NCBI RefSeq assembly: GCF_000612545.2 | Contig: NZ_CP097800.1 | Span: 1,178,001 to 1,242,000, forward strand | Reading direction: 5' to 3' | Source of the DNA: Streptomyces sp. PCS3-D2 | Lineage (GTDB): Bacteria > Actinomycetota > Actinomycetes > Streptomycetales > Streptomycetaceae | Length of the DNA stretch: 64,000 bases | Part shown: piece by piece, positions 1-64,000 of the stretch | How the letters are laid out: each line of letters starts with the position of its first letter | Numbering within the stretch: position 1 is the first letter of the stretch | Notes under the pieces: model-generated | What the model saw: only the letters and a program-made list of their open reading frames with translations | Told to the model about the DNA's origin: nothing | Database searches by the model: none | Position numbers and translations under genes: made by a program

Positions 1-875
1 ACGAGGAGCTCGCCGACGGCAACGCCCGGCTCCAGACCAGCGAATCGGTCGCGGAGGTCGTCGCACCGGGGGCGGGCGGGGCGCTGGCCCAGGCCGGGGG
101 CGCGGCAGCCGGTTTCCTCGCCGACGGGCTGAGCTTCCTGGTCTCGACGGCGCTGCTGCTGCGCATCCGGACCCCGGAAGGCCCGCCGGGCGGCGAGGAA
201 CGGGCCGTCGGCCGACGGTCGTTGGTCACGGAGATCCGCGCGGGCGTGGCCTTTCTCGCCCGGGATCCGTTCCTGCGGACGATCCTGCTGTGCGACGCGG
301 CGATGAACCTGTTCCTGGCCGGGGCGCAGTCCCTGTCGATCCTGTTCCTGAGCCGGACGGTGGGTGTGCCGGGCGCGCTGATCGGTGTCCTGATCGCGCT
401 GGCCGGGCTGGGCGGGGTCCTGGGCTCGGTGGTCTCACCGCACCTGGCCCGCCGGTTCGGGACGGCCCGGGCGGTCCTGTTGTGCGCCTTCTGCGGAGGC
501 CCGTTCGGGCTGCTGATCCCGCTCACCACGGACGGGGTGGGGCTGCTGGCCTTCCTGGTCGGGGAGTTCTGCCTGATGACCGGGGTGGTCGCCGGGAACG
601 TCATCATCGTGAGCTTCCGGCAGGCGTACTGCCCACCGGACATGCTGGGTCGGGTCGGCTCCACCATCCGCTTCGTGATGTACGGAACGATTCCCGTCGG
701 CAGCCTCCTCGGCGGCTCCCTCGGCGCCCTCCTCGGCGAACGCGACGCCCTGTGGCTCCTCTACGGCGGCAACGCGCTGTGCGCCCTGCTCCTCCTGACG
801 GGCCCACTCCGCGCCGGGCAGGACCTCCCGACGGTCCCGGAGCCGGCCCAGGAGGGGAACGGGGTCGCCCCGTGA
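1..875 (+). CDS. MFS transporter, 5'-truncated by window edge
   Basis: C-terminal ~290 codons of a major facilitator permease; the start lies outside the window and the reading frame is open from base 3. The visible part begins in a conserved cytoplasmic stretch (LADGNARLQTSESVAEVV, typical of the DHA3/MefA-like drug-efflux branch). It continues through several hydrophobic helices with Gly-rich turns (GLGGVLGSVV, GSLLGGSLGALLGE) and ends in a short acidic/Pro tail. It probably exports a small molecule by proton antiport across the plasma membrane. The substrate cannot be read from the sequence, and its operon partners are upstream, off the window. Confidence 0.85.
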   Translation, partial: EELADGNARLQTSESVAEVVAPGAGGALAQAGGAAAGFLADGLSFLVSTALLLRIRTPEGPPGGEERAVGRRSLVTEIRAGVAFLARDPFLRTILLCDAAMNLFLAGAQSLSILFLSRTVGVPGALIGVLIALAGLGGVLGSVVSPHLARRFGTARAVLLCAFCGGPFGLLIPLTTDGVGLLAFLVGEFCLMTGVVAGNVIIVSFRQAYCPPDMLGRVGSTIRFVMYGTIPVGSLLGGSLGALLGERDALWLLYGGNALCALLLLTGPLRAGQDLPTVPEPAQEGNGVAP

Positions 876-1349
876 GCGGCCCAGGAGCCGGCTTCTCCCT
901 GGAATGGCAGGTCAGCGCCAGGACCAGGTCCTTATGCCGCCGCGCGAGACCGCATTCAGGGGTGGGCGGGCGACGAAGGAGAATCCGCTGATCTGCCGGT
1001 ACGCCGCATCACGGAAGACGAGCGGGCCGGACACCCACTCCTTCGACGCCGCCACCGGCGATGAGGAGGAGGACCGCAGTGGCCCAGGTTTTCTCCCCAA
1101 GTGGTGCACATTCGCTGCCCGTTACGGAGCTCTGGCCCACTGGTCGTGGCGTGGCCAGGCAGGATGATCAGAGGGCGATGGAGAGGCATGGACCGTGTGC
1201 GGCTACGGCGATGCGTCGCCGTAGCCGCCATCCGAACCGTTCGGGTTCCCGCCACGAGCCGACCCATGCTCAGTGTGGAGGTTCTCGCACGCCGCAGCCG
1301 CGTGGCCAGGGCAGGTCTCGCTCTCCCCGGAGGCGGTGGCCGGGTGCGG
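876..1349. other. Intergenic, no supported gene
   Basis: This 474-bp stretch separates the MFS gene from the convergent membrane-protein gene. Several open frames cross it on both strands, but none has Streptomyces-like third-position GC together with a recognisable protein. A plus-strand GTG near 1079 follows a GGAGGA-like site, but its product reads as Arg/Pro-rich low-complexity sequence. I see no RNA gene or convincing terminator. Confidence 0.5.
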
Positions 1350-2222
1350 TCAGGTCGGGCCGTAACCCGGGTATCCGTTGACGAAGGCTTCGTAGAGCAG
1401 GTAGGCATTTGCGGACTCGACCACGAGGCCGAAGAGGACGAGGAACATGGTCACGGCCACGGAGCCGGCCTTCTCGCCGCGGGACTCCGGGACCCGCACG
1501 ATGTGCGGCTTGTCCGGGTGGTAGGCGGCCTCGACGGTCGGACCGCCGCCGCGATGGTGCAGGGTCCGCTTCTCCCCGTGCAGGTCCGTGTAGACGTACG
1601 TGCCGAATCCGCCGCCCATGATGCGCGAGTGTCCGACCTGTCGGGCCTGGACCGTGATGCCGTCGCGCGGCAGGTACCACTGGAGGTAGAGGTCCTCCAC
1701 ACCCATCCGCGCGTAGGCCAGGCTCGCCGCGCCGACCGGCCCGACGAGCAGGGTCAGGAGCGCGACGATCCACTGGCCGTGGATGCCGACGGCGAGCGCG
1801 AGGGCGAAGAAGACGGACCCGACCGAGACCAGCCCGATCCGCGTCCTGCGACGGCCTCTGCGTCTTCGTTCCTCGTCCGGCGTCTCGGTCAGGACCCGCA
1901 CGACGACCAGCGCCGAGCCGTCGACCGGTTCGGCCCCGGCCGCGCGTTCGGGCAGGTTCGCGGTGACCGCGTCGGCGAAGAGCGCCGCGGCGGCCTCGCT
2001 CACGTCGGCCAGCGCGTGCACGGCGGGCGCCGCCCCTGCGCGTGCGGTGAGTTCGACGGCGAGCGTGCGCCCTTCGGCGCGGATACGTGCGACGGCCGGG
2101 AGCGGGATCCGCACCTCCTCGTCGGGGCGACGCAGGACGAGTGCCCCGTCCTCGTAACGGAGCGTGGCTCCGAGGGAGTTGCGGAGAACAGGTATGGGTG
2201 AGGTGGTTGGCATGTGCGTCAT
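1350..2222 (-). CDS. Conserved membrane protein, function unknown
   Basis: 290-aa protein I do not recognise by function. Residues 1-115 form a soluble domain followed by an Arg-rich stretch (118-128). Two adjacent membrane helices (about 129-148 and 151-170), a soluble beta-rich segment (~175-250) and a last helix (~255-278) follow. The layout resembles DUF3592-type membrane proteins, but that is a weak resemblance. The ATG at 2222 has no strong ribosome site; ATG at 2213 is an alternative. The gene is convergent with the MFS gene and stands alone. The IS remnant begins only ~30 bp upstream of its start, so its native promoter may have been disturbed. Confidence 0.65.
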   Translation of the reverse strand: MTHMPTTSPIPVLRNSLGATLRYEDGALVLRRPDEEVRIPLPAVARIRAEGRTLAVELTARAGAAPAVHALADVSEAAAALFADAVTANLPERAAGAEPVDGSALVVVRVLTETPDEERRRRGRRRTRIGLVSVGSVFFALALAVGIHGQWIVALLTLLVGPVGAASLAYARMGVEDLYLQWYLPRDGITVQARQVGHSRIMGGGFGTYVYTDLHGEKRTLHHRGGGPTVEAAYHPDKPHIVRVPESRGEKAGSVAVTMFLVLFGLVVESANAYLLYEAFVNGYPGYGPT

Positions 2223-2253
2223 CGTAGGGTCGCGCGCTCAGAGGAGCGCAGCA

Positions 2254-2648
2254 GGGCGGCGACTGCCGGGTTTCGAAATGAGCGTGCAGGTCCTCGCCGA
2301 CCCCTTCGGCCGGCTGCCGTGGGCCTCGCCGGCCCTGCCCGGCGCCGTCCACGATGTCCGCGCGGCCCGCGAACACGGCATCGTCGACACCCTTGCCGAG
2401 GTCGGCGTCACCTGCCGGGCGGACCAGGTCTATCGGGGTGCCGGTGGAACGGTCCGCACCCCCTACTGGGACCGCCGGGAAACCCCTTCCACCGTTCAGA
2501 AGGTCAACCGCGCGCCACACGCGAAGATCCGCGCACTCGTCGAGCAGGCCATGGCCACCCTCACGGCTGGCGACTCCTGCGCAAGATCCGATGCTCGACC
2601 ACCCGCATCACCGCACTCGTCCAGGCCGTCGCCGTCCCGCACCTGGCA
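2254..2648 (+). pseudogene. IS5-type DDE transposase remnant (C-terminal part, frameshifted)
   Basis: Reads as the C-terminal third of an IS5-family transposase: RLPGFEMSVQVLADPFGRL, then WASPALPGAVHDVRAAREHG, ADQVYRGAGGTVRTPYW, and HAKIRALVEQAMATL. The frame is lost around 2563-2568 (probably one base missing). Homology resumes in the next frame with WRLLRKIRCSTTRITALVQAV, where intact relatives end soon afterwards. The N-terminal two thirds and the terminal inverted repeats are not visible. This is a decayed, immobile fragment from an old insertion between two minus-strand genes. Confidence 0.8.
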
Positions 2649-2672
2649 CGTGGCACGTGGCACGTGGCACGT
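2645..2672. repeat. Four perfect copies of 7-bp GGCACGT
   Basis: GGCACGT is repeated four times in tandem (2645, 2652, 2659, 2666) exactly where transposase homology ends. It looks like slippage expansion at the scar of the degraded insertion element. No function can be assigned. Confidence 0.9.
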
Positions 2673-2753
2673 CATCGGGGAACAGGTTGATAACCCACCG
2701 GAACGGCTCACGCACCGGGATCGGGATGATCGCCGAGGGCCGGCCCGCCCACC

Positions 2754-2782
2754 GTCGTACGCACGATGCGCGTGCGTACGAC
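2754..2782 (-). terminator. 11-bp perfect inverted repeat, possible terminator of the MBL gene
   Basis: GTCGTACGCAC (2754-2764) and GTGCGTACGAC (2772-2782) form a perfect 11-bp stem around a 7-nt loop. It lies ~40 bp beyond the stop of the minus-strand MBL hydrolase gene and has no T-run, as is common for Streptomyces hairpin terminators. It could instead be a dyad left from the IS element. Confidence 0.5.
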
Positions 2783-2823
2783 GACGACGCGGGGCAACCC
2801 GCTGTGCCGGCCCCGTTTCCGAC

Positions 2824-4017
2824 TCACCGCTCGCCGGCAAGGTTCAGATCTCCGGCACGGGCGTCGCTCGAAGGAAGATCCACCGGCTTGGGGCGACGCC
2901 ATGAGTGAGCGATCGGACGAGAGATCGGACGCCACCAAGAATCCACGGGCAGCGTTCCGGCAGGCTCGAAAGGCTCGCCGGGACGCGGGAGCGCCACCGA
3001 CTGGCCGCCCTCTTCGGCGGCGTCGACCGTCCACTCCCCCGGCTCCGCCCAGGCATGGAGAGCGAGGTTGAACGTGCCCCAGTGGATCGGCAGCATCGTG
3101 CCGTGCGGGGTGCCGCCCTGGAGGTCGAGGTGGGCCCGCATGCCTTCCTCGGGCGTCATGTGGATGTCGGGCCAGTACTCCGAGTAGGCCCCGATCTGGA
3201 TCATCGTGGCGTCGAAGGGGCCGTGTGCGGAACCGATCTCCGCGAAACCGGGGAAGTATCCGGTGTCGCCGCTGTGGTAGATCCGGTGCTCGTCGCCCGC
3301 GACCACCCAGGAGGCCCACAGGGTGTGCTGCTGGTTGCGCAGACCGCGGCCGCAGAAGTGCCGGGCGGGGGTCGCCGTGAGCGACAGCCCGCCGATCCTG
3401 GTGGTCTCGTTCCAGTCGAGCTCGCGCAGCCGGTCGGGCGACACGCCCCAGCGCTCCAGGTGGGCACCGACGCCGAGCGGCACCGCGAAGAGCGTGTCCG
3501 TACCGGCCAGCGCCTTGATCGTCGGCAGATCGAGGTGGTCGTAGTGGTCGTGCGAGATGACCACGACGTCGACCTCGCCGAGCGCGGCCAGCGGGAGCGG
3601 CACCGGGTGAAGCCGCTTGGGACCGGCGAAGGGGAAGGGTGAGCAGCGCTCGCCCCACACCGGGTCGAAGAGCACCCGGTGCCCGTCGATCTCCGCGAGC
3701 ACACTGGAGTGACCCATCCAGGTCAGTCGCAAACCGGTCGCGGACGGTTTCGCCAGGTCCGCGAGGGTGGTGGGGTGCACGGGGACGGCCCCGGCGGGGC
3801 TGCGCCCGAGCCGCTGCTCACGGTGGAAGTAGATCTTCGCGAACTCCGTCATCGACCCGGAGGGCCTGTTCCGGGCCCCGACCGGGTTCTGGAAGACGCC
3901 GTCGGCGAAGTTCGGCGAGCGGCGGATCCGCTCCAGCCTGGCGCCGGACGGGTCCGCGCCGAAGGCTTCGGGCCGCAGGGCGCGCAGCCGGGGACGGAGG
4001 GGACGGGAGCCGGTCAA
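2824..4017 (-). CDS. MBL-fold metallohydrolase (NAPE-PLD-like)
   Basis: 397-aa zinc-dependent hydrolase of the metallo-beta-lactamase superfamily. The metal motif HDHYDH is at ~156-161, with further ligands at H220 and D251 (HSGDTGY) and a late PIHWGTF histidine. The long N-terminus with FQNPVG, and the TWMGHSS motif at the start of the fold, match the N-acyl-phosphatidylethanolamine phospholipase D-like branch, so a phospholipid or phosphodiester substrate is plausible but unproven. Start is TTG at 4017, preceded by GGAGG at suitable spacing. No signal peptide; probably cytosolic. A 141-bp gap separates it from the next minus-strand gene upstream. Confidence 0.85.
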   Translation of the reverse strand: MTGSRPLRPRLRALRPEAFGADPSGARLERIRRSPNFADGVFQNPVGARNRPSGSMTEFAKIYFHREQRLGRSPAGAVPVHPTTLADLAKPSATGLRLTWMGHSSVLAEIDGHRVLFDPVWGERCSPFPFAGPKRLHPVPLPLAALGEVDVVVISHDHYDHLDLPTIKALAGTDTLFAVPLGVGAHLERWGVSPDRLRELDWNETTRIGGLSLTATPARHFCGRGLRNQQHTLWASWVVAGDEHRIYHSGDTGYFPGFAEIGSAHGPFDATMIQIGAYSEYWPDIHMTPEEGMRAHLDLQGGTPHGTMLPIHWGTFNLALHAWAEPGEWTVDAAEEGGQSVALPRPGEPFEPAGTLPVDSWWRPISRPIAHSWRRPKPVDLPSSDARAGDLNLAGER

Positions 4018-4158
4018 AGCGCCTCCAGGGAGGGTGCGGTCGGTGCGGTCGTATCGCTACGCCCATCCCAACGCACACCGGCCCCGAAGGATTCCGCCCG
4101 CCCCTCCCGACCCTTGCTGCGTCGTCCCGTCCTCCCGCCCCGCCCGCGTCCGCGGCGG

Positions 4159-4944
4159 CTACAGCGGCAGCAGGTCCGGGCGCTTCGCCTCGACGTGGTC
4201 ACCGGAGGACTCGCCGCGCAGTCGACGGCCGATCCAGGGCACCAGGTACTCGCGGGCCCACTGGATGTTGTCGCGGGTCACGTCCACCGAGCCGCGCGGG
4301 CGCAGCTGCGGCCACGGCTGGTCGGGGTCGGCCGGCACCTCCAGGCCGAGCACCTGTGCGGCGCGCAGTGCGACACGGGTGTGGCCCTCGGGTGAGAGGT
4401 GCAGCCGGTCCGCGTCCCAGGCGCGCCGGTCCTGTACCGACTTCAGCGACCAGAGGTCGAGCACCGGGCAGTCGTAGCGGTCGGCGATCGCGCGCACGTG
4501 GGCGCTGTACGTCGCGACCTTGCCGCGGATGTGCTTGAGGACGGGCACACCGCGGGTGTCGAAGCCGGTGGTGATCATGACGTGGCCGACGGCTCCGGTG
4601 AGGTCGGCCACGGCCGCCTCGAAGCGTTCCGCCACGTCGTCCGGGTCGCTGCCGGGTCGGATGATGTCGTTGCCGCCCGCGCAGAAGGTGACCAGGTCCG
4701 GCGCGAGGGCCTTGGCCCTCGGCACCTGGTCGGCCACGATCTGGTCGAGGAGCTTCCCGCGCACCGCGAGATTCGCATACCGGAAGTCGTGCTCTTCGCG
4801 CTGATCGGCCAGGAGTACGGCGAGCCGGTCCGCCCAGCCGAGGAAGGAGTCCCCGGGCCCCGGGTCCCCCACGCCCTCTGTGAAGCTGTCCCCGATCGCC
4901 GCGTACGAGCCGATGGTCTTGAGTTTCGTCGTCGTCGCTGCCAC
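4159..4944 (-). CDS. SGNH/GDSL hydrolase
   Basis: 261-aa esterase/lipase-type hydrolase. Block I is GDSFTEG with nucleophile S20, block III is GGND (N92), and block V is DADRLH with the catalytic Asp/His pair at D179 and H182. There is no signal peptide, so an intracellular esterase or acyl-hydrolase is likely; the natural substrate is unknown. GTG start. The gene is monocistronic or loosely linked to the downstream MBL gene. About 163 bp upstream lies the end of the convergently oriented terminator and LysM-M23 gene. Confidence 0.88.
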   Translation of the reverse strand: MAATTTKLKTIGSYAAIGDSFTEGVGDPGPGDSFLGWADRLAVLLADQREEHDFRYANLAVRGKLLDQIVADQVPRAKALAPDLVTFCAGGNDIIRPGSDPDDVAERFEAAVADLTGAVGHVMITTGFDTRGVPVLKHIRGKVATYSAHVRAIADRYDCPVLDLWSLKSVQDRRAWDADRLHLSPEGHTRVALRAAQVLGLEVPADPDQPWPQLRPRGSVDVTRDNIQWAREYLVPWIGRRLRGESSGDHVEAKRPDLLPL

Positions 4945-5039
4945 GAGAACCCATCCTTCACTCCCGTAACCAACCTACGCCAACGTAATGAGGGGTTGAC
5001 GGGCCGTGATCTGTACCACGCGGGGGATAAGGAATAAGT

Positions 5040-5082
5040 ACGCGTGGGGCCGGGACCCCCCTCGGGTCCCGGCCCCACGCGT
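5040..5082 (-). terminator. Strong hairpin terminator of the M23 gene
   Basis: A 19-bp perfect stem (5040-5058 with 5064-5082) and 5-nt loop lie 25 bp past the stop of the minus-strand M23 peptidase gene. The stem is almost entirely G/C and lacks a U-tract, as usual in Streptomyces. Confidence 0.85.
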
Positions 5083-5107
5083 GTCCGGGCTCCGCCGGAG
5101 GATGCCG

Positions 5108-6103
5108 TCAGAGGCTGGCGCCCTTCGAGCGGAGGTAGGCGATCGGGTCCATGTCCGATCCGTAGGAGGGGCTGGTACGGATCTCGAAGTGCAGGTGGGG
5201 GCCGGTCGAGTTGCCGGTGGAGCCGGAGAGGCCGATGGCCTGGCCGGCGGTGACGCTCTGCCCGGAGGAGACCGAGAGCTGGGACAGGTGGGCGTACTGG
5301 GAGTACTTGCCGTCCGCGTGCCGGATGACGACCTCGTTGCCGTACGCGCCGCTCCAGCCGGCGGACACCACGGTGCCCGCGCCGACCGCCTTGACCGTGG
5401 TGCCCATGGGGGCGATGAAGTCGACACCGGTGTGGTAGCCGGAGGACCACATGGCGCCCGCGACCTTGTACTGGGTGGAGACGCCACCGCCGACCGGGGC
5501 CACGAAGCCGGAGGCGGCCGGCTGCACGGCGGGCGCCTCGACGGGGGCGGCGGGGGCCTCGACGGGGGCGGCGGGGGCCTCGGGGGCGGATTCCTGCCGG
5601 GCCTGCGGGACGGCAGCCTGCGCGGCCGGCTTCGACCCGGTCGTGGGGGCCGTCTTCACGGTGGCCCCGGGGGCGCTGCGCGGGGCGGGTACGGCGCCGG
5701 CCCGGGAGGCCTCGCCGCGGCCGCCGAAGGTCAGCTTCAGGCCGGGGTGGATCAGCGACGGGTCGCTGCCGACCGCCTCGCGGTTCTGCTCGTACAGCCG
5801 CTCCCAGCCGCCGGGCAGGCGGTGCTCGGCGGCGATCATGGAGAGGCAGTCGCCCGGGACGACGGTGTAGACGGTCGGGGCGGCGGCCTGGACGGCGGCC
5901 GGCGCGGCGACCCGGACGGCGGCGGGGGCCTGCGGTGCCACGGCGGGGACCACGGCGGGGACCACCGTCGGGGCGCCGGCCGCGTGGGCGCCGGCCGCAC
6001 CGATCAGCGGCAGGGCGAGGGCCGCGCCACCGGTGCCTGCGACCGCGAATCCGCGGGCCATGGGAAGGGACTTGGGACGGCGGTGCTTACCCTTTGCAGG
6101 CAT
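5108..6103 (-). CDS. Secreted LysM + M23 peptidoglycan endopeptidase
   Basis: 331-aa cell-wall hydrolase. Residues 1-42 are a basic Streptomyces-type signal peptide (start MPAKGKHRR, cleavage near AHA-AG). An Ala/Pro/Val linker follows, then one LysM peptidoglycan-binding domain (~79-127). A low-complexity linker contains tandem EAPAAPV copies. The C-terminal M23/LytM domain has the zinc ligands HTGVD (H224, D228) and HLHFE (H303, H305), so it should cut peptide cross-bridges in peptidoglycan. ATG at 6103 follows GGAGAGG at good spacing. It is transcribed behind a c-di-AMP riboswitch and ends in a strong hairpin, so it is a single-gene unit. Expected roles are spore germination, outgrowth or growth-coupled wall remodelling. 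Confidence 0.95.
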   Translation of the reverse strand: MPAKGKHRRPKSLPMARGFAVAGTGGAALALPLIGAAGAHAAGAPTVVPAVVPAVAPQAPAAVRVAAPAAVQAAAPTVYTVVPGDCLSMIAAEHRLPGGWERLYEQNREAVGSDPSLIHPGLKLTFGGRGEASRAGAVPAPRSAPGATVKTAPTTGSKPAAQAAVPQARQESAPEAPAAPVEAPAAPVEAPAVQPAASGFVAPVGGGVSTQYKVAGAMWSSGYHTGVDFIAPMGTTVKAVGAGTVVSAGWSGAYGNEVVIRHADGKYSQYAHLSQLSVSSGQSVTAGQAIGLSGSTGNSTGPHLHFEIRTSPSYGSDMDPIAYLRSKGASL

Positions 6104-6120
6104 GGCGCATTCCTCTCCGG

Positions 6121-6292
6121 CGCCTGCGAGGTGAGCTGTCGGGTTCGGACTGGAGATGCCCGGCGGTTCATGTGCGGGACATGAACCGCTTAACCCCGAG
6201 CCGCACCGGAGAAAAGATCTCCGGCACGGCGGCCTACCTGGTTCCCCCGCTCCTGCCGCGCGAAATCGTTCGGTTGCGGTTTCCGGGAGGCG
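6121..6292 (-). promoter_or_regulatory. ydaO-type c-di-AMP riboswitch
   Basis: On the minus strand the leader contains the diagnostic blocks of the ydaO/yuaA class in order: GGGGGAACCAGG, CTCGGGGTTAAG, and CCGAACCCGACAGCTCACC followed by TCGCAGGCG. Variable hairpins lie between them (CCGGAGATCTTTTCTCCGG and a GCGGTTCATG/CATGAACCGC stem). P1 can form between CGCCT at 6288-6292 and AGGCG at 6121-6125. The 3' end is only ~18 nt from the ATG of the M23 gene. In known members c-di-AMP binding represses cell-wall hydrolase genes; the same control is inferred here. Confidence 0.92.
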
Positions 6293-6597
6293 GCAGGATT
6301 CGGCGATCCACCCGGATCGATCGCGAAGGTAATCCCTTGTGGGCACACCGAACAAGCCGTGAATTCCCTGACGGATTCACAGGCATGAGGGACTGCCGGA
6401 ATTCCGGTCACCCTCCGTCCATTCCGCTCCCCCAACAGCCGCGCCCATCGGGCCATTCGGCCCGGACGATCAGGCACTCACGGTCACCGTATGATCTGCC
6501 TCACGGGGCGGTGCCCGATCTCGCCTCCAGATACGGCAAGTTGGCGCCAAATGGCTTAATTCGGACAGTCGCCCCAGCAGAAGACGGAGGAGTTCCC
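6293..6597. other. Divergent promoter region
   Basis: About 305 bp between the riboswitch 5' end and the phosphatase start must hold promoters for both directions. The DNA is locally less GC-rich (around 6360-6560) than the flanking genes, as expected for promoters. I cannot assign -35/-10 boxes with confidence. Confidence 0.5.
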
Positions 6598-7389
6598 GTG
6601 ACCCAGCAGATACAGGAGCCGGAGCTGACCGGAGTGCGCAATTTCCGCGATGTAGGCGGATTGCCGACTTCTGATGGACGAAGGGTTAAGGCGGGACGAC
6701 TGTTTCGAAGCGGACATCTCGCGCATGCCACCGCAACCGATGCAGCGTTCCTCGCCTCGCTCGGCCTCCACACCATCTTCGACTTCCGCAACGGCGCCGA
6801 CCACGCCCTGGAGGGGCCGGACGTCGAGCTGCCCGGCGTACGGAACGTCAACATCCCGCTCTCGGACCCGGCGGACGGCCGGGAGTTCTGGCGGCTGGTC
6901 CGCGATGGCGACCTCGACCAGCTCCGCTCGGTCCTGGGCGGCGGCAGGGCGGCGGCCCGGATGGCGAACTCCTACCGCGGGATCATCCGGACCCGTACCG
7001 CCGAGCACAGCCGGGTCGTGCACGCCATCGCCGAGGACAGCGTCCCCGCCCTCCTGCACTGCGCCGCCGGCAAGGACCGGGCCGGCCTCTCCGTCGCCGT
7101 CACCCTGCTCGCGCTCGGTGTCGAGCGCGAGGCGATCGTGGCGGACTACCTGGAGTCCAACGCCCCGCACCGCCGCTACCGGGTGCGCCGCAGCGCGGAG
7201 TCGGCCGAGGCCCGCTCGCCCGAGGTGATGGAACTGCTCGCGCCGCTCTTCGACGCCCGCGCCGAGTACCTGATGGCCGCGTTCGACACGATCGACGAGG
7301 TCTGGGGCGGGGTGGACCGCTACCTGGCGGAGGGTCTCGGGCTGACGCCCGAGACCCTCGACAGGCTGCGGGACCGGCTCCTGGTCTGA
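6598..7389 (+). CDS. Tyrosine-protein phosphatase (PtpB/SIW14-like)
   Basis: 263-aa protein of the DSP-like tyrosine phosphatase family. The N-terminal hallmark GVRNFRDVGGLPT (~12-24) and FRSGHLAHAT precede the P-loop HCAAGKDRAG with nucleophile C155 and R161. The lysine in the P-loop (GKDR) is the signature of the bacterial PtpB/lipid-phosphatase branch, which acts on phosphotyrosine, phosphoserine or phosphoinositides. GTG at 6598 is chosen because GGAGG sits just upstream and homology begins there; the open frame continues upstream without coding character. Cytosolic, apparently monocistronic. Confidence 0.9.
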   Translation: MTQQIQEPELTGVRNFRDVGGLPTSDGRRVKAGRLFRSGHLAHATATDAAFLASLGLHTIFDFRNGADHALEGPDVELPGVRNVNIPLSDPADGREFWRLVRDGDLDQLRSVLGGGRAAARMANSYRGIIRTRTAEHSRVVHAIAEDSVPALLHCAAGKDRAGLSVAVTLLALGVEREAIVADYLESNAPHRRYRVRRSAESAEARSPEVMELLAPLFDARAEYLMAAFDTIDEVWGGVDRYLAEGLGLTPETLDRLRDRLLV

Positions 7390-7425
7390 CCCGCCGGCCG
7401 GAGCCGGCCCCGGGGGGAGCGGCGT

Positions 7426-7450
7426 GGCCCGCACCGGAGGGAGGCGGGCC
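7426..7450. terminator. Hairpin between convergent genes
   Basis: GGCCCGC (7426-7432) pairs with GCGGGCC (7444-7450) across an 11-nt loop, in the 62-bp space between the convergent phosphatase and hopanoid aminotransferase genes. It may act in both directions; the short stem makes this tentative. Confidence 0.4.
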
Positions 7451-7451
7451 G

Positions 7452-8858
7452 TCAGCGCGCCGCGACGGCCTGCTTCACCAGCGTCCTGCCGAAGTCCCAC
7501 ATCAGGCCCGACCCGCCGTGCGCCTCGTCCATGAGCTCGCGGAAGGCGCCGACGAAGCGGTCGACGTCCCGCTCGTCCAGGACCAGTGGCGGAATCAGCT
7601 TGATCACCTCCAGATGGTCCCCGGAGACCTGGGTGAGGATGCGGTGCTTCTGCAGCAGCGGCACCACGACCATCTGTGCGAAGAGGCCCTTGCGGGCCGC
7701 CTGGAGCATCGCCCAGCGGCTGCGCAGCCCCAGCGAGGAGGGCCGCCCGAACTCGATGCCGATCATCAGGCCGCGGCCCCGCACCTCGTGCAGCAGCTCG
7801 TACTCGTCCACCAGGGACGCGAGCCGCCCGCGCAGCAGGTCGCCGGTCGTGCGGGCGCGGGCCACGAGCTGCTCGTCCTCCATCACGGACAGCACCGCCA
7901 GCCCGGCCGCCATGGCCTGCGCGTTGGAGCCGAAGCTGGCGGAGTGCACGAGCACCCGGTCCATGGACGAGTAGACCTTCTTGAAGATCCAGTCCTTGCC
8001 CAGGGTCGCGCCGACCGGCACGTAGCCGCCCGACAGCGCCTTGGCCACGCAGACCAGGTCGGGCTCCACACCGGGCTCGTGCTGGTACGCGTAGAAATCC
8101 CCGGTACGCCCCAGTCCGGTCTGCACCTCGTCCGCGATCAGGAGCGCTCCCCGCCGGTGCAGCAGCTCCTGCGCGGCGAGCAGGAATCCGGGCGGGGCGG
8201 GATGGACGCCCTTGCCCTGGATCGGCTCCACGACGAAGGCGGCGACGTCACCCCGCTTCAGCTCCCGCTCCAGGGCGGCCAGGTCGCCCAGCGCGACCCT
8301 GGTGTCGGGCAGCAGCGGTGCGAAGCCGTCCCGGAATCCGCCCTCGCCGTTCACCGAGAGCGAGCCGGTGGTCAGCCCGTGGAAGGCATGGTCGCAGTAA
8401 AGGACCCTGGGACGCCCGGTGGCGTACCGGGCGAACTTCAGGGCCGTCTCCACGGCCTCGGTACCGCTGTTGCCGAAGAAGACCCGGTCCAGGTGGGGGC
8501 TGTACGAGAGGAGCTTCTCGGCCAGCAGCCCGGGCAGCGGCTGGCAGTCGAAGCGGGTGAGGTCGGCGAGCTGGGCGTCCAGCACGTCGTGCAGCGCCCG
8601 CCGGACGACGGGGTGGTGGCGGCCCAGACCCATCACTCCGAAGCCGGCCAGCATGTCGAGGTAGTCGTGGCCTTCCGCGTCCCAGAAGTGGGCGCCCTCG
8701 GCCCGCTCGTAGACCTTGTCGAAGCCGATGGTGCGGAGCATGCGGGGCAGTTGGTGGTTGAGGTGGCGGGCGTGCAGCTCGTACCGTTCCGCCCCGCGCG
8801 CAGCCAGCAGGGCGCCGAGGTCGAATCCGCCGCCCCGGCCCCCTTCCGCCGGACTCAT
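7452..8858 (-). CDS. Class III aminotransferase of the hopanoid operon (HpnO-like)
   Basis: 468-aa fold-type I PLP enzyme. NSGTEAVETALK (~130-141) binds cofactor phosphate, ADEVQTGLGRTG carries the PLP-pyridine Asp (D243), and VAKALSGG holds the Schiff-base lysine K273. Its place as last gene of the hopanoid operon suggests transamination of a hopanoid side chain toward aminobacteriohopanetriol; this is inference from context and the family name HpnO. The ATG overlaps the stop of hpnH by 4 nt (ATGA). In the streptomycete clusters I recall, ispG and dxs genes lie between these two; here they are absent. Confidence 0.85.
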   Translation of the reverse strand: MSPAEGGRGGGFDLGALLAARGAERYELHARHLNHQLPRMLRTIGFDKVYERAEGAHFWDAEGHDYLDMLAGFGVMGLGRHHPVVRRALHDVLDAQLADLTRFDCQPLPGLLAEKLLSYSPHLDRVFFGNSGTEAVETALKFARYATGRPRVLYCDHAFHGLTTGSLSVNGEGGFRDGFAPLLPDTRVALGDLAALERELKRGDVAAFVVEPIQGKGVHPAPPGFLLAAQELLHRRGALLIADEVQTGLGRTGDFYAYQHEPGVEPDLVCVAKALSGGYVPVGATLGKDWIFKKVYSSMDRVLVHSASFGSNAQAMAAGLAVLSVMEDEQLVARARTTGDLLRGRLASLVDEYELLHEVRGRGLMIGIEFGRPSSLGLRSRWAMLQAARKGLFAQMVVVPLLQKHRILTQVSGDHLEVIKLIPPLVLDERDVDRFVGAFRELMDEAHGGSGLMWDFGRTLVKQAVAAR

Positions 8859-9886
8859 GCCGACCTGTCCCGGTTGCCTCCGACCGTCTCCCGGGCGGCC
8901 CGCAGGGATTCCTTGAGGGAGCCCATGGTGGCGAGGACGGCGGTGGGCTCGTAACCGCAGTGCGCCATGCAGTTCGCGCAGCGCGGGTCCTTTCCGCGTC
9001 CGTACTTGTTCCAGTCGGTCTCCTCGACGAGCTCCCGATAGGTCGGCACGTAACCGTCGCTCATCAGGTAGCAGGGGCGCTGCCAGCCGAAGAGGGAGTA
9101 ATTCGGAATGGCCCAGGCCGTGCAGGGGAAATCGGCCTTTCCTTCCAGGAAGTCCAGGAAGAGCGGCGAGTGGTTGAGCCGCCAGCGCCGCCGGTTGCCG
9201 CCCGCGAAGGCCTTCCTGAAGAGTTCTCGGGTCTGGTCGACACCCAGGAAGTGTTCCTGGTCCGGCGCCTTTTCGTAGGCGTAGGCGGGCGAGATCATCA
9301 TTTCGTCCACCTGCAGGTCGTCATTGAGGAAGTTGAGCACCTCGATGATCGTCTGCGGGGTGTCGGTGTTGAAGAAGGTGGAGTTCGTGGTCACCCGGAA
9401 TCCACGCCTCTTCGCTTCCTTGATGGCTTCGACCGCCTCGTCGAAGACGCCTTCCTTGGCCACCGACTCGTCGTGGCGCTCGCGCAGACCGTCGATGTGC
9501 ACCGCGAAGGCGAAGTACGGGGAGGGCGTGAAATTCTCGATCTTCTTGCGCAGCAGCAGGGCGTTGGTGCACAGGAACACGTACTTCCGCCGGGCGACCA
9601 GTTGCCGCACGATCTCGTGGATCTGCGGGTGCATCAAGGGCTCGCCGCCCGCGATCGACACCATCGGCGCACCGGACTCCAGCACGGCCCCGACGGCCTG
9701 CGCCACCGGCATGCGCTGCTTGAGCACCCCTGCCGGGTGCTGGATCTTCCCGCACCCCTCACAGGCCAGGTTGCACGCGTAGAGGGGCTCCAGTTCCACG
9801 ATCAGCGGGAACTTCTCCCGCTTGCGGAGCTTCTGTTCGAGCAGATACGTCCCGACCCTGATGGTCTGGCGCAGCGGCATGGCCAT
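8855..9886 (-). CDS. hpnH: Radical SAM adenosyl-hopene transferase HpnH
   Basis: 343-aa radical SAM enzyme that attaches the 5'-deoxyadenosyl group to hopene, the first step of C35 hopanoid side-chain formation. The [4Fe-4S] motif CNLACEGC (C38, C42, C45) is followed by GCGKIQHP, the HpnH signature, and GGEPLMHP marks SAM binding. The C-terminal Cys-rich stretch (CANCMAHCGYEP) is typical of the family. Start ATG at 9886 (MAMPLRQTIRVG) has AGGAGG 8 nt upstream, inside the end of hpnG; an in-frame ATG at 9925 lacks such a site. Five nt separate it from the hpnG stop. Confidence 0.95.
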   Translation of the reverse strand: MAMPLRQTIRVGTYLLEQKLRKREKFPLIVELEPLYACNLACEGCGKIQHPAGVLKQRMPVAQAVGAVLESGAPMVSIAGGEPLMHPQIHEIVRQLVARRKYVFLCTNALLLRKKIENFTPSPYFAFAVHIDGLRERHDESVAKEGVFDEAVEAIKEAKRRGFRVTTNSTFFNTDTPQTIIEVLNFLNDDLQVDEMMISPAYAYEKAPDQEHFLGVDQTRELFRKAFAGGNRRRWRLNHSPLFLDFLEGKADFPCTAWAIPNYSLFGWQRPCYLMSDGYVPTYRELVEETDWNKYGRGKDPRCANCMAHCGYEPTAVLATMGSLKESLRAARETVGGNRDRSA

Positions 9887-9891
9887 CTGGC

Positions 9892-10569
9892 TCACCTCCT
9901 GGGGAGCAGCGAAGAACGGTGCCATTCGTAGAACGCGGGCAGTACGGCACGCAGAACACGGAAGGCCGATATTCCCCCGCGCACCGTGCCGATGCGGACG
10001 AGCTCGTGCTCCGGGGCGTCCACGATCACCCGGACGGCCGCAACGGGCCGGCCGGCGCCCCGGACGGCGGCCCGGAGGGTCGCCGCGGACTCCATGTCGA
10101 CCGCGACGGCGCCGGTGGCACGCAGCTGCGCGCGCTCCTGGCCGCGGACGACGTGGTCGGACCCGGTCAGCGGACCGATGTGCACGGTCCGGCCGGGGGC
10201 GGCCCGGGCCAGCGCCTCGGCCAGCAGCGCGGTCCCGGTACAGGCGACGGTCCCCCGCGGGTCGCGGGTCTCCTCCGCGACGACGAGGTCGCCCGGGCTC
10301 ATCCCGGGGACGAGCCCGGCGCAGAACCCGGTGGCGAGGACGGCGGCCCGCTCCGTCCCGGCCCCCTCCAGGGCCCGGAGCACGGCCCGTTCGGCCGCCC
10401 GCGGGCCCATCCCGGTGCGCAGCAGGGTGTACGCCCCGGCCCGCGCGGGGTCCGGCCCGCGGGCGGAGCCGCGCCCCGCGCTGCGCAGAGCCGCCTGCTC
10501 GATGCGCAGCGCGCAGGCGACGAGCAGCGGGCCGGTCTGCGGGGCACGGTCGCCCTCGGCGCCGGACAT
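9892..10569 (-). CDS. hpnG: Nucleoside phosphorylase-like HpnG
   Basis: 225-aa member of the PNP/UDP phosphorylase superfamily. It removes adenine from adenosyl-hopane to give a ribosyl-hopane intermediate in C35 hopanoid synthesis (family knowledge). Visible features are a Gly-rich nucleoside/phosphate site (GMGPRAAERAV; GFCAGLVPGMSPGD) and the VAVDMESAA motif near residue 175, whose Glu contacts ribose in this superfamily. The ATG overlaps the shc stop by one base (TGATG), so the two are translationally coupled. An Arg/Trp-rich C-terminal tail ends in LLPRR. Confidence 0.88.
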   Translation of the reverse strand: MSGAEGDRAPQTGPLLVACALRIEQAALRSAGRGSARGPDPARAGAYTLLRTGMGPRAAERAVLRALEGAGTERAAVLATGFCAGLVPGMSPGDLVVAEETRDPRGTVACTGTALLAEALARAAPGRTVHIGPLTGSDHVVRGQERAQLRATGAVAVDMESAATLRAAVRGAGRPVAAVRVIVDAPEHELVRIGTVRGGISAFRVLRAVLPAFYEWHRSSLLPRR

Positions 10570-12734
10570 CAGGGCCCCCCGGCGGGCGAGCCTGCCGGGG
10601 CGGAGGGCTCCCCGTACAGGTAGCGGCCGAGCGCGGTCAGCGGGAACACCTGCCGGTACAGGTGGTAGTTGATGGAAAAGTCCCAGGGGAAGCCGGTGCC
10701 GGTGAAGTACGGCTCGTCCCAGGAGCCGTCCTCCCGCTGGGTCTGGACCAGATGGGCGATGCCCCGCTCGACGGCCTTGCCGTCGCGTTCCCCGGCCGCC
10801 AGCAGAGCCATGAGGGCCCACGCGGTCTGCGAGGCGGTCGAGGCGCCCTTCCCGGCCCACGAGCGGTCCCGGTAGGAACGCTGGTCCTCGCCCCAGCCAC
10901 CGTCCTCGTTCTGTACGGATTCCAGCCAGTGGACCGCGCGCCGGACCGCGGGGTGTCCCTGGGCGATGCCCGCCGCGGTGAGGGCGGGCACCACCGAACC
11001 GGTTCCGTAGACGTAGTTGGTGCCCCAGCGGCCGAACCAGCTGCCGTCCGGCTCCTGCGCGTCGAGCAGCCAGGCGATGCCGCGGCGGGTGCGGGCGTCG
11101 CCCGCCCGGCCCTCGAAGGCGAGCATCTCCACGACGTGGGCGGTGACGTCCGCCGACGGCGGGTCGATGACCTCGCCGAAGTCGCAGAAGGGCAGCTTGT
11201 TGGGGAAGGGGCTGGTGTTGTCGGCGTCGAAGGCACCCCACGCGCCGTCCTTCGACTGCATGCCGAGGTTCCAGGACACGCCGCGGGCGATGGCGGCGTC
11301 GACCCGGACCGGGTCCGGGTGCCGGATCCGACGCAGGGCGAGGACGACCTCGGCGGTGTCGTCGATGTCGGGGTAGGTGTCGTTGTGGAACTCGAACGCC
11401 CAGCCCCCGGGAGCCAGTCCGGGACGGCGCACCGCCCAGTCTCCAGTGCGCGTGATCTCCTCGCCGAGCATCCAGTCCGCGGCCTTGACCAGGGCGGGAT
11501 GGTCGGGGCGCACGCCCGCGTCGGCGAGGGCGATCGCGGCGAGGCAGGTGTCCCACACCGGGGACTGGCAGGCCTCGATCATCCGGGCGCCGTCCGCGCG
11601 CCGCACCGCGAACCGGTCCAGGGATTCCAGTCCCGCGCGCATCACCGGATGGCCGAGGTCGTAGCCGAGCAGGTGCAGGGCGATGACGGAGTACACGGCG
11701 GGCGGCTGGATCCCGCCCCAGCAGCCGTCGTTCTCCTGGCGCTCGACGATCCAGCGGGCGGCGGTGCCCATGGCCGCCCTGCGCAGCCGGCGCGGGGCGA
11801 ACCGCCGGTAGACGTGCAGGGCTTTGTCCATCCGCTGGAAGGCGCCGTCCCAACTGGTCAGCGGGGCCAGGCGGGGTGCGGGGTAGGGTCTGCCCGCGTC
11901 GCTGTGCAGCTCGTCGAGGGCGAAGGGGGCGGGGCGGACCGGGCGCATCGCCGAGACCACGGTGAGCGGGACGATCGTCTGGCGGGCCCAGCAGCCGAAG
12001 TCGTAGATGTTCAGCGGGACCCAGGGCGGCAGGAACACCAGCTCGGGCGGGAGTTCGGGCAGGTGGTCCCAGCTCCACCAGCCGAAGAGGGCGAGCCAGA
12101 TGCGGGTGAAGACGCGGGCGGCCGCGACCCCGCCGTTGGCCCGGATCCAGGCCGAGGCGCGGCTCATGTGCGGGGCGTCCGGCGGGTCCCCGGCCAGGCG
12201 CAGCGCGACGTAGGCCTCGATGGTCGCGGAGAGTTCGGGCGGGCCGCCGTGGAAGGTGGCCCAGGTGCCGTCCTCGCGCTGCTCGCCACGGATGAAGAGG
12301 GCGGCGGCGTACGTGGTGGCCTCGTCGCGGATGCCGAGGAACTGCCGCAGCAGGAGGTCCTCGGCGTCCATGGTGACGTTGGTCTCCAGGTCGCCCTTCC
12401 ACCAGCCCGCGGGGTCCTGGCGGTCCAGGAGGTGCCGGGTGGCGCGTGCGGTGGCCTCGTACACCTCGCGTGGGCCGCCGTCCGGCGGTGGCGGCAGGTC
12501 CGCCGTGGCGCGTCCCGCGCCGGGCGCACCCGGTCGCCGGTGGGCGGGCGGCGGGCCGGCGCGCCGGCCCGGGTCGGGCGGGGCGGTGACCCGCTCCGTG
12601 ACCGCCACCGGCCCGGGGGGCGCGGCGCCCGCCGGCGGGCCGGCCGCGGCGGCCGGGTCGGGCGGCGGGGCGCCCTGGGTGGATTCGCTGCCGGCGCCGG
12701 CGCTCTCTGCGCTGCCGTCGGTCGTCGCTGTCAT
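10569..12734 (-). CDS. shc: Squalene-hopene cyclase
   Basis: 721-aa class II triterpene cyclase converting squalene to hop-22(29)-ene at the membrane face. The protonation motif DIDDTA has Asp at 456, 458 and 459. Multiple QW-type repeats (QEPDGSWFGRWG, QNEDGGWG, QREDGSW, QENDGCWGG) stabilise the alpha/alpha barrels, and C-terminal GTGFPWDFSINYHLYR is conserved. Residues 1-88 are an Ala/Pro/Gly-rich extension absent from bacterial prototypes. Start ATG at 12734; ~120 bp separate it from the polyprenyl synthase stop, the largest gap in the operon, so an internal promoter is possible. Confidence 0.97.
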   Translation of the reverse strand: MTATTDGSAESAGAGSESTQGAPPPDPAAAAGPPAGAAPPGPVAVTERVTAPPDPGRRAGPPPAHRRPGAPGAGRATADLPPPPDGGPREVYEATARATRHLLDRQDPAGWWKGDLETNVTMDAEDLLLRQFLGIRDEATTYAAALFIRGEQREDGTWATFHGGPPELSATIEAYVALRLAGDPPDAPHMSRASAWIRANGGVAAARVFTRIWLALFGWWSWDHLPELPPELVFLPPWVPLNIYDFGCWARQTIVPLTVVSAMRPVRPAPFALDELHSDAGRPYPAPRLAPLTSWDGAFQRMDKALHVYRRFAPRRLRRAAMGTAARWIVERQENDGCWGGIQPPAVYSVIALHLLGYDLGHPVMRAGLESLDRFAVRRADGARMIEACQSPVWDTCLAAIALADAGVRPDHPALVKAADWMLGEEITRTGDWAVRRPGLAPGGWAFEFHNDTYPDIDDTAEVVLALRRIRHPDPVRVDAAIARGVSWNLGMQSKDGAWGAFDADNTSPFPNKLPFCDFGEVIDPPSADVTAHVVEMLAFEGRAGDARTRRGIAWLLDAQEPDGSWFGRWGTNYVYGTGSVVPALTAAGIAQGHPAVRRAVHWLESVQNEDGGWGEDQRSYRDRSWAGKGASTASQTAWALMALLAAGERDGKAVERGIAHLVQTQREDGSWDEPYFTGTGFPWDFSINYHLYRQVFPLTALGRYLYGEPSAPAGSPAGGP

Positions 12735-12854
12735 GGCTTCCCCTTAGAACAGTGTCCTGTGCTGTGCTGGGGTCTGCCGTCGGCCGGTGCGCGCCTCGTT
12801 CAGATGGCGGCGCCGGCCGGCGACTCGCGATTCATATCCGCTGCCGGGTGGCGG

Positions 12855-14039
12855 TCACCTCTTGCGTACGACGACGAAGTCGGCGAGGTCCACGAGCTGT
12901 TCGCGGACCCGCTGGGGCATGTCGATGTCGTCCAGGGCGCGGATCGCCACCGCGTGCTGGCGGCGTGCCTCGTCCGCGGTCCACTGGCGGCCGCCGGCCT
13001 CCTCGATGAGTCTCGCGCGGGCCGCGAACTCCTCCTCCGAGAAGTTCTCGAAGTCGCTGCTCTTGGCGTCGGCGGCGAGCAGCTCGGCGAGTTGCTCGGA
13101 GGCCGGGCCGCCAGCGGCGAGGGCGGCGACCACCGGGAGGGACTTCTTGCGCTGGCGCAGGTCGCTCCAGGTCTGCTTGCCGGTGGACTCCGGGTCTCCC
13201 CAGATGCCGAGCAGGTCGTCGACGGCCTGGAAGGCGAGGCCGAGGTGGTAGCCGTACTCCTCCAGCTTGTCGGCCGTTCGGTCGTCGGCTCCGCCGAGCA
13301 CGGCGCCGATGGAGACCGCGCAGGCGAGCAGGGCGCCCGTCTTGTTGCCCTCCATCTCCAGGCACTCCTCGACGCTGACGCGCTCGCGGTGCTCGTAGGA
13401 GATGTCCTGGGCCTGGCCGTCGATGAGCTTGCGGCTGGCGGTGGTCAGGCGGCGGGTGGCGCGGCCGGCCTCGACGGTGCCGAGTTCCAGCAGGACCTCG
13501 TTGGCGAGGGCGAAGAGGGCGTCGCCGACCAGGATCGCCTGGGCCGGTCCGTGCACCTTCCAGACGGTGTCGCGGTGGCGGCGCTGCTCGTCGCCGTCCA
13601 TCAGGTCGTCGTGGAGCAGCGAGAAGTTGTGCACGAGCTCGACGGCGACGGCGCCGGGGATGCCGATCTCGGGGGCGGCGCCGGCGGCCTCGGCGGAGAG
13701 CAGGGCGAGGGCGGGACGGACGGCCTTGCCACCGTCGCCGTCGGCCGGGTGGCCCTGGGCGTCGATCCAGCCGAAGTGGTAGGCGGCGACGGTGTCCATG
13801 GGCGCGGCGAGCCGGTCCACGGCCGCGCGGAGCGCGGGGGTCGACATCGTCCGGCCGCGTTCCAGGAGGGCGACGGTGTCGGCCTTCTCCACGCCCCTTC
13901 CGGCTGCGCCCACACTGGCATCCGTGTTCTCGACAGCCGGATTCCCCGGGTTCACTGGCTCTCCTCTTGTTCCTGTACGTGCTGTGCTCGTGGTGCTGGT
14001 GACGGCGCTGGTGCCGGTCGTCGTGGTGGTGGTCGTCAT
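12855..14039 (-). CDS. Polyprenyl diphosphate synthase (E-type)
   Basis: 394-aa trans-isoprenyl diphosphate synthase. The first Asp-rich motif is DDLMD (144-148), the second is DDLLGIWGD (274-282), and NKTGALL lies between them. In this operon it presumably supplies farnesyl diphosphate for HpnC/D; chain length cannot be read with certainty. ATG at 14039 overlaps the hpnE stop by 4 nt and would begin with a poly-Thr run. GTG at 13955 has a better ribosome site (GAGGAGA) and removes this 28-residue low-complexity leader, so the true start is open. Confidence 0.93.
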   Translation of the reverse strand: MTTTTTTTGTSAVTSTTSTARTGTRGEPVNPGNPAVENTDASVGAAGRGVEKADTVALLERGRTMSTPALRAAVDRLAAPMDTVAAYHFGWIDAQGHPADGDGGKAVRPALALLSAEAAGAAPEIGIPGAVAVELVHNFSLLHDDLMDGDEQRRHRDTVWKVHGPAQAILVGDALFALANEVLLELGTVEAGRATRRLTTASRKLIDGQAQDISYEHRERVSVEECLEMEGNKTGALLACAVSIGAVLGGADDRTADKLEEYGYHLGLAFQAVDDLLGIWGDPESTGKQTWSDLRQRKKSLPVVAALAAGGPASEQLAELLAADAKSSDFENFSEEEFAARARLIEEAGGRQWTADEARRQHAVAIRALDDIDMPQRVREQLVDLADFVVVRKR

Positions 14040-15415
14040 GCCGCCTCCTGCAGAGGGTGTTCGCGGTGGCGGCCGAGCCCGGCGAGTGCGGCCTGCGCCG
14101 CGCTCAGTCCGCTCCGCACGGCGCCCTCCATGGTCGCGGGCCAACCCGTGGCAGTCCACGCACCGGCCAGGTAGAGCCCCGGCGTGTCGGTCCGGGTCCC
14201 GGGGCGCAGCCGGCCGACGCCCGGGGTTGGCGCGAAGGTGGCCGTCCGCTCCCGGGTGACGAAGAAGTCCCGTACCTTGGCGCCGCGCGCGGCGGGGAGC
14301 AGTCGTTCCAGCTCGGGGAGGTACTTGGCGCGCAGCACCGAGACGGGCTCGTCGATGTCGTCCTGGGCGGCGGACTGCGACAGCGCCAGGTACTGGCCGC
14401 CGTCGGTCAGTCCGGAGGAGTCGGTGCGGTCGAAGACCCACTGCACCGGGGAGCCGAGGGCGGCGAAGAAGGGCTGCCGGAGCACCTTGCGGTCGTAGAC
14501 GACGTGGACGTTCAGGATCGGTGCGGTGCCGATGTCGAGGAGCCTGCCGGGGTCGTCGAGGGCGCCGGCGGGCAGCAGCCCGTGCGCCTCGCGCTGCGGT
14601 ACGGCGAGGACGACGGTGCCCGCCGCCAGGGACTCCTGCTCGGTGTCGACCCGCCAGGCCCCGTCCGGCGTACGGGTCACGGCCGTGACGCGGGTGCGCA
14701 GTTCGGTGCGGACCCCGGCGGCGTCGAGCTGTTTGCGGGCGAGGGTGTCGTGGAGGTCGCCGAGCGGTACGCGGGCCCAGCCGATGTCGGCCGCGCCCTT
14801 CTCGGAGAGCAGTCCGGTCTTGAAGACCATGGCGGCCAGGCCCAGGGAGGAGTGCTCGGCGGTGGCGTTGAGGGTCGCGATGCCGACGAGGTCCCAGAGG
14901 GCCTCGATGGTGCGGGCGGACTGCCCGTGGCGGCCGAGCCAGGTGGCGAAGTCCAGGCCGTCCAGCGCCGGGTCGGCCGGGTCGAGGCGGCGCAGGGCGA
15001 GGGCGGCGCGGCCGACGCTGGCGCGCTCCGCGAGGGACAGGTGCGGGTAGCGGGCCAGCGCCCCGGCGAGGTGCAGGGGCACGGGCAGGCCGCCGCGGCG
15101 CAGCCGTCCCAGGCGCGGCCCGCCGGGGTGGGCGACGTCGAGGACGGGTACGTCGAGCCGGTCCTGGAGCGGGGCGAGCGCGGAGCCCTCGACGCGGTCG
15201 AGGAACCACCGGTAGGCGGTGCAGCAGCGCAGGTAGACGTGCTGGCCGTTGTCGACGTCGAGGTCGCCGCGCTTGAAGGAGAAGGCGAGCCCGCCGAGCC
15301 GGGGGCGGCCTTCGAGCAGGGTGACGCGGAGTCCGGCGTCGACGAGTTCGAGGGCGGCGGTGACCCCGGCGAGGCCGCCGCCGACGACGACGGCGTGCTG
15401 GTCGGTACCGGTCAT
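14036..15415 (-). CDS. hpnE: Hydroxysqualene reductase HpnE
   Basis: 459-aa FAD-dependent amine-oxidase/phytoene-desaturase-type enzyme. It reduces hydroxysqualene to squalene after HpnC and HpnD (established for this trio). The N-terminal dinucleotide fold reads VVVGGGLAGVTAALEL (~9-24) followed by LLEGRPRLGG. A C-terminal FAD segment (DTPGLYLAGAWTATGWP) ends in a dimer-like helix. ATG at 15415 is preceded by GGGGGAGG. The stop overlaps the next gene's ATG (ATGA). Confidence 0.93.
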   Translation of the reverse strand: MTGTDQHAVVVGGGLAGVTAALELVDAGLRVTLLEGRPRLGGLAFSFKRGDLDVDNGQHVYLRCCTAYRWFLDRVEGSALAPLQDRLDVPVLDVAHPGGPRLGRLRRGGLPVPLHLAGALARYPHLSLAERASVGRAALALRRLDPADPALDGLDFATWLGRHGQSARTIEALWDLVGIATLNATAEHSSLGLAAMVFKTGLLSEKGAADIGWARVPLGDLHDTLARKQLDAAGVRTELRTRVTAVTRTPDGAWRVDTEQESLAAGTVVLAVPQREAHGLLPAGALDDPGRLLDIGTAPILNVHVVYDRKVLRQPFFAALGSPVQWVFDRTDSSGLTDGGQYLALSQSAAQDDIDEPVSVLRAKYLPELERLLPAARGAKVRDFFVTRERTATFAPTPGVGRLRPGTRTDTPGLYLAGAWTATGWPATMEGAVRSGLSAAQAALAGLGRHREHPLQEAA

Positions 15416-15636
15416 GCGTCCTCCCCCGTGGTGCGGCCGCCCTCCGGGCGGACGGGCAGGCCGCGGTCCGCAGGCAGGGACGCGCCCGCCGTCGGCCCGG
15501 TTGCTCCGCCCGGCGCACGGCCGGGACGGCACGCCGTGCCCGTACGCCGGGCGCCGCCGGCGCGCGCCGGGCGGATGCTCCGGAACGTCCCCGGGGCGCC
15601 GGCCTTGGGAGCCGGGAGTGCCTTCTTCCGGGTCAC
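15412..15636 (-). CDS. Small basic protein between hpnD and hpnE
   Basis: A 74-codon frame fills the gap between hpnD and hpnE. Its ATG overlaps the hpnD stop (ATGA, 15633-15636), and its TGA (15412-15414) overlaps the ATG of hpnE, so it would couple both neighbours. The product is rich in Arg, Ala, Gly and Pro, with no recognisable domain or membrane segment. Small hypothetical ORFs occupy this slot in other streptomycete clusters as I recall (possibly DUF6380-like), but that is unverified. It could be only a translational bridge. Confidence 0.5.
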   Translation of the reverse strand: MTRKKALPAPKAGAPGTFRSIRPARAGGARRTGTACRPGRAPGGATGPTAGASLPADRGLPVRPEGGRTTGEDA

Positions 15637-16613
15637 GTCCGCCTCCGGACGGCCTGGCGGGAGACGGTGCGCGCGTCGAGGCCGGACAGGCCGCGCACGG
15701 CCACGTACGCCTTCTCGTGCGGCGGCAGCGAGACCCGGCCGCGCAGGACCGCCTCCGGCTCCCGTTCGATGCGGTCGAGGAGGCGCCGGTAGATACCGGC
15801 CATGGCGGCCACGCAGGCGCCGCTGCGCCGGTCGAGCATCGGCAGCAGCCGGTAGCCCTCGGCGAACAGGGAGCGGGCACGCCGGACTTCGTGGTGGACC
15901 AGCCCGGCGAAGTCCGCGCCCGCGGACAGCCGGTCGGCCCGGAAGCCCTCCGAGCAGCCGAACTTGGCGAGGTCCTCGGCGGGCAGGTAGGTGCGTCCGT
16001 TGCCGGCGTCCTCGCGAACGTCGCGCAGGATGTTGGTGAGTTGCAGGGCGAGGCCGAGCGTGTCGGCGTACTCGGCGGCGCGCGCGGCGCCGGGGGTGTC
16101 CGGGCCCGCTGCGCCCACGGTGCCGAAGACGCCGAGGGAGAGCCGTCCGATGGCGCCGGCCACGCAGCGGCAGTAGATCTTGAGGTCGTCCCAGGTCTCG
16201 TAGGTCTCGCCGCGGACGTCCATCAGCACGCCGTCGATGAGCTCGTCGAGGCCGCCGAGCGGGATCGGGAAGCGGCGGGCGGCGTGCGCCAGCGCGACGG
16301 CGACCGGATCGGTGTCGTCTTCGTCGACCTCACCGGCCCGGATCCGCCCGAGGACGGCACGGGTCTCCTCCAGGCGCGCGAACTTCGCCTCGACGGGCAG
16401 CGTGCCGTCGCCGATGTCGTCGACCCGCCGGGAGAAGGCGTAGAGCGCGGACATCGCATGGCGCTTGTCGGTGGGCAGCAGCCGGATCCCGTACGCGAAA
16501 TTGCGCGCCTGTGAACCGGTGACGGCCTCGCAGTAGCTGTAGGCCGCCGAGACCTGTGCGGAGACCGCGGTCGGTGCGGAAGCGTGTGTGGGGCCCTCCA
16601 CGGTCGGGCTCAC
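15633..16613 (-). CDS. hpnD: Presqualene diphosphate synthase HpnD
   Basis: 326-aa head-to-head prenyl synthase that condenses two farnesyl diphosphates to presqualene diphosphate. The two Mg-binding motifs are DDIGD (65-69) and DVRED (198-202), the latter in the diagnostic LQLTNILRDVREDAGNGR stretch. C-terminal helices with PHEKAYVA complete the squalene/phytoene synthase fold. The ATG overlaps the hpnC stop by 4 nt. Its sequence is similar to but longer than HpnC, as expected for the paralogous pair. Confidence 0.94.
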   Translation of the reverse strand: MSPTVEGPTHASAPTAVSAQVSAAYSYCEAVTGSQARNFAYGIRLLPTDKRHAMSALYAFSRRVDDIGDGTLPVEAKFARLEETRAVLGRIRAGEVDEDDTDPVAVALAHAARRFPIPLGGLDELIDGVLMDVRGETYETWDDLKIYCRCVAGAIGRLSLGVFGTVGAAGPDTPGAARAAEYADTLGLALQLTNILRDVREDAGNGRTYLPAEDLAKFGCSEGFRADRLSAGADFAGLVHHEVRRARSLFAEGYRLLPMLDRRSGACVAAMAGIYRRLLDRIEREPEAVLRGRVSLPPHEKAYVAVRGLSGLDARTVSRQAVRRRT

Positions 16614-17539
16614 CCCTTTCTCGGCGCTGTGCGCAGGACGGCGGCAACCTCGCGGAGCAGGCCGCTCTTGGTCGGTTTGGGCGGGCCGGGGAGTACGTCG
16701 AAGCCTGCGGCGGTGACGGCTCGCAGGGCGGCACGCCCCCCTCCCACGAAGCCCGCGAGCAGCAGTCGGAGCCTGCCGTGCACGCTACCCACGAGCGGTA
16801 CGCCTTCATTCAGCAACGCGCGTGCGCGTTCGGATTCGAAGGCGATCAGGGCGCGCACCGAGGCGCCGGCGGACGGTGCCGCCAGGTCGGCCTCGGACAC
16901 GTGGAAGCGACGCATGTCCTCGGCCGGCAGGTAGATCCGGTTCCGGCCCAGGTCCTCGGCGACGTCCTGGACGTGCTCGACGATCTGGAGGGCGGTGCAG
17001 ACGGAGTCGGAGAGGCGGATCCGTTCGGGGGTGCTGGTGCCGGTGAGGGACAGCACGAGGCGGCCGACCGGTTGGGCGGACAGCTCGCAGTACGCGGCGA
17101 GGTCCGCGTAGGTCTCGTAGCGGGTGACCCGCTGGTCCTGGCGGTTGGCCTCGATGAGCGCGAGGAAGGGCTCGGGGGTCAGGCCGTGGGAGCGCACCAC
17201 GGGTTGCAGCGCGAGCAGCAGGGGGTGGCGCGGGGGGCCGTCGGCGGAGCCGAACACGCGCAGCAGGTCGGCCTCGAAGGCGTCCAGCATGGCGGGCGGG
17301 TCGTCCACCGCCGCGGGGTCCAGGCCGAGGAGCACGGCGTCGCGTCCGCCGGGGGCGAGGTCGCCGTCGCCGATGTCGTCGACGAGGCGGGCGTATCCGT
17401 AGACGGCCGTCAGCCCGTCGCGCCAGGCCCGGGGCAGGAAGGCGGGGGCGACGGGAAAGTTCTCCGCCGCCGCCTTGTCGAGGGTGGCGCTCACGTGGAC
17501 CGGGTCGGACGGGGGTCGGATGCCGTGTCCCGGGTTCAC
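16610..17539 (-). CDS. hpnC: Hydroxysqualene synthase HpnC
   Basis: 309-aa squalene/phytoene-synthase-fold enzyme converting presqualene diphosphate to hydroxysqualene. Motifs are DDIGDGD (54-60) and VQDVAEDLGRNRIYLP in the second half. It is the first gene of the operon. GTG at 17539 is the longest start but lacks a clear ribosome site; an internal GTG (VSATLDKAAAENFP) is an alternative that trims 15 residues. The 386 bp upstream hold the presumed operon promoter and the terminator of the upstream ABC operon. Confidence 0.92.
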   Translation of the reverse strand: MNPGHGIRPPSDPVHVSATLDKAAAENFPVAPAFLPRAWRDGLTAVYGYARLVDDIGDGDLAPGGRDAVLLGLDPAAVDDPPAMLDAFEADLLRVFGSADGPPRHPLLLALQPVVRSHGLTPEPFLALIEANRQDQRVTRYETYADLAAYCELSAQPVGRLVLSLTGTSTPERIRLSDSVCTALQIVEHVQDVAEDLGRNRIYLPAEDMRRFHVSEADLAAPSAGASVRALIAFESERARALLNEGVPLVGSVHGRLRLLLAGFVGGGRAALRAVTAAGFDVLPGPPKPTKSGLLREVAAVLRTAPRKG

Positions 17540-17925
17540 CGTCGGCCGCCCGGGGCGGGGACGGCTGCCGTCCCTGGGGGCCGGAGAATTCCCGTAGCCA
17601 ATGCCGTCACATCTCCCGTTCTACACTGCCGACCCATTACATCCCATTTCGGACACGCCGCCGGGGTTTTCCCGGGGCCGCCCCAGGGCCGTTCACCTGC
17701 GGGGAATCGTCCCCTCTTGCCGCGATTCAAGACCGCCCCAGCTTACGCTGTAGAACGCCGCGGAGGCCGCCCGGGTATTCGCCGGGCCGGCGAATGTCGT
17801 CGCGCAATACGGGAACGCGGGGGCGGCGTAATCCGCGCACATGGTCAAGGCCCCCGGCGCGCTGAGCGGCGGGGGCCTTCGGTGAAGCGGGCAAGCGCCT
17901 CGCAGGACGCCGCGCGACCCGGGGC
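17540..17925. other. Hopanoid operon promoter region
   Basis: The 386-bp gap before hpnC contains the terminator of the upstream ABC-transport operon at one end. The rest (17580-17840) includes AT-richer patches such as 17618-17650. No gene is supported in any frame, and I do not see an unambiguous -10/-35 pair. Confidence 0.5.
17847..17879 (-). terminator. Hairpin ending the ABC/CDP-alcohol operon
   Basis: AAGGCCCCCG (17847-17856) pairs perfectly with CGGGGGCCTT (17870-17879) across a 13-nt loop. It lies ~47 bp past the stop of the ABC ATPase gene, flanked by TT on the exit side. This separates the exporter operon from the hopanoid operon. Confidence 0.8.
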
Positions 17926-18708
17926 TCAGCCGTGGGTGGCCTTCTCGTAGGCCGAGACGACTTCCTCCGTCGGCCCGTCCATCAGGAGCTCGCCCTTCTC
18001 CAGCCACAGCACCCGGTCGCAGGTGTCCCGGATGGACTTGTTGTTGTGGCTGACGAGGAAGACCGTGCCGGCCTTCTCCCGGAGCTCCTTGATCCGATTC
18101 TCCGAACGCACCTGGAAGGCGCGGTCACCGGTGGCGAGGGCCTCGTCGATCATCAGGACGTCGTGGTCCTTGGCCGCCGCGATGGAGAACCGCAGCCGCG
18201 CCGCCATACCGGAGGAGTACGTGCGCATCGGCAGGGAGACGAAATCCCCCTTCTCGTTGATGCCCGAGAAGTCGACGATGCTCTGGTAGCGCTCCTTGAT
18301 CTGCTCGCGGCTCATACCCATGGCGAGACCGCCGAGGACGATGTTGCGCTCACCGGTGAGGTCGTTCATCAGCGCGGCGTTCACGCCGAGCAGCGAGGGC
18401 TGGCCGTCGGTGTAGACCTTGCCCTCCTCGCAGGGCAGCAGGCCGGCGATGGCGCGCAGCAGGGTGGACTTGCCGGAGCCGTTGGAGCCGATGAGGCCGA
18501 TGGCCTCGCCGCGGTAGGCGGTGAAGGAGACCCCGCGCACGGCGTGGACGCGGCGCACGCCCGGGGCGTCGCCCTTCCTCCGGCGGACTATCTTGCTGAG
18601 CGCGGCGGTGGCCGCACCCCTGCCGCTGCTGCCGACGTTGACGCGGTAGACGATGTGAACGCCGTCCGCGATCACTGTGGGGACGCGTCCCCGGGTGTTG
18701 TCATCCAC
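17926..18708 (-). CDS. ABC exporter ATPase (TagH/Wzt-like)
   Basis: 260-aa ATP-binding subunit of an ABC-2 exporter for polysaccharide or polyol-phosphate polymers. Walker A is GSNGSGKST (~74-82), the signature is YSSGMAARL (~164-172), and Walker B is VLMIDEA (~184-190). The degenerate YSSGM signature and the DEALATGD motif are typical of the TagH/Wzt/RfbE branch. There is no C-terminal carbohydrate-binding extension, so export would not depend on a capped glycan end. GTG start overlaps the permease stop by 8 nt. Last gene of the seven-gene operon. Confidence 0.93.
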   Translation of the reverse strand: MDDNTRGRVPTVIADGVHIVYRVNVGSSGRGAATAALSKIVRRRKGDAPGVRRVHAVRGVSFTAYRGEAIGLIGSNGSGKSTLLRAIAGLLPCEEGKVYTDGQPSLLGVNAALMNDLTGERNIVLGGLAMGMSREQIKERYQSIVDFSGINEKGDFVSLPMRTYSSGMAARLRFSIAAAKDHDVLMIDEALATGDRAFQVRSENRIKELREKAGTVFLVSHNNKSIRDTCDRVLWLEKGELLMDGPTEEVVSAYEKATHG

Positions 18709-19630
18709 GGCCGTAACGCTCCTCAGACTTCCAGAAGTACACGAAGCCGCCGAGGCCGATCACCGTGGCCCAGCCCACGGCGAAGAGCCACACGTGCGGA
18801 GGCAGGTTGCTCGCGCCGTAGTCGTCGATCAGGGCGAACCGGATCAGGTCCATGTAGATCGCGACGGGGTTCAGCAGCAGCGCGTCGCTGATCCACTGCG
18901 GCTGCTCCTTGAGGTAGATCCCGATCGGGAACATGACGCCCGACGCGTACATCCAGGTACGCATCACGAACGGCATCAGCTGCGCCAGGTCGGGGGTCTT
19001 CGAGCCCATCCGCGCGAAGATCATGGCGAGGCCGGTGTTGAAGACGAACTGGAGCGCCAGCGTCGGGATCACCAGCAGCCAGGACAGCCGCGGGTAGTTG
19101 CCGAACCAGACCGCGACCACGAAGACGACGATCATCGAGTACAGCAGCTGCTGGAGCTGCTGGAGCGAGAACGACACCGGCAGGGAGGCGCGCGGGAAGT
19201 GCAGCGCGCGCACCAGCCCGAGGTTCCCCGAGATCGCCCGGACGCCCGCCATCACCGAACTCTGCGTGAAGGTGAAGACGAAGATGCCCATCACCAGGAA
19301 GGGGATGTAGACGTCCTTGGGCATCTCCCGGCCCGCGCCGATGATCAGGCCGAAGATCAGCCAGTAGACGAGCGCGTTCAGCAGGGGGGTCACCACCTGC
19401 CACACCTGGCCGAGCTTCGCCTGGCTGTACTGCGCGACCAGCTTGGCCCGGGAGAAGGCCATGATGAAGTGGCGCCGGCCCCAGAGCTGCCGCACGTACT
19501 CGCCCAGGCCGGGCCGGGCGCCGCTGACCGACAGGCCGTACTTCCTGGCGAGCTCCGCGGCGCTGAGCCCCGCGTCTGCGGACGGCGGCCTGCTCGTGGC
19601 GAGGGCGCCGTCGTGGGTTGTGTCACTCAC
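18701..19630 (-). CDS. ABC-2 type permease (TagG/Wzm-like)
   Basis: 309-aa integral membrane subunit paired with the following ATPase. After a ~60-residue cytoplasmic N-terminus with an amphipathic GEYVRQLWGRRHFI segment, about six hydrophobic helices follow (first near LLNALVYWLIFGLIIG), ending in YFWKSEERYGRG. This is the ABC-2 polysaccharide/teichoic-acid permease layout. GTG at 19630 has only a weak ribosome site, and 94 bp separate it from the glycosyltransferase stop. The cargo is inferred to be the product of the enzymes encoded upstream in the operon. Confidence 0.92.
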   Translation of the reverse strand: MSDTTHDGALATSRPPSADAGLSAAELARKYGLSVSGARPGLGEYVRQLWGRRHFIMAFSRAKLVAQYSQAKLGQVWQVVTPLLNALVYWLIFGLIIGAGREMPKDVYIPFLVMGIFVFTFTQSSVMAGVRAISGNLGLVRALHFPRASLPVSFSLQQLQQLLYSMIVVFVVAVWFGNYPRLSWLLVIPTLALQFVFNTGLAMIFARMGSKTPDLAQLMPFVMRTWMYASGVMFPIGIYLKEQPQWISDALLLNPVAIYMDLIRFALIDDYGASNLPPHVWLFAVGWATVIGLGGFVYFWKSEERYGRG

Positions 19631-19724
19631 AAGTTGAAACTTTCGTCTTCAAGATGCGGCCAGGTGGGCAGCAGGCTGGTGGCTCGAAGCCCGTTTTCGC
19701 GCCATGTTCGCAGACGCGGGCTGG

Positions 19725-20618
19725 TCAGATGACGGGAGGTCGGCCCAGACGGGTCAACCGCCAGACCGTACGCCATCTCATCGGGCGGCGGGGCCCGCAG
19801 GGAGTGGCCCATCCCTCGCGGAACCCGCCGAACCAGGCCTTGAGCGCCGGGCCCGACGGCTTCCGCAGGAGCGTCAGCATCAGCCAGACGCCCAGGTAGA
19901 CCGGTACCAGCGGGGCGGGCAGGTTGCGGCGGGCGAGCCACACCCGGTTACGGGCCACCATACGGTGGTAGACCGCGTGCCGGGAGGGGGCGGTGGTCGG
20001 ATGGAGCAGGACCATGTCCGCGCGGTAGTCGATCAGCCACCCCGCGTCGAGCGCGCGCCAGGCCAGGTCGGTCTCCTCGTGAGCGTAGAAGAACTCCCCC
20101 GGCAGGACTCCGGCCTGCTGGAACACCGTGGTGCGGACGGCGTTGGCACCGCCCAGGAAGGTGGTCACGCGTGAGGACCGCATCGGGTCCGAGGCGCGCA
20201 GCCGCGGCACGTGGCGGCGCTGCGTCCGCCCGGTGTCCGGGTCGGCGATCCGGAAGCTGATGATCCCGAGCTCGGGGTCCTCGGCGAAGGCCTGGCGGCA
20301 CAGCTCGGCGGTGTCGGTGCGCTCCAGCAGCCCGTCGTCGTCGAGGAAGAGCAGGGCGTCCACCTCGCGGCCGCCGGGCCCGAAGGCCTCGATGCCGACG
20401 TTGCGGCCGCCCGGGATGCCGAGGTTCTCGGGCAGGTCGACGCAGCGGACGCCCGGCGGCAGGTCCGCCACCTCGGACACCCGTACTCCCTGGCCCACGA
20501 CGACGACCTCGACCGGGTCGCCGTCCTGGCGGGCCACCGAGTCCAGGAGGGCCTTGAGCTCGTCGGGCCGGTTGCCCATGGTGATGATCACGGCGCCCAG
20601 CCGCATCGGGGCGGTCAC
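19725..20618 (-). CDS. Family 2 glycosyltransferase
   Basis: 297-aa GT-A fold enzyme. The nucleotide-sugar half is visible in GAVIITMGNRPDELKALLDS (~8-27). The metal-binding acidic run LFLDDDG has D93-D95, and YAHEETDLAWRA is the ED-type catalytic region. A hydrophobic segment (~240-255) and basic C-terminus suggest membrane association. It probably adds a sugar to the lipid or polyol-phosphate product of this operon. GTG start overlaps the preceding gene's stop (GTGA); ATG 12 nt further in is the alternative. Confidence 0.9.
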   Translation of the reverse strand: MTAPMRLGAVIITMGNRPDELKALLDSVARQDGDPVEVVVVGQGVRVSEVADLPPGVRCVDLPENLGIPGGRNVGIEAFGPGGREVDALLFLDDDGLLERTDTAELCRQAFAEDPELGIISFRIADPDTGRTQRRHVPRLRASDPMRSSRVTTFLGGANAVRTTVFQQAGVLPGEFFYAHEETDLAWRALDAGWLIDYRADMVLLHPTTAPSRHAVYHRMVARNRVWLARRNLPAPLVPVYLGVWLMLTLLRKPSGPALKAWFGGFREGWATPCGPRRPMRWRTVWRLTRLGRPPVI

Positions 20619-21394
20619 TTCAGCCTGCTGGAAGCGAGGATCGACACCAGGTGCAGCACGGTCTGGAGCATCGCGATGCCCGCGAGGACGGCGACGCCGA
20701 CGCGCGACCAGTAGAGATCGCCGCGCATCTGGTCCAGGACGGCCAGGAACAGGATGAGCAGCGAGGCCTCGATGCCGAGGATCAGGCGGTGGAACTTGAG
20801 CGCGGCCGCCGCGCGGCGCGCGAGGGCCATGCCCTTGGCGCGCGGCTCGGCCGCCGCGTCCTTGACCACGGGCTTCCCCGCCTGGTGGCGGGCGACTCCG
20901 ACCAGGTCCGTCTCTGCCTTGATCAGGATGGCGCCGAGCGCGGCGAGCGTGCCGAGGAAGGCCCACAGCCAGTCGGCGCCTCCGGTGCCCCCCAGGTCGG
21001 CGGCGCGCAGGCCGAAGCCGACCAGGACCGCCGCGTCGCACAGGTAGGCGCCGACCCGGTCCAGGTAGACCCCGGAGAGCGAGTACTGCTTCTTCCAGCG
21101 GGCGACCTCGCCGTCGACGCAGTCGAGCAGCAGGTACAGCTGGACCGCGACCACGCCGAGGACGGCGCCCCAGACGCCCGGCACCAGCAGCGCCGGCAGG
21201 GCGAGGACGCCGGCGAGGGTCATCAGGTAGGTCAGCTGGTTGGGGGTGACCTTGGTGGTGACCAGGACGCGGGTGATGCGCAGGGAGATCTCGCGCATGT
21301 AGAGGCGCCCGCCCCAGTGCTCGCCGCTGACCCGGTCCTTCACGCCCGCGGGGTGGACGACGGGCCTCAGTTCAGCTACGGATGGTCTTGGCAT
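20615..21394 (-). CDS. CDP-alcohol phosphotransferase, final motif Asp replaced
   Basis: 259-aa polytopic membrane enzyme of the CDP-alcohol phosphatidyltransferase family, transferring a phospho-alcohol from a CDP donor. The motif runs D91, D94-G95, A98-R99, G108, D112, but the position expected to be the last Asp is Ala116, with an Asp four residues later at D120. The first conserved segment GEHWGGRLYMREIS precedes about six helices. ATG at 21394 overlaps the end of the dehydrogenase-like gene by 23 nt and has a weak ribosome site. The substrate is unknown; the altered motif may mean altered chemistry. Confidence 0.88.
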   Translation of the reverse strand: MPRPSVAELRPVVHPAGVKDRVSGEHWGGRLYMREISLRITRVLVTTKVTPNQLTYLMTLAGVLALPALLVPGVWGAVLGVVAVQLYLLLDCVDGEVARWKKQYSLSGVYLDRVGAYLCDAAVLVGFGLRAADLGGTGGADWLWAFLGTLAALGAILIKAETDLVGVARHQAGKPVVKDAAAEPRAKGMALARRAAAALKFHRLILGIEASLLILFLAVLDQMRGDLYWSRVGVAVLAGIAMLQTVLHLVSILASSRLK

Positions 21395-22433
21395 AGTCGG
21401 CGTATGCGTCCCTGATCTCGGCGGCGGACAGGTTGAGGTGCTCCAGGACGGTGAAGCGTCCCGGGCGGGTCTGGGGGGCGTACTCGACGGCCGCGACGAA
21501 CTCCTCGACGCTGAAGCCGATCTCCTCGGGGGCGACCGGCAGGCCGTGCCGGCGCAGCACCTCGACGAAGTGGCCGGAGGCGTCCGCGGCCCCGCGCAGG
21601 TGCATCGCGAAGGCCGCTCCGATGCCGACCTGCTCTCCGTGCAGCGCGGAGCGCCCCGGGTAGAGCAGGTCGAAGGCGTGGCTGATCTCGTGGCAGGCCC
21701 CGGAGGAGGGGCGGGAGTCCCCGCTGATCGACATGGCGATGCCGGAGAGCACGAGCGCCTCGGAGAGCACGGTGAGGAACTCGTCGTCACCGCAGCCGCC
21801 CGGGTGGCGCAGCACGGACTCGCCCGCGGTACGGGCCATGGCCGCGGCCAGGCCGTCGACTGGCTCGCCGGTGGTCCGGTGCGAGAGCTCCCAGTCGGCG
21901 ATCGCCGAGATGTTGGAGATCGCGTCGCCGATGCCGGCGCGGATGAACCGCACCGGGGCTTCCTTGATGACGTCGAGGTCGATCACCATGGCGATCGGCG
22001 TGGGGACGCCGTAGGAGCCGCGGCCGTTGTCGTTGTCCAGGATGGACACCGGCGAGCAGATCCCGTCGTGCGAGAGGTTGGTGGCGACGGCCACCATGGG
22101 CAGCCCGACCCGCGCCGCGGCGTACTTGGCCACGTCGATGATCTTGCCGCCGCCCAGGCCCACGACGGCGTCGTAGCGGCGGCCCTTTATGTCGTCGGCC
22201 AGCTTGACCGCGGAGTCGATGGTGCCGTCGACGACGGCGTACCAGTCGGCGTGCGGGAGCACGGGCTCCAGCTTGGCGCGCAGCGCCACGCCGGAGCCCC
22301 CGCTGATGGCGATGGCGAGCTTGCCGGAGGCGGAGATCCGCTGGTCGGCGAGGAGGCCGGCCAAGTCGTCCATCGCACCGCGGCTGATGTCGACGACGAC
22401 GGGCGAGGGGATGAGCCTCGTCAGTACTGGCAT
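21372..22433 (-). CDS. sn-Glycerol-1-phosphate dehydrogenase-like enzyme
   Basis: 353-aa iron/zinc-dependent alcohol dehydrogenase-fold enzyme. The NAD site is GLGGGKIID (~92-100). The SHDGICSP block (121-128) is typical of the glycerol-1-phosphate dehydrogenase (EgsA/AraM) branch, and candidate metal ligands are D170, H252 and H265 (SRPSSGACHEISH, LHGEQVG). The family reduces dihydroxyacetone phosphate to glycerol-1-phosphate, or related ketose phosphates. In this operon it likely makes the polyol phosphate that is later CDP-activated. ATG at 22433 overlaps the previous gene's end by 13 nt. Confidence 0.88.
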   Translation of the reverse strand: MPVLTRLIPSPVVVDISRGAMDDLAGLLADQRISASGKLAIAISGGSGVALRAKLEPVLPHADWYAVVDGTIDSAVKLADDIKGRRYDAVVGLGGGKIIDVAKYAAARVGLPMVAVATNLSHDGICSPVSILDNDNGRGSYGVPTPIAMVIDLDVIKEAPVRFIRAGIGDAISNISAIADWELSHRTTGEPVDGLAAAMARTAGESVLRHPGGCGDDEFLTVLSEALVLSGIAMSISGDSRPSSGACHEISHAFDLLYPGRSALHGEQVGIGAAFAMHLRGAADASGHFVEVLRRHGLPVAPEEIGFSVEEFVAAVEYAPQTRPGRFTVLEHLNLSAAEIRDAYADYAKTIRS

Positions 22434-23173
22434 GCGATCGTCCGGCCCTTGGCGAGGTCGTCGTGGTTGTCGATCTCGACCCACTTGACGTCGCCGATGG
22501 GGGCCACGTCGACCACGAAGCCGTCGTTGACGAGCTGCTGGTAGCCGTCCTCGTAGTAGAGGTCCGGGTCGCGCTCGAAGGTGGTCTTCAGCGCCTCGGC
22601 CAGGGCCTCGGCCGCCTCGGGCTCGATGAGGGTGACGCCGATGTACTCGCCGGTGGCGTCGGCGGGGTCCATCAGCTTGGTGATCTTCCGTACGCCCTCG
22701 CCGTCGGCGGTGACGACCTTCATCTCCTCGTCGGCCAGGTCCTTGACCGTGTCGAGGGCGAGGATGATCTTCTGGCCGTTGCCGCGGGCGGCGAGGAGGG
22801 TCTCCTCGACGGAGACCGGGTGGACGGTGTCGCCGTTGGCGAGGATCACACCGCGCCGCAGCACCTCACGCGCGCACCACAGGGAGTAGGCGTTGTTCCA
22901 CTCCTCGGCCTTGTCGTTGTCGATCAGCGTGATCTTCAGCCCGTACGTGGCCTCCAGCGCGGCCTGGCGCGCGTAGACGGCCTCCTTGCGGTAGCCGACG
23001 ACGATCGCGACCTCGGTGAGACCGACCGCGGCGAAGTTGCCGAGGGTCAGGTCGAGGACCGTCAGGCTCTCCTCGTCGCCCTCGGGGCCGACGGGCACGA
23101 GGGCCTTGGGCAGGGTGTCGGTGTAGGGGCGCAGGCGGCGTCCCGCACCGGCAGCGAGGACAAGGCCGATCAT
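22421..23173 (-). CDS. CTP-dependent nucleotidyltransferase (phosphocholine cytidylyltransferase-like)
   Basis: 250-aa NTP-transferase fold protein. The N-terminal signature LAAGAGRRLRPYTDTLPKAL (~6-25) carries the GxG-R and PKAL lysine. LANGDTVHP holds the metal-binding Asp, and WVEIDNHDDL near the C-terminus is typical of the LicC-like cytidylyltransferases. It most likely couples a phospho-alcohol to CTP, giving the CDP-alcohol donor used by the two phosphotransferases in the operon. ATG at 23173 overlaps the preceding stop (ATGA) and has AGGAG at good spacing. Confidence 0.9.
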   Translation of the reverse strand: MIGLVLAAGAGRRLRPYTDTLPKALVPVGPEGDEESLTVLDLTLGNFAAVGLTEVAIVVGYRKEAVYARQAALEATYGLKITLIDNDKAEEWNNAYSLWCAREVLRRGVILANGDTVHPVSVEETLLAARGNGQKIILALDTVKDLADEEMKVVTADGEGVRKITKLMDPADATGEYIGVTLIEPEAAEALAEALKTTFERDPDLYYEDGYQQLVNDGFVVDVAPIGDVKWVEIDNHDDLAKGRTIACQY

Positions 23174-24957
23174 GCTGGTTCTCCTTCGTCATGTACGGCG
23201 GGTGCCCCGGAGGAGACCCAGAAGCGGATGCTCTCCACGAGCACCACGAGTGCCACGAACACGGCCAGGACCGTGAGCGCGACGGGGAAGTCCGATGCGC
23301 GGTCCACGAGGACGGCGGCGAGGACCGTGGTCAGCAGGACCCGTCCCTCGTGGCCGCCGATCGTCCGCACCAGCCAGTGCGGGGGCGCGCCGGTGCCGCC
23401 GCGAATGCGGTACACCGTGTCGTAGTGATGGTAGGCGACCGCCGCGATCAGGCCGAATGCCGCCGGAAGCGCGCCGGGGACGTCCGCCTTGGCGGCAAGC
23501 GCGAGGACCGTCACGTACTCGGCCGCCCGGAACAGCGGCGGGATCAGCCAGTCGAGCGCGCCCCGGAGCGGGGCGGCGACGGCGAGGCCCGCGGTCATGA
23601 CGTAGATCACGGCGACGGCGATGAGCCTCGGGTCGCCGAAGGGGAGGTACAGGGCGGCTGTGGCCATCAGCACGGTGCCGAGGGCGGCGACGTACACGGA
23701 CCCGAAGGAGCCGGCCCGCCCGCGCAGCAGCCTGGCCTGGAACTCCGCGAGCGGGCCCGAGTCGGCGAGGTCGGCGAGCGCCTGCGCGGCGCGGTCGGTG
23801 CGCCGGGCCCTGCGGGTCAGGGACCGCAGGACGCGGCCAGCGGTGGTGTACAGCGCGCCGAACGCGCAGCCGGCGATCAGGGCGTAGAAGACGATCCGGG
23901 GGGTGGTGAGGGCGGTCAGGACCGCGATCATCGCCCAGCGCTCGCCGATCGGCAGGATGATCATCCGCCGGACCCACACCGTCCAGCCGACGCTGTCGAG
24001 CCGGTCCGACAGGGCGGCGGTCGGGCTCGTGTTGGCGGTGGCGTCGTGGTTGGCCTCGTTGAAGGAGAAGTCCACGACGTGCCGGCAGGTCATCAGGATC
24101 ATGGCGCCGAGGGCGAGGCCCCAGACGTCGTCGCCGTTGCGGGCGGCACCGAGCGCGAGGCCGGCGTAGAAGGAGTACTCCTTGGCCCGGTCGAAGGTCG
24201 CGTCGAGCCAGGCTCCCATCGTCGAGTACTGCAGGGAGTAGCGGGCGAGCTGCCCGTCGGTGCAGTCCAGGACGAAGGACACGATGAGGAGCACACCGGC
24301 CGCGACGTAGCCCCAGCGCTCGCCCGTGGCCGCGCAGCCGGCCGCGATCAGTGCGGTGACCAGCGAGGCGGTGGTGACCTGGTTCGGGGTCAGACCGCGG
24401 CGCGCACACCATCGGGCGAGGTAGCGCGAGTAGGGGCTGATGCAGAAGGTGGTGAAGAACCCGTCGCGGGACTTCACGGCCGACCGCAGCCGGACGGCCT
24501 CCTCGTCCACGGCGGCGACCGCGGCGGCAGCCGCCGCCCGCTCGTCCGCGCCGGCGGGGACGGTGGCGACCAGGCTGCCGAGTTCGGGGCGCTGGACGGT
24601 GGTCCCGGCGGCCTCGACGGCGGCGGCGAGCCGGTCGGCGTAGGGGGCGGCCCCGTGGGCGCCCTCGGACGCCACCGCCTTGTCGAGGGCCTCGCGGGCA
24701 CTCGCCTGGACGGAGAGGGCACCGGTGACGGCACATGCCTCGAAGCGCGGGTCGGTCAGCGCCAGCCGCAGGGAGTGGACGTGGCCGACGAAGGCGCTGT
24801 CCACGACGGCCACCCGCTGGTCGGCGGGTACGCCGGCCAGTGCGGCTGCGGCGTCCTGGGGACCGGCGGCCGGGCGGACCTCGAAGCCGAGTGAGCGGAG
24901 CTCGTCCGCGAGCGGCGATCCGGGGACCGGCAGGCCGGTGAGGATGACGGTCGGCAG
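23170..24957 (-). CDS. Nucleotidyltransferase-like/CDP-alcohol phosphotransferase fusion
   Basis: About 595 aa. Residues 1-165 form an Ala-rich soluble domain ending in VDEEAVRLRSAVKSRDGFFT, reminiscent of the junction in inositol-phosphate cytidylyltransferase/DIPP-synthase fusions, but with no intact nucleotide-binding GxG motif. Next is a canonical CDP-alcohol phosphotransferase with D231, D234, D252 and D256 (motif DCTDGQLAR...GAWLDATFD). Many more helices follow (perhaps DUF5941). No ATG/GTG/TTG lies between the upstream stop and 24813, yet coding continues; CTG at 24957 has AAGGAG 9 nt upstream and is taken as start. First gene of the operon. Confidence 0.85.
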   Translation of the reverse strand: MPTVILTGLPVPGSPLADELRSLGFEVRPAAGPQDAAAALAGVPADQRVAVVDSAFVGHVHSLRLALTDPRFEACAVTGALSVQASAREALDKAVASEGAHGAAPYADRLAAAVEAAGTTVQRPELGSLVATVPAGADERAAAAAAVAAVDEEAVRLRSAVKSRDGFFTTFCISPYSRYLARWCARRGLTPNQVTTASLVTALIAAGCAATGERWGYVAAGVLLIVSFVLDCTDGQLARYSLQYSTMGAWLDATFDRAKEYSFYAGLALGAARNGDDVWGLALGAMILMTCRHVVDFSFNEANHDATANTSPTAALSDRLDSVGWTVWVRRMIILPIGERWAMIAVLTALTTPRIVFYALIAGCAFGALYTTAGRVLRSLTRRARRTDRAAQALADLADSGPLAEFQARLLRGRAGSFGSVYVAALGTVLMATAALYLPFGDPRLIAVAVIYVMTAGLAVAAPLRGALDWLIPPLFRAAEYVTVLALAAKADVPGALPAAFGLIAAVAYHHYDTVYRIRGGTGAPPHWLVRTIGGHEGRVLLTTVLAAVLVDRASDFPVALTVLAVFVALVVLVESIRFWVSSGAPAVHDEGEPA

Positions 24958-25343
24958 ACGAACTCACTCCTTGTGACGGATTCCGAACGCGCGCACCCGT
25001 GGGGCGGCACGTCGGCAGAGGCTATCGGATGAAGGGAACCAGGGATTCATCGCCCGTTTACGCCCTGACAAGCCGAATATCCGGGGTCGGGCCGCGTCGC
25101 GATCATCATCGGTGATCACGATGCGGTACCACAAACGGCCCGGATGTTACGGTGGACACGCCCCTGCAGGTGTCGAGCGGAAACGAGGTGGGTTGATGAC
25201 CGTCGCGAGGGTCGCGGCCGAGCGCTGCGAGCTCCGGTGCATCTCCCCCTTCCTCCGGGCGACCGGCCGGGCCTGATCCATCGTTCCCCGTATCGAGCCG
25301 GGAACGTCCAGATCGGCCGGAGCCCCTGTTCCCAGGGTTCACG
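24958..25343. other. Divergent promoter region
   Basis: 386 bp between the divergent CDP-alcohol operon and the methyltransferase-GNAT gene. It contains a small plus-strand ORF (annotated separately) and a short dyad GATCA-N7-TGATC near 25100-25117, with less GC-rich DNA at 25020-25110. This is the only sizeable candidate promoter region for the seven-gene operon. Confidence 0.5.
25196..25276 (+). CDS. Possible 26-aa leader peptide
   Basis: ATG at 25196 follows GAGGTGGG and opens 27 codons ending in TGA 67 bp before the methyltransferase-GNAT start. The peptide has two Cys (ERCELRC) and six Arg. Its position suggests a translated leader, but conservation is unknown and it may be chance. Confidence 0.3.
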   Translation: MTVARVAAERCELRCISPFLRATGRA

Positions 25344-26657
25344 TTGACCGACGACATCAGTGACGTCAGCATCACCGACGCCGCCTCCTTCGAGGCTTTC
25401 CTCACCCTCCACCACGGCCTTCCCCGGCAGGCTCCGGGCTCCGATGCGAGCACCCGCGCCCTGCTGTCCCTGTGCGGGCCGCTGCCCGAGCGTCCACGCG
25501 TCCTCGACCTGGGCTGCGGTCCGGGCCGCAGCGCGCTACTGCTCGCCGCCGAGGCGGGCGGGCCCGGCCCGGACGCCGCCGAGGTGACCGCCGTGGACCT
25601 GCACGGCCCCTTCCTCGACGAGCTCCGCGCGGCCGCGGCGGACCGCGGCCTCACCGACCGGATCCGCACCGTCGAGGCGGACATGGGCGCGCTGCCCGCC
25701 GAAGAGGCCGGGGACGGTTCCTTCGACCTCGTCTGGGCGGAGGGCTCCGCCTACATCCTGGGCTTCGACACCGCGCTCGCGCGGTGGAGGCGGCTCCTCG
25801 CCCCGGGCGGCACGCTCGTACTGACCGAGTGCGAGTGGACGGCAGCGGAGCCGTCCGCCGGGGCCCGCGCCTTCTGGGACCCCCAGTACCCGCTGCGCTC
25901 CACCGCCGGAAACGTCGCGGCCGCGCAGGCCGCCGGCTACCGGGTCCTGGGCGTGCACCCGCTGCCCGACTCCGACTGGGAGGAGTACTACGGCCCACTC
26001 GCCGAGCGGGTCCGCGAGCGGTCCGGGGACGGCTCCCCGGCCGTGGCGCGGGCGCTGGCCGCCACCCGCGAGGAGCTCGGCGTACGGGCCCGGCACGGGC
26101 ACGAGTACGGCTACACGGGCTACGTCCTGCGTCCGGTGGAGGCCGGCGCGGACGGGGCCTGGCCGGCCCGTCCGGAGACCGCTGCGGACACCGCCGCCGT
26201 GCGGGCGGTCCACCTGGCGGCCTTCGAGACCCCGCTGGAGGCGGATCTCGTGGACGCGCTGCGTGCGGACCCCTCCTGGCCGGCCGCGCTGTCGTACGTG
26301 GTCGAGGCCCCGGACGGCTCGGTGGCGGCGCACGCCCTGCTCACCCGGTGCAAGGTCGGCGGCGCCCCGGCGCTGGCGCTCGCCCCGGTGGCGGTCGCTC
26401 CGGCGCACCAGCGCTCGGGGGCGGGCAGCGCGGTGGTGAGGGCCCTGCTCGCGGCGGCGCGGGAGCGGGGTGAGTCGCTGGTGCTGGTGCTGGGGCACCC
26501 GGCCTACTACCCGCGCTTCGGATTCACCGCGGCGTCACGATTCGGGATCCGGGCCCCCTTCGAGGTCCCCGACGAGGCGCTGATGGCGTTGGTGCTGGAC
26601 GGTTCCGGACCGGTGCCGGCGGGGACGATCGCGTATCCGGCCCCGTTCGGAGTCTGA
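25344..26657 (+). CDS. SAM methyltransferase - GNAT acetyltransferase fusion
   Basis: 437-aa two-domain protein. Residues ~1-260 are a class I SAM-dependent methyltransferase (motif I VLDLGCGPGRSA at ~53-64, acidic AVDLH for SAM ribose, FDLVWAEG as motif IV). Residues ~270-437 are a GNAT N-acetyltransferase with the acetyl-CoA loop VAVAPAHQRSGAGSAV and a YhbS-like end (LGHPAYYPRFGF). The join reads continuously with no frameshift, so this is a real fusion. Substrates are unknown; the two domains might act in sequence on one amine. TTG start at 25344 with AGGG just upstream. Confidence 0.85.
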   Translation: MTDDISDVSITDAASFEAFLTLHHGLPRQAPGSDASTRALLSLCGPLPERPRVLDLGCGPGRSALLLAAEAGGPGPDAAEVTAVDLHGPFLDELRAAAADRGLTDRIRTVEADMGALPAEEAGDGSFDLVWAEGSAYILGFDTALARWRRLLAPGGTLVLTECEWTAAEPSAGARAFWDPQYPLRSTAGNVAAAQAAGYRVLGVHPLPDSDWEEYYGPLAERVRERSGDGSPAVARALAATREELGVRARHGHEYGYTGYVLRPVEAGADGAWPARPETAADTAAVRAVHLAAFETPLEADLVDALRADPSWPAALSYVVEAPDGSVAAHALLTRCKVGGAPALALAPVAVAPAHQRSGAGSAVVRALLAAARERGESLVLVLGHPAYYPRFGFTAASRFGIRAPFEVPDEALMALVLDGSGPVPAGTIAYPAPFGV

Positions 26658-26702
26658 CGGGCGGGAGGGCCGCGCAGGGGCATCCGCCCCCGCTCAGGGG
26701 CC

Positions 26703-26733
26703 GTCCCGCGGACCGCGACCGGGGCCGCGGGAC
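26703..26733 (+). terminator. Hairpin between the fusion gene and idi
   Basis: GTCCCGCGG (26703-26711) pairs perfectly with CCGCGGGAC (26725-26733), ~45 bp after the fusion gene stop and ~105 bp before idi. It probably ends the upstream transcript, implying that idi has its own promoter at about 26740-26820. Confidence 0.55.
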
Positions 26734-26839
26734 GGGCCGTAGCACGCGGCGGGGGGCGTGCATACACGGATGTCCGAAGTGGGGACAAGCCTCTTTTGTA
26801 CGGCAGACTGAAGGCCGAAGTCCGAAGCGAAGGATGGGT

Positions 26840-27439
26840 ATGCCGACCACACCAGCCACCGCCGCGAACAGCGCGTCCAACGGCACCGGTACTCAAGAAC
26901 CGATCATGCTCGAACTGGTCGACGAGTCCGGGAACACCATCGGCACGGCGGAGAAGCTCTCCGCCCACCAGGCACCGGGGCAGCTGCACCGGGCGTTCTC
27001 CGTGTTCCTGTTCGACGAGCGGGGCCGTCTGCTGCTCCAGCAGCGGGCCCTCGGGAAGTACCACTCGCCGGGCGTCTGGTCGAACACCTGTTGCGGCCAC
27101 CCGTACCCCGGGGAGTCTCCGTTCGCGGCGGCGGCCCGGCGGACCCACGAAGAGCTGGGGCTGTCGCCCTCGCTGCTCGCGGAGGCGGGAACGGTGCGCT
27201 ACAACCACCCGGACCCCGCGTCGGGCCTCGTGGAGCAGGAGTTCAATCACCTGTTCGTGGGACTTGCGCAGGCTGCCGTGCGGCCGGACCCGGAGGAGGT
27301 CGAGGACACCGCCTTCGTCACCGCCGAGGAGTTGGCGAAGCGGCACGCCGAGGTGCCGTTCTCGGCCTGGTTCATGACCGTGCTGGACGCGGCGCGGCCC
27401 GCGATCCGCGAGCTGACCGGCGACGCGGCGGGCTGGTAG
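26840..27439 (+). CDS. idi: Isopentenyl-diphosphate delta-isomerase, type I
   Basis: 199-aa Nudix-fold isomerase interconverting IPP and DMAPP. The active-site cysteine lies in NTCCGHP (C84/C85), and RTHEELG is the Nudix-box region with metal-binding glutamates (~102-108). QLHRAFSVFLFDERGR and EFNHLFVG supply conserved His/Glu. ATG at 26840 is preferred because AAGGATGGG gives it normal ribosome-site spacing; the ATG 6 nt earlier sits directly on that site. It balances the C5 pool used by the hopanoid operon ~10 kb away. Monocistronic. Confidence 0.93.
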   Translation: MPTTPATAANSASNGTGTQEPIMLELVDESGNTIGTAEKLSAHQAPGQLHRAFSVFLFDERGRLLLQQRALGKYHSPGVWSNTCCGHPYPGESPFAAAARRTHEELGLSPSLLAEAGTVRYNHPDPASGLVEQEFNHLFVGLAQAAVRPDPEEVEDTAFVTAEELAKRHAEVPFSAWFMTVLDAARPAIRELTGDAAGW

Positions 27440-27475
27440 CCCGTAGGCGTCCTCGCCACTCCCGCCGTCCGCCGC

Positions 27476-27970
27476 TCAGCGGGCGGTCGGCGGGGTGGCG
27501 ATCGGGAGGGCCGCCCAGACGACCTTGCCGCCGGTGGAGGTGTGTTCGACGTCGCAGACCCCGCCGTACTCCAGGGTGATCTCCCGGACGAGCAGGAGGC
27601 CGCGGCCTCCGGTCTGGCCGAAATCGGCCTCCAGCGCCTTGGGGCGGTAGGGGTGACTGTCCTCGACGGCGACCCGTACCCACTCGCGGCCGATCGCGAC
27701 CTCGACCGCGACCTCGGGCGAGAGCAGGGCGGCGTGCCGCACCGAGTTCGTCACCAGTTCGGAGACGATCAGGAGCAGGGAGTACACGAGGTCCTGAGCG
27801 GCCGGCACCCCCTGGCGCCCGAGCAGGTCCCGCACGGCCCGGCGGGCCTGCGGAACGGATTCTTCAACCGCGGGAGCGGTGAACCTCCACACACCCTCGT
27901 AGGCGAGGGGGTCGGCCGGGGCCTCCGATGCCCCTTCCCCGGCTCGTGGGCCGCTCCCGCTGGCGTCCAT
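27476..27970 (-). CDS. Anti-sigma-type ATP-binding protein (HATPase_c_2)
   Basis: 164-aa single-domain GHKL ATPase of the RsbW/SpoIIAB-like family, common in Streptomyces. The N-box is SELVTNSVRHA (~70-80), the G1 region is VAVEDSHPYRP, and the G2 loop is GQTGGRGLLLV. Such proteins phosphorylate or bind anti-sigma-factor antagonists, or act as stand-alone kinase-like switches; the partner is not encoded nearby. ATG at 27970 is adjacent to GGGAG. A GTG 12 codons upstream is possible for a leaderless transcript. Confidence 0.85.
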   Translation of the reverse strand: MDASGSGPRAGEGASEAPADPLAYEGVWRFTAPAVEESVPQARRAVRDLLGRQGVPAAQDLVYSLLLIVSELVTNSVRHAALLSPEVAVEVAIGREWVRVAVEDSHPYRPKALEADFGQTGGRGLLLVREITLEYGGVCDVEHTSTGGKVVWAALPIATPPTAR

Positions 27971-28100
27971 CTCCCGGCCCCCGTCTTCGCGCTCGATCGT
28001 CTCCACGCGACAAGAGTGGTGAAGGGGTGGATCCGGCCCGGACCGCTGACCAGAAGTCAGCGTCAATCGGACACTTTCCGACCACTGGCGAGTGACTGCG

Positions 28101-28787
28101 TCAGTTGTTGGTCTGTTCCTGATCTTCTGCCGGACGCTTCTCGGCCGCCTCACGCGCCCCCTGCCCGGCGGCGGGGCCCGCGCCCGGCTCGTCTTCCCTG
28201 ACCAACCCCAGGATGCGGCGCGCCCCCATCCCCATCGCGATGAGGCTCAGGCCGTCGAACAACAGGGCGAGCGAGAAGAAGGTTCCGATCACGTAGAGGC
28301 TGTTGCCCGGCCAGTTCGAGAGGATCAGGAAGCCCAGCAGCACGCCGAAGGCGCCCTGGACCAGCGCGAGCCCGAAGTTGGCACCGCGCACCACCAAGGC
28401 GCCGACCAGCCGGAACAGTCCCCCGGTGAGGAAGAGCAGGGCCGCGAACATGGTCAGTGCCTCGGCGCTCGCCTCGGGGCGGCGCAGGATCACGAAGCCG
28501 GCCGCGATGTTGATCGCGGCGACGATGACGGCGAGCCAGAAGTAGTTGCTTCCCCGCGACTGCACCGCCTGCACCAGCCCGACCACGCCGCCGATGAGCA
28601 GCAGCCAGCCGAAGAGGAACATCGAGGTGAGCGTGGCGAGGCCGGTGTAGATCAGTCCGACCAGTCCGGCCAGTACGAGGAACACCCCGAGCACGGCCAT
28701 CAGCCCGAAGCTGCGGCTGACCTTCTTCTTCTCCCGCCGCGGTTCCCCGCCTCCGGCCGCGGTGTCCTGCGCACGGTCTGCACCCAT
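28101..28787 (-). CDS. HdeD-like (DUF308) membrane protein
   Basis: 228-aa polytopic protein with a basic N-terminus (REKKKVSRS), about six hydrophobic helices arranged in two-helix repeats (FGLMAVLGVFLVLAGLVGLI; FGVLLGFLILSNWPG), and a charged C-terminal tail rich in Glu, Gln and Ala. The pattern is that of HdeD/DUF308 proteins linked to acid or envelope stress in other bacteria; the role here is not known. ATG at 28787 has GGAGG upstream. Divergent from the enoyl-CoA hydratase gene. Confidence 0.85.
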   Translation of the reverse strand: MGADRAQDTAAGGGEPRREKKKVSRSFGLMAVLGVFLVLAGLVGLIYTGLATLTSMFLFGWLLLIGGVVGLVQAVQSRGSNYFWLAVIVAAINIAAGFVILRRPEASAEALTMFAALLFLTGGLFRLVGALVVRGANFGLALVQGAFGVLLGFLILSNWPGNSLYVIGTFFSLALLFDGLSLIAMGMGARRILGLVREDEPGAGPAAGQGAREAAEKRPAEDQEQTNN

Positions 28788-28935
28788 GGACGTGCCACCT
28801 CCTCACACCCCCTGGCGGGGGTCCGGGAAGACCCCGTCGCGGCGGACCCCGCCCGTCGGTCCGCCGGACCGACGAGACGCCCCCCCGAGGACTCCCCTGA
28901 TCATAGATTTCACCGCCCGGGATAGCATCCGGCGC

Positions 28936-29688
28936 ATGGATGAAGCCCGGGACGCAACCCTCCTGCACACGGTCTGCGACGGGGTCGCCACCGTGGTCGT
29001 CTCGCACCCCGCCAAGCGCAACGCCATGACGGCCGCGATGTGGCGGAGGCTCCCCGGGCTGCTGGACGGCCTGGCCTGCGACCCGGCCGTCCGGGTGCTC
29101 GTCCTGACCGGAGCCGGGCCGACGTTCTGCGCGGGCGCCGACATCTCCTCCCTCACCGGGGACGAGGACCCGCGGGCCCTCGCGGTGGCCGCGGAGGAGG
29201 CCCTGGCGGCCTTCCCCAAGCCGACCCTGGCGGCGATCCGGGGCTTCTGCGTGGGCGGCGGCAGCCAGCTGGCGGCCGCCTGCGACCTGCGTTTCGCCGA
29301 GGAGGGGGCGTCCTTCGGGGTGACCCCGGCGAAGCTGGGCATCGTCTACCCGGCGTCCTCCACCCGCAGGCTCGCCTCCCTGGTCGGCCCGGCCTGGGCC
29401 AAGTACCTCCTGTTCTCCGCGGAGCTGATGGGGGCGGAAGAGGCGCTGCGCGCCGGGTTCCTCAACGAGCTGCTGCCGGCCGGCGGGCTCGACCAGCGCG
29501 TGGCCGCGTTCACGAAGGTCCTGGCCTCCCGCTCGCAGCTGACGCAGGCGGCCGCCAAGGAATTCGCGGACGGCCGCACCGACCGGGACGCGTACTGGGA
29601 GGAGCAGGCGGCCGGGAGCGACGACACCGCCGAGGGCGTCGCCGCGTTCCTGGAACGCCGGGCGCCCCGCTTCACATGGGCCCCGTGA
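28936..29688 (+). CDS. Enoyl-CoA hydratase/isomerase family protein
   Basis: 250-aa crotonase-fold protein. The oxyanion-hole segments are FCAGADISSL (~64-73) and FCVGGGSQLAAACDLRFAEE (~105-124). The catalytic region THAKLGIVYP-like segment reads TPAKLGIVYPASSTR, without the canonical hydratase Glu clearly placed, so isomerase or another crotonase activity is possible. It is not in the beta-oxidation block at 50-57 kb. The start is ATG at 28936, with only weak SD sequence upstream (GGCGC). Confidence 0.88.
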   Translation: MDEARDATLLHTVCDGVATVVVSHPAKRNAMTAAMWRRLPGLLDGLACDPAVRVLVLTGAGPTFCAGADISSLTGDEDPRALAVAAEEALAAFPKPTLAAIRGFCVGGGSQLAAACDLRFAEEGASFGVTPAKLGIVYPASSTRRLASLVGPAWAKYLLFSAELMGAEEALRAGFLNELLPAGGLDQRVAAFTKVLASRSQLTQAAAKEFADGRTDRDAYWEEQAAGSDDTAEGVAAFLERRAPRFTWAP

Positions 29689-29832
29689 CGACGCCTCCCC
29701 GTGAGGACGCCGCACGGCGACGATCCCGTGGCCGCGTGGTGGGCAGACCCCCTCGGGTGGGCGCCATGCAGGGCGTCCCGCCTGTCCGGCCGCGCCGGGG
29801 GCCGGCCGGCACGCCGATAGGATCGGCCCATC

Positions 29833-31470
29833 ATGACTGCAACCCTCGTCGCCAAGAAGCTCACCGCCGCGCACGGTGAGCGCACGCTGTTCGCCGATCT
29901 CGACCTCGTCGTCGCGCCCGGCGACGTCATCGGCCTCGTCGGCGTGAACGGCGCCGGGAAGTCGACCCTGCTGCGCCTGCTCGCCGGGCTGGACACCCCC
30001 GAGACCGGGGACCTGCGGCTCTCGCCGCCCACCGCCGCCGTCGGCCACCTCCCGCAGGAGCCGGAGCGCCGGCCCGACGAGTCGGTACGGGAGTTCCTGG
30101 CCCGGCGGACCGGCGTGGCCGCCGCCCAGGCGGAGCTCGACACGGCGACGCAGGGCCTGGTGGACGGCACGCCGGGCGCGGACGACGCGTACGCGGCCGC
30201 GCTCGACCGGTGGCTCGACCTCGGCGGCGCCGACCTCGACGAGCGCGCCGAGGAGGTCGCCGACGACCTCGGCCTGACCATCGGCCTCGACCTGCCGATG
30301 ACGGCGCTGTCCGGCGGGCAGGCGGCCCGGGCCGGCCTGGCCTCGCTCCTCCTCTCGCGCTACGACGTCTTCCTGCTCGACGAGCCCACCAACGACCTGG
30401 ACCTGGACGGTCTGGAGCGGCTGGAGCGGTTCGTCAAGGGGCTGCGCGCCGGGACCGTCGTGATCAGCCACGACCGCGAGTTCCTGACGCGGACCGTCAC
30501 CAAGGTGCTCGAACTCGACCTGGCGCAGCAGCAGATCAACCTCTACGGCGGCGGCTACGACTCCTACCTGGAGGAGCGCGCGCGGGCTCGCAGCCACGCC
30601 CGAGAGGAGTTCGAGGAGTACGCCGACAAGAAGGCCGCCCTGGAGGGCCGGGCCCAGATGCAGCGCAACTGGATGGACAAGGGCGTGCGCAACGCCCGCC
30701 GCAAGTCCACCGACAACGACAAGATCGGCAAGGCCCTGCGCGGCGAGTCCAGCGAGAAGCAGGCTGCCAAGGCCCGCCAGACGCAGCGCGCGATCGAACG
30801 CCTGGAGGTCGTCGAGGAGCCCCGCAAGGAATGGGAGCTGCGCATGGAGATCGCGGCGGCGCCCCGCTCGGGCTCCGTGGTGGCCACCCTGCGCGAGGCG
30901 GCTCTCAAGCGCGGGGACTTCTCCTTCGGTCCGGCCAGCCTGCAGATCGACTGGGCCGATCGGGTGGCGATCACCGGGGCCAACGGTGCCGGCAAGTCCA
31001 CCCTCCTCGCGGTGCTCCTGGGCCGGCTGGCCCCCGACACCGGCTCGGCCGCCCTCGGCTCCGGCGTCCTCGTCGGCGAGGTCGACCAGGCCCGCGGCCT
31101 GTTCCTCGGGGACGAACCCCTGCTGGAGGCGTTCTGCGCGGCCGTCCCGGACACCGAGCCCGCCGAAGTGCGCACCCTGCTGGCCAAGTTCGGGCTCAAG
31201 GCGGCACACGTCCTGCGCCCGGCGGCGACCCTCTCCCCCGGTGAGCGCACCCGTGCCGCGCTCGCGCTGCTCCAGGGCCGCGGAGTGAACCTGCTGGTCC
31301 TGGACGAGCCGACCAACCACCTCGACCTCCCGGCGATCGAGCAACTGGAGTCTGCCCTGGAGTCGTACGAGGGCACGCTCCTGCTGGTCACGCACGACCG
31401 CCGGATGCTCGACGCGGTCCGGGTGACCCGCCGCCTGGAGGTCTCCGGCGGCAGGGTCACCGAGCTGTAG
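29833..31470 (+). CDS. ABC-F family ATPase
   Basis: 545-aa soluble protein with two ABC cassettes and no membrane domain. Cassette 1 has GVNGAGKST (~36-44), LSGGQAARAGLASLL and LLDEPTNDLD. A charged linker (~240-340) rich in Arg, Lys and Glu includes QMQRNWMDKG. Cassette 2 has GANGAGKST, LSPGERTRAALALL and LVLDEPTNHLD. ABC-F proteins act on the ribosome as translation factors or antibiotic-resistance proteins; the long linker fits ribosome entry. Stand-alone gene with a start at 29833 and no strong ribosome site (GGCCCATC). Confidence 0.93.
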   Translation: MTATLVAKKLTAAHGERTLFADLDLVVAPGDVIGLVGVNGAGKSTLLRLLAGLDTPETGDLRLSPPTAAVGHLPQEPERRPDESVREFLARRTGVAAAQAELDTATQGLVDGTPGADDAYAAALDRWLDLGGADLDERAEEVADDLGLTIGLDLPMTALSGGQAARAGLASLLLSRYDVFLLDEPTNDLDLDGLERLERFVKGLRAGTVVISHDREFLTRTVTKVLELDLAQQQINLYGGGYDSYLEERARARSHAREEFEEYADKKAALEGRAQMQRNWMDKGVRNARRKSTDNDKIGKALRGESSEKQAAKARQTQRAIERLEVVEEPRKEWELRMEIAAAPRSGSVVATLREAALKRGDFSFGPASLQIDWADRVAITGANGAGKSTLLAVLLGRLAPDTGSAALGSGVLVGEVDQARGLFLGDEPLLEAFCAAVPDTEPAEVRTLLAKFGLKAAHVLRPAATLSPGERTRAALALLQGRGVNLLVLDEPTNHLDLPAIEQLESALESYEGTLLLVTHDRRMLDAVRVTRRLEVSGGRVTEL

Positions 31471-31521
31471 GGCCGGAGCCGTCCGGTGCGGGGCGGGGGC
31501 GGCAAGGCCGCCGGCCGCCGT

Positions 31522-32826
31522 TCACCGGCCGGTGCGGACCGTGTCGCCCAGCCGGTAGAAGCAGCCCTGGTGGCCGGAGAGCGGGGTGGCGAGGGCGGCG
31601 AGCTTCTTGGCCTTGCCGACCGGCCCGTCCCCCGTCACCCGGAACGAGGCCTCGGCGACGACGTCCAGAGGCGTCACCCCCTCGCCGCCGCTGAGCCACT
31701 TCTGGTGCTTGAGGTCGACGCCGCCCTCCCGTGCGGTCCCCGCCAGCTGTGCCTGACCCAGGCGCTTGCGCCGAGGCCGGCCGGTGTCCTCGTAGGTGAG
31801 CACCGCTGTGAGGCGGTCGACCCGTTCGGTACCGCTGAGGTCCGTGCCCTCCGGGGTGATGTCGAGGGTCAGGTACATCATCAGCCCGGGCTCGGAGTAG
31901 CCCACCTCGCCGCTCCATGCGCATCCGGCGGTGCCCTCGTACCGGCCGGCGAACTGACCGCTGTTGATGTCGATGTGCGGCAAGGCGAAGGGCACGGTCC
32001 GGCGCCTGAGGTACCGGGCGGCCGCCTCGTACATCTCCTCGAAGGGGTAGAGGGCGTGTGCCGACTGCCGGCCCACCGCGCTGAGCAGGATGTCCTTGGC
32101 CTGGCTGGCCGCGAGGGCGCCCAGCTCCCGGCCGCCGCCGCAGAACAGGTCCCGACCGTCGCAGTACGACTCGGTGTTGTCCACGAGGTCCGCCGGGACC
32201 TGTTGTTCCGGCCCGCCGAAGACGCCCTGGGCGCCCTTCTGGCGACTGCCGGCCGCGATCTCCGAGTCCCGGAAGGTGGGATCCCCGAACAGGGCGACGT
32301 AGAGCACCCGTTGCCTGGCCGCGTCGGTCAACCGGAAGAGCGCTTCGCGCATGACGTGGGCTCCCTGCGAGTAGCCGCCGAGGATGAACCACTGCCGGGC
32401 GCGCCCCTTCGTCCCCGCTTCGAGCCCGTCGCAGTGCGCTGAGCGGTCGTTCAACAGTCGGGCCGCCGCCTCCGAGCCGGCGGCCCGACTGTCGTGGTAG
32501 GAGCCGGACGTGGCCTGGTTGCGGTACGCCTCCCAGTTGCCGGTGTGGCCGCCGCGCGCCGGGTACTCCACCGAGACGAACCCGATCTTCGCCTCGTGGC
32601 GGATCACCTCGTCGATCGCGTCGAAGAAGCGCCGGGTCTCGGGCTGCCCCGACACGTCCTGGGGTTGACTCGATCCACGGGCGAACACCACGATGTACTC
32701 CTCCGAGCAGTCCTGGGTGAGCGTGCCGTAGCGCCGGGAGGGGCCCTGTCCGACGGTTTCACGGGAACACCCCGTCAGCGCGAGCCCGATCAGGACCAGG
32801 AGAACCAGACACCTTCTGCGGATCAC
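31522..32826 (-). CDS. Cutinase-family lipoprotein
   Basis: 434-aa predicted lipoprotein: signal helix CLVLLVLIGLALTGC with lipobox Cys C20. The ~25-kDa N-terminal domain is cutinase-like (VVFARGSSQPQ; nucleophile elbow GGYSQGAH with S153; VALFGDPTF), followed by HALYPFEEMYEAAARYL. Residues ~280-434 form an unrecognised beta-rich domain. It likely hydrolyses esters at the cell surface. GTG start at 32826, close to GGAG. The gene is divergent from the 2TM protein gene, with ~110 bp between them. Confidence 0.88.
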   Translation of the reverse strand: MIRRRCLVLLVLIGLALTGCSRETVGQGPSRRYGTLTQDCSEEYIVVFARGSSQPQDVSGQPETRRFFDAIDEVIRHEAKIGFVSVEYPARGGHTGNWEAYRNQATSGSYHDSRAAGSEAAARLLNDRSAHCDGLEAGTKGRARQWFILGGYSQGAHVMREALFRLTDAARQRVLYVALFGDPTFRDSEIAAGSRQKGAQGVFGGPEQQVPADLVDNTESYCDGRDLFCGGGRELGALAASQAKDILLSAVGRQSAHALYPFEEMYEAAARYLRRRTVPFALPHIDINSGQFAGRYEGTAGCAWSGEVGYSEPGLMMYLTLDITPEGTDLSGTERVDRLTAVLTYEDTGRPRRKRLGQAQLAGTAREGGVDLKHQKWLSGGEGVTPLDVVAEASFRVTGDGPVGKAKKLAALATPLSGHQGCFYRLGDTVRTGR

Positions 32827-32937
32827 GACTCCACCACTCCCCCCGAGGTCCGTGGCCGTGCTCGTCCTCGTGCTCGTACTACCGAGCGTAGCGAGGGCGT
32901 TGACGGAGAGACAGACCTGGCGCACACCGTGCGCGGC

Positions 32938-33378
32938 ATGGCCGCCGAGGAGATCTCCGCGCTGGAGGAGCTGGCCGCGAAGACCGCGCGGGGCCAGCGG
33001 AGCTGGGCGGTGTGGTGGCGCTTCGTCGAAACATGGGCGGGGCTGACCGTGGCGGTCCTCTCGGCGCTGGCCGGAGTCAGCGTCCTGGCCTCGCAGCAGC
33101 ACCAGGGCCCGGCGGCCGTGCTCGCCCTCGCCTCCTCCGCGCTGGGAGCCGTACTGGGCTTCAGCCGCCCCGCCGACCAGGCCCGCAAGGCCGAGACGCT
33201 GGCCCTGCTCTGCGAGGGCTTCGCGCGCAGGGCCCGGCAGGCACGCACGCTGACCCTGCCCGACCTCGACGCCGAGGACTCCCGACGGCTGCTGTCCGCC
33301 CTGACCGAGCGCTGGGAGACCATCCGCTGGGACGACCTCCAGGACCAGCTCGACCGGCACGGCCCGCAGGGGCCGTGA
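32938..33378 (+). CDS. Two-TM protein, SLATT-like layout
   Basis: 146-aa protein. A short N-terminal helix (EEISALEELAAKTARGQ) precedes two close membrane helices (~34-52 and ~58-75: WAGLTVAVLSALAGVSVLA; AAVLALASSALGAVLGF). A charged helical C-terminus follows (SRPADQARKAETLALLCEGF...). This 2TM-plus-cytosolic-helix plan resembles SLATT-domain proteins, which are membrane effectors in nucleotide-signalling defence systems, but no cyclase partner is encoded nearby, so the assignment is a suggestion. Start uncertain: ATG at 32938 lacks a ribosome site; GTG at 32929 is in frame. Confidence 0.65.
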   Translation: MAAEEISALEELAAKTARGQRSWAVWWRFVETWAGLTVAVLSALAGVSVLASQQHQGPAAVLALASSALGAVLGFSRPADQARKAETLALLCEGFARRARQARTLTLPDLDAEDSRRLLSALTERWETIRWDDLQDQLDRHGPQGP

Positions 33379-33525
33379 GCCGGCTCCGGTCACCCGCCCG
33401 GGCTCCCGGCCGGCGCGCCCTCGCAGGAGCCCGCCGCGGGTTCGGTGCACCCATGCCGTCGGGCAGCTCGTGGCGTGCGCCGGAACCGGACCACAGGGTC
33501 TGGCAGGCCCGGTCCAGGCCGCCCG

Positions 33526-34305
33526 TCATGCGTCCGGACCGGCCGGGGGCCTGCGCCTGCGGGCCATCCTCCGGGCGACGAAGGCGCGCGGGAGGTGCCG
33601 GGCGGCAAGGGCGTAGGCCTGGTAGCGGCGGCCGGTGATGCTGACCGGGCGGCGCAGGGCGAGGTCCTTGAGCGCCTGCCCGACGACGGCCTCCGGTTCC
33701 AGCCAGACCGCGTCGCGCAGCGCGCTGACGTCCATTCCGGCGCGCTCCTGGAACTCGGTGCGGGTGAAGCCGGGGACGACGGCCAGCACACGGACGTTGT
33801 GGGGTTCCATGTCCACCCGGAGGGACTCGCTGAACGCGGTGACCCAGGCCTTGGCGGCCCCGTAGGTGCCGGTGGGCAGCAGTCCGGCCACCGAGGAGAC
33901 GTTGACGACGGCCCCGCGGCGGCGCTCGCGCAGACCGGGCAGCGCGGCGTGGGTGAGCCGGAGCGGGACCCTGACGAGGAGGTCGAGCATGCGCTCCTCG
34001 TCCTCGACCGGGCTGTACGGGAAGGGGGCGGGAAGCCCGAAGCCGGCGTTGTTGACCAGGATGTCCACGGGCCGGGTGTGGTCGGCGAGCCGCTCGGCGA
34101 CCGCTGCAAGGCCCGTCTCGTCCAGCAGGTCGGCGGGCAGCACCTCGGAGGCGGTGCCGTACTCGCGGGCCAGCGCGCCGGCGACACCGTCGAGCCGGTC
34201 CTTGTCGCGGGCGACGAGGATCAGGTCGCAGCCCTTGGCGGCGAATCCCCGGGCGAAGGCGGCACCCAGTCCGGCGCTGGCTCCGGTGATCAGTACGGTG
34301 GTCAC
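33526..34305 (-). CDS. Short-chain dehydrogenase/reductase
   Basis: 259-aa classical SDR. The cofactor motif TGASAGLG (~7-14) is followed by VNNAGFG, the catalytic Ser in NVSSVAG, and YGAAK (catalytic Tyr/Lys). A basic tail ends RRRRPPAGPDA. It should be an NAD(P)(H)-dependent oxidoreductase on a small alcohol, ketone or acyl substrate. GTG at 34305 overlaps the stop of the multi-TM gene (GTGA). It is the last gene of the ImmA/IrrE-like operon, so its redox role may belong to that module. Confidence 0.9.
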   Translation of the reverse strand: MTTVLITGASAGLGAAFARGFAAKGCDLILVARDKDRLDGVAGALAREYGTASEVLPADLLDETGLAAVAERLADHTRPVDILVNNAGFGLPAPFPYSPVEDEERMLDLLVRVPLRLTHAALPGLRERRRGAVVNVSSVAGLLPTGTYGAAKAWVTAFSESLRVDMEPHNVRVLAVVPGFTRTEFQERAGMDVSALRDAVWLEPEAVVGQALKDLALRRPVSITGRRYQAYALAARHLPRAFVARRMARRRRPPAGPDA

Positions 34306-35489
34306 GGTGCGTTCACTTCCTCGGTGGTGGCCGGCGAGGTGTAGGCCTCGGCGACGTCGACGAGGAACCGGGCCTCGTCCGCCAGGTCCCCGCCTTCGTT
34401 CGAACTCTGGATGGCCGCGGGCAGTTCCAGCCCGGCCGCCTCGCCCGTCTGCCCGGGCAGCCCGGCGAGCCTGGCCCGCCGTGCGTCCTTCAGTACCCGG
34501 GCCAGCGCGGCCGCGGTACGCCGCTGCTCGGGGATCCCGTGGTCGGCGACATGGCCGCGGGCCTGCTCCAGGGCGCCCGGCCGGACATGCTCGCCCAGGA
34601 TCAGGATGGCGTCGCGCGTCTCGATGACCTTGCGGTAGACCAGCAGGTTGCGCGGTACCGGCGGCCAGAGCAGCTCCACCACCCGGCCCGAGCGCGGCTT
34701 GTTGAGGGCGACGTGCGGGACCGCCTCGACCAGGTCGCGCCACAGCGGCCACAGCCGCCAGGCGGTGGCGGTGTCGGCGACGGTGCGGCGGAGGGTGAAC
34801 ACGGTGGGCACGAGGATCGCGGCGGCGCGCAGCAGGCCGTGCAGGTTCATCAGCAGCGGGAGGGCGGGCATCGCCCAGGTTCCGGCGGACAGGGCCTTGA
34901 GCAGGTAGGCCAGCCAGAACAGCCCGGCGAGCGCGGTGCCGAGGCCGAAGAGGCGCAGGCCGGCGGCCAGCCCCCGGCTTTCGGTGCGCCGGCTGTAGCG
35001 CCAGCACACGGACACGCAGACGGTGTTGGCGACCAGGTGGGCGGAGATCAGGACGAGCCAGTACGCGAGGGAGGGCACCGGGTCGCCGACCGGGGGCATG
35101 GTGTGCGTGCCGTGGCCGGGTGCGGCGGCGTCCAGCGCCACCAGCAAGGCCAGCCAGGCCGCGGTGGCGGCGCAGGAGGCCAGCCGGAGGCGGCGACCGC
35201 GCGTGGCGGCGGCGACGAAGTAGAGGACGGCGCCCGCCGACAGCACCCCGATGAGGTTGCGGACGAGGCCGATGGTGTGGGCGTAGGAGGCGCCGCGGGT
35301 CATCGCGTAGGAGACGACCTCCGGCAGGTTCAGGGTCATCGCCGCGGCGGCGGTGGCGACGGCCAGCCACAGGCCGCGCTGCTGGGGCGAGCGCAGGGCG
35401 CCGGGGGCGCGCAGCAGGACGGCGAGCCACAGACAGACCACGCCCGGGACGGCGAGGCTGTTGCCGAAGGCGGTCAGATCAGCCGCCAT
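34302..35489 (-). CDS. MAB_1171c-type multi-TM putative transporter
   Basis: 395-aa protein with about seven N-terminal hydrophobic helices (residues ~10-240) and a ~155-residue cytoplasmic C-terminal domain. That domain includes a VELLWPPVPRNLLVYRKVIE segment and ends in a charged tail. It matches my memory of the MAB_1171c family (DUF6545), which is usually next to an ImmA/IrrE-like gene and an XRE regulator in actinobacteria. The ATG lies inside the end of the upstream peptidase-like gene (11-nt overlap), indicating coupled expression. Substrate or signal unknown. Confidence 0.8.
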   Translation of the reverse strand: MAADLTAFGNSLAVPGVVCLWLAVLLRAPGALRSPQQRGLWLAVATAAAAMTLNLPEVVSYAMTRGASYAHTIGLVRNLIGVLSAGAVLYFVAAATRGRRLRLASCAATAAWLALLVALDAAAPGHGTHTMPPVGDPVPSLAYWLVLISAHLVANTVCVSVCWRYSRRTESRGLAAGLRLFGLGTALAGLFWLAYLLKALSAGTWAMPALPLLMNLHGLLRAAAILVPTVFTLRRTVADTATAWRLWPLWRDLVEAVPHVALNKPRSGRVVELLWPPVPRNLLVYRKVIETRDAILILGEHVRPGALEQARGHVADHGIPEQRRTAAALARVLKDARRARLAGLPGQTGEAAGLELPAAIQSSNEGGDLADEARFLVDVAEAYTSPATTEEVNAP

Positions 35490-35979
35490 CGGTGCCCCGC
35501 TCGTACCCCATGGCGGACTCCAGTCGGGCCAGGGCGCCCCGGCCCTGGCCCGCTGTGCGGGGGCCGGCGTTGGCGGTCCGGATGCGGATCATGCTCGCGA
35601 GCATCTCCGCCTCCTGCTCCTGGCGGGTGGTGTAGTTGGTGCGGCCGAGCACCACGGGGGCGCTGCCGTCGCTCTCCTCGCCCTCCAGCGAGTGGTGTCC
35701 GAAGAGGATGTGGCCGAGCTCGTGGAGGACGATGTGCTCCCGGTGCAGCGGGGTGGTCTGCGCCTCGTAGAAGACGTAGTCGACGCTGGCCGTGCCCACC
35801 CAGAGGCCGCAGACACCGGATTCCGCCGCCTCCTTGGGCAGGGGGTGGAGCCGGATGGGGCGGCCGCGCTGCTCCGCGATCCGGCGGCACAGGACGTCCA
35901 GGGAGAACGGGTGGGTCAGATCCAGATGGCCGAGAATGTTCTCGCACCTTTTGCGAATGCTGAGTTGCCGGTGGGGCAT
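35479..35979 (-). CDS. ImmA/IrrE-like metallopeptidase (ParH-like)
   Basis: 166-aa zincin-type protein with HELGH (H86, E87, H90) and a DYVFYEAQTTPLHREHIVLH lead-in; E at QEQEAEMLASM is a likely third ligand region. Such proteins cleave or sense XRE repressors. An N-terminal helical segment (RCENILGHLDLTHPFSLDVL) would face DNA-associated partners. ATG at 35979 has GAGGGA at good spacing. It heads a three-gene coupled operon, but the XRE repressor gene that usually precedes such genes is missing here. Confidence 0.85.
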   Translation of the reverse strand: MPHRQLSIRKRCENILGHLDLTHPFSLDVLCRRIAEQRGRPIRLHPLPKEAAESGVCGLWVGTASVDYVFYEAQTTPLHREHIVLHELGHILFGHHSLEGEESDGSAPVVLGRTNYTTRQEQEAEMLASMIRIRTANAGPRTAGQGRGALARLESAMGYERGTDGG

Positions 35980-36304
35980 GTGATCCCTCTTCGGAGCCTG
36001 TCCGGGGCAGCGTCGGTAGGCGTGTGTGGGCATGGGCATGACGTCCTGTGCCTTCAAGGCGGCCTCGGGGAATGCAGTCCTGAGGGGGAGGAAACACGGA
36101 AGCCCGTCCGCCGGACGACGAACGGGCGTTCCACCATGCCTACAGATCTTGTACGGGAGTTGGCAAGGAAATCCCCCAGGTGGGGAACCTATTCGGCCAT
36201 CGCGTACGAAGGTCCTCACGCGCCGGGTGGCCGGGCAGCCGCCCCGGGGGGCGGACACCACCACGGGCGTACGGGGCCTCCCCCGCACGCCCTCGACGCT
36301 CCTG
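35980..36304. other. Intergenic: operon promoter and tex downstream region
   Basis: 325 bp with no gene. The half nearest 35979 must carry the promoter of the ImmA/IrrE operon; 36098-36132 contains a hairpin. No XRE gene or remnant is detectable in any frame. Confidence 0.5.
36098..36132 (-). terminator. Possible terminator downstream of tex
   Basis: GGAAGCCCGT (36098-36107) pairs with ACGGGC-G-TTCC (36122-36132) with one bulged base. An inner GTCC/GGAC stem can compete. It lies ~170 bp after the tex stop on the minus strand. Confidence 0.45.
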
Positions 36305-38728
36305 TCAGCGCTTGCGGCGCTCCTCGGGTCCGGTGAGGCCGGCCCGTCGCAGCGCGTCGGCCATCGCGCTGTTGGCGGGCGCGGGGGCTCCGCCACCCTG
36401 GCGCCGGCCCTGGCCGCCGCCCTGGCCCCGCTCGCCCTGGCTCCTGCCTCCGCCCTGGCCGCCCGCTCCGCCGCGCTGCTGCGGGGGACGGCCGCCGCCG
36501 CGCCGCTCGTCGCGCTGGCGCGGGGCACCCGCGCCGCGCTCGGCACCGGCCTCGTCCTCCAGCCGGAGGGTCAGCGAGATCCGCTTGCGCGGGATGTCCA
36601 CGTCCAGGACCTTGACGCGGACGATGTCGCCCGGCTTGACGACGTCCCGGGGGTCCTTGACGAAGTTCTTCGACAGCGCCGAGACGTGCGCCAGACCGTC
36701 CTGGTGGACACCGATGTCGATGAAGGCGCCGAAGGCGGCCACGTTGGTGACCACGCCCTCCAGGATCATCCCGGGGGCGAGGTCGCCGATCTTCTCGACG
36801 CCCTCCTTGAAGGTCGCCGTCCTGAAGGCCGGGCGCGGGTCGCGGCCCGGCTTCTCCAGCTCCCGCAGGATGTCGGTGACCGTGGGCAGACCGAAGGCCT
36901 CGGTGACGAACTGCTCGGGCCGCAGGGAGCGCAGGACCCCGGTGTTGCCGATCAGCGCGGCCACCTCGCCGCCCGATGTCTTCCCCATCGCCCGGACCAC
37001 GGGATAGGCCTCGGGGTGCACGGCGGAGGCGTCCAGCGGGTCGTCCCCGCCGCGGATCCGCAGGAAGCCCGCGCACTGCTCGTACGCCTTGGGACCCAGC
37101 CGGGCCACGTCCTTGAGCCCCTTGCGGTTGCGGAAGGGGCCGTTGGCGTCGCGGTGGGCGACGATGTTCTCGGCGAGGGTCCCGCTGATGCCGGAGACCC
37201 GCGACAGCAGCGGCGCGGAGGCGGTGTTGACGTCCACGCCGACGCCGTTCACACAGTCCTCGACCACCGCGTCGAGGGATCGCGAGAGCTTCACCTCGGA
37301 CAGGTCGTGCTGGTACTGGCCGACGCCGATGGACTTCGGGTCGATCTTGACCAGCTCGGCGAGCGGGTCCTGGAGGCGGCGGGCGATGGAGACCGCGCCG
37401 CGCAGCGACACGTCCATGCCGGGCAGTTCCTGCGAGGCGAAGGCGGAGGCCGAGTAGACGGAGGCGCCCGCCTCCGAGACCATCACCTTGGTGAGACCCA
37501 GCTCCGGGTGGCGGGAGATCAGGTCCCCGGCCAGCTTGTCCGTCTCACGTGAGGCGGTGCCGTTGCCGATGGCGACCAGCTCGACCGCGTGCTCCTGCGC
37601 GAGGCGGGCCAGCTTGGCGAGGGACTCGTCCCACCGGTTGGCGGGCACGTGCGGGTGGATCACGTCGGTGGCCACGACCTTGCCGGTGGCGTCGACGACG
37701 GCGACCTTCACACCGGTGCGGAAGCCCGGGTCGAGGCCGAGGGTGGCCCGGGTGCCGGCGGGCGCCGCGAGCAGCAAGTCGCGCAGGTTCGACGCGAAGA
37801 CCCGTACCGCCTCGTCCTCCGCCGCCTGGCGCAGCCGCATCCGCAGGTCGATGCCGAGGTGCACCTGGACCTTGGTGCGCCAGCACCAGCGGACGGTGTC
37901 GGCGAGCCACTTGTCGCCGGGTCGACCGCGGTCGGCGACGCCGAAGCGGCGCGCGATCATGCCCTCGTACGTGGAGGGGCCGGGGGTGTCGGCGTCCTCG
38001 GGGGCCTCGGGCTCCAGAGTGAGGTCGAGGACGTCCTCCTTCTCCCCGCGCAGCATGGCCAGGACCCGGTGCGAGGGCAGCGCGGTGAACGGCTCCGCGA
38101 AGTCGAAGTAGTCGGCGAACTTGGCGCCGGCCTCCTCCTTGCCCTCGCGGACCTTCGCGGCCAGCCGGCCGCGGCCCCACATGCGCTCGCGGAGCTCGCC
38201 GATCAGGTCGGCGTCCTCGGCGAACCGCTCGGTGAGGATGGCCCGGGCGCCCTCCAGGGCGGCCGCCGGGTCGGCGACGCCCCGGTCGGCGTCGACGAAC
38301 GCGGACGCGGCGGCGGCCGGGTCCACCGACGGATCGGCCAGCAGGCCGTCGGCGAGCGGCTCCAGGCCGGCCTCGCGGGCGATCTGCGCCTTGGTGCGGC
38401 GCTTGGGCTTGAACGGGAGGTAGATGTCCTCCAAGCGCGCCTTGGTGTCGGCCGCGTTGATCCGGGCCTCCAGTTCGGCGTCGAGCTTGCCCTGCTCCCG
38501 TACGGAGTCCAGGATCGCCGCGCGCCGGTCCTCCAGCTCGCGCAGATACCTCAGGCGCTCCTCAAGGGTGCGCAGCTGGGCGTCGTCGAGCATCTCGGTC
38601 GCTTCCTTGCGGTAGCGCGCGATGAACGGCACGGTGGAGCCGCCGTCGAGCAGCTCGACGGCGGCCTTGACCTGCCGCTCCCGTACGCCGAGCTCCTCGG
38701 CGATCCTGCCTTCGATGGACATCGTCAC
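36305..38728 (-). CDS. tex: Tex-like RNA-binding transcription accessory protein
   Basis: 807-aa protein of the Tex/Spt6-core family, a nucleic-acid-binding factor in transcription. The N-terminal helical region starts IEGRIAEELGVRERQVKAAV and contains STVPFIARYRKEATEML. Mid-protein is the YqgF-like nuclease fold (LGLDPGFRTGVKVAVVD) and helix-hairpin-helix elements (LAENIVAHRDANGPFRNR). An S1 RNA-binding domain at ~640-710 (PGMILEGVVTNVAAFGAFID) precedes a Gly/Arg/Gln-rich disordered tail. GTG at 38728; ATG at 38722 is an alternative. Confidence 0.95.
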   Translation of the reverse strand: MTMSIEGRIAEELGVRERQVKAAVELLDGGSTVPFIARYRKEATEMLDDAQLRTLEERLRYLRELEDRRAAILDSVREQGKLDAELEARINAADTKARLEDIYLPFKPKRRTKAQIAREAGLEPLADGLLADPSVDPAAAASAFVDADRGVADPAAALEGARAILTERFAEDADLIGELRERMWGRGRLAAKVREGKEEAGAKFADYFDFAEPFTALPSHRVLAMLRGEKEDVLDLTLEPEAPEDADTPGPSTYEGMIARRFGVADRGRPGDKWLADTVRWCWRTKVQVHLGIDLRMRLRQAAEDEAVRVFASNLRDLLLAAPAGTRATLGLDPGFRTGVKVAVVDATGKVVATDVIHPHVPANRWDESLAKLARLAQEHAVELVAIGNGTASRETDKLAGDLISRHPELGLTKVMVSEAGASVYSASAFASQELPGMDVSLRGAVSIARRLQDPLAELVKIDPKSIGVGQYQHDLSEVKLSRSLDAVVEDCVNGVGVDVNTASAPLLSRVSGISGTLAENIVAHRDANGPFRNRKGLKDVARLGPKAYEQCAGFLRIRGGDDPLDASAVHPEAYPVVRAMGKTSGGEVAALIGNTGVLRSLRPEQFVTEAFGLPTVTDILRELEKPGRDPRPAFRTATFKEGVEKIGDLAPGMILEGVVTNVAAFGAFIDIGVHQDGLAHVSALSKNFVKDPRDVVKPGDIVRVKVLDVDIPRKRISLTLRLEDEAGAERGAGAPRQRDERRGGGRPPQQRGGAGGQGGGRSQGERGQGGGQGRRQGGGAPAPANSAMADALRRAGLTGPEERRKR

Positions 38729-38812
38729 GATCGGGTCCCGCCTGCCTTCGTTTGCACTGGAAGGCTGCCAATTGTGGCAGGTGGTCGTGACGGACGGCGG
38801 GAGCCCTGCCCG

Positions 38813-39676
38813 TCAGGCCCTGCCCATCAGGTCCCTCGGGAAGGCCCCGGCGGTCACGGCCTTGACGACGAGGGCGCCGCCGAGCTCGGTGAGCCGGGCC
38901 AGGCCCTCCGCGCCGAGGTGCGTGTAGGGGGCGGCGTCGAGCCGGTCGGTGTCGCTCTCCAGCCGCTCGCGCAGGGCCGTACCCTCCTCGGTCAGCTCGC
39001 CGTCGGCGTCGAGGACGCCGCGCTCGCGCAGCCGGCCGGCCGCGGCGTCGAGGTCGTCCTGCGTCCAGCCGCGCATGCCCTTGAGCCACTTCGGGGTCAT
39101 GCCCTTGCCGGTGGCGGTGTGGCTGACCAGGGCCTCGACCGGGTCCAGGCCGGCGAGGAGCAGGGCGGCGAGGTGGCCGTCGCCGCGATGTTCGCGCAGC
39201 AGGGTGGTGGCGTGCCACAGCCTCAGGTGCGGTTCCTCGGGGACGTCGAGGTCGGCGTGGGCCGCGTACAGGGTGCGGGCGTGCCGGGTGCAGCCCTCGG
39301 TGGCGCGCATCGCCAGGTCGGCGGCCTCGGCCACCTCGGGGGACTTTACGGTGTCGGCGCCGAGCAGCCGGGTGAGGGCGGCGTCGGCGGCGCGCAGCCG
39401 GGCGGCGAGGGCCTGCTCGGGGGTGACGGTGTCCCAGACAGCGGGCAGGTGCCGGGCGACGAGGTCGTGCCGGTAGTTGTAGAAGGCGGCGGTGACCGCA
39501 CCGGCCCCGACGGCCCCCATCGCGGCGGAGCGGTGCGCCAGGTTGACGGCGACGGGGTCGGATATCCCGAGGGCGGCGAACTCCTCGGCGATCTCGGGCG
39601 AGAAGTAGACGGTGGCGTGCAGCGGGTTGACGGCGGCGTGCCAGCAGCGTCGCGCGGCGAGCGGGTGAAGGGTCAT
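38813..39676 (-). CDS. SCO6745-family protein
   Basis: 287-aa mainly helical soluble protein that I recognise as SCO6745-like, of unknown function. The N-terminal half contains HPLHATVYFSPE-like and YNYRHDLVARHLP segments. The C-terminal half has a winged-helix look (GWTQDDLDAAAGRLRERGVL, then DGELTEEGTALRERLE), as in MarR-type folds, but no demonstrated DNA binding. ATG at 39676. No operon partner; tex ends the same strand 85 bp downstream. Confidence 0.75.
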   Translation of the reverse strand: MTLHPLAARRCWHAAVNPLHATVYFSPEIAEEFAALGISDPVAVNLAHRSAAMGAVGAGAVTAAFYNYRHDLVARHLPAVWDTVTPEQALAARLRAADAALTRLLGADTVKSPEVAEAADLAMRATEGCTRHARTLYAAHADLDVPEEPHLRLWHATTLLREHRGDGHLAALLLAGLDPVEALVSHTATGKGMTPKWLKGMRGWTQDDLDAAAGRLRERGVLDADGELTEEGTALRERLESDTDRLDAAPYTHLGAEGLARLTELGGALVVKAVTAGAFPRDLMGRA

Positions 39677-40027
39677 GCGCGGCACGGTACCGACTGTTCG
39701 GTACGTCGGGTAGGGCGGCCCCGCCCCCGATCCCGGCCGGCCTCCGGGCGGAGGTTCGATCCGGACGATCGCCCGGGCAGGGCCCGGCCGTTCGGCGGGA
39801 GCGCCGGGCCGGCGGGGCGGGCGGGCGAGGCGCAGGCCGGGGCCGGTGCGGGCGGCTCGGCGGCACCGCGGCGGGCGGATCGGCACCGCTGCGCACGCGG
39901 TCGCGTGACGGCCGAATGGCGATCGTGTGACAGCGGGCGCCATGGACACGGCCTGAGCCGCCAGGGGTGAATACGGTCGAGCGACGACCTCGAACCGAGC
40001 TGTCTCCCCAACCACTTGGAGTCATTC
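39677..40027. other. Divergent promoter region
   Basis: 351 bp between the divergent SCO6745-like and M1 peptidase genes. It is extremely GC-rich at 39720-39900, then less so toward 40000. No gene, RNA or clear operator is seen. Confidence 0.45.
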
Positions 40028-41587
40028 GTGCACCGCAAAGTCATCGCCCCGAGCGTGCTCGCCGCTTCCCTCCTGCTGGTGGTCCCGGCGTCGGCGGCGA
40101 GCTACGGTCCGGGCGCCCCGGGTATCGGCGACCCCTACTACCCGGCCAGCGGCAACGGCGGATACGACGTGTCGCACTACGACCTGCGCCTGAAATACCA
40201 GCCGGCGACGGACCTGCTGGAAGGCACCGCGACCCTGATCGCCACCACCACGCAGGACCTGTCCCGCTTCAACCTCGACTTCGGCCTCCGGGTCAGCGAG
40301 ATCCGGGTCAACGGTGCCAGGGCGAAGTTCGCCGCGTCCGGTGCGCACGAGGTGGAGGTGACCCCGGCGAAGCCGCTGGCGCGCGACACCCCGCTGACCG
40401 TCGTCGTCACATACGCCGGCAAGCCCTCCGAGCTGAAGATCGACGGCTGGACCGCCTGGCACCGCACCCCGGACGGCGGCGTGGCCGCGCAGGAGCCCGA
40501 CTCGGCGGTCTGGTGGTTCCCGAGCAACGACCACCCGCTGGACAAGGCGACCTTCGACGTCTCCGTCAGCGTGCCCGACGGCACCCAGGCCATCAGCAAC
40601 GGCGTGCTCCAGTCGCAGAGTTCGCGGCTCGGCTGGACGCGGTACAACTGGCGCTCCAACAAGCCGCAGGCGACCTACCTGGCCACCCTCGCCGTCGGCA
40701 AGTTCGACATCACCACGGACAGGACCGCGAGCGGGCTGCCGATCGTCAACGCGTACAGCAAGGACCTCGGTGACAACGCGGGGGCGGCGCGCGCGAGCGT
40801 GGAGCGGACCGGCGAGGTCACCGAGTGGCTGGAGGGGGTCTTCGGGCCGTACCCCTTCAACGCGCTGGGCGGCTACGTGCCGAACGTGAACGCCGGCTTC
40901 GCCCTGGAGACCCAGACGCGCCCGTTCTACGGTCCGCGCCTGTTCAACAACGGCTCGAACGTCTCGGTGGTGGTGCACGAGCTGGCCCACCAGTGGTACG
41001 GCGACAGCGTGTCCGTGAAGGGCTGGAAGGACATCTGGATCAACGAGGGGTTCGCCCGCTACAGCCAGTGGCTGTGGTCGGAGAAGGAGGGCGAGGGCAC
41101 CGCCCAGGAGCTCGCCGACTGGGCCTACTCCCTGCGCCCGGCGGAGGATGCCTTCTGGCAGGTCAAGCCTGGCGACCCCGGCCCGGAGAACCAGTTCCAC
41201 GGGGCCGTCTACGACCGCGGCGCGATCGCCCTGCAGGCGCTGCGCAACGAGATCGGCGACGAGGCGTTCTTCCGGATCCTCAAGGGCTGGCCGACCGAGC
41301 GGGCCCACGGCAACGCCGGGGTGGGTGACTTCGTACGGTACGCGGAGAAGGTCTCTCGCACGCCACTGGCCCAGCTGTTCGAGACCTGGCTCTACACCCC
41401 GGGCAGGCCCGACGCGTCGGCGCTGCACCCGGCGTCCGCCGGGCCGTCGGCCCGTTCGGCCCGGCCGGCCCCGCCGCAGTCCGCACCGGCGGGGGCAGCC
41501 GCCGAACCGAAGTCCTGGAAGAAGATCGCGGAGACGAACACGATCCACGACACCGAGCACGCCTCCGGGCCCGGCCACCGGCACTGA
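40028..41587 (+). CDS. Secreted M1-family metallopeptidase
   Basis: 519-aa exported aminopeptidase-like enzyme. A Sec signal peptide (1-24, cleavage after ASA) precedes a beta-sandwich N-domain (SHYDLRLKYQPATDLLEG). The gluzincin catalytic domain follows, with HELAHQW (H317, E318, H321) and the downstream zinc ligand in NEGFARY (E340). The C-terminal ~60 residues are Ala/Pro/Ser-rich and end His-rich. A canonical GxMEN exopeptidase motif is replaced by NAGFALE, so specificity is unsure. GTG at 40028 is chosen for its GGAG at 6-nt spacing; TTG at 40016 is in frame. Confidence 0.92.
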   Translation: MHRKVIAPSVLAASLLLVVPASAASYGPGAPGIGDPYYPASGNGGYDVSHYDLRLKYQPATDLLEGTATLIATTTQDLSRFNLDFGLRVSEIRVNGARAKFAASGAHEVEVTPAKPLARDTPLTVVVTYAGKPSELKIDGWTAWHRTPDGGVAAQEPDSAVWWFPSNDHPLDKATFDVSVSVPDGTQAISNGVLQSQSSRLGWTRYNWRSNKPQATYLATLAVGKFDITTDRTASGLPIVNAYSKDLGDNAGAARASVERTGEVTEWLEGVFGPYPFNALGGYVPNVNAGFALETQTRPFYGPRLFNNGSNVSVVVHELAHQWYGDSVSVKGWKDIWINEGFARYSQWLWSEKEGEGTAQELADWAYSLRPAEDAFWQVKPGDPGPENQFHGAVYDRGAIALQALRNEIGDEAFFRILKGWPTERAHGNAGVGDFVRYAEKVSRTPLAQLFETWLYTPGRPDASALHPASAGPSARSARPAPPQSAPAGAAAEPKSWKKIAETNTIHDTEHASGPGHRH

Positions 41588-41606
41588 CGCCGCGCCGCGC
41601 CGCGCA

Positions 41607-41635
41607 CGCGGCTCCCGCTGCACGCGGGGGCCGCG
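41607..41635. terminator. Bidirectional hairpin
   Basis: CGCGGCTCCCGC (41607-41618) pairs with GCGGGGGCCGCG (41624-41635), one G-U wobble, 5-nt loop. It is centred in the 58-bp gap between the convergent M1 peptidase and MpaB-like genes. Confidence 0.65.
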
Positions 41636-41645
41636 CGCCCGGTCG

Positions 41646-42542
41646 TCAGCGGCGGCCCGCGTGCCAGGCGGCGCGCGCCCGGTAGGCGATCGGCAGGTAG
41701 CGCAGCCGCTCCGGCAGCAGCGGGACGAGGATCCGTACGGCGGTGCTGAACCGGCGGAGCCTGCGCTCCTGGGCCGGGCTCCACTCCAGCCCGATCGCGG
41801 CCCGGGCCTCGGGCGGCATGTACCCGGCGGTGACGAAGGCCCGCAGGTGCAGGAAGGCCGCGCGCAGCACGGGCCAGGTCAGCCGCACCAGCAGCCGTAC
41901 GGGGAGCGGGCCGCCCTCGGGCCGGGGCAGCGGCACGTCGGTGGCGACGAGCTCGCGGGCGACCGCGGTCGGCTCGATCTCCTCGGCCAGCATCCTGGCC
42001 CAGTACCTCCAGTACTCCTCGACGGTCTGCGGCATGTCCCGGTCGTGCAGGCCGAGGATCCGGCCGACCTGCAGCCATTCGCGGTAGAGCTGGTGTTCCT
42101 GGGCGGGGGTGAAGCGGCGCAGCAGGTAGCGGCCGGCGTAGAGGTAGACCGGGAAGCCGGTGGCGTGGACCCAGGCGTAGCAGGCCGGGTCGAGGGAGTG
42201 GTAGCGCCGGCCGCGGGTGTCGGTGCCCTGGATGTCCTTGTGCAGGCGGCGTACCCTGCGGCCCTCCTCGGCGGCCCCCTCGCCTCCGTACACCCACAGC
42301 TGGACCGAGCGCAGGGAGCGCTCGCCGCGGCCCCAGGGGTCGGTGCGGAAGACGGAGTACTCGTCGACGCCGGCCGCGATGGCCGGGTGGGCGACCTGCA
42401 GGGTGAAGGCGGCGGGCAGCATCAGCAAGGCGCGGATGTCGCCGGCGATGGTCCACAGCACCCCGCCGGGCGGTGGCGGTTCGGGGTCGGCGCGGCGCGT
42501 AGCCGCAGGTCCGCTGGGGTGTGCCGAGTCGATCTCCGTCAT
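41646..42542 (-). CDS. MpaB/rubber-oxygenase-like (DUF2236) protein
   Basis: 298-aa helical protein of the DUF2236 family, which includes MpaB and latex-clearing oxygenases and binds b-type haem. Conserved-looking parts are LMLPAAFTLQVAHPAIAAGV (~50-69), the haem-site region FRTDPWGRGERSL, HKDIQGTD and YAWVHATGFPVYLYA. It may be an oxygenase acting on a hydrophobic substrate. No signal peptide. ATG at 42542; the N-terminal 25 residues are Pro-rich. Divergent from the sphingomyelinase-like gene. Confidence 0.85.
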   Translation of the reverse strand: MTEIDSAHPSGPAATRRADPEPPPPGGVLWTIAGDIRALLMLPAAFTLQVAHPAIAAGVDEYSVFRTDPWGRGERSLRSVQLWVYGGEGAAEEGRRVRRLHKDIQGTDTRGRRYHSLDPACYAWVHATGFPVYLYAGRYLLRRFTPAQEHQLYREWLQVGRILGLHDRDMPQTVEEYWRYWARMLAEEIEPTAVARELVATDVPLPRPEGGPLPVRLLVRLTWPVLRAAFLHLRAFVTAGYMPPEARAAIGLEWSPAQERRLRRFSTAVRILVPLLPERLRYLPIAYRARAAWHAGRR

Positions 42543-42672
42543 AGGACAAGTATGCGAGCACCGGACGGCCGTCTCACGGTCAGAAAGTCTCTGCACGGGT
42601 GTTACCCAGAGGTAACTGCTGCTGCTTGTATGACGGCGTCGATCTTCCCCCGCAGGAATGACGGAGACCTTC

Positions 42673-43662
42673 ATGCTGCTTTCCACGACCCGCTCGCGCC
42701 GCGCCGCCGCCACGGCCGTCGCCGCGGTCGCCGCAGGCGCACTGGCCGCCACCACCGCGCCCGCCGCCACGGCCGCGGAGCACACCGCCGCCCCCCGGCT
42801 CAGCGTCCTGTCGTACAACGTGTTCCTGATGAGCAAGAACCTCTACCCGAACTGGGGCCAGGACCACCGGGCCGCGGAGATCCCCAAGACCGCCTTCTAC
42901 CAGGGCCACGACGTGGTCGTACTCCAGGAGGCCTTCGACAACAGCTCCTCGGACGCGCTGAAGGCGAACTCCGCCGCGCAGTACCCGTACCAGACCCCGG
43001 TCGTCGGCCGCAGCAGGAGCGGCTGGGACGCCACGGGCGGCGCCTACTCCTCCACCACCCCGGAGGACGGCGGCGTCACGGTCCTCAGCAAGTGGCCGAT
43101 CGTCCGCAAGGAACAGTTCGTCTTCAAGGACGCCTGCGGCGCCGACTGGTGGTCCAACAAGGGCTTCGCCTACGTCGTGCTCGACGTGGGCGGCACGAAG
43201 GTGCACGTGGTCGGCACGCACGCGCAGTCCACCGATCCGGGCTGCGGCGCGGGCGAGGCCGCGCAGATGCGCGCCCGGCAGTTCCGGGCCATCGACACCT
43301 TCCTGGACGGCAAGAACATCCCGGCGAACGAGCAGGTCATCCTGGCCGGCGACCTCAACGTCGACTCGCGCACCCCGGAGTACGCGAGCATGCTCGCCAA
43401 CGCCGACCTGGCCGACTCCGACTCGCGCACGGGCCACCCGTACTCCTTCGACACCGCCCTGAACTCGATAGCGAAGTACCGCTACCCGACGGACCCGCGC
43501 GAGGACCTGGACTACGTCCTCTACCGCAAGGGCAACGCCCGCCCGGCGGGCTGGGAGAACAACGTGGTCAAGGAGGAGTCGGCGCCCTGGACCGTATCCA
43601 GCTGGGGCACCTCGTACACCTACACCAACCTCTCCGACCACTACCCGCTGATCGGACGCTGA
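42673..43662 (+). CDS. Secreted sphingomyelin phosphodiesterase-like enzyme
   Basis: 329-aa endonuclease/exonuclease/phosphatase-fold protein. The signal peptide (1-~35) is Ala-rich. The metal and catalytic residues appear as SYNVF (N49), QEAFD (E86), GTHAQS, GDLNVDS, and LSDHYPL (final catalytic His). CGADWWSNKGF is typical of bacterial neutral sphingomyelinase-like proteins. It would cleave phosphodiester bonds in sphingomyelin or related phospholipids outside the cell. ATG at 42673 has GGAG 6 nt upstream; ATG at 42658 is in frame but lacks spacing. Confidence 0.9.
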   Translation: MLLSTTRSRRAAATAVAAVAAGALAATTAPAATAAEHTAAPRLSVLSYNVFLMSKNLYPNWGQDHRAAEIPKTAFYQGHDVVVLQEAFDNSSSDALKANSAAQYPYQTPVVGRSRSGWDATGGAYSSTTPEDGGVTVLSKWPIVRKEQFVFKDACGADWWSNKGFAYVVLDVGGTKVHVVGTHAQSTDPGCGAGEAAQMRARQFRAIDTFLDGKNIPANEQVILAGDLNVDSRTPEYASMLANADLADSDSRTGHPYSFDTALNSIAKYRYPTDPREDLDYVLYRKGNARPAGWENNVVKEESAPWTVSSWGTSYTYTNLSDHYPLIGR

Positions 43663-43678
43663 CGCCCCGTCCCGGCCG

Positions 43679-43700
43679 CTGGGCGGCGCGCGCCGCCCAG
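43679..43700 (+). terminator. 22-bp perfect palindrome after the sphingomyelinase-like gene
   Basis: The 22 bases from CTGGGCGGCG to CGCCGCCCAG form a perfect G/C-only palindrome 17 bp after the stop. It is probably the first of two stacked terminator hairpins. Confidence 0.6.
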
Positions 43701-43720
43701 GACCTCTCCGCCTGACCGCA

Positions 43721-43758
43721 ACAGCCCGCCTCCCGCCCTCGGGCGGGAGGCGGGCTGT
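43721..43758. terminator. 18-bp stem hairpin, bidirectional
   Basis: Arms 43721-43738 and 43741-43758 pair perfectly over 18 bp with a 2-nt nominal loop. It lies between the convergent sphingomyelinase-like and flavoprotein genes and should stop transcripts from both sides. Confidence 0.85.
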
Positions 43759-43777
43759 CACGCGTGCGCGCCGGGAC

Positions 43778-44311
43778 CTACCGGCCGAGGCTGTCGACGG
43801 CGTCAAGGGCGAGCCCCCACGGATAGGGGACCTTCTCACCGGGCTGGTTGGGCACGAACCCGCCCTCGCCGTACAGCACCACCACGCCCATCTCCCTCAG
43901 CTCTCCCAACGACCTTTCTAGCGCCCGGTGCTGGGCGTAGGCTGCGTTCACGCACGGCATGACCGCCATCGGAATCCCCTTGCCGATACCCTCGGCAACC
44001 ACCCCCACGACGAACCGGTCCGTGAGCCCGAGCGCCCACGCGTTCACGGTGTTGAAGGTCGCCGGCGCGACGAGGATCGCGTCCGCCTTAGGCCACGCGT
44101 CAGGGTCTCCGGGCCTCTTGTAGCGGCTACGGACCGGGTGACCGGTAAGCGCGGCCAGTCCGGGCAGGCTGTCCTCCAGCCAGTCGGCGGCGGTGGGTGT
44201 CAGGCCGAGGCACACATCCCAGCCGCGGCCTTGAGCATCCTCAACCACGCTGGCGATGTCGAACACAGGCGGCGCGGCCGAGCAGAGCAGGTAGAGAGTC
44301 CTCGTCGTCAT
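43778..44311 (-). CDS. Flavoprotein (HFCD/PPC decarboxylase-like)
   Basis: 177-aa Rossmann-like flavoprotein related to the homo-oligomeric flavin-containing Cys decarboxylases. It has LYLLCSAAP near the N-terminus, ILVAPATFNTVNAWALGLTD (FMN-binding APATFNT motif) and AVMPCVNAAYAQHRA. Members decarboxylate C-terminal Cys or 4'-phosphopantothenoylcysteine; stand-alone homologues next to XRE regulators have unknown roles. ATG at 44311. Codon use is slightly less GC-biased than in neighbours, suggesting accessory DNA. Divergent from the XRE gene. Confidence 0.88.
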   Translation of the reverse strand: MTTRTLYLLCSAAPPVFDIASVVEDAQGRGWDVCLGLTPTAADWLEDSLPGLAALTGHPVRSRYKRPGDPDAWPKADAILVAPATFNTVNAWALGLTDRFVVGVVAEGIGKGIPMAVMPCVNAAYAQHRALERSLGELREMGVVVLYGEGGFVPNQPGEKVPYPWGLALDAVDSLGR

Positions 44312-44424
44312 GGCGCCCGAGCCTATGCAATCGCCCCCGATCCGGCAGGAGTCGGGACGAGGGGACGCTCGGGGGCGGGGGCACCGGTACCGTCCATGCT
44401 GACGAGTCGTGGACGGAGACCAGC

Positions 44425-45600
44425 ATGACCGCACCAGACGATGACCACGCCGGATCTCGTATCCAGGAGCAGCGGCGCCTCGCGCGTCTGACACAGCGCG
44501 AACTCGCAGACAGGATCCCCTACAGCCTCAGCCTCCTGAACCAGGTGGAATGCGGCGCGCGTGCAGCGACCCCCGGGTTCGTGGCCGCAGTGGCGCACGC
44601 GCTCAAGGTGGACACATCGCTGCTGGCAGGGCCCCCTGCCATGACATCACTGCCCCCGGACCGGCTGGTTGCTCTGGTCTCACCGATCCGAGAGGCACTG
44701 GACCGGTACGACCTCGGCCCGCTCCCCGTGCTGCCCACCGTCCGCACGGTGCCGGAACTGGCCACCGCGGCGGACGCCCTGTGCCGGCAGGTACGAGCCA
44801 CCCATCTGCGGGCCGCAGCCAAGGCCCTACCCGGCCTGATCCTGGAACTGACCCACACGGCGTGGAAGGCGCCGTCGACGCCAGCATGGCGAGCCCTCGC
44901 CTCGGCATACCGGACCGCACACGACGTGGCGCTGAAGCTCGACCACCCCGACCTCGCGCGCGTCGCCCTGGACCGCATGGGATGGGCCGCCGGTCGGGCG
45001 TCGGACCCGTGTCTGGAGGCCGTGCAACGGTACAAACGGGCGACGCTGTGGCGGTGCGCCAACTCCATCCCTCTGATCTCGTCCGGGCAGGCGCTCCTCG
45101 CCGGGGCGACGAGCCGCGAGGCCGTGGCGGTCATCGGCCAGCTCCACCTGGGCGCGGCCACCGTGGCCGCGAAGGGCGGGGACCGGACCGCCGTCGAAAC
45201 GCACCTGGCCGCGGCCCGGGAGCTCGCCGACCGTGTCGGCGGCGAGGCCCGCGAGGTCCACTGGCTGTCCTTTGGGCAGGTGAACGTCCGACTGCACGAG
45301 ATCGGCGCGTCGATCGTGCTGGCCGACTTCGATGAGGCTCTCAGCCGTGCCCGCAGGTTGAAGCTGCCCGCCTCGACGCTGACATCGCGGCGGGCCCGGT
45401 ACCTCGTGGACCGAGCGCTGGTGGAGATGGAGGCGGGCTCCGCGAAGGCGTCGCTGCGATACCTGGCGCAGGCCCGCAAGGTGGCACCGGAGCAGACTCG
45501 GCATCTGCCGGGTACGCGGAGCACGATCCGCGGGCTGCTTCACATGTCTCGGCGAGCGCCCGACGGCCTTGGGGGGATGGCCCGCTGGATCGGGCTCTAG
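44425..45600 (+). CDS. XRE-family regulator with helical repeat domain
   Basis: 391-aa regulator. The N-terminal Cro/C1-type helix-turn-helix (~12-60: QEQRRLARLTQRELADRI, then SLSLLNQVECGARAATP) precedes a ~300-residue helical, TPR-like C-terminal part. This includes AYRTAHDVALKLDHPDLARV, with QLHLGAATVAAKGGDR later. This architecture is the common Streptomyces XRE type paired with small proteins or peptides that bind the helical domain. ATG at 44425 has GGAG 6 nt upstream. The intergenic DNA to the flavoprotein gene (44312-44424) is the likely operator. Likely starts an operon with the two small genes downstream. Confidence 0.92.
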   Translation: MTAPDDDHAGSRIQEQRRLARLTQRELADRIPYSLSLLNQVECGARAATPGFVAAVAHALKVDTSLLAGPPAMTSLPPDRLVALVSPIREALDRYDLGPLPVLPTVRTVPELATAADALCRQVRATHLRAAAKALPGLILELTHTAWKAPSTPAWRALASAYRTAHDVALKLDHPDLARVALDRMGWAAGRASDPCLEAVQRYKRATLWRCANSIPLISSGQALLAGATSREAVAVIGQLHLGAATVAAKGGDRTAVETHLAAARELADRVGGEAREVHWLSFGQVNVRLHEIGASIVLADFDEALSRARRLKLPASTLTSRRARYLVDRALVEMEAGSAKASLRYLAQARKVAPEQTRHLPGTRSTIRGLLHMSRRAPDGLGGMARWIGL

Positions 45601-45684
45601 CACTCACAGATCTGTGAGCATTCATGACCTTACGAAGCGTCAGGCTGGTCTCACCACCCACTGACGACATAGGGAGCACCCGCC

Positions 45685-45909
45685 ATGGCCGCCCCGCAGG
45701 ACGCACACACAGAGATTCCGCACCCGCTCCTCAGGAAGCCGGTCCGCGACATCGCGTCCGGCATCGAGGGAACGCTCATGGCGGTGCTGATGGAGAACAC
45801 CGCCGCGGCCGACCTGCCGGAACGCTGGGCGGAGATCGCCTACATCCGGCCGGCCGGCGGCGGCCGCGAACTGTCCACGGCCGTCGCGAACATCGAGGCG
45901 GCCCGGTGA
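45685..45909 (+). CDS. Small protein next to XRE regulator
   Basis: 74-aa protein, not a DUF397 type. It is helical in the middle (IASGIEGTLMAVLMENTAAA) with a WAEIAYIRPAGGGREL motif toward the end. I recall similar short proteins beside XRE regulators in streptomycetes, but no function is known. ATG at 45685 with GGGAG at suitable spacing; the stop overlaps the next start. A 70-bp leader separates it from the XRE stop. Confidence 0.65.
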   Translation: MAAPQDAHTEIPHPLLRKPVRDIASGIEGTLMAVLMENTAAADLPERWAEIAYIRPAGGGRELSTAVANIEAAR

Positions 45910-46061
45910 CGACGGACGAGATCACCTACCAGCGGGCCGCCAAGCAGCCGCCGCGGCCGTGCCCGTGCGGCGCGCGGCCGCTGCCGCTCGGCGGGCCCGA
46001 GGGCGGCGCCGTGGTCCATGCGAAGGGCTGCCCGCGCGGCGGCCGCCACGGCATCACCTGA
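45906..46061 (+). CDS. 51-aa Cys-containing small protein
   Basis: GTG at 45906 overlaps the preceding stop (GTGA) and reads 51 codons to TGA. The sequence has a CPCG knuckle followed ~20 residues later by HAKGCP, a possible CxC...H-x3-C metal-binding set. The coupling and Cys/His pattern argue that it is real. Function unknown; likely works with the 74-aa partner or the XRE regulator. Confidence 0.6.
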   Translation: MTTDEITYQRAAKQPPRPCPCGARPLPLGGPEGGAVVHAKGCPRGGRHGIT

Positions 46062-46203
46062 CCCCGGTCGTCCGCAGCACTCGCCGGACCCTGCATTCCG
46101 CCGCCGCAGGAGAGGCGCCCGGCGCCACCCTCACCGCGATCGGGCGGGCCGGGACCGCCCCGGCCGGCGGGCGCGCACGCCGGCCGCCGGCCGGGCGCCC
46201 GGG

Positions 46204-48045
46204 TCACGCCGGGTCGTACGGCTCCTCGTACAGGCCCTCGATCAGGTCCGCGTACCGGTCACGGACCACCCGACGGCGGAGTTTGAGCGACGGGGTGAGC
46301 TCACCCGTCTCGGGGCCCCACTCCTGCGTCAGCAGCCGGTAGCGTTTGATCTGCTCGGTCCGGTTGAGCCGCGCGTTGGCCGCCGCGACCGCGCGGGCGA
46401 TCTCCTCCCGGACCGCGGGATGTCCGGCGAGCGCGCCCGGCGAGGTGTCCTCGATGCCCCGGGCGGCCGCCCAGACGGGGGCCAGTTCGGCGTCCAGGAC
46501 GAGCAGGGCGACCAAGTAGGAGCGGCCGTCGCCGTGCACCAGCGCCTGCCCGATCAGGGGGTGCTCCTTGACCGTGTTCTCCACCAGCGCGGGCGAGACG
46601 TTCTTCCCGTTGGACGTGATGATCAGTTCCTTCTTGCGGTCGGTGATCCACAGGTAGCCGTCCCCGTCGATCCGGCCGACGTCCCCCGTGGGGAACCAGC
46701 CCTCCGGGTCGGAGGCGCTCTGCACCGAGCCGTCCGGCCGCAGGTAGCCGCCGAAGACGGTCGCACCGCGGGTGAGGATCTCCCCGTCCTCCGCGATCCT
46801 CAGCTCCAGCCCCTCGATCGGGCGGCCCACCGAGCCCAGCCGGAAGCCTTCGGCGCTGTTGAGCGTGCACACCCCGGCCGTCTCGGTGAGCCCCCAGGCA
46901 TCCATGATCGTGATGCCCCAGCCGGCCCAGAAGCGGACGACGTCGATGGGCATCGGCGCGGTGGCGCTGGCCGTCCAGGTGAGCCGGTCCATGCCCGCCA
47001 GACGCAGCAGCGGGTCCAGCGTCCGCTCCTTGGCCGCTGCATACGAGGCTTCCAGCGCGGCGGGCACCTCCTCGCCGCGCTCGTGGTGGGCGGCCCGGGT
47101 GCGGGCGAGGTCGTTCGCGGCCTCGATGGCGCCGCGCCGGTCCTCGGGGAGCTGCGCGAGGACCGCGCGGACCGAGGCGGCGAGCTTCTCCCACACCCGG
47201 GGCACTCCGAAGAACTGCACCGGGCGCAGTTCTCGTACGGCCGCCGAGACAGCCGTGGGGTCGGCGCACAGCATGACGTGGGCGGCCCTCAGCAGCGGCA
47301 GGTAGATGCCGAGCACCCGCTCGGCGATGTGCGCGAAGGGCAGGTAGCAGATGTGCTCGGCATGCTCGGGCAGGTCCACGTGCCGGTCGAGGCGGACCGC
47401 CTGGAGCATCAGGTTGCGGTGGGTCAGGCGCACGCCCTTGGGGTCGCCGGTGGTGCCCGAGGTGTAGACGACGGTCAGCGGGTCCTCGGGGCCGGTCTGC
47501 TGCCAGGCCTTCTCGAAGTCCTCGGCGCGGTGGAACCGGGCGCCGCTCTCGTACAGGGAGGCGTACGTGCCGTGGCCGCGGGCCTCGGCCGCCTCGGCCA
47601 CGACGATGCGCTCCAGGGGGACGTCGGCGTCGGCCAGCAGCGGCTCCCACCGGCCGAGTTCGCGGGCGCCCTCCACGACGGCGAGCCGGGCCCTGCTGTG
47701 GCGGGCGATGTGGGCGGTCTGTTCGGGCGCGGAGGTCCCGTAGACGGTGACGGGTACGGCGCCGAGGTGGACCAGGGCGAGGTCGCTGAGCCAGTGCTCG
47801 GGGCGGTTGCCCATCATCAGCAGGACGTGCTCGCCGCGCCCGACGCCGAGGGCGGCATATCCGGCGGCGAGGACGGCGACCTCGTGGCGGACCTCGCTCC
47901 AGGTGAGCGTGGTCCACCCGGCCGCGTCGGGTCCGGCCCGCCAGGAGAGGGCGGGGAGGTCTCCGTACGCGGCGGCGTTGCGGGCCATCAGGGCGGGGAA
48001 GGTGATCTCTTCGGGTCGTCCGGGCAGTCGCAGGTTCGTGGTCAT
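46204..48045 (-). CDS. Long-chain acyl-CoA synthetase (AMP-binding)
   Basis: 613-aa adenylate-forming ligase activating fatty acids to acyl-CoA. The AMP/ATP motif is VYTSGTTGDPKGVRLTHRN (~200-218), LPFAHIAERVLG follows, and WGLTETAGV and GWFPTGDVGRIDGDGYLWITD-type segments complete the core. DRKKELIITSNGKNVSPALV carries the hinge and C-terminal domain. The layout fits the FadD15-like bacterial group. ATG at 48045 has AGGAG at good spacing. It is transcribed divergently from a MerR regulator, which probably controls it. Confidence 0.92.
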   Translation of the reverse strand: MTTNLRLPGRPEEITFPALMARNAAAYGDLPALSWRAGPDAAGWTTLTWSEVRHEVAVLAAGYAALGVGRGEHVLLMMGNRPEHWLSDLALVHLGAVPVTVYGTSAPEQTAHIARHSRARLAVVEGARELGRWEPLLADADVPLERIVVAEAAEARGHGTYASLYESGARFHRAEDFEKAWQQTGPEDPLTVVYTSGTTGDPKGVRLTHRNLMLQAVRLDRHVDLPEHAEHICYLPFAHIAERVLGIYLPLLRAAHVMLCADPTAVSAAVRELRPVQFFGVPRVWEKLAASVRAVLAQLPEDRRGAIEAANDLARTRAAHHERGEEVPAALEASYAAAKERTLDPLLRLAGMDRLTWTASATAPMPIDVVRFWAGWGITIMDAWGLTETAGVCTLNSAEGFRLGSVGRPIEGLELRIAEDGEILTRGATVFGGYLRPDGSVQSASDPEGWFPTGDVGRIDGDGYLWITDRKKELIITSNGKNVSPALVENTVKEHPLIGQALVHGDGRSYLVALLVLDAELAPVWAAARGIEDTSPGALAGHPAVREEIARAVAAANARLNRTEQIKRYRLLTQEWGPETGELTPSLKLRRRVVRDRYADLIEGLYEEPYDPA

Positions 48046-48130
48046 GGGCAGCTCCTGGCCGTTTCACATCATTGGTGCGACAGCAATACTGTTGAACCCA
48101 AGCTGTGGAGCAGAGAGCGAGGCGCAGACG
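48046..48130. promoter_or_regulatory. Divergent fadD-like/merR promoter
   Basis: An 85-bp AT-richer intergenic region with an ACAG-CAATA-CTGT dyad (48080-48092) between the starts. Shared control of both genes by the MerR product is expected from the arrangement; the dyad is a candidate operator. Confidence 0.4.
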
Positions 48131-48859
48131 ATGGCCGACCAGGCACCCGAGCCGATGCTCACCGTCGACGAGCTGGCGGCCAGGGCGGGCGTCACCGTGC
48201 GCACGGTACGGTTCTACAGCACCCGCGGGCTTTTGCCCCCTCCCGTGATCGGTCCGCGTCGGGTGGGGCACTACGGGCCGGAGCACCTGTCGCGGCTGGC
48301 TCTGATCGAGGAGCTCCAGCACCAGGGCATGACCCTGTCGGCGATCGAACGCTACCTGGACGCGCTGCCCGACGACCTGAGCGCGCACGATCTCGCGATC
48401 CACCGGGCGATGGTGGCCAGTTGGGCCCCGGACGCGGCCCGGGAGGTCTCCCGGGAGGAGCTGGAGAAGCGGGCGGGACGGAGCCTGTCGGACACGGACG
48501 TGCGGCGGCTGACGGCCATGAACGTGCTCGCCGCCTCGGGCGGGGGCTTCCGGGTGGACGTGGGCCTGCTGCGGCTGGGGGTCGCCCTGCTCGACGTGCC
48601 GATCGCGCACGAGACGATCCTGGCGGCGCGCACGGTGCTGGTGGAGCACACCCGGTCGGCAGCGCACGAGCTGACGGCTCTCTTCCGGGACGAGGTGTGG
48701 GGGCCGTTCACGGAGGGCGAGAGCGATCCGGAGCGGGTGGAGTCGATGAAGGCCCTGTCGGCGCACATGCAGCCGATGGTGGTCCAGGCCCTGGTGACGG
48801 CCTTCCAGCGGTCGCTGCGGGAGGAGCTGCGCGCGGCGTTCGCCTCCGAACACGGTTGA
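48131..48859 (+). CDS. MerR-family transcriptional regulator
   Basis: 242-aa protein. The N-terminal winged helix is LTVDELAARAGVTVRTVRFY (~10-29), followed by STRGLLPPP and RVGHYGPEHLSRLALIEELQ. The long C-terminal part (~95-242) is helical without metal-ligand Cys clusters, fitting an acyl-CoA or small-molecule sensing subgroup rather than metal sensors. ATG at 48131. It lies head-to-head with the acyl-CoA synthetase gene, the obvious regulatory target. Confidence 0.9.
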   Translation: MADQAPEPMLTVDELAARAGVTVRTVRFYSTRGLLPPPVIGPRRVGHYGPEHLSRLALIEELQHQGMTLSAIERYLDALPDDLSAHDLAIHRAMVASWAPDAAREVSREELEKRAGRSLSDTDVRRLTAMNVLAASGGGFRVDVGLLRLGVALLDVPIAHETILAARTVLVEHTRSAAHELTALFRDEVWGPFTEGESDPERVESMKALSAHMQPMVVQALVTAFQRSLREELRAAFASEHG

Positions 48860-48877
48860 CGGGTCCCGGGCGGGTCC

Positions 48878-48921
48878 GGGACGGACCCGGGGACGGACCG
48901 GGGGACGGACCGGGGACGGTC
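48878..48921. repeat. GGGACGGAC repeated four times
   Basis: GGGACGGAC at 48878, 48890 and 48902 and GGGACGGTC at 48913 have a 12, 12, 11-bp spacing directly after the merR stop. Partial self-complementarity (GGGTCC/GGACCC just upstream) allows weak hairpins. Confidence 0.8.
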
Positions 48922-49049
48922 CCGGGCGGCCGCAGTCCGTGACAGCCGTTCGGGTCTGCCGGACTGCGGGGGCGCGGGTACGGCGTGAGGGTGGGGGTGG
49001 GCGGGGCGGCGCGACGGCCCGGCCACCGTCCGGAAGGAGCGTGACAGCC

Positions 49050-49502
49050 GTGGCCCGCAACCGCCGTCTCATCCTGAGCCCGCCCTCCGAGGTCTGGCGC
49101 CTGCTGGCCGACGGGCACCGCTACGGGGAGTGGGTGACGGGCACCCGGAAGGTCCTCGCCGCGGACCCGCACTGGCCCGGCGTGGGCGCCCGGCTGCGGG
49201 TCCGGGTCGGCGCCGGCCCGCTGACCCTCGACGACACCTGCGTCGTCCGCGTCTGCGAACCGCAGCGGCGCCTGGAGCTGGAGGCCCGGGCCGAACCCTT
49301 CGGCGCGGCCCGCGTCGCCATGAACCTGGCCCCCTGGGGCCGGAACACGCTCTTCACCCTCGACTGGCATCCGCTGCGGGGTCCCGGCACCCGCATGCAC
49401 GGGCTGCCGGTGGACTACCTGGTCGCCGTGCGCAACGGCATGATGCTGACGAAGCTGGCCAGGATCGCCGTCCGGGAACACGGCACGGCCGCGCCCCGTT
49501 GA
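49050..49502 (+). CDS. SRPBCC (START-like) family protein
   Basis: 150-aa helix-grip fold protein. The N-terminal strand RNRRLILSPPSEVWRLLADG and the following YGEWVTGTRKVL are typical of polyketide-cyclase/dehydrase-like SRPBCC proteins that bind hydrophobic ligands. There is no catalytic signature. GTG at 49050 is chosen for AAGGAG 10 nt upstream; GTG at 49041 is too close to it. Single gene. Confidence 0.85.
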   Translation: MARNRRLILSPPSEVWRLLADGHRYGEWVTGTRKVLAADPHWPGVGARLRVRVGAGPLTLDDTCVVRVCEPQRRLELEARAEPFGAARVAMNLAPWGRNTLFTLDWHPLRGPGTRMHGLPVDYLVAVRNGMMLTKLARIAVREHGTAAPR

Positions 49503-49558
49503 CCCCGGCCGGGTCCTCGCCCGCCAACACCCGTTGACGCCCGGGTAGTTTACGGATC

Positions 49559-50230
49559 ATGGCAGTCATTCACCGCACCACCATGTCACCGGGCAAGCTC
49601 GAACTGATCGCCGCCTGGTTGCCGTCGAAGCCCTGGTACCGGGGCGGGGACGCACCGCTGCTCGCCAAGGCCGGCGGCTTCCGGCTCGACGACCCCGCGG
49701 GCGAGGTGGGCATCGAGTTCATGGTGGTCACCGACACCTCGGGGGGCGTCCCCGTCACCTATCAGGTACCGATGACCTACCGCGGGACGCCGCTGGAACA
49801 CGGCGAGGACGCCCTGATCGGCACCTCCGAGCACGGGGTCCTGGGCCTGCGCTGGATCTACGACGGAGCACACGACCCGGTCCTGGTCGCACAGCTGCTC
49901 GCGCTGCTGGCGGGCCGGGCGGCCGCCCAGGACCAGAACGCGAGCGACGCACCGGACCCGGCGGCCCGGGTGCTCGCCGAAGCTGCCGGAGTGCCGGAGG
50001 GGCTGGCCGGGCCGAAGGACGCGACGGACACCTCCGACGCGACCGTCGTCGGCGTCGCACCGGCCGGACGGGACGAGCCGGTGCGGGCCCTGTCCGTGTC
50101 CCGGGTGCTGGCGGCCGGGCCCGCCGTGACCGGCGGATCCGTCCTGGCCCAGCTGCTGAACCGGTGGACGGACGCCGACGCGGGCGAACTGCACGGGGTC
50201 TTCGCCGTCCTGCACGCCGCGAAGGCCTGA
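49559..50230 (+). CDS. Maltokinase N-cap-like domain protein
   Basis: 223-aa soluble protein. Its N-terminal half (IHRTTMSPGKLELIAAWLPS, then KPWYRG, YQVPMTYRGTPLEHGEDALIG) matches the cap domain found at the N-terminus of Streptomyces maltokinase-like proteins (recollection). The kinase domain itself is absent, so no catalysis is predicted. The C-terminal part is Ala/Asp-rich then GGSVLAQLLNRWTDADAGEL. ATG at 49559. Function unknown; the neighbours give no hint. Confidence 0.75.
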   Translation: MAVIHRTTMSPGKLELIAAWLPSKPWYRGGDAPLLAKAGGFRLDDPAGEVGIEFMVVTDTSGGVPVTYQVPMTYRGTPLEHGEDALIGTSEHGVLGLRWIYDGAHDPVLVAQLLALLAGRAAAQDQNASDAPDPAARVLAEAAGVPEGLAGPKDATDTSDATVVGVAPAGRDEPVRALSVSRVLAAGPAVTGGSVLAQLLNRWTDADAGELHGVFAVLHAAKA

Positions 50231-50249
50231 CCGGCAGACACCTTGACCG

Positions 50250-50288
50250 CCCCGGCCGTCCCGACCGTCCCGGGCGGGACAGCCGGGG
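50250..50288. terminator. Hairpin between convergent genes
   Basis: CCCCGGCCGTCCCG (50250-50263) pairs with CGGGACAGCCGGGG (50275-50288), one mismatch, in the 106-bp space between the N-cap-domain gene and the fadB-like gene. Probably bidirectional. Confidence 0.7.
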
Positions 50289-50336
50289 TGACCGTGACGT
50301 CCGGGGTGGAAGGGGCGGCCGGGGGGCCGTACGGGA

Positions 50337-52508
50337 TCAGTCGGTGTACGTCTCGCCCCGCTCCGCCTTCTCCACGAGGGAGGCCGGCGGGGTGAACCGC
50401 TCGCCGTACGTGCCGGCGAGCTCGCGGGCGCGGGCCACGAAGCCGGCGAGGCCGCCCTCGTAGCCGTTGATGTACTGGATCACACCGCCCGTCCAGGCCG
50501 GGAATCCGATGCCCATGATGGAGCCGATGTTGGCGTCGGCGATCGAGGTGAGGACGCCCTCGTCCAGGCAGCGGACGGTGTCGAGGGCCTCGGAGAAGAG
50601 CATCCGCTCCTTCATGTCCTCGAAGGGGACCTCGTGGCCCGGCTTGGCGAAGTGCTCACGCAGCCCCGGCCAGATGCGGGCGCGCCTGCCCGACTCGTCG
50701 TACTCGTAGAAGCCGGCGCCGCCGCTGCGGCCGGGGCGGCCGAACTCGTCGACCATCCGGTCGATGACGGTGTCGGCGGGGTGCTCGGTCCACGTCCGGC
50801 CCTCCGCCTCGACGGCCTTGCGGCTCTCGTTGCGGATCTTGCGCGGCAGGGTCAGGGTCAGCTCGTCCATCAGGGAGAGGACCTTGGCCGGGTAGCCGGC
50901 CTGGGCGGCGGCCTGCTCGATCGACGCGGGCTCGACGCCCTCGCCGACCATCGCCACGCCCTCGTTGATGAACTGGCCGATGACGCGCGAGGTGAAGAAG
51001 CCGCGCGAGTCGTTGACCACGATCGGGGTCTTGTTGATCTGGCGCACCAGGTCGAAGGCGCGCGCGATGGCCTCGTCGCCGGTCCGGTCCCCCTTGATGA
51101 TCTCGACCAGCGGCATCTTGTCGACGGGCGAGAAGAAGTGCAGTCCGATGAAGTCGGCGGGCCGCTTCACACCCTCGGCGAGACCGGTGATGGGCAGGGT
51201 CGAGGTGTTGGAGCACAGGAGGGCGTCGGGCGCGATGACGTCCTGGACCTCCTGGAACACCTTGTGCTTGAGCGCGGTGTCCTCGAAGACGGCCTCGATG
51301 ACGGCGTCGCAGCCCGCGAGGTCGGCCGTGTCGGCGGTCGGGGTGATCCGGGCGAGCAGCTCGGCACGCCCCGCCTCGGTGATCCGGCCGCGGGACAGGG
51401 CCTTGTCGAGCAGCTTCTCGGAGTACGCCCTCCCCTTCGCGGCAGCCTCGGTGGTGACGTCCTTGAGCACCACCTCGATGCCCGCGCGGGCGCAGGAGTA
51501 GGCGATGCCGGCGCCCATCATGCCGGCGCCGAGGACGGCGACCTTGCGGACCTGCCGCGGCTCGATGCCCTGCGGGCGGCTGCGGCCGGCGTTGACGGCC
51601 TGCAGGTCGAAGAAGAAGGCCTGGATCATGTTCTTGGCGGTCTGCCCGGTGACCAGCTCGGTGAAGTAGCGGGCCTCGATCGTCAGCGCGGTCTCGAAGT
51701 CCACCTGGGAGCCCTCGACGGCGCAGGCCAGGATGTTGCGCGGCGCCGGGTACGGGGCGCCGTTCAGCTGCTTCTTCAGGTTGGCCGGGAAGGCCGGGAG
51801 GTTCGCGGCGAAGCGCGGGCTGGACGGAGTGCCGCCGGGGATCCGGTAGCCGGGTACGTCCCAGGGCTGCTGCGACTCGGGGTGGGCGTCGATGAAGGCG
51901 CGGGCCTTGCCCAGCATCTCCTCGCGGGTGGCGGCCAGTTCGTGCACGAGGCCGTTGTCGAGGGCGCGCCGGGGGGTGTACTGGGTGCCCTGGAGCAGTA
52001 CCTTGAGCAGCGCGTCGGTGATGCCCATCAGGCGCACGGTGCGGGTGACGCCGCCGCCCGCCGGGAGCAGGCCGAGGGTGACCTCGGGCAGGCCGATCTT
52101 GGAGCCGGGCACGTCGAGGGCGACCCGGTGGTGGCAGGCCAGGGCGATCTCGTAACCGCCGCCCAGAGCGGCGCCGTTGACGGCGGCGACGACGGGCTTG
52201 CCGAGGGTCTCGATGCGGCGCAGGGACCGCTTGATCTCGGTGCCGGTGTCGAAGGCGAGCTGCGCGTGCTCGGGGCGCAGCCGGATCATGTCCTTGAGGT
52301 CGCCGCCGGCGAAGAAGGTCTTCTTGGCGGACGTGTAGATGATGCCGCGGATGGAGTCCTTCTCGGCCTCGGCGCGGTCGGCGACCGCGGCGATGGAGTC
52401 CTTGAAGGCCTGGTTCATCGTGTTGGCGGACTGGCCCGGGTCGTCGAGGATCAGGGTGACGACGCCGGTCTCGTCCTGTTCCCAGCGGATCGTGGTGGAC
52501 TCGCTCAT
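50337..52508 (-). CDS. Fatty-oxidation alpha-subunit-like bifunctional enzyme (FadB/FadJ-like)
   Basis: 723-aa enzyme catalysing enoyl-CoA hydration and 3-hydroxyacyl-CoA dehydrogenation in beta-oxidation. Residues ~1-190 are the crotonase domain (FFAGGDLKDM; GAALGGGYEIALACHH; LPEVTLGLLPAGGG with the catalytic Glu). Residues ~325-500 hold the NAD fold (KVAVLGAGMMGAGIAYSCAR) and dehydrogenase core (LCSNTSTLPI; GLHFFSPVDKMPLVEI with catalytic His). The C-terminal domain repeats the HAD fold. ATG at 52508. It is followed upstream in the operon by the thiolase, the usual pair for the trifunctional complex. Confidence 0.95.
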   Translation of the reverse strand: MSESTTIRWEQDETGVVTLILDDPGQSANTMNQAFKDSIAAVADRAEAEKDSIRGIIYTSAKKTFFAGGDLKDMIRLRPEHAQLAFDTGTEIKRSLRRIETLGKPVVAAVNGAALGGGYEIALACHHRVALDVPGSKIGLPEVTLGLLPAGGGVTRTVRLMGITDALLKVLLQGTQYTPRRALDNGLVHELAATREEMLGKARAFIDAHPESQQPWDVPGYRIPGGTPSSPRFAANLPAFPANLKKQLNGAPYPAPRNILACAVEGSQVDFETALTIEARYFTELVTGQTAKNMIQAFFFDLQAVNAGRSRPQGIEPRQVRKVAVLGAGMMGAGIAYSCARAGIEVVLKDVTTEAAAKGRAYSEKLLDKALSRGRITEAGRAELLARITPTADTADLAGCDAVIEAVFEDTALKHKVFQEVQDVIAPDALLCSNTSTLPITGLAEGVKRPADFIGLHFFSPVDKMPLVEIIKGDRTGDEAIARAFDLVRQINKTPIVVNDSRGFFTSRVIGQFINEGVAMVGEGVEPASIEQAAAQAGYPAKVLSLMDELTLTLPRKIRNESRKAVEAEGRTWTEHPADTVIDRMVDEFGRPGRSGGAGFYEYDESGRRARIWPGLREHFAKPGHEVPFEDMKERMLFSEALDTVRCLDEGVLTSIADANIGSIMGIGFPAWTGGVIQYINGYEGGLAGFVARARELAGTYGERFTPPASLVEKAERGETYTD

Positions 52509-52550
52509 GTTCGCTACTTCCGTGTCGGAGGGTCGGGGATACAGGACGGT

Positions 52551-53765
52551 TCAGAGGCGCTCGACGATGGTGGCGACGCCCATGCCGCCGCCGACGCAGA
52601 GGGTGACGAGGCCGTAGCGCTTGTCCTGGCGCTCCAGCTCGTCGACGATCGTGCCGAGGATCATGGCACCGGTGGCGCCGAGCGGGTGGCCCAGCGCGAT
52701 GGCGCCGCCGTTGACGTTGACCTTGTCGAGGGAGAGGCCCATGTCCTTGACGAAGCGCAGGACGACCCCGGCGAAGGCCTCGTTGATCTCGACCAGGTCG
52801 ATGTCGTCGATGGTCAGTCCGGCCTTGGCGAGGGCCTTGCGGGTGGCCGGGGCGGGGCCGGTGAGCATGATGGTGGGCTCGGAGCCGGAGACGGCCGCCG
52901 AGACGATGCGGGCGCGCGGGGTGAGGCCGCTCCGCTCCCCCGCCTCGCGGGAGCCGATCGCGACGAGCGCGGCGCCGTCGACGATGCCGGAGGAGTTGCC
53001 CGCGTGGTGGACGTGGTCGATCTTCTCGATCCAGTGGTACTTCTGCAGGGCGACGGCGTCGAAGCCGCCGAGCTCGCCGATGTCGGCGAAGGACGGCTTG
53101 AGCTTGGCGAGGGTGTCGGCGGTGGTCCCCGGGCGGACGAACTCGTCGTGGTCCAGGACGGTCAGGCCGTTGCGGTCGGTGACCGGGACGACCGACTTCG
53201 CGAAGCGGCCGTCCTTGATCGCGGCGGCGGCGCGTTCCTGCGAGAGGGCCGCGTACTCGTCGACGTCCCGCCGGGTGAAGCCCTCGATGGTGGCGATCAG
53301 GTCGGCGCCGATGCCCTGCGGCACGAAACCGGTGTCCCAGTTCGTCATCGGGTCGGCGAACCAGGCGCCGCCGTCCGAGGCCATCGGAACGCGGGACATG
53401 GACTCCACGCCCCCCGCCAGGACCAGGTCCTCCCAGCCGGAACGGACCTTCGCAGCGGCCAGGTTGACGGCTTCCAGCCCGGAGGCGCAGAACCGGTTCT
53501 CCTGTACGCCGGCCACGGTGTCGGGGAGGCCTGCGGCGATCGCCGCGATACGGGCGATGTCGGAGCCCTGGTCGCCGACCGGGCCGACCACGCCGAGCAC
53601 GATGTCGTCGATGGCGGCCGGGTCCAGGGCGGGGTTGCGCTCGCGCAGCGCGTCGATGAGTCCGACGACCAGGTCGATCGGCTTGGTGCCGTGCAGGGAG
53701 CCATTGGCCTTGCCGCGGCCGCGCGGGGTGCGGATCGCGTCGTATACGTAAGCTTCGGTGCTCAC
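52551..53765 (-). CDS. Acetyl-CoA acyltransferase (thiolase, FadA-like)
   Basis: 404-aa thiolase releasing acetyl-CoA from 3-ketoacyl-CoA. The nucleophilic Cys is in [12 protein letters not shown] (~C93), [10 protein letters not shown] follows, [16 protein letters not shown] has the catalytic His, and [11 protein letters not shown] near the end has the general-acid Cys. Length and motifs are those of degradative thiolases. GTG at 53765 has AAAGG upstream. The 42-bp gap to the fadB-like gene indicates one transcript. Confidence 0.95.
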
Positions 53766-53837
53766 TGGTCAAGCCTTTCGGTGTGCTGGAAGGTCCTGGG
53801 ATGGTCCTCGGCGGGGCCGCGGGGTGGGACGAGGGGG

Positions 53838-54980
53838 TCAGCTGAGGAGAGACCGGCCGATGATCTCCTTCATGATCTCGGTCGTGCCGCCGTAGATCGT
53901 CTGGATCCGGCCGTCGGTGAAGGCCCGGGCCACCCGGTACTCGGTCATGTACCCGTACCCGCCGTGGAGTTGCAGGCAGCGGTCCGCCACGCGCTTCTGC
54001 AGTTCGGTGGCCCACCACTTGGCCATGGAGGCGTGCACGTGGTCCAGCTCGCCGTTCGAGTGGTCGGTGATGCACCGGTCGAGGAAGGCCCGGGTGACGG
54101 CGACCTCGGTGGCCATCTCCGCGATCTCGAACCGGACGTGCTGGAGCTTGGACAGCGGACGCCCGAAGGCCTCGCGCTCCTTCACGTACTGCGTGGTGAT
54201 CTCCAGGAGGTGCTCGGCGGCGGCGATCCCGGCCATCGCGATGCCCATCCGCTCCTGCGCGAGATGGGTCATCAGGTGGACGAAGGCGCCGTTCAGCTCG
54301 CCGAGCAGGTTCTCCTTCGGGACGCGTACGTCGTGGAAGAACAGCTCGGCGGTGTCCTGCGCCTTCTGGCCGATCTTGTCGAGGTTACGGCCGCGCTCGA
54401 AGCCCTCCGCTCCGCGCTCGACGACCAGCAGCGACAGTCCGTGCGCCCCGCCCTCGGGGGTGGTCTTGGCGACCACGATCACCAGGTCGGCCAAGATGCC
54501 GTTGGAGATGAAGGTCTTGGAGCCGTTCAGCACCCAGTGGTCGCCCCGGTCCTCCGCGGTGGTCCGGATCCCCTGGAGGTCGGAGCCCGCTCCCGGCTCG
54601 GTCATCGCGATGGCGGTGACGGTCTCGCCGGAGCAGAAACCGGGCAGCCAGCGGCGCTTCTGCTCCTCCGTGGCGAGCGAGGTCAGGTACGGCCCGATGA
54701 TGTCGTTGTGCAGGCCGATGGCGAACCCGGGCGTGCCCGCTCTGGTGAACTCCTCCGCTATCACGGCGGCGTAGCGGAAGTCGGTGTTCCCGCCGCCGCC
54801 GTACTCCTCCGGGACGGCCAGCCCGAGCAGCCCCTGCCGGCCCGCGGCCCGCCATGCCGCGCGGCTGACGATGCCGTCCTTCTCCCACTGCTCGTAGTGC
54901 GGCAGCACCTCCTTGGCCAGGAAGGTGCGGACGGTCTCGCGGAACGCCTCGTGGTCGGCGTCGAAGATCAGGCGCTTCAT
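53838..54980 (-). CDS. Acyl-CoA dehydrogenase
   Basis: 380-aa FAD flavoprotein making the alpha,beta double bond of acyl-CoA. Motifs include AVPEEYGGGG, the FAD-binding AMTEPGAGSDL, SKTFISNG, and QLHGGYGYM followed near the end by YGGTTEIMKEIIGR. The expected base Glu lies in this helix or in the preceding region; its exact place depends on the subfamily. ATG at 54980 directly follows two 6-codon mini-ORFs with the same ATGAAGCG beginning and has no SD of its own. Upstream of thiolase in the same operon. Confidence 0.93.
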   Translation of the reverse strand: MKRLIFDADHEAFRETVRTFLAKEVLPHYEQWEKDGIVSRAAWRAAGRQGLLGLAVPEEYGGGGNTDFRYAAVIAEEFTRAGTPGFAIGLHNDIIGPYLTSLATEEQKRRWLPGFCSGETVTAIAMTEPGAGSDLQGIRTTAEDRGDHWVLNGSKTFISNGILADLVIVVAKTTPEGGAHGLSLLVVERGAEGFERGRNLDKIGQKAQDTAELFFHDVRVPKENLLGELNGAFVHLMTHLAQERMGIAMAGIAAAEHLLEITTQYVKEREAFGRPLSKLQHVRFEIAEMATEVAVTRAFLDRCITDHSNGELDHVHASMAKWWATELQKRVADRCLQLHGGYGYMTEYRVARAFTDGRIQTIYGGTTEIMKEIIGRSLLS

Positions 54981-55014
54981 AGGACGACTCGCTTCATCGG
55001 ACGGCTCGCTTCAT
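54977..55014 (-). promoter_or_regulatory. Two coupled 6-codon mini-ORFs leading into the acyl-CoA dehydrogenase
   Basis: A 17-bp unit starting ATGAAGCGA is repeated at 55014 and 54997, and its third, diverged copy is the start of the dehydrogenase gene at 54980. Copy 1 encodes MKRAVR then TGA overlapping the second ATG (ATGA). Copy 2 encodes MKRVVL then TGA overlapping the dehydrogenase ATG. Translation could pass by reinitiation from one to the next. It may be a control device or a chance duplication. Confidence 0.55.
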
Positions 55015-55060
55015 CGCAGGACTCGCCTCGTCGGGAGGCTCTCGGCTTCGGCAGGGCTCC

Positions 55061-56086
55061 TCAGAGCCAGTTCTTCACGGTTTCGATCAGGCGCGCCGGC
55101 TCGGGGCCGACGGGGGTGACGTTGAGCATCGTGACGCCGGCCGCGCGGAAGGCCTCGACACGCTCGCGCACGTAGCCCTCGGGCCCGCACAGGGTCATCA
55201 GCTCGCAGAACTCGTCCGGTACGGCGGCCGCCGCGTCGCGGGTGCGTCCGGCGAGGTAGAGCTCCTGGATCTTCCGGGCCTCCTCCGCGTAGCCGTAGGC
55301 GACGGCGAGGTCGTTGTAGAAGTTCTTGCCGACCGCGCCCATGCCGCCGACGTACAGCGCGATCTGCGGGCGGGCGCGTTCGCGTACGGCGGCCGCGTCC
55401 GGGCCGATCGCGAGCAGTCCGCCCGCGACGGTCTGCAGGGGGCCGAGCTCAGGGGCGCGCCGCGCCGCGCCCTCGGCGAGCGGGCCGCCCCACACCGCAT
55501 CGGCCTTCTCCGGGATGAAGAGCGTGGGCAGCCAGCCGTCCGCGATCTCTGCGGTGAGCCTGACGTTGGCGGGCCCGAGCGAGGCGATGAAGACCGGGAT
55601 CGCGTCGCGCACCGGTCTGGTGAGGATCTTCAGGGGCTTGCCGTGCCGGCCGCCCTTCCCGGGCGGCAGCGGCATGTCCGTGATGCCGTGGTGGTCGATC
55701 GTCTCGCGGCGCCAGATGCGCCGGCACAGCTCGACCGTCTCCCGGGTGCGGCCGAGCGGCTTGTCGTACGGCTTCCCGTGCCAGCCCTCGACGACCTGCG
55801 GGCCGGAGGCGCCGAGGCCGAGCAGCGCCCGGCCGCCCGAGAGGGCGTCCAGTCCGGCGGCCGTCTGCGCGATCAGGCCGGGGGTGCGCGAGTAGACGTT
55901 CATGATCGCCGAGCCGATCTTCAGCCGCTCGGTGCGGGCGGCGAGGTAGCCCATGATCGTCGGGGAGTCGAAGCCCCAGGCCTCGGCCACCCACACGGCG
56001 TCCAGTCCGGCGGACTCCAGCGCCGCCGCCTCGTCGGCGGCGCGGCGCGGGTCCCCCGCGTAGTCGAGCATCATCGACAGTTCCAT
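55061..56086 (-). CDS. LLM-class (F420-type) oxidoreductase
   Basis: 341-aa TIM-barrel flavin/F420-dependent oxidoreductase. ELSMMLDYAGDPRRAADEA opens the barrel; VWVAEAWGFDSPTIMGYLAA holds the binding region; GLGASGPQVVEGWHG and PVFIASLGPANVRLTAEIAD are typical of mycobacterial/streptomycete F420 enzymes. The exact redox step is unknown. ATG at 56086 overlaps the CoA-transferase stop by one base, and a 80-bp gap separates it from the dehydrogenase, so it lies in the same beta-oxidation operon. Confidence 0.9.
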   Translation of the reverse strand: MELSMMLDYAGDPRRAADEAAALESAGLDAVWVAEAWGFDSPTIMGYLAARTERLKIGSAIMNVYSRTPGLIAQTAAGLDALSGGRALLGLGASGPQVVEGWHGKPYDKPLGRTRETVELCRRIWRRETIDHHGITDMPLPPGKGGRHGKPLKILTRPVRDAIPVFIASLGPANVRLTAEIADGWLPTLFIPEKADAVWGGPLAEGAARRAPELGPLQTVAGGLLAIGPDAAAVRERARPQIALYVGGMGAVGKNFYNDLAVAYGYAEEARKIQELYLAGRTRDAAAAVPDEFCELMTLCGPEGYVRERVEAFRAAGVTMLNVTPVGPEPARLIETVKNWL

Positions 56087-57237
56087 CAGACCTCTTTCGG
56101 GAGCAGGGCCGGTACGTCCCAGTCGGCGGCCACCGACTCGGTGTGGGCGCCCGGTCGGGCGGGGCCCGTGGTGACGGCGACCGGCGTCGCGGAGAACCGC
56201 GGCGCCGGCGCCGGCTGGACGATCCCGCCAACGTCCGTGAAGGTCCCGCGGGCGGCGAGGTGGGGGTGGCCGGGGGCCTCGCGCAGCGACAGCACCGGGG
56301 CCACGCAGGCGTCGGTGCCCTCGAAGACCGCCGTCCACTCCTCGCGCGTACGGGTGCGGAAGCGCGCGGCGACGGCCTCGCGCAGCTCGCCCCAGCGGGC
56401 GACGTCCTTGCGGGCCGGCGCTTCGTCCGCGATGCCGAGGAGCTGCACGAAGGTGTCGTAGAACTGCTGCTCCAGCGCGCCGACGGCCATGTAGCCGCCG
56501 TCGGAGGTCTGGTAGGTGCCGTAGAAGGGGCAGCCGCCGTCGAGGAGGTTGGCTCCGCGCCGGTCCTGCCAGCCGCCCGCCGCCATCATCCCGTGGATCA
56601 TGGCGGTGAGGTGGGCGGTGCCGTCGACGATGGCCGCGTCGACGACCTGCCCGGTGCCCGTGGCGCGGGCGTGCTGGAGGGCGGCGAGGACCCCGACCAC
56701 CAGGTAGAGCGAGCCTCCCGCATAGTCCCCGACGAGGTTGGCCGGGACCGCCGGGGGCTGCTCCGGGCCGCCGATCATGCCGAGGGCGCCGGTGACGGCG
56801 ATGTAGGCGATGTCGTGACCCGCGGTGTGCGCGAGGGGGCCCTCCTGGCCCCAGCCGGTCATCCGCCCGTAGACGAGCTTCGGATTGCGGGCGTGGCACT
56901 CGGCGGGTCCCACGCCGAGCCGTTCGGCGACCCCGGGGCGGAAGCCCTCGACGAGCACGTCGGCCCGCTCGACCAGGTCCAGGACGCGGGCGGGCCCGTC
57001 GGCGGACTTGAGGTCGACCAGGACGGAACGCTTGCCGCGGTTGGTGATGTCGTAGGCCGGGTCGACGGCGAGCCCGCCGCCGCCGGGGCGGTTCACCCGT
57101 ACGACGTCCGCTCCCAGGTCGGCCAGGAGCATGGCGGCGAACGGTCCGGGTCCGATGCCGGCCAGCTCGACGACGCGCACGCCGGCGAGCGGGCCGTTGC
57201 CGCCCGCCGTCCCGGTCGCGTTCCCTGTCACTGCCAT
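56086..57237 (-). CDS. CoA transferase family III (CaiB/BaiF, AMACR-like)
   Basis: 383-aa enzyme of the CaiB/BaiF family. LAGVRVVELAGIGPGPFAAM opens the CoA-binding fold; NRGKRSVLVDLK and GFRPGVAERLG are family-typical. The alpha-methylacyl-CoA racemase-like motif GHDIAYIAVTGAL includes the likely catalytic His/Asp, followed by LVGDYAGGSLYLVVG. A racemase acting on 2-methyl-branched acyl-CoA would fit an operon degrading branched acids. ATG at 57237 (reads MAVTGNATG). First gene of the minus-strand operon at 50.3-57.2 kb. Confidence 0.9.
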   Translation of the reverse strand: MAVTGNATGTAGGNGPLAGVRVVELAGIGPGPFAAMLLADLGADVVRVNRPGGGGLAVDPAYDITNRGKRSVLVDLKSADGPARVLDLVERADVLVEGFRPGVAERLGVGPAECHARNPKLVYGRMTGWGQEGPLAHTAGHDIAYIAVTGALGMIGGPEQPPAVPANLVGDYAGGSLYLVVGVLAALQHARATGTGQVVDAAIVDGTAHLTAMIHGMMAAGGWQDRRGANLLDGGCPFYGTYQTSDGGYMAVGALEQQFYDTFVQLLGIADEAPARKDVARWGELREAVAARFRTRTREEWTAVFEGTDACVAPVLSLREAPGHPHLAARGTFTDVGGIVQPAPAPRFSATPVAVTTGPARPGAHTESVAADWDVPALLPKEV

Positions 57238-57495
57238 CGAGCCCCCAGCGTCTGCGGTGTGGGTGGTGTGCCTGGTGTGCGGCCGTGTGACACAACTGAT
57301 GTAACACCGGTGATGCTAGGAACGCGCTCCAGCGAGCACAAGCCCCCTGGCCGGGGCACGGTGGGATCGGCCGGCACCGGCGGACCGGGCGGACCGGGAG
57401 GCGGGCGGAATCCGGGACCCACCCCCCTGATAGATCGTTTCGCGACTCTGTACCCTGATCAGGCTTTCGAGTCGATCAAGCGTTCAATCACACAC

Positions 57496-59181
57496 ATGGG
57501 GGAGCCGGTGCGTCGTCGCCGTCTTGTTGTTTCCGCTGCCGCGATCGCGGCTGGCGTTGGTCTCATCCCGGGCGTGGCCCAGGCCGACCCGGCCCAGCCG
57601 GAGGCGCGCGGCACCACCGCGCCGGACCTTGACCTGGGTCTCGGCAAGGACGCGAAGTCCAAGAGCAACACCTTCACCAGCCCCGCGGACCGCACGGTCC
57701 GCAAGGCCGCCGCCCCGTCCGCGAAGACCGGAGTCGCCGCGGCGCAGTCCGCCTCCGCCAACCCGGACCTCTCGGTCGGCCTGACCGCCTACGGCGTCAC
57801 GGCGCACGGCATCGAGGTCGACACCACCATCTACAGCGCGGACACCGCGCTCACGGTCACCATCGAATGGGGCGACGGGAAGTCGGACGTCTTCGACGCC
57901 TTCGGCTCCGACACCCACACCACGGCCCACACCTACGCCGAGGTCGGCTCCTACACGGTCAAGGTCACCGTGGCGGATGCCGAGAACGGCGTCTCGGCCG
58001 TCAACGAGGTCGTCTTCGTCACCGCCGGCGCGGACTTCACCCCGTACGCCCCCACCCGGCTGCTGGACACCCGCGACGGGACCGGCGCGCCGGCGGGCAA
58101 GGTCCAGCCGTACAGCTCCACCCGCGTGAAGATCGGCGGCAACGGTGGGATCCCGGCCGGCGTCACCGCCGTGGTCCTCAACGTCACGGTCACCAACACC
58201 TCCAGCAACGGCCACATCACCGCCTTCCCCGAGGGCACCCAGCGTCCGACCACGTCGAACGTCAACTACAAGGCCCGCCAGAGCGTCCCGAACCTGGTCA
58301 TCGTGAAGGTCGGCAAGAACGGCTACGTCGAGATAGCCAACCGCGGCGACGCCCCGGTCGACCTGATCGCCGACGTCACCGGCTACTTCTCCAAGACCGC
58401 ATCCAGCGGTTACACCCCGGTCACCCCGTCCCGCTTCGTCGACACCCGCGAGGGCCTCGGCACGGCGAAGGGCCAGCTCGGCGGCCGCAAGACCTTCTCC
58501 ACCCAGATCAGCGGCCTGCGCGGGATCCCCCAGGGCATCAGCGCCGTCGCGCTGAACGTCACGGTCACCAACCCGCGGGAAGCCGGCCACCTGTCGGTCT
58601 TCCCGGGCGGCGGCGCCACCCCGACCGCGTCGAACCTGAACTTCACCGCGGGCCAGACGATCGCCAACTCGGTGATCGTCCCCGTCAGCGCGGACGGCAG
58701 GATCAGCGTCTTCAACGGCGCCTGGGCGGGCACCGACGTCGTCGTCGACGTCGTGGGCTACTACAGCGCCGACAGCAAGAGCGCCTTCCTGCCGTTCTCG
58801 CCCGAGCGCCTGGTGGACACCCGCGACCCCCAGGACCCGGTGTACGGGAAGCTGTGGGGGCAGAGCTACATCTACATGCCGATGTCCTACGACGACCCGA
58901 GCATCACGGGCTTCGTACTGAACACCACGGTCACCAACCCGGAGGGCGACGGGTACCTCACGGTCACCCCGGACCCGAACTCCATCGACGACTACATCAA
59001 CGACACGGCCGGCTGGCCGACCCCGCCGAACTCCTCGAACCTGAACTGGAAGAGGGGCGACACCGTCCCGAACCTGGTCCAGGCGAGCACCGGCAGCCAC
59101 GGCATCATCGACCTCTGGAACCGGGGCTGGGACGACGTCGACCTGATCGTCGACCTCTTCGGCCTGTACCAGCAGGGCTGA
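57496..59181 (+). CDS. Secreted protein with PKD-like domain and three ~120-aa repeats
   Basis: 561-aa exported protein. A signal peptide (1-30, RRRRLVVSAAA...VAQA) is followed by a linker. A PKD-like beta-sandwich spans ~88-180 (WGDGKSDVF, HTYAEVGSYTVKVTV). Three tandem repeats begin about residue 182, 306 and 431, each with P-x-R-L/F-V/L-DTR, a xNVTVTNx strand, ASNLNF/SNVNYK and a terminal DV-x-GYY-like strand. Such repeats are common in actinomycete surface proteins; carbohydrate or surface binding is a guess. ATG at 57496 lacks an SD; GTG at 57508 has one very close upstream (GGGGGAG). Confidence 0.88.
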   Translation: MGEPVRRRRLVVSAAAIAAGVGLIPGVAQADPAQPEARGTTAPDLDLGLGKDAKSKSNTFTSPADRTVRKAAAPSAKTGVAAAQSASANPDLSVGLTAYGVTAHGIEVDTTIYSADTALTVTIEWGDGKSDVFDAFGSDTHTTAHTYAEVGSYTVKVTVADAENGVSAVNEVVFVTAGADFTPYAPTRLLDTRDGTGAPAGKVQPYSSTRVKIGGNGGIPAGVTAVVLNVTVTNTSSNGHITAFPEGTQRPTTSNVNYKARQSVPNLVIVKVGKNGYVEIANRGDAPVDLIADVTGYFSKTASSGYTPVTPSRFVDTREGLGTAKGQLGGRKTFSTQISGLRGIPQGISAVALNVTVTNPREAGHLSVFPGGGATPTASNLNFTAGQTIANSVIVPVSADGRISVFNGAWAGTDVVVDVVGYYSADSKSAFLPFSPERLVDTRDPQDPVYGKLWGQSYIYMPMSYDDPSITGFVLNTTVTNPEGDGYLTVTPDPNSIDDYINDTAGWPTPPNSSNLNWKRGDTVPNLVQASTGSHGIIDLWNRGWDDVDLIVDLFGLYQQG

Positions 59182-59200
59182 TCCACCGGCAGGTGAACCC

Positions 59201-59244
59201 CCGGCGCCCCGGGCGCGGCCGTGCGGCCGCGCCCGGGGCGCCGG
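59201..59244 (+). terminator. 20-bp perfect stem terminator
   Basis: Arms 59201-59220 and 59225-59244 pair perfectly across GTGC, only 19 bp after the secreted protein's stop. It is one of the strongest hairpins in the window. Confidence 0.88.
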
Positions 59245-59372
59245 CGTCGTGACGGACCGTCCGGCTCCCCGCCGACCGGCGCATGTCCGCCACCCGCCCG
59301 CCGGGACGCCCGGGCCGCGCGCTAGCCTCGGCCACCCACACCACCCGCACCAGCCCGCCCGGAGGAGCTCTC

Positions 59373-60572
59373 ATGAACGCAGGGGTCGCGCAGGATCGGC
59401 CGGAACGGGCCTACGACATCGTGCTCTTCGGCGCCACCGGGTTCGTGGGGGCGCTGACCGCCGAGTACCTCGCCGCGCACGCGCCCGCAGGCTGCCGGTG
59501 GGCCCTCGCCGGCCGGGACCTCGCGAAGCTGGAGCGGCTGCGCGAGCGGCTCGCCGCGATCGAACCCGCCTGCGCCGCGCTGCCGTTGCTGCAGGCGGAC
59601 GCCCGGGACGCCGCCGCCGTGGGCGAACTGGCTGCTTCCGCCCGGGTGCTGGCCACGACCGTGGGACCGTACGTCTGGTACGGGGCCGGGCTCGTGGCCG
59701 CCTGCGCCGAAGCGGGCACGGACTACGTGGACCTCACCGGCGAGCCGGAGTTCGTGGACCGGATGTACGTGGAGCACGACGCGCGGGCCCGTGAAACCGG
59801 CGCCCGGCTCGTGCACGCCTGCGGCTTCGACTCGGTCCCGGCCGATCTCGGCGCGTACTTCACGGTCCGGCAGCTGCCGGAGGGGGTCCCGCTCACGGTC
59901 GACGGGTTCATGCGGTCCAACGCGTTCTTCTCCGGCGGGACGCTGGCCTCCGCGCTGACCGCGCTGGGCCGCGGCCCGCAGACACTGGCCGCCGCCCGCG
60001 CCCGCCGGCTGCACGAACCCCGGCTGCCGGGACGGCGGGCGCGCGGGCCGCTGGGCGCGCCCCGGTTCAGCCGCGAGACCGGCACCTGGGCGCTCCCGCT
60101 GCCCACGCTGGACCCGCGGGTCGTGACCCGGTCGGCGGCCGCGCTGGAGCGCTACGGCCCGGACTTTCGCTACCGGCACTACGCCTCCGTCAAGCACCTG
60201 CCCGTCGCGCTGGGCGGTACGGCGGCGATGGGCGCGACGGCTGCCCTGGCGCAGGTGCCGCCCGCCCGGCGGTGGCTCATGAACCGCTGGGAACCGGGCC
60301 GGGGACCGGACGCGGAGCGGCGGGCCCGCAGCTGGTTCACCGTGCGCTTCGTGGGCGAGGGCGGCGGCCGGCGGGTGCTCACCGAGGTGTCGGGCGGCGA
60401 CCCGGGCTACGGCGACACCGCAAAGATGCTGGCGGAGTCGGCGCTCTGCCTGGCGCACGACACGCTGCCGGAGGCCGCCGGGCAGGTGACGACCGCGGTG
60501 GCGATGGGAGACGCGCTCCTCCACCGCCTCCAGAAGGCGGGGATCGCCTTCCGGGTGGCCGACGCCCGCTGA
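59373..60572 (+). CDS. Saccharopine dehydrogenase-like (trans-acting enoyl reductase type)
   Basis: 399-aa protein. The N-terminal dinucleotide fold is DIVLFGATGFVGALTAEYLA (~15-34), and DYVDLTGEPEFV and HACGFDSVPADLG are hallmark segments of the saccharopine-dehydrogenase-like family. It resembles the mycobacterial enzymes acting with polyketide or phthiocerol lipid synthases as enoyl reductases; a true saccharopine role is unlikely. ATG at 59373 follows GGAGGAG. No signal peptide. Single gene between two terminators. Confidence 0.9.
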   Translation: MNAGVAQDRPERAYDIVLFGATGFVGALTAEYLAAHAPAGCRWALAGRDLAKLERLRERLAAIEPACAALPLLQADARDAAAVGELAASARVLATTVGPYVWYGAGLVAACAEAGTDYVDLTGEPEFVDRMYVEHDARARETGARLVHACGFDSVPADLGAYFTVRQLPEGVPLTVDGFMRSNAFFSGGTLASALTALGRGPQTLAAARARRLHEPRLPGRRARGPLGAPRFSRETGTWALPLPTLDPRVVTRSAAALERYGPDFRYRHYASVKHLPVALGGTAAMGATAALAQVPPARRWLMNRWEPGRGPDAERRARSWFTVRFVGEGGGRRVLTEVSGGDPGYGDTAKMLAESALCLAHDTLPEAAGQVTTAVAMGDALLHRLQKAGIAFRVADAR

Positions 60573-60587
60573 CGCGCCGGCAGAAGC

Positions 60588-61265
60588 TCAGGAGGCCTCC
60601 CGCAGTGCCCTGCGGCACAGCGAGTCGGCACGCCGGGTGGTCTCCGGGATCCGGAAGCGGGGGCTGAGGGCCAGGACGTGCGCACAGGCGTTGTCGAGCG
60701 ACACCCTGTGCCCGACGGAGACGTACACCGGCTTGGTCGCGTCCTGCGTGCGCAGGGCCCGCCCGACCTCGCCCCCGTCGGGGCCGACCAGCGCGGAGAC
60801 GGCGCCCCGCCGGGCGCCGGGATCCTCGTGGGTGAAGGCGAAGGGGTTCTTGGCGACGCCGATGGAGGGGAGCCCCGTGACCACCCCGAGGTGGCAGGCG
60901 AGGCCGAACCCGCGGGGGTGGGCGAGGCCGTAGCCGTCGCAGACCACGAGGCCGGGCTCGGCGGTCAGGGCGTCGAGGGCGGCCAGCACGGTCGGCAGCT
61001 CGCGGAAGGCGAGCAGCCCCGGCACGTAGGGAAAGCTGACGTGCCCGACGGCGGTGGCCTCCTCGACCACCTCCAGGGTCGCGGCGTCGAGGACCACGGC
61101 CGCGGCGGCGACGAGGTCGCGCGTGTCGTCGTAGGCGACGTCCACGCCCGCCACCAGCCCGCGGCCGGGCGGGGGGCCGGGCTCGCCGAGTACCACGTGA
61201 TGGCGCAGCTCGTCCTGTATCGCCCGGGCCTCGGCCTCATCTGCGGGAGTCTTCACACTCGTCAT
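60588..61265 (-). CDS. nfi: Endonuclease V
   Basis: 225-aa deoxyinosine 3'-endonuclease for repair of deaminated DNA. VAGVDVAYDD carries the first catalytic Asp (~D42). The strand-separation wedge is FPYVPGLLAFRELP, and VVCDGYGLAHPRGFGLACHLG has the second catalytic Asp (~D109). PVYVSVGHRVSLDNA completes the active-site loops. Length and motif order match the family. ATG at 61265. Divergent from the YciI gene. Confidence 0.95.
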   Translation of the reverse strand: MTSVKTPADEAEARAIQDELRHHVVLGEPGPPPGRGLVAGVDVAYDDTRDLVAAAAVVLDAATLEVVEEATAVGHVSFPYVPGLLAFRELPTVLAALDALTAEPGLVVCDGYGLAHPRGFGLACHLGVVTGLPSIGVAKNPFAFTHEDPGARRGAVSALVGPDGGEVGRALRTQDATKPVYVSVGHRVSLDNACAHVLALSPRFRIPETTRRADSLCRRALREAS

Positions 61266-61291
61266 GATGGACCGAGCGTAACCTGACGATC

Positions 61292-61591
61292 ATGTTTGTC
61301 ATGGAGCTCACCTACACCGCGCCCGTCGAAGCCGTCGAGGAGCAGATGGACGCCCACATCGCCTGGCTGGACGGCTACTACGCGGCCGGCGTCTTCCTCG
61401 CCTCGGGACGCAAGGTGCCGCGCGACGGGGGCGTCATCCTGGCGGCGGGGGTGTCCCGGGCCGAGATCGAGAAGATCGCGGCCGGGGACCCCTTCGCGGT
61501 CGCGGGCGTCTGCTCCTACCGCATCACCGAGTTCATGGCCACGAAGACCTCGGCGGACCTGGCCGCGGTCCGGGAGAACCCGCTCGTGTAG
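61292..61591 (+). CDS. YciI-family protein
   Basis: 99-aa ferredoxin-like fold protein. It starts FVMELTYTAPVEAVEEQMDA, has the HIAWLDGYYAAGVFLASG segment typical of YciI (conserved His-Trp-type and Gly-x-x-x-x-SG), then GGVILA and DPFAVAGV. Function in vivo is uncertain; family members may be dienelactone-type hydrolases or scaffolds. ATG at 61292, 26 bp from the divergent nfi start. Confidence 0.88.
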   Translation: MFVMELTYTAPVEAVEEQMDAHIAWLDGYYAAGVFLASGRKVPRDGGVILAAGVSRAEIEKIAAGDPFAVAGVCSYRITEFMATKTSADLAAVRENPLV

Positions 61592-61598
61592 CGCTGTC

Positions 61599-61647
61599 GC
61601 CCGGCGGACCTCCGCGGCCACGGCGCCGGGGAGCCGTTCCGCCGGGC
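61599..61647. terminator. Long-loop hairpin between convergent genes
   Basis: GCCCGGCGGA (61599-61608) pairs perfectly with TCCGCCGGGC (61638-61647); the 29-nt loop is itself self-complementary in part. It is centred between the YciI and beta-propeller gene stops. Confidence 0.5.
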
Positions 61648-61664
61648 AGGCCGCCGGGTGCGGG

Positions 61665-62753
61665 TCAGCGGCGTTCCAGCCGTGCCACCCGGCCCTTCTC
61701 CCCCGCCGCCCAACAGCCCCTGTCGGCCGCGCAGTCGACCGTGTCGAAGGACCCCGCGTCCAGTGGGCGCCAGGAGCGACCCCCGTCCGTGGTGAGGTCC
61801 GTGCCCGTGGGTCCGACCGCGAGGGCCGTCCCCCCGCTGTACGGGTACCAGGCCGCGCCCGACCGGTAGGCCGGCGGCGGGGTCGTCGCCTGCCGCCAGG
61901 TGCTCCCCCCGTCCCCGGAGACGGCCGCGGCGTGCGGGGAGGCCTGCCCGGTGCGGTAGTCGCCGCCCACGGCGAGCCCCCTCGTACGGTCCCGGAAGGC
62001 GAGGGCGAAGACGCCTCGCGCGGGGTCTCCCGCCGGCACGGCGACTTCGGCCGCCCGCCAGGTCCGGCCGCGGTCCGCGGAGTGCAGGACCCGCGCGCTC
62101 GCCCCGCCGCCCGTGGCCAGCCAGACGTCCCGCGGTCCGGCGCTGACCAGGCACTGGCCGCTCGCGGCGAAGCCCGCCTCGCCGGGCAGCGCCTCGGGCA
62201 TTCCCGCACCGGGCAGCACCCGCCAGTGGCGGCCGCCGTCGTCCGTCGAGAGGATGCGGAACTTTCCGTCCACCGGATCGCTCACGGCCAGCCCGTGGCG
62301 GGTGTCGAAGAAGGTGAGGCAGTCGTAGAAGGCGCGCGGATCGGGGTTGCGGAAGGTCTCGGTCCAGGTGGCGCCGCCGTCCTCGGTCCGCAGCACCCTG
62401 GAGGCCTCGCCCTCGCCGATGGACAGGGCCACCGCCCGTCGCGCGTCGAAGGCCTCGATGTCGCGGAGTTCCAGCTGCTCCGCGACCGCGCCGGGCGGCG
62501 AGACGTCCTGCCAGCTGCGGCCGCCGTCGAGCGTGCGCAGCACGGTCCCCCGGGAGCCGGCGACCCAGGCCGTGGTCCGGCTGACCGCGGCGAGCCCCCG
62601 GAAGCGGGCGGTCAGGCCGGTCTCCTTGAGCGCCCAGCCGGCTGCGCGTAAGTCCTGTGCCCGGCCCTGCTCCTCGGCGTGCGCGGGACCGGCGAGCACA
62701 CCGAGCACCAAACTTGCCGCGCACATGCCAATTGCGCTATCCAGAAGTCTCAT
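61665..62753 (-). CDS. Secreted beta-propeller (Ycf48/BNR-like) protein with TTA codon
   Basis: 362-aa exported protein. The signal peptide is 1-26 (cleaved after AHA). About six blades carry Asp-box/BNR motifs (LRTLDGGRSWQDV, LRTEDGGATWTE, LSTDDGGRHWRV, HSADRGRTWRA, SGDGGSTWRQ, TTDGGRSWRP). It resembles photosystem-assembly-factor/sialidase-like propellers; its ligand is unknown. Leu35 is a TTA codon (62649-62651), the only in-frame TTA I find in the window, so expression should depend on the bldA tRNA. ATG at 62753; the intergenic region to the SsgA-like gene is its promoter. Confidence 0.88.
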   Translation of the reverse strand: MRLLDSAIGMCAASLVLGVLAGPAHAEEQGRAQDLRAAGWALKETGLTARFRGLAAVSRTTAWVAGSRGTVLRTLDGGRSWQDVSPPGAVAEQLELRDIEAFDARRAVALSIGEGEASRVLRTEDGGATWTETFRNPDPRAFYDCLTFFDTRHGLAVSDPVDGKFRILSTDDGGRHWRVLPGAGMPEALPGEAGFAASGQCLVSAGPRDVWLATGGGASARVLHSADRGRTWRAAEVAVPAGDPARGVFALAFRDRTRGLAVGGDYRTGQASPHAAAVSGDGGSTWRQATTPPPAYRSGAAWYPYSGGTALAVGPTGTDLTTDGGRSWRPLDAGSFDTVDCAADRGCWAAGEKGRVARLERR

Positions 62754-63067
62754 GGCGCCGGAAGCTAACGCACCCCGGACCCGCCGTCCAGAGGGCGTCC
62801 CGGCAGCCTCCCGAGCGGGCGTTGCTCCGGTGGAGTGAGCGACAACCGGCCCTTCCAGAAAGCCCCCGACCCCGCACGTCACGCCGTCGCGCCTTCGCGC
62901 GCTTCCGCCCACCCGGTCACTCTGTGCGATCACACAGGCAGGTTCCGGCCAGTCGGTGACACAGCTCACTCGAAGCCCCATGCACGGATTTGCCGATTCC
63001 GGCGTCTATCGGGTTGCCGGGCCCCATCCCGCAGTCCGGCAGCAGATCCGCCGCAAGGGAGTGAGCC
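62754..63067. other. Divergent promoter region
   Basis: 314 bp between the beta-propeller and SsgA-like genes. Includes a CTGTG-N6-CACAG dyad (62923-62938), a CRP-like shape with two mismatches, and an AT-richer patch at 62970-63020. No gene is supported. Confidence 0.5.
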
Positions 63068-63484
63068 GTGATCACTGTCATCGAGCAGGCCGCGCAGGCC
63101 CGTCTGGTCGCCACCGCGCCGAAGGTCGAGACCGTTCCCGTCACCCTGTGTTACGACCGCGCGGATCCGTTCGCCGTGCGCATGGCCTTCCCCGCCCCGG
63201 CGACGCTGGAAGGCGTCGAGGTCTCGTGGACCTTCTCCCGGGAACTGCTGGAGTCCGGCCTGGACCGCCCGTCCGGCTATGGCGACGTACGCGTGCGGCC
63301 GCACGACGGGGAGCGGACCACGATCGAGTTCCACGCGGTGGAGGGCGTCGCGATCGTCCTGATGCTGACCGCCGAGCTGCACCGGTTCCTGGATCGGGTC
63401 GCGAGCGTGGTTCCGCCCGGCCTGGAGCACCTCTACCTCGACATGGACCACAGCCTGGCCGAGCTGATGCGCGACAGCTGCTGA
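63068..63484 (+). CDS. SsgA-like sporulation/cell-division protein (SALP)
   Basis: 138-aa protein of the actinomycete-specific SsgA-like family that localises division proteins or controls septal peptidoglycan during sporulation. The central core VPVTLCYDRADPFAVRMAF and the following VEVSWTFSRELLESGL are hallmarks. The C-terminus LEHLYLDMDHSLAELMRD is also typical. Which SALP subgroup it is cannot be decided by eye. GTG at 63068 has AAGGGAG 6 nt upstream. Divergent from the bldA-dependent gene. Confidence 0.93.
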   Translation: MITVIEQAAQARLVATAPKVETVPVTLCYDRADPFAVRMAFPAPATLEGVEVSWTFSRELLESGLDRPSGYGDVRVRPHDGERTTIEFHAVEGVAIVLMLTAELHRFLDRVASVVPPGLEHLYLDMDHSLAELMRDSC

Positions 63485-63627
63485 CCCTCCGGCGTAAATC
63501 GTTTGCGGGCGGCCGGGGCCGCCCGTAGCTTCGTTGGCGCCCCACTGCCGTCGAACGGAGCAGGACGTTGCTCTTCTGAGGTCCGAGACACCGACCACCG
63601 CGACCACCGCGACCACCGAAGACCCCC

Positions 63628-63750
63628 GTGATCGTCCACATCACGGCCACGGTCGCCGTCCGAACGCGCTCGCGTTCCCGCTCGCGATCCGAGCGTCGGC
63701 TGTCTCCCCGCGTTGCACGCACCCTTCACGCAACCTGGAGGCCTCCATGA
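63628..63750 (+). CDS. 40-aa leader ORF coupled to the ABC-F gene
   Basis: GTG at 63628 opens 41 codons whose TGA (63748-63750) overlaps the ABC-F ATG (ATGA). The peptide contains an Arg-Ser repeat (RTRSRSRSRSERR). ABC-F resistance genes often have translated leaders that sense ribosome stalling, so a regulatory leader is plausible. Its own ribosome site is weak. Confidence 0.4.
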   Translation: MIVHITATVAVRTRSRSRSRSERRLSPRVARTLHATWRPP

Positions 63751-64000
63751 GTCACGCCCCTGCATCCATCACCTGCTCCGCCCTGTCCTTCGACTGGCCC
63801 GACGGGACACCCGTGTTCGACGGGTTCCAGCTGACCGTCGGCCCCGGCCGCACCGGCCTGATCGGACTCAACGGGAGTGGCAAATCCACCCTGTTGAAGC
63901 TGATTGCTGGTGAACTGGCCCCGACCGGGGGCCAGTCGTCCGTCGCCGGCTCGGTCGGCTACCTCCCCCAGACGGTCACCCTCGACACCGCGCTGCGCGT
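63747..64000 (+). CDS. ABC-F family ATPase, 3'-truncated by window edge
   Basis: The first 84 codons of an ABC-F protein. The start ATG has GGAG 7 nt upstream, and the first cassette shows the Walker A GLNGSGKST (~41-49) followed by LIAGELAPTGG and VGYLPQTV. There is no membrane segment. Unlike the complete ABC-F gene at 29.8 kb, this one is preceded by a long leader (63485-63746). Role likely ribosome protection or translation control, as in its family. Confidence 0.88.
   Translation, partial: MSHAPASITCSALSFDWPDGTPVFDGFQLTVGPGRTGLIGLNGSGKSTLLKLIAGELAPTGGQSSVAGSVGYLPQTVTLDTALR

Follow-up and report, generated by a model that had tools for sequence, protein, structure and literature searches.

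In a window of 64,000 nucleotides from Streptomyces sp. PCS3-D2 we describe a seven-gene operon that, on the balance of the evidence below, supplies CDP-glycerol and an exporter for a teichoic-acid-type (glycerol phosphate) envelope polymer of Actinobacteria. The CDP-glycerol is probably made from sn-glycerol-1-phosphate. All seven genes lie on the minus strand, between 17926 and 24957 of the window. They are listed here with Pfam domains, together with an upstream repeat:

23170..24957, minus strand: gene 1 (P1), N-terminal domain of unclear type, CDP-OH_P_transf domain and C-terminal DUF5941
22421..23173, minus strand: gene 2 (P2), NTP_transferase, a predicted CTP:glycerol-phosphate cytidylyltransferase; nearest solved relative LicC
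21372..22433, minus strand: gene 3 (P3), homologue of glycerol-1-phosphate dehydrogenase (G1PDH), EgsA/AraM-type, Fe-ADH_2
20615..21394, minus strand: gene 4 (P4), CDP-alcohol phosphotransferase related to AF2299/DIPPS, CDP-OH_P_transf, with the catalytic aspartate D4 replaced (A116 here)
19725..20618, minus strand: gene 5 (P5), GT2 glycosyltransferase, Glycos_transf_2
18701..19630, minus strand: gene 6 (P6), ABC-2 permease, ABC2_membrane
17926..18708, minus strand: gene 7 (P7), ABC ATPase, ABC_tran
25045..25062, plus strand: degenerate PhoP-box-like repeat (4/14 mismatches) at the position where relatives have GTTCACC-N4-GTTCACC; weak here

The operon had been outlined in an earlier note, and its junctions, when recomputed, come out exactly as given there: overlaps of 4, 13, 23, 4 and 8 nt and a single gap of 94 nt, between the GT2 and permease genes. 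At its upstream end gene 1 has no ATG, GTG or TTG; position 24957 is a CTG preceded by AAGGAG and is a plausible start. Conservation across relatives, which the same note had set as a test, is clear. In loci fetched around the DUF5941 match, P1 to P7 are all present and in the same order in 14 of 16 loci from the same family, which excludes a chance grouping of the seven genes. The contig of locus L060 ends before gene 7, gene 6 is missing from L061 and in L062 gene 1 is fragmented. The steadiest unit is P2-P3, with an identical 13-nt overlap in 118 of 127 loci (some of which share a genome). In 43 loci, nearly all from Micromonosporaceae, P2-P3 has a different CDP-alcohol phosphotransferase downstream, and a tblastn search at 60 bits finds no P5 or P6 adjoining P2-P3 in the Micromonosporaceae loci.

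In S. coelicolor the published flanking genes are an isopentenyl-diphosphate isomerase (SCO6750) and a phytoene synthase (SCO6760; PMC3897704), zitB (SCO6751; PMC5472717) and the hopanoid genes SCO6759-71 (PMC2374992). These bracket seven numbers, SCO6752-SCO6758, as the counterpart of the operon, with a putative gene-by-gene match.

The two phosphotransferases differ at the catalytic centre. P1 in the window carries the full family signature (D-x2-DG-x2-AR-x8-G-x3-D-x3-D), with D4 at D256 when numbered from the CTG. The motif matches divide into 38 of P1 type (at least 87 bits) and 34 of other CDP-alcohol phosphotransferases, and D4 is present in all 38 as well as in all 21 aligned P1 sequences. 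The N-terminal part of P1 had been called nucleotidyltransferase-like; in the window protein it has no Pfam match at E 0.1, and one of three homologues scanned has an NTP_transf_3 match below threshold (18.5 bits, cut-off 27). P4, on the other hand, fails the signature at D4 in 112 of 112 sequences, with His in 78, Ala in 34 and Asp in none. This aspartate has been termed absolutely conserved, and its change to asparagine nearly abolishes the activity of PIP synthase (PMC4634129). A widespread P4 that lacks it is a test of the accepted mechanism of the whole family.

On the P4 tree the Ala residue is confined to genomes with a full P1 (34 of 57 such tips, against none of the 47 tips with P1 absent or reduced to a remnant), and all eight outgroup tips have His. 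Fitch reconstruction requires just two residue changes, alongside seven changes of P1, and the Ala tips are not monophyletic; the D4 column was left in the alignment and a filter removed seven loci. A tie between the His-to-Ala change and the presence of P1 is a lead, not a result.

The distribution of TagF and TagD speaks for a teichoic-acid-type product. The earlier note had set this operon apart from teichoic acid loci on the grounds that polymerases of the TagF/TagB type are missing. The Pfam scan indeed finds no TagF/TagB match (PF04464) in the operon, but TagF is lacking in cis only, and the same genome has four TagF-domain matches elsewhere. Among 150 genomes of the family, P3 is found in 148 (E 1e-30) and TagF in 141, while TagD reaches the curated TIGR01518 cut-off in none. 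Weaker TIGR01518 matches occur in 65 of the 150, the window genome included, and might be diverged forms of TagD. P3 is present in every one of the 82 TagF genomes that have no TIGR01518 match at E 1e-3. Both genomes without P3 also lack TagF (Fisher p 0.003, although the genomes are not independent), and seven genomes have P3 without TagF.

Across the phylum, TagF is found in 23 of 296 Actinomycetota genomes (E 1e-20). The dehydrogenase (E 1e-30) accompanies it in 13 of these and TagD over the cut-off in 4; no genome has both, and 6 have neither. The best P3 matches in the phylum (E <= 4e-135) come from 14 genomes, two of them without TagF; weaker G1PDH matches come from 19 more, and 18 of those are without TagF. 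A search for TagA (PF03808) gave 19 matches in 61 family genomes, 18 over the cut-off and one in the window genome; these show no tie to the operon, and TagA was not used.

We infer the catalytic steps, the handedness, the acceptor of P4 and P1 and the product. P3 would reduce dihydroxyacetone phosphate to a glycerol phosphate, sn-glycerol-1-phosphate by homology, and P2 would convert this with CTP to CDP-glycerol. As P3 would supply the glycerol phosphate and P2 the CDP-glycerol, the pair may replace the glycerol-3-phosphate dehydrogenase and TagD route of Firmicutes. The membrane enzyme P4, joined by the membrane enzyme P1 where that gene is present, may take glycerol phosphate from CDP-glycerol and place it on a lipid or on a lipid-linked acceptor, as a priming or anchoring step. 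P5 would then add sugar and P6/P7 would export the product. Chain extension would fall to TagF-type polymerases, which are encoded elsewhere in Streptomyces and adjoin the operon in Embleya hyalina. It is also conceivable that CDP-ribitol is the substrate of TagF homologues.

For the last step, the best NCBIfam matches of P6 are galactan and capsule exporter permeases, all below cut-off, and that of P7 is TagH (177 bits, under its 320-bit cut-off). P6 and P7 would thus make an ABC exporter of the right general kind, with TagGH as a candidate subtype. The exporter ATPase does not adjoin the cluster in 4 of the 13 loci with P1 absent or a remnant (L181, L182, L184 and L185).

The operon may instead build a phosphodiester glycolipid or small glycoside, with no polymer and no relation to TagF: P4 and P1 would place glycerol phosphate on a membrane lipid or on inositol phosphate, P5 would glycosylate the product and P6/P7 export it. 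P1 and P4 are indeed similar to enzymes whose products are single phosphodiesters (archaetidylinositol phosphate synthase and DIPPS), the window has no polymerase in cis, and in Micromonosporaceae loci one other CDP-alcohol phosphotransferase, with no P5 or P6, comes after P2-P3. However, TagF lies divergently adjacent to the operon, beside P1, in L053, L054 and L147 (Embleya hyalina). It is also found near second copies: two TagF stretches share the same 20 kb with a second P3 in L190, and one is near a second P2-P3 in L191. In L052, a GT2-TagF gene comes after a P1-like one. Given these neighbourhoods, the co-occurrence of P3 with TagF where TagD is absent and the TagH match of the exporter, we regard this alternative as rather unlikely.

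The nature of the activated alcohol is the next question. The best solved matches of P3 are G1PDHs, in line with the G1PDH-like enzyme of the earlier note, and the stretches around its metal and substrate sites align to archaeal G1PDH. Its score against the G1PDH equivalog NF002022 is 243.5 bits, under the 413-bit cut-off. Two His residues, which with an Asp we take to be the metal ligands, are invariant in ten of ten homologues; the Asp position holds Asp in eight and Glu in two (L053 and L054). These two loci are also among those with an adjacent TagF.

The best solved match of P2 is a CTP:phosphocholine cytidylyltransferase, LicC (44 bits). P2 and P4 separately match the two halves of the bifunctional IPCT/DIPPS (NF041135), at 37.5 and 48.5 bits, which suggests that P4 uses the product of P2; as separate genes they score far under the 580-bit cut-off of the fused enzyme. 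Sugar-1-phosphate nucleotidylyltransferases score higher for P2 than its IPCT half (AglF 57.9, Arch_glmU 56.9 and rmlA_long 51.4 bits), again all below cut-off. These matches, and the sub-cut-off score of P3, would suit a different keto-sugar or keto-polyol phosphate as the substrate and a CDP-alcohol other than CDP-glycerol, e.g. inositol- or ribitol-like. Beside P1-P5, L154 (Streptosporangium canum) carries a separate IspD-SDR fusion, as well as a gene with a weak PF04464 match (26.2 bits); the fusion suggests that loci of this kind may also involve other CDP-polyols. Against this stand the alignment of the P3 sites to archaeal G1PDH and the fact that TagF without TagD requires a source of CDP-glycerol, if TagF makes a glycerol polymer. 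We therefore consider another substrate improbable.

Membership of the G1PDH family also raises the possibility that P3 provides the glycerol phosphate of an archaeal-type ether phospholipid, the role that AraM has alongside PcrB in Bacillus subtilis, and Streptomyces appears in a list of genera with species having G1PDH, GGGPS and DGGGPS (PMC6431249). We set this aside as very improbable because PcrB/GGGPS (PF01884) has no match in the window genome, with 7 of 14 control genomes positive; the operon moreover ties P3 to a cytidylyltransferase and to phosphotransferases, and to no prenyltransferase. The first gene of the neighbouring hopanoid pathway is 386 nt downstream, and in 12 of 16 family loci it likewise comes after the cluster. 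That the operon belongs to this pathway and decorates hopanoids is hardly credible, because clusters without adjoining hopanoid genes are common (L053, L054 and 5/5 fetched loci of genus g200, L180-L183 and L185) and 84 loci have no hopanoid match near P3; the operon adjoins the hopanoid genes yet is independent of them.

Also in favour of the CDP-glycerol reading, PhoP-box-like repeats with at most 2/14 mismatches lie upstream of P1 in 19 of 35 loci, compared with 5 of 3500 shuffles. These 35 come from 37 loci; L034 and L036 were dropped with their P1 start unmatched. Only one of the 13 loci with P1 absent or a remnant has such a near-match. A PhoP-box scan of the entire window (at most 3 mismatches) does not find 25045..25062, and its sites are no commoner than in shuffles. 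SCO6753 is a predicted PhoP target in S. coelicolor (PMC4173021), and its number lies in the interval that corresponds to the operon.

If CDP-glycerol supply from sn-glycerol-1-phosphate is correct, a polymer backbone of archaeal handedness would exist alongside membrane lipids of bacterial handedness. The proposal predicts a bacterial CDP-1-glycerol, contrary to the expectation of a 2021 study that called it likely absent in bacteria (PMC8262930). Actinobacterial G1PDH homologues have been used in arguments on the lipid divide (PMC5059525, PMC6431249). We offer a non-membrane role for them, and the actinobacterial G1PDH branch in those trees would be a wall-polymer enzyme and not a membrane-lipid one. 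The operon is also a candidate answer to where TagF-bearing Actinobacteria without TagD obtain CDP-glycerol. Streptomyces hygroscopicus has a polyglycerolphosphate lipoteichoic acid like its wall teichoic acid, and genomes without a clear LtaS are reported in the same paper, which leaves open how such a polymer is made without LtaS (PMC3196553); our proposal bears on this, and both observations speak for it. More tentatively, CDP-1-glycerol may be the precursor from which most filamentous Actinobacteria build their wall and lipoteichoic polymers of glycerol phosphate.

Looking back at the earlier interpretation, its order of dehydrogenase, cytidylyltransferase, CDP-alcohol phosphotransferase, glycosyltransferase and exporter, its G1PDH likeness and the conservation are all supported, whereas its contrast with teichoic-acid systems, drawn from the lack of TagF, is not supported in that form. 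It was silent on DUF5941, on the missing TagD, on the departure of P4 from its family's signature and on the likely role in supplying CDP-glycerol for a teichoic-acid-type polymer.

Parts of this block are already tied to teichoic acid: a 2026 synteny paper (PMC13118837) associates a Streptomyces block of the same genes, named there crtB, tagH, tagG, araM, CDP-alcohol phosphatidyltransferase, GT2 and nucleotidyltransferase, with teichoic acid biosynthesis. As far as its account of the block goes, it comes without a pathway, a TagD/TagF argument or stereochemistry. AraM of Bacillus subtilis and archaeal EgsA are of the same family as P3, whose site stretches align to the archaeal enzymes, but their setting differs: PcrB/GGGPS has no match in the window genome and the operon has predicted CTP activation instead of prenyl transfer. 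The archaeal phosphodiester enzymes IPCT/DIPPS and AF2299 are likewise related, through the two halves and through AF2299 as the best solved match of P4. Here, however, the genes are separate, with a G1PDH homologue between them and a GT2 enzyme and exporter in addition, and P4 lacks D4. With the Firmicutes loci for wall teichoic acid (TagD, TagF, TagGH) the operon shares a predicted CDP-polyol activation, a TagGH-like ABC exporter and a TagF partner, in trans here and adjacent in Embleya hyalina. It differs from them in having no TagD at cut-off, for which we propose a G1PDH homologue and a LicC/IPCT-like cytidylyltransferase instead, and in carrying two additional CDP-alcohol phosphotransferases.

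The seven minus-strand genes considered here, P1 to P7 in transcription order, probably serve to supply CDP-glycerol and to export a polymer of the teichoic acid type. The genome that carries them measures 7.63 Mb. The earlier note had described the seven genes with their overlaps and a gap, and all of these were exact when recomputed from the sequence. P1 probably starts with CTG. Domain searches gave the assignments of P1 to P7, while the hopanoid genes downstream were named from sequence reading and gene order:

17926-24957, minus strand: the operon
P1 (gene 1): CDP-alcohol phosphotransferase with DUF5941
P2: predicted cytidylyltransferase
P3: homologue of glycerol-1-phosphate dehydrogenase (G1PDH)
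P4: second predicted CDP-alcohol phosphotransferase
P5: GT2
P6 and P7: predicted ABC exporter
10569-17539, directly downstream of the operon: hopanoid genes (squalene/phytoene synthase-like pair, desaturase-like, polyprenyl synthase, squalene-hopene cyclase-like)
25344-26657, plus strand: ORF between the operon and idi (26834-27439), reading by eye as a methyltransferase fused to a GNAT-like part

In S. coelicolor the number adjoining idi, SCO6751, is zitB, according to a passage of PMC5472717.

The operon is widely conserved. P3 is present in 148 of 150 genomes of the Streptomycetaceae, and P1 to P7 keep an identical order in 14 of the 16 family loci that were chosen via DUF5941 hits. DUF5941, on which we found no paper in the open-licence literature, occurs in 112 of the 150 genomes (109 over the cut-off). 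P1 is dispensable and P2-P3-P4 is the heart of the cluster, because the order P2 to P6 survives in all 13 fetched loci without a full DUF5941 (P7 in nine of them). One locus (L061, 12164-12300) has the other six genes in place but no P6 permease gene. In 12/16 family loci the first hopanoid gene is a neighbour of the cluster, versus 0/5 fetched loci of one genus, g200. A 13-nt overlap of P2 and P3 is found in 118 of 127 loci, some of them from the same genome. Among the best 80 of at least 583 relatives outside the family (from one scan, with relatives of the outgroup query over-represented and Streptomyces not among them), Nocardiopsis loci hold P2-P3-P4-P5 and Streptosporangiaceae loci hold P1 as well. 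There are 43 loci, nearly all from Micromonosporaceae, that have another CDP-alcohol phosphotransferase with an intact signature after P2-P3. Three of the 150 family genomes have a second P3 copy (L190, L191 and L192), two of these with P2; next to L190 and L192 are genes that resemble obg and rplU on inspection by eye. Weaker G1PDH matches (E about 1e-63 to 1e-72) form a group of their own in one other actinobacterial family, f9.

The co-occurrence of P3 with wall polymer genes bears on its role. TagF, the PF04464 polymerase, is found in 141 of the 150 family genomes, with four PF04464 matches in the window genome, and TagD, the CDP-glycerol enzyme of TIGR01518, exceeds its cut-off in none of the 150. 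A weaker TIGR01518 match exists in 65, the window genome included. Within this family sample, 82 of the 141 TagF genomes are without any TIGR01518 hit, and all 82 carry P3. Both family genomes that lack P3 also lack TagF (p 0.003, the genomes being related and not independent). That said, seven of the 150 have P3 without TagF. In a phylum sample of 296 genomes, with the dehydrogenase counted at E 1e-30, the 23 TagF genomes comprise 13 with the dehydrogenase, four with TagD over the cut-off, none with both and six with neither, one of these six holding a TagD-like match of 132 bits versus a cut-off of 165. Among the phylum genomes, the 14 that match P3 best include 12 with TagF and two with none; with the Streptomycetaceae left out, the dehydrogenase is present in 4/14 TagF genomes versus 20/273 others (p 0.02). 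At L006 and L173 (C1:2378566-2379568 of the window genome) a further CDP-alcohol phosphotransferase has as its neighbour a PF01467 cytidylyltransferase-like gene, which gives the sole weak TIGR01518 match in that genome (68 bits).

TagF can also be a neighbour. It divergently adjoins P1 in three fetched loci (L053, L054 and L147, the last from Embleya hyalina). In L052 a GT2-TagF gene comes after a P1-like gene, and TagF shares a 20-kb stretch with two of the second copies, L190 (P3 only) and L191 (P2-P3). At E 1e-10 the window genome's TagF proteins match 12 of 141 loci; L278 and L279, among the 12, were chosen as TagF loci to begin with. Two LCP-type genes, one by Pfam and the other read by eye, stand ahead of P1 in L050. 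In Streptosporangium canum an IspD-SDR fusion (L154, 5287-6696), perhaps an enzyme of the CDP-ribitol type, adjoins the P1-P5 cluster.

At 35 loci of 37 taken, the region upstream of P1 was scored for PhoP-box-like repeats. The best one has no mismatch in two loci, one in seven and two in ten, versus five with two mismatches and none better among 3500 shuffles, which preserve base composition only; the loci come from related genomes, some of them with near-identical sequence upstream. Only one of 13 P1-less or remnant loci (L189) has two mismatches or fewer. The window's own repeat, with four, does not stand out. A network study (PMC4173021) counts SCO6753, with a PHO box, among the predicted PhoP targets. 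Going by gene order, the operon's counterpart in S. coelicolor lies in an interval that includes this number.

The best solved matches of P3 are G1PDHs, some of them entries that we take to be archaeal, and its score is under the G1PDH equivalog cut-off. In an alignment of ten sequences two presumed metal-site His are invariant, and the Asp is replaced by Glu in two. P2 has a CTP:phosphocholine cytidylyltransferase as its best solved match; its better NCBIfam matches are sugar-1-phosphate nucleotidylyltransferases, all under cut-off. An ether lipid product is disfavoured, since PcrB/GGGPS has no match in the window genome. For a CDP-glycerol supply, the archaeal hand of glycerol would be the prediction on sequence grounds.

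The CDP-alcohol phosphotransferase signature has eight residues, called absolutely conserved in a section of PMC4634129, where changing the last Asp (D4) of PIP synthase to Asn nearly abolishes activity. At this position P4 has His or Ala in every sequence examined: 63 His and 16 Ala in 79 loci (some from one genome), 47 and 33 in 80 further genomes, and 78 and 34 in a tree set of 112 sequences that overlaps both. P4 keeps an acidic residue, Glu or Asp, one helical turn past D4. Another 12 sequences, which had been ranked nearest to P4 at scores of 35 to 42 bits, represent the Micromonosporaceae enzyme and have Asp at D4. Asp is also found there in 38/38 P1-type matches.

The block had already been noticed in synteny work from 2026, an excerpt of which ties it to teichoic acid biosynthesis (PMC13118837). 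Portions of PMC3196553 describe a polyglycerolphosphate LTA in Streptomyces hygroscopicus that is close to its own WTA, and a clear LtaS as missing from the genomes. CDP-1-glycerol is termed likely absent in bacteria in a passage of PMC8262930, and an older idea, cited in a passage of PMC6431249, links Firmicute GGGPS-like proteins to teichoic acid. In the parts of the open-licence literature consulted we found no proposal of a G1PDH homologue with a cytidylyltransferase as a CDP-glycerol route. One known system for comparison is IPCT/DIPPS, whose two halves are matched by P2 and P4, respectively. In IPCT/DIPPS the CDP-alcohol is made first and then transferred.
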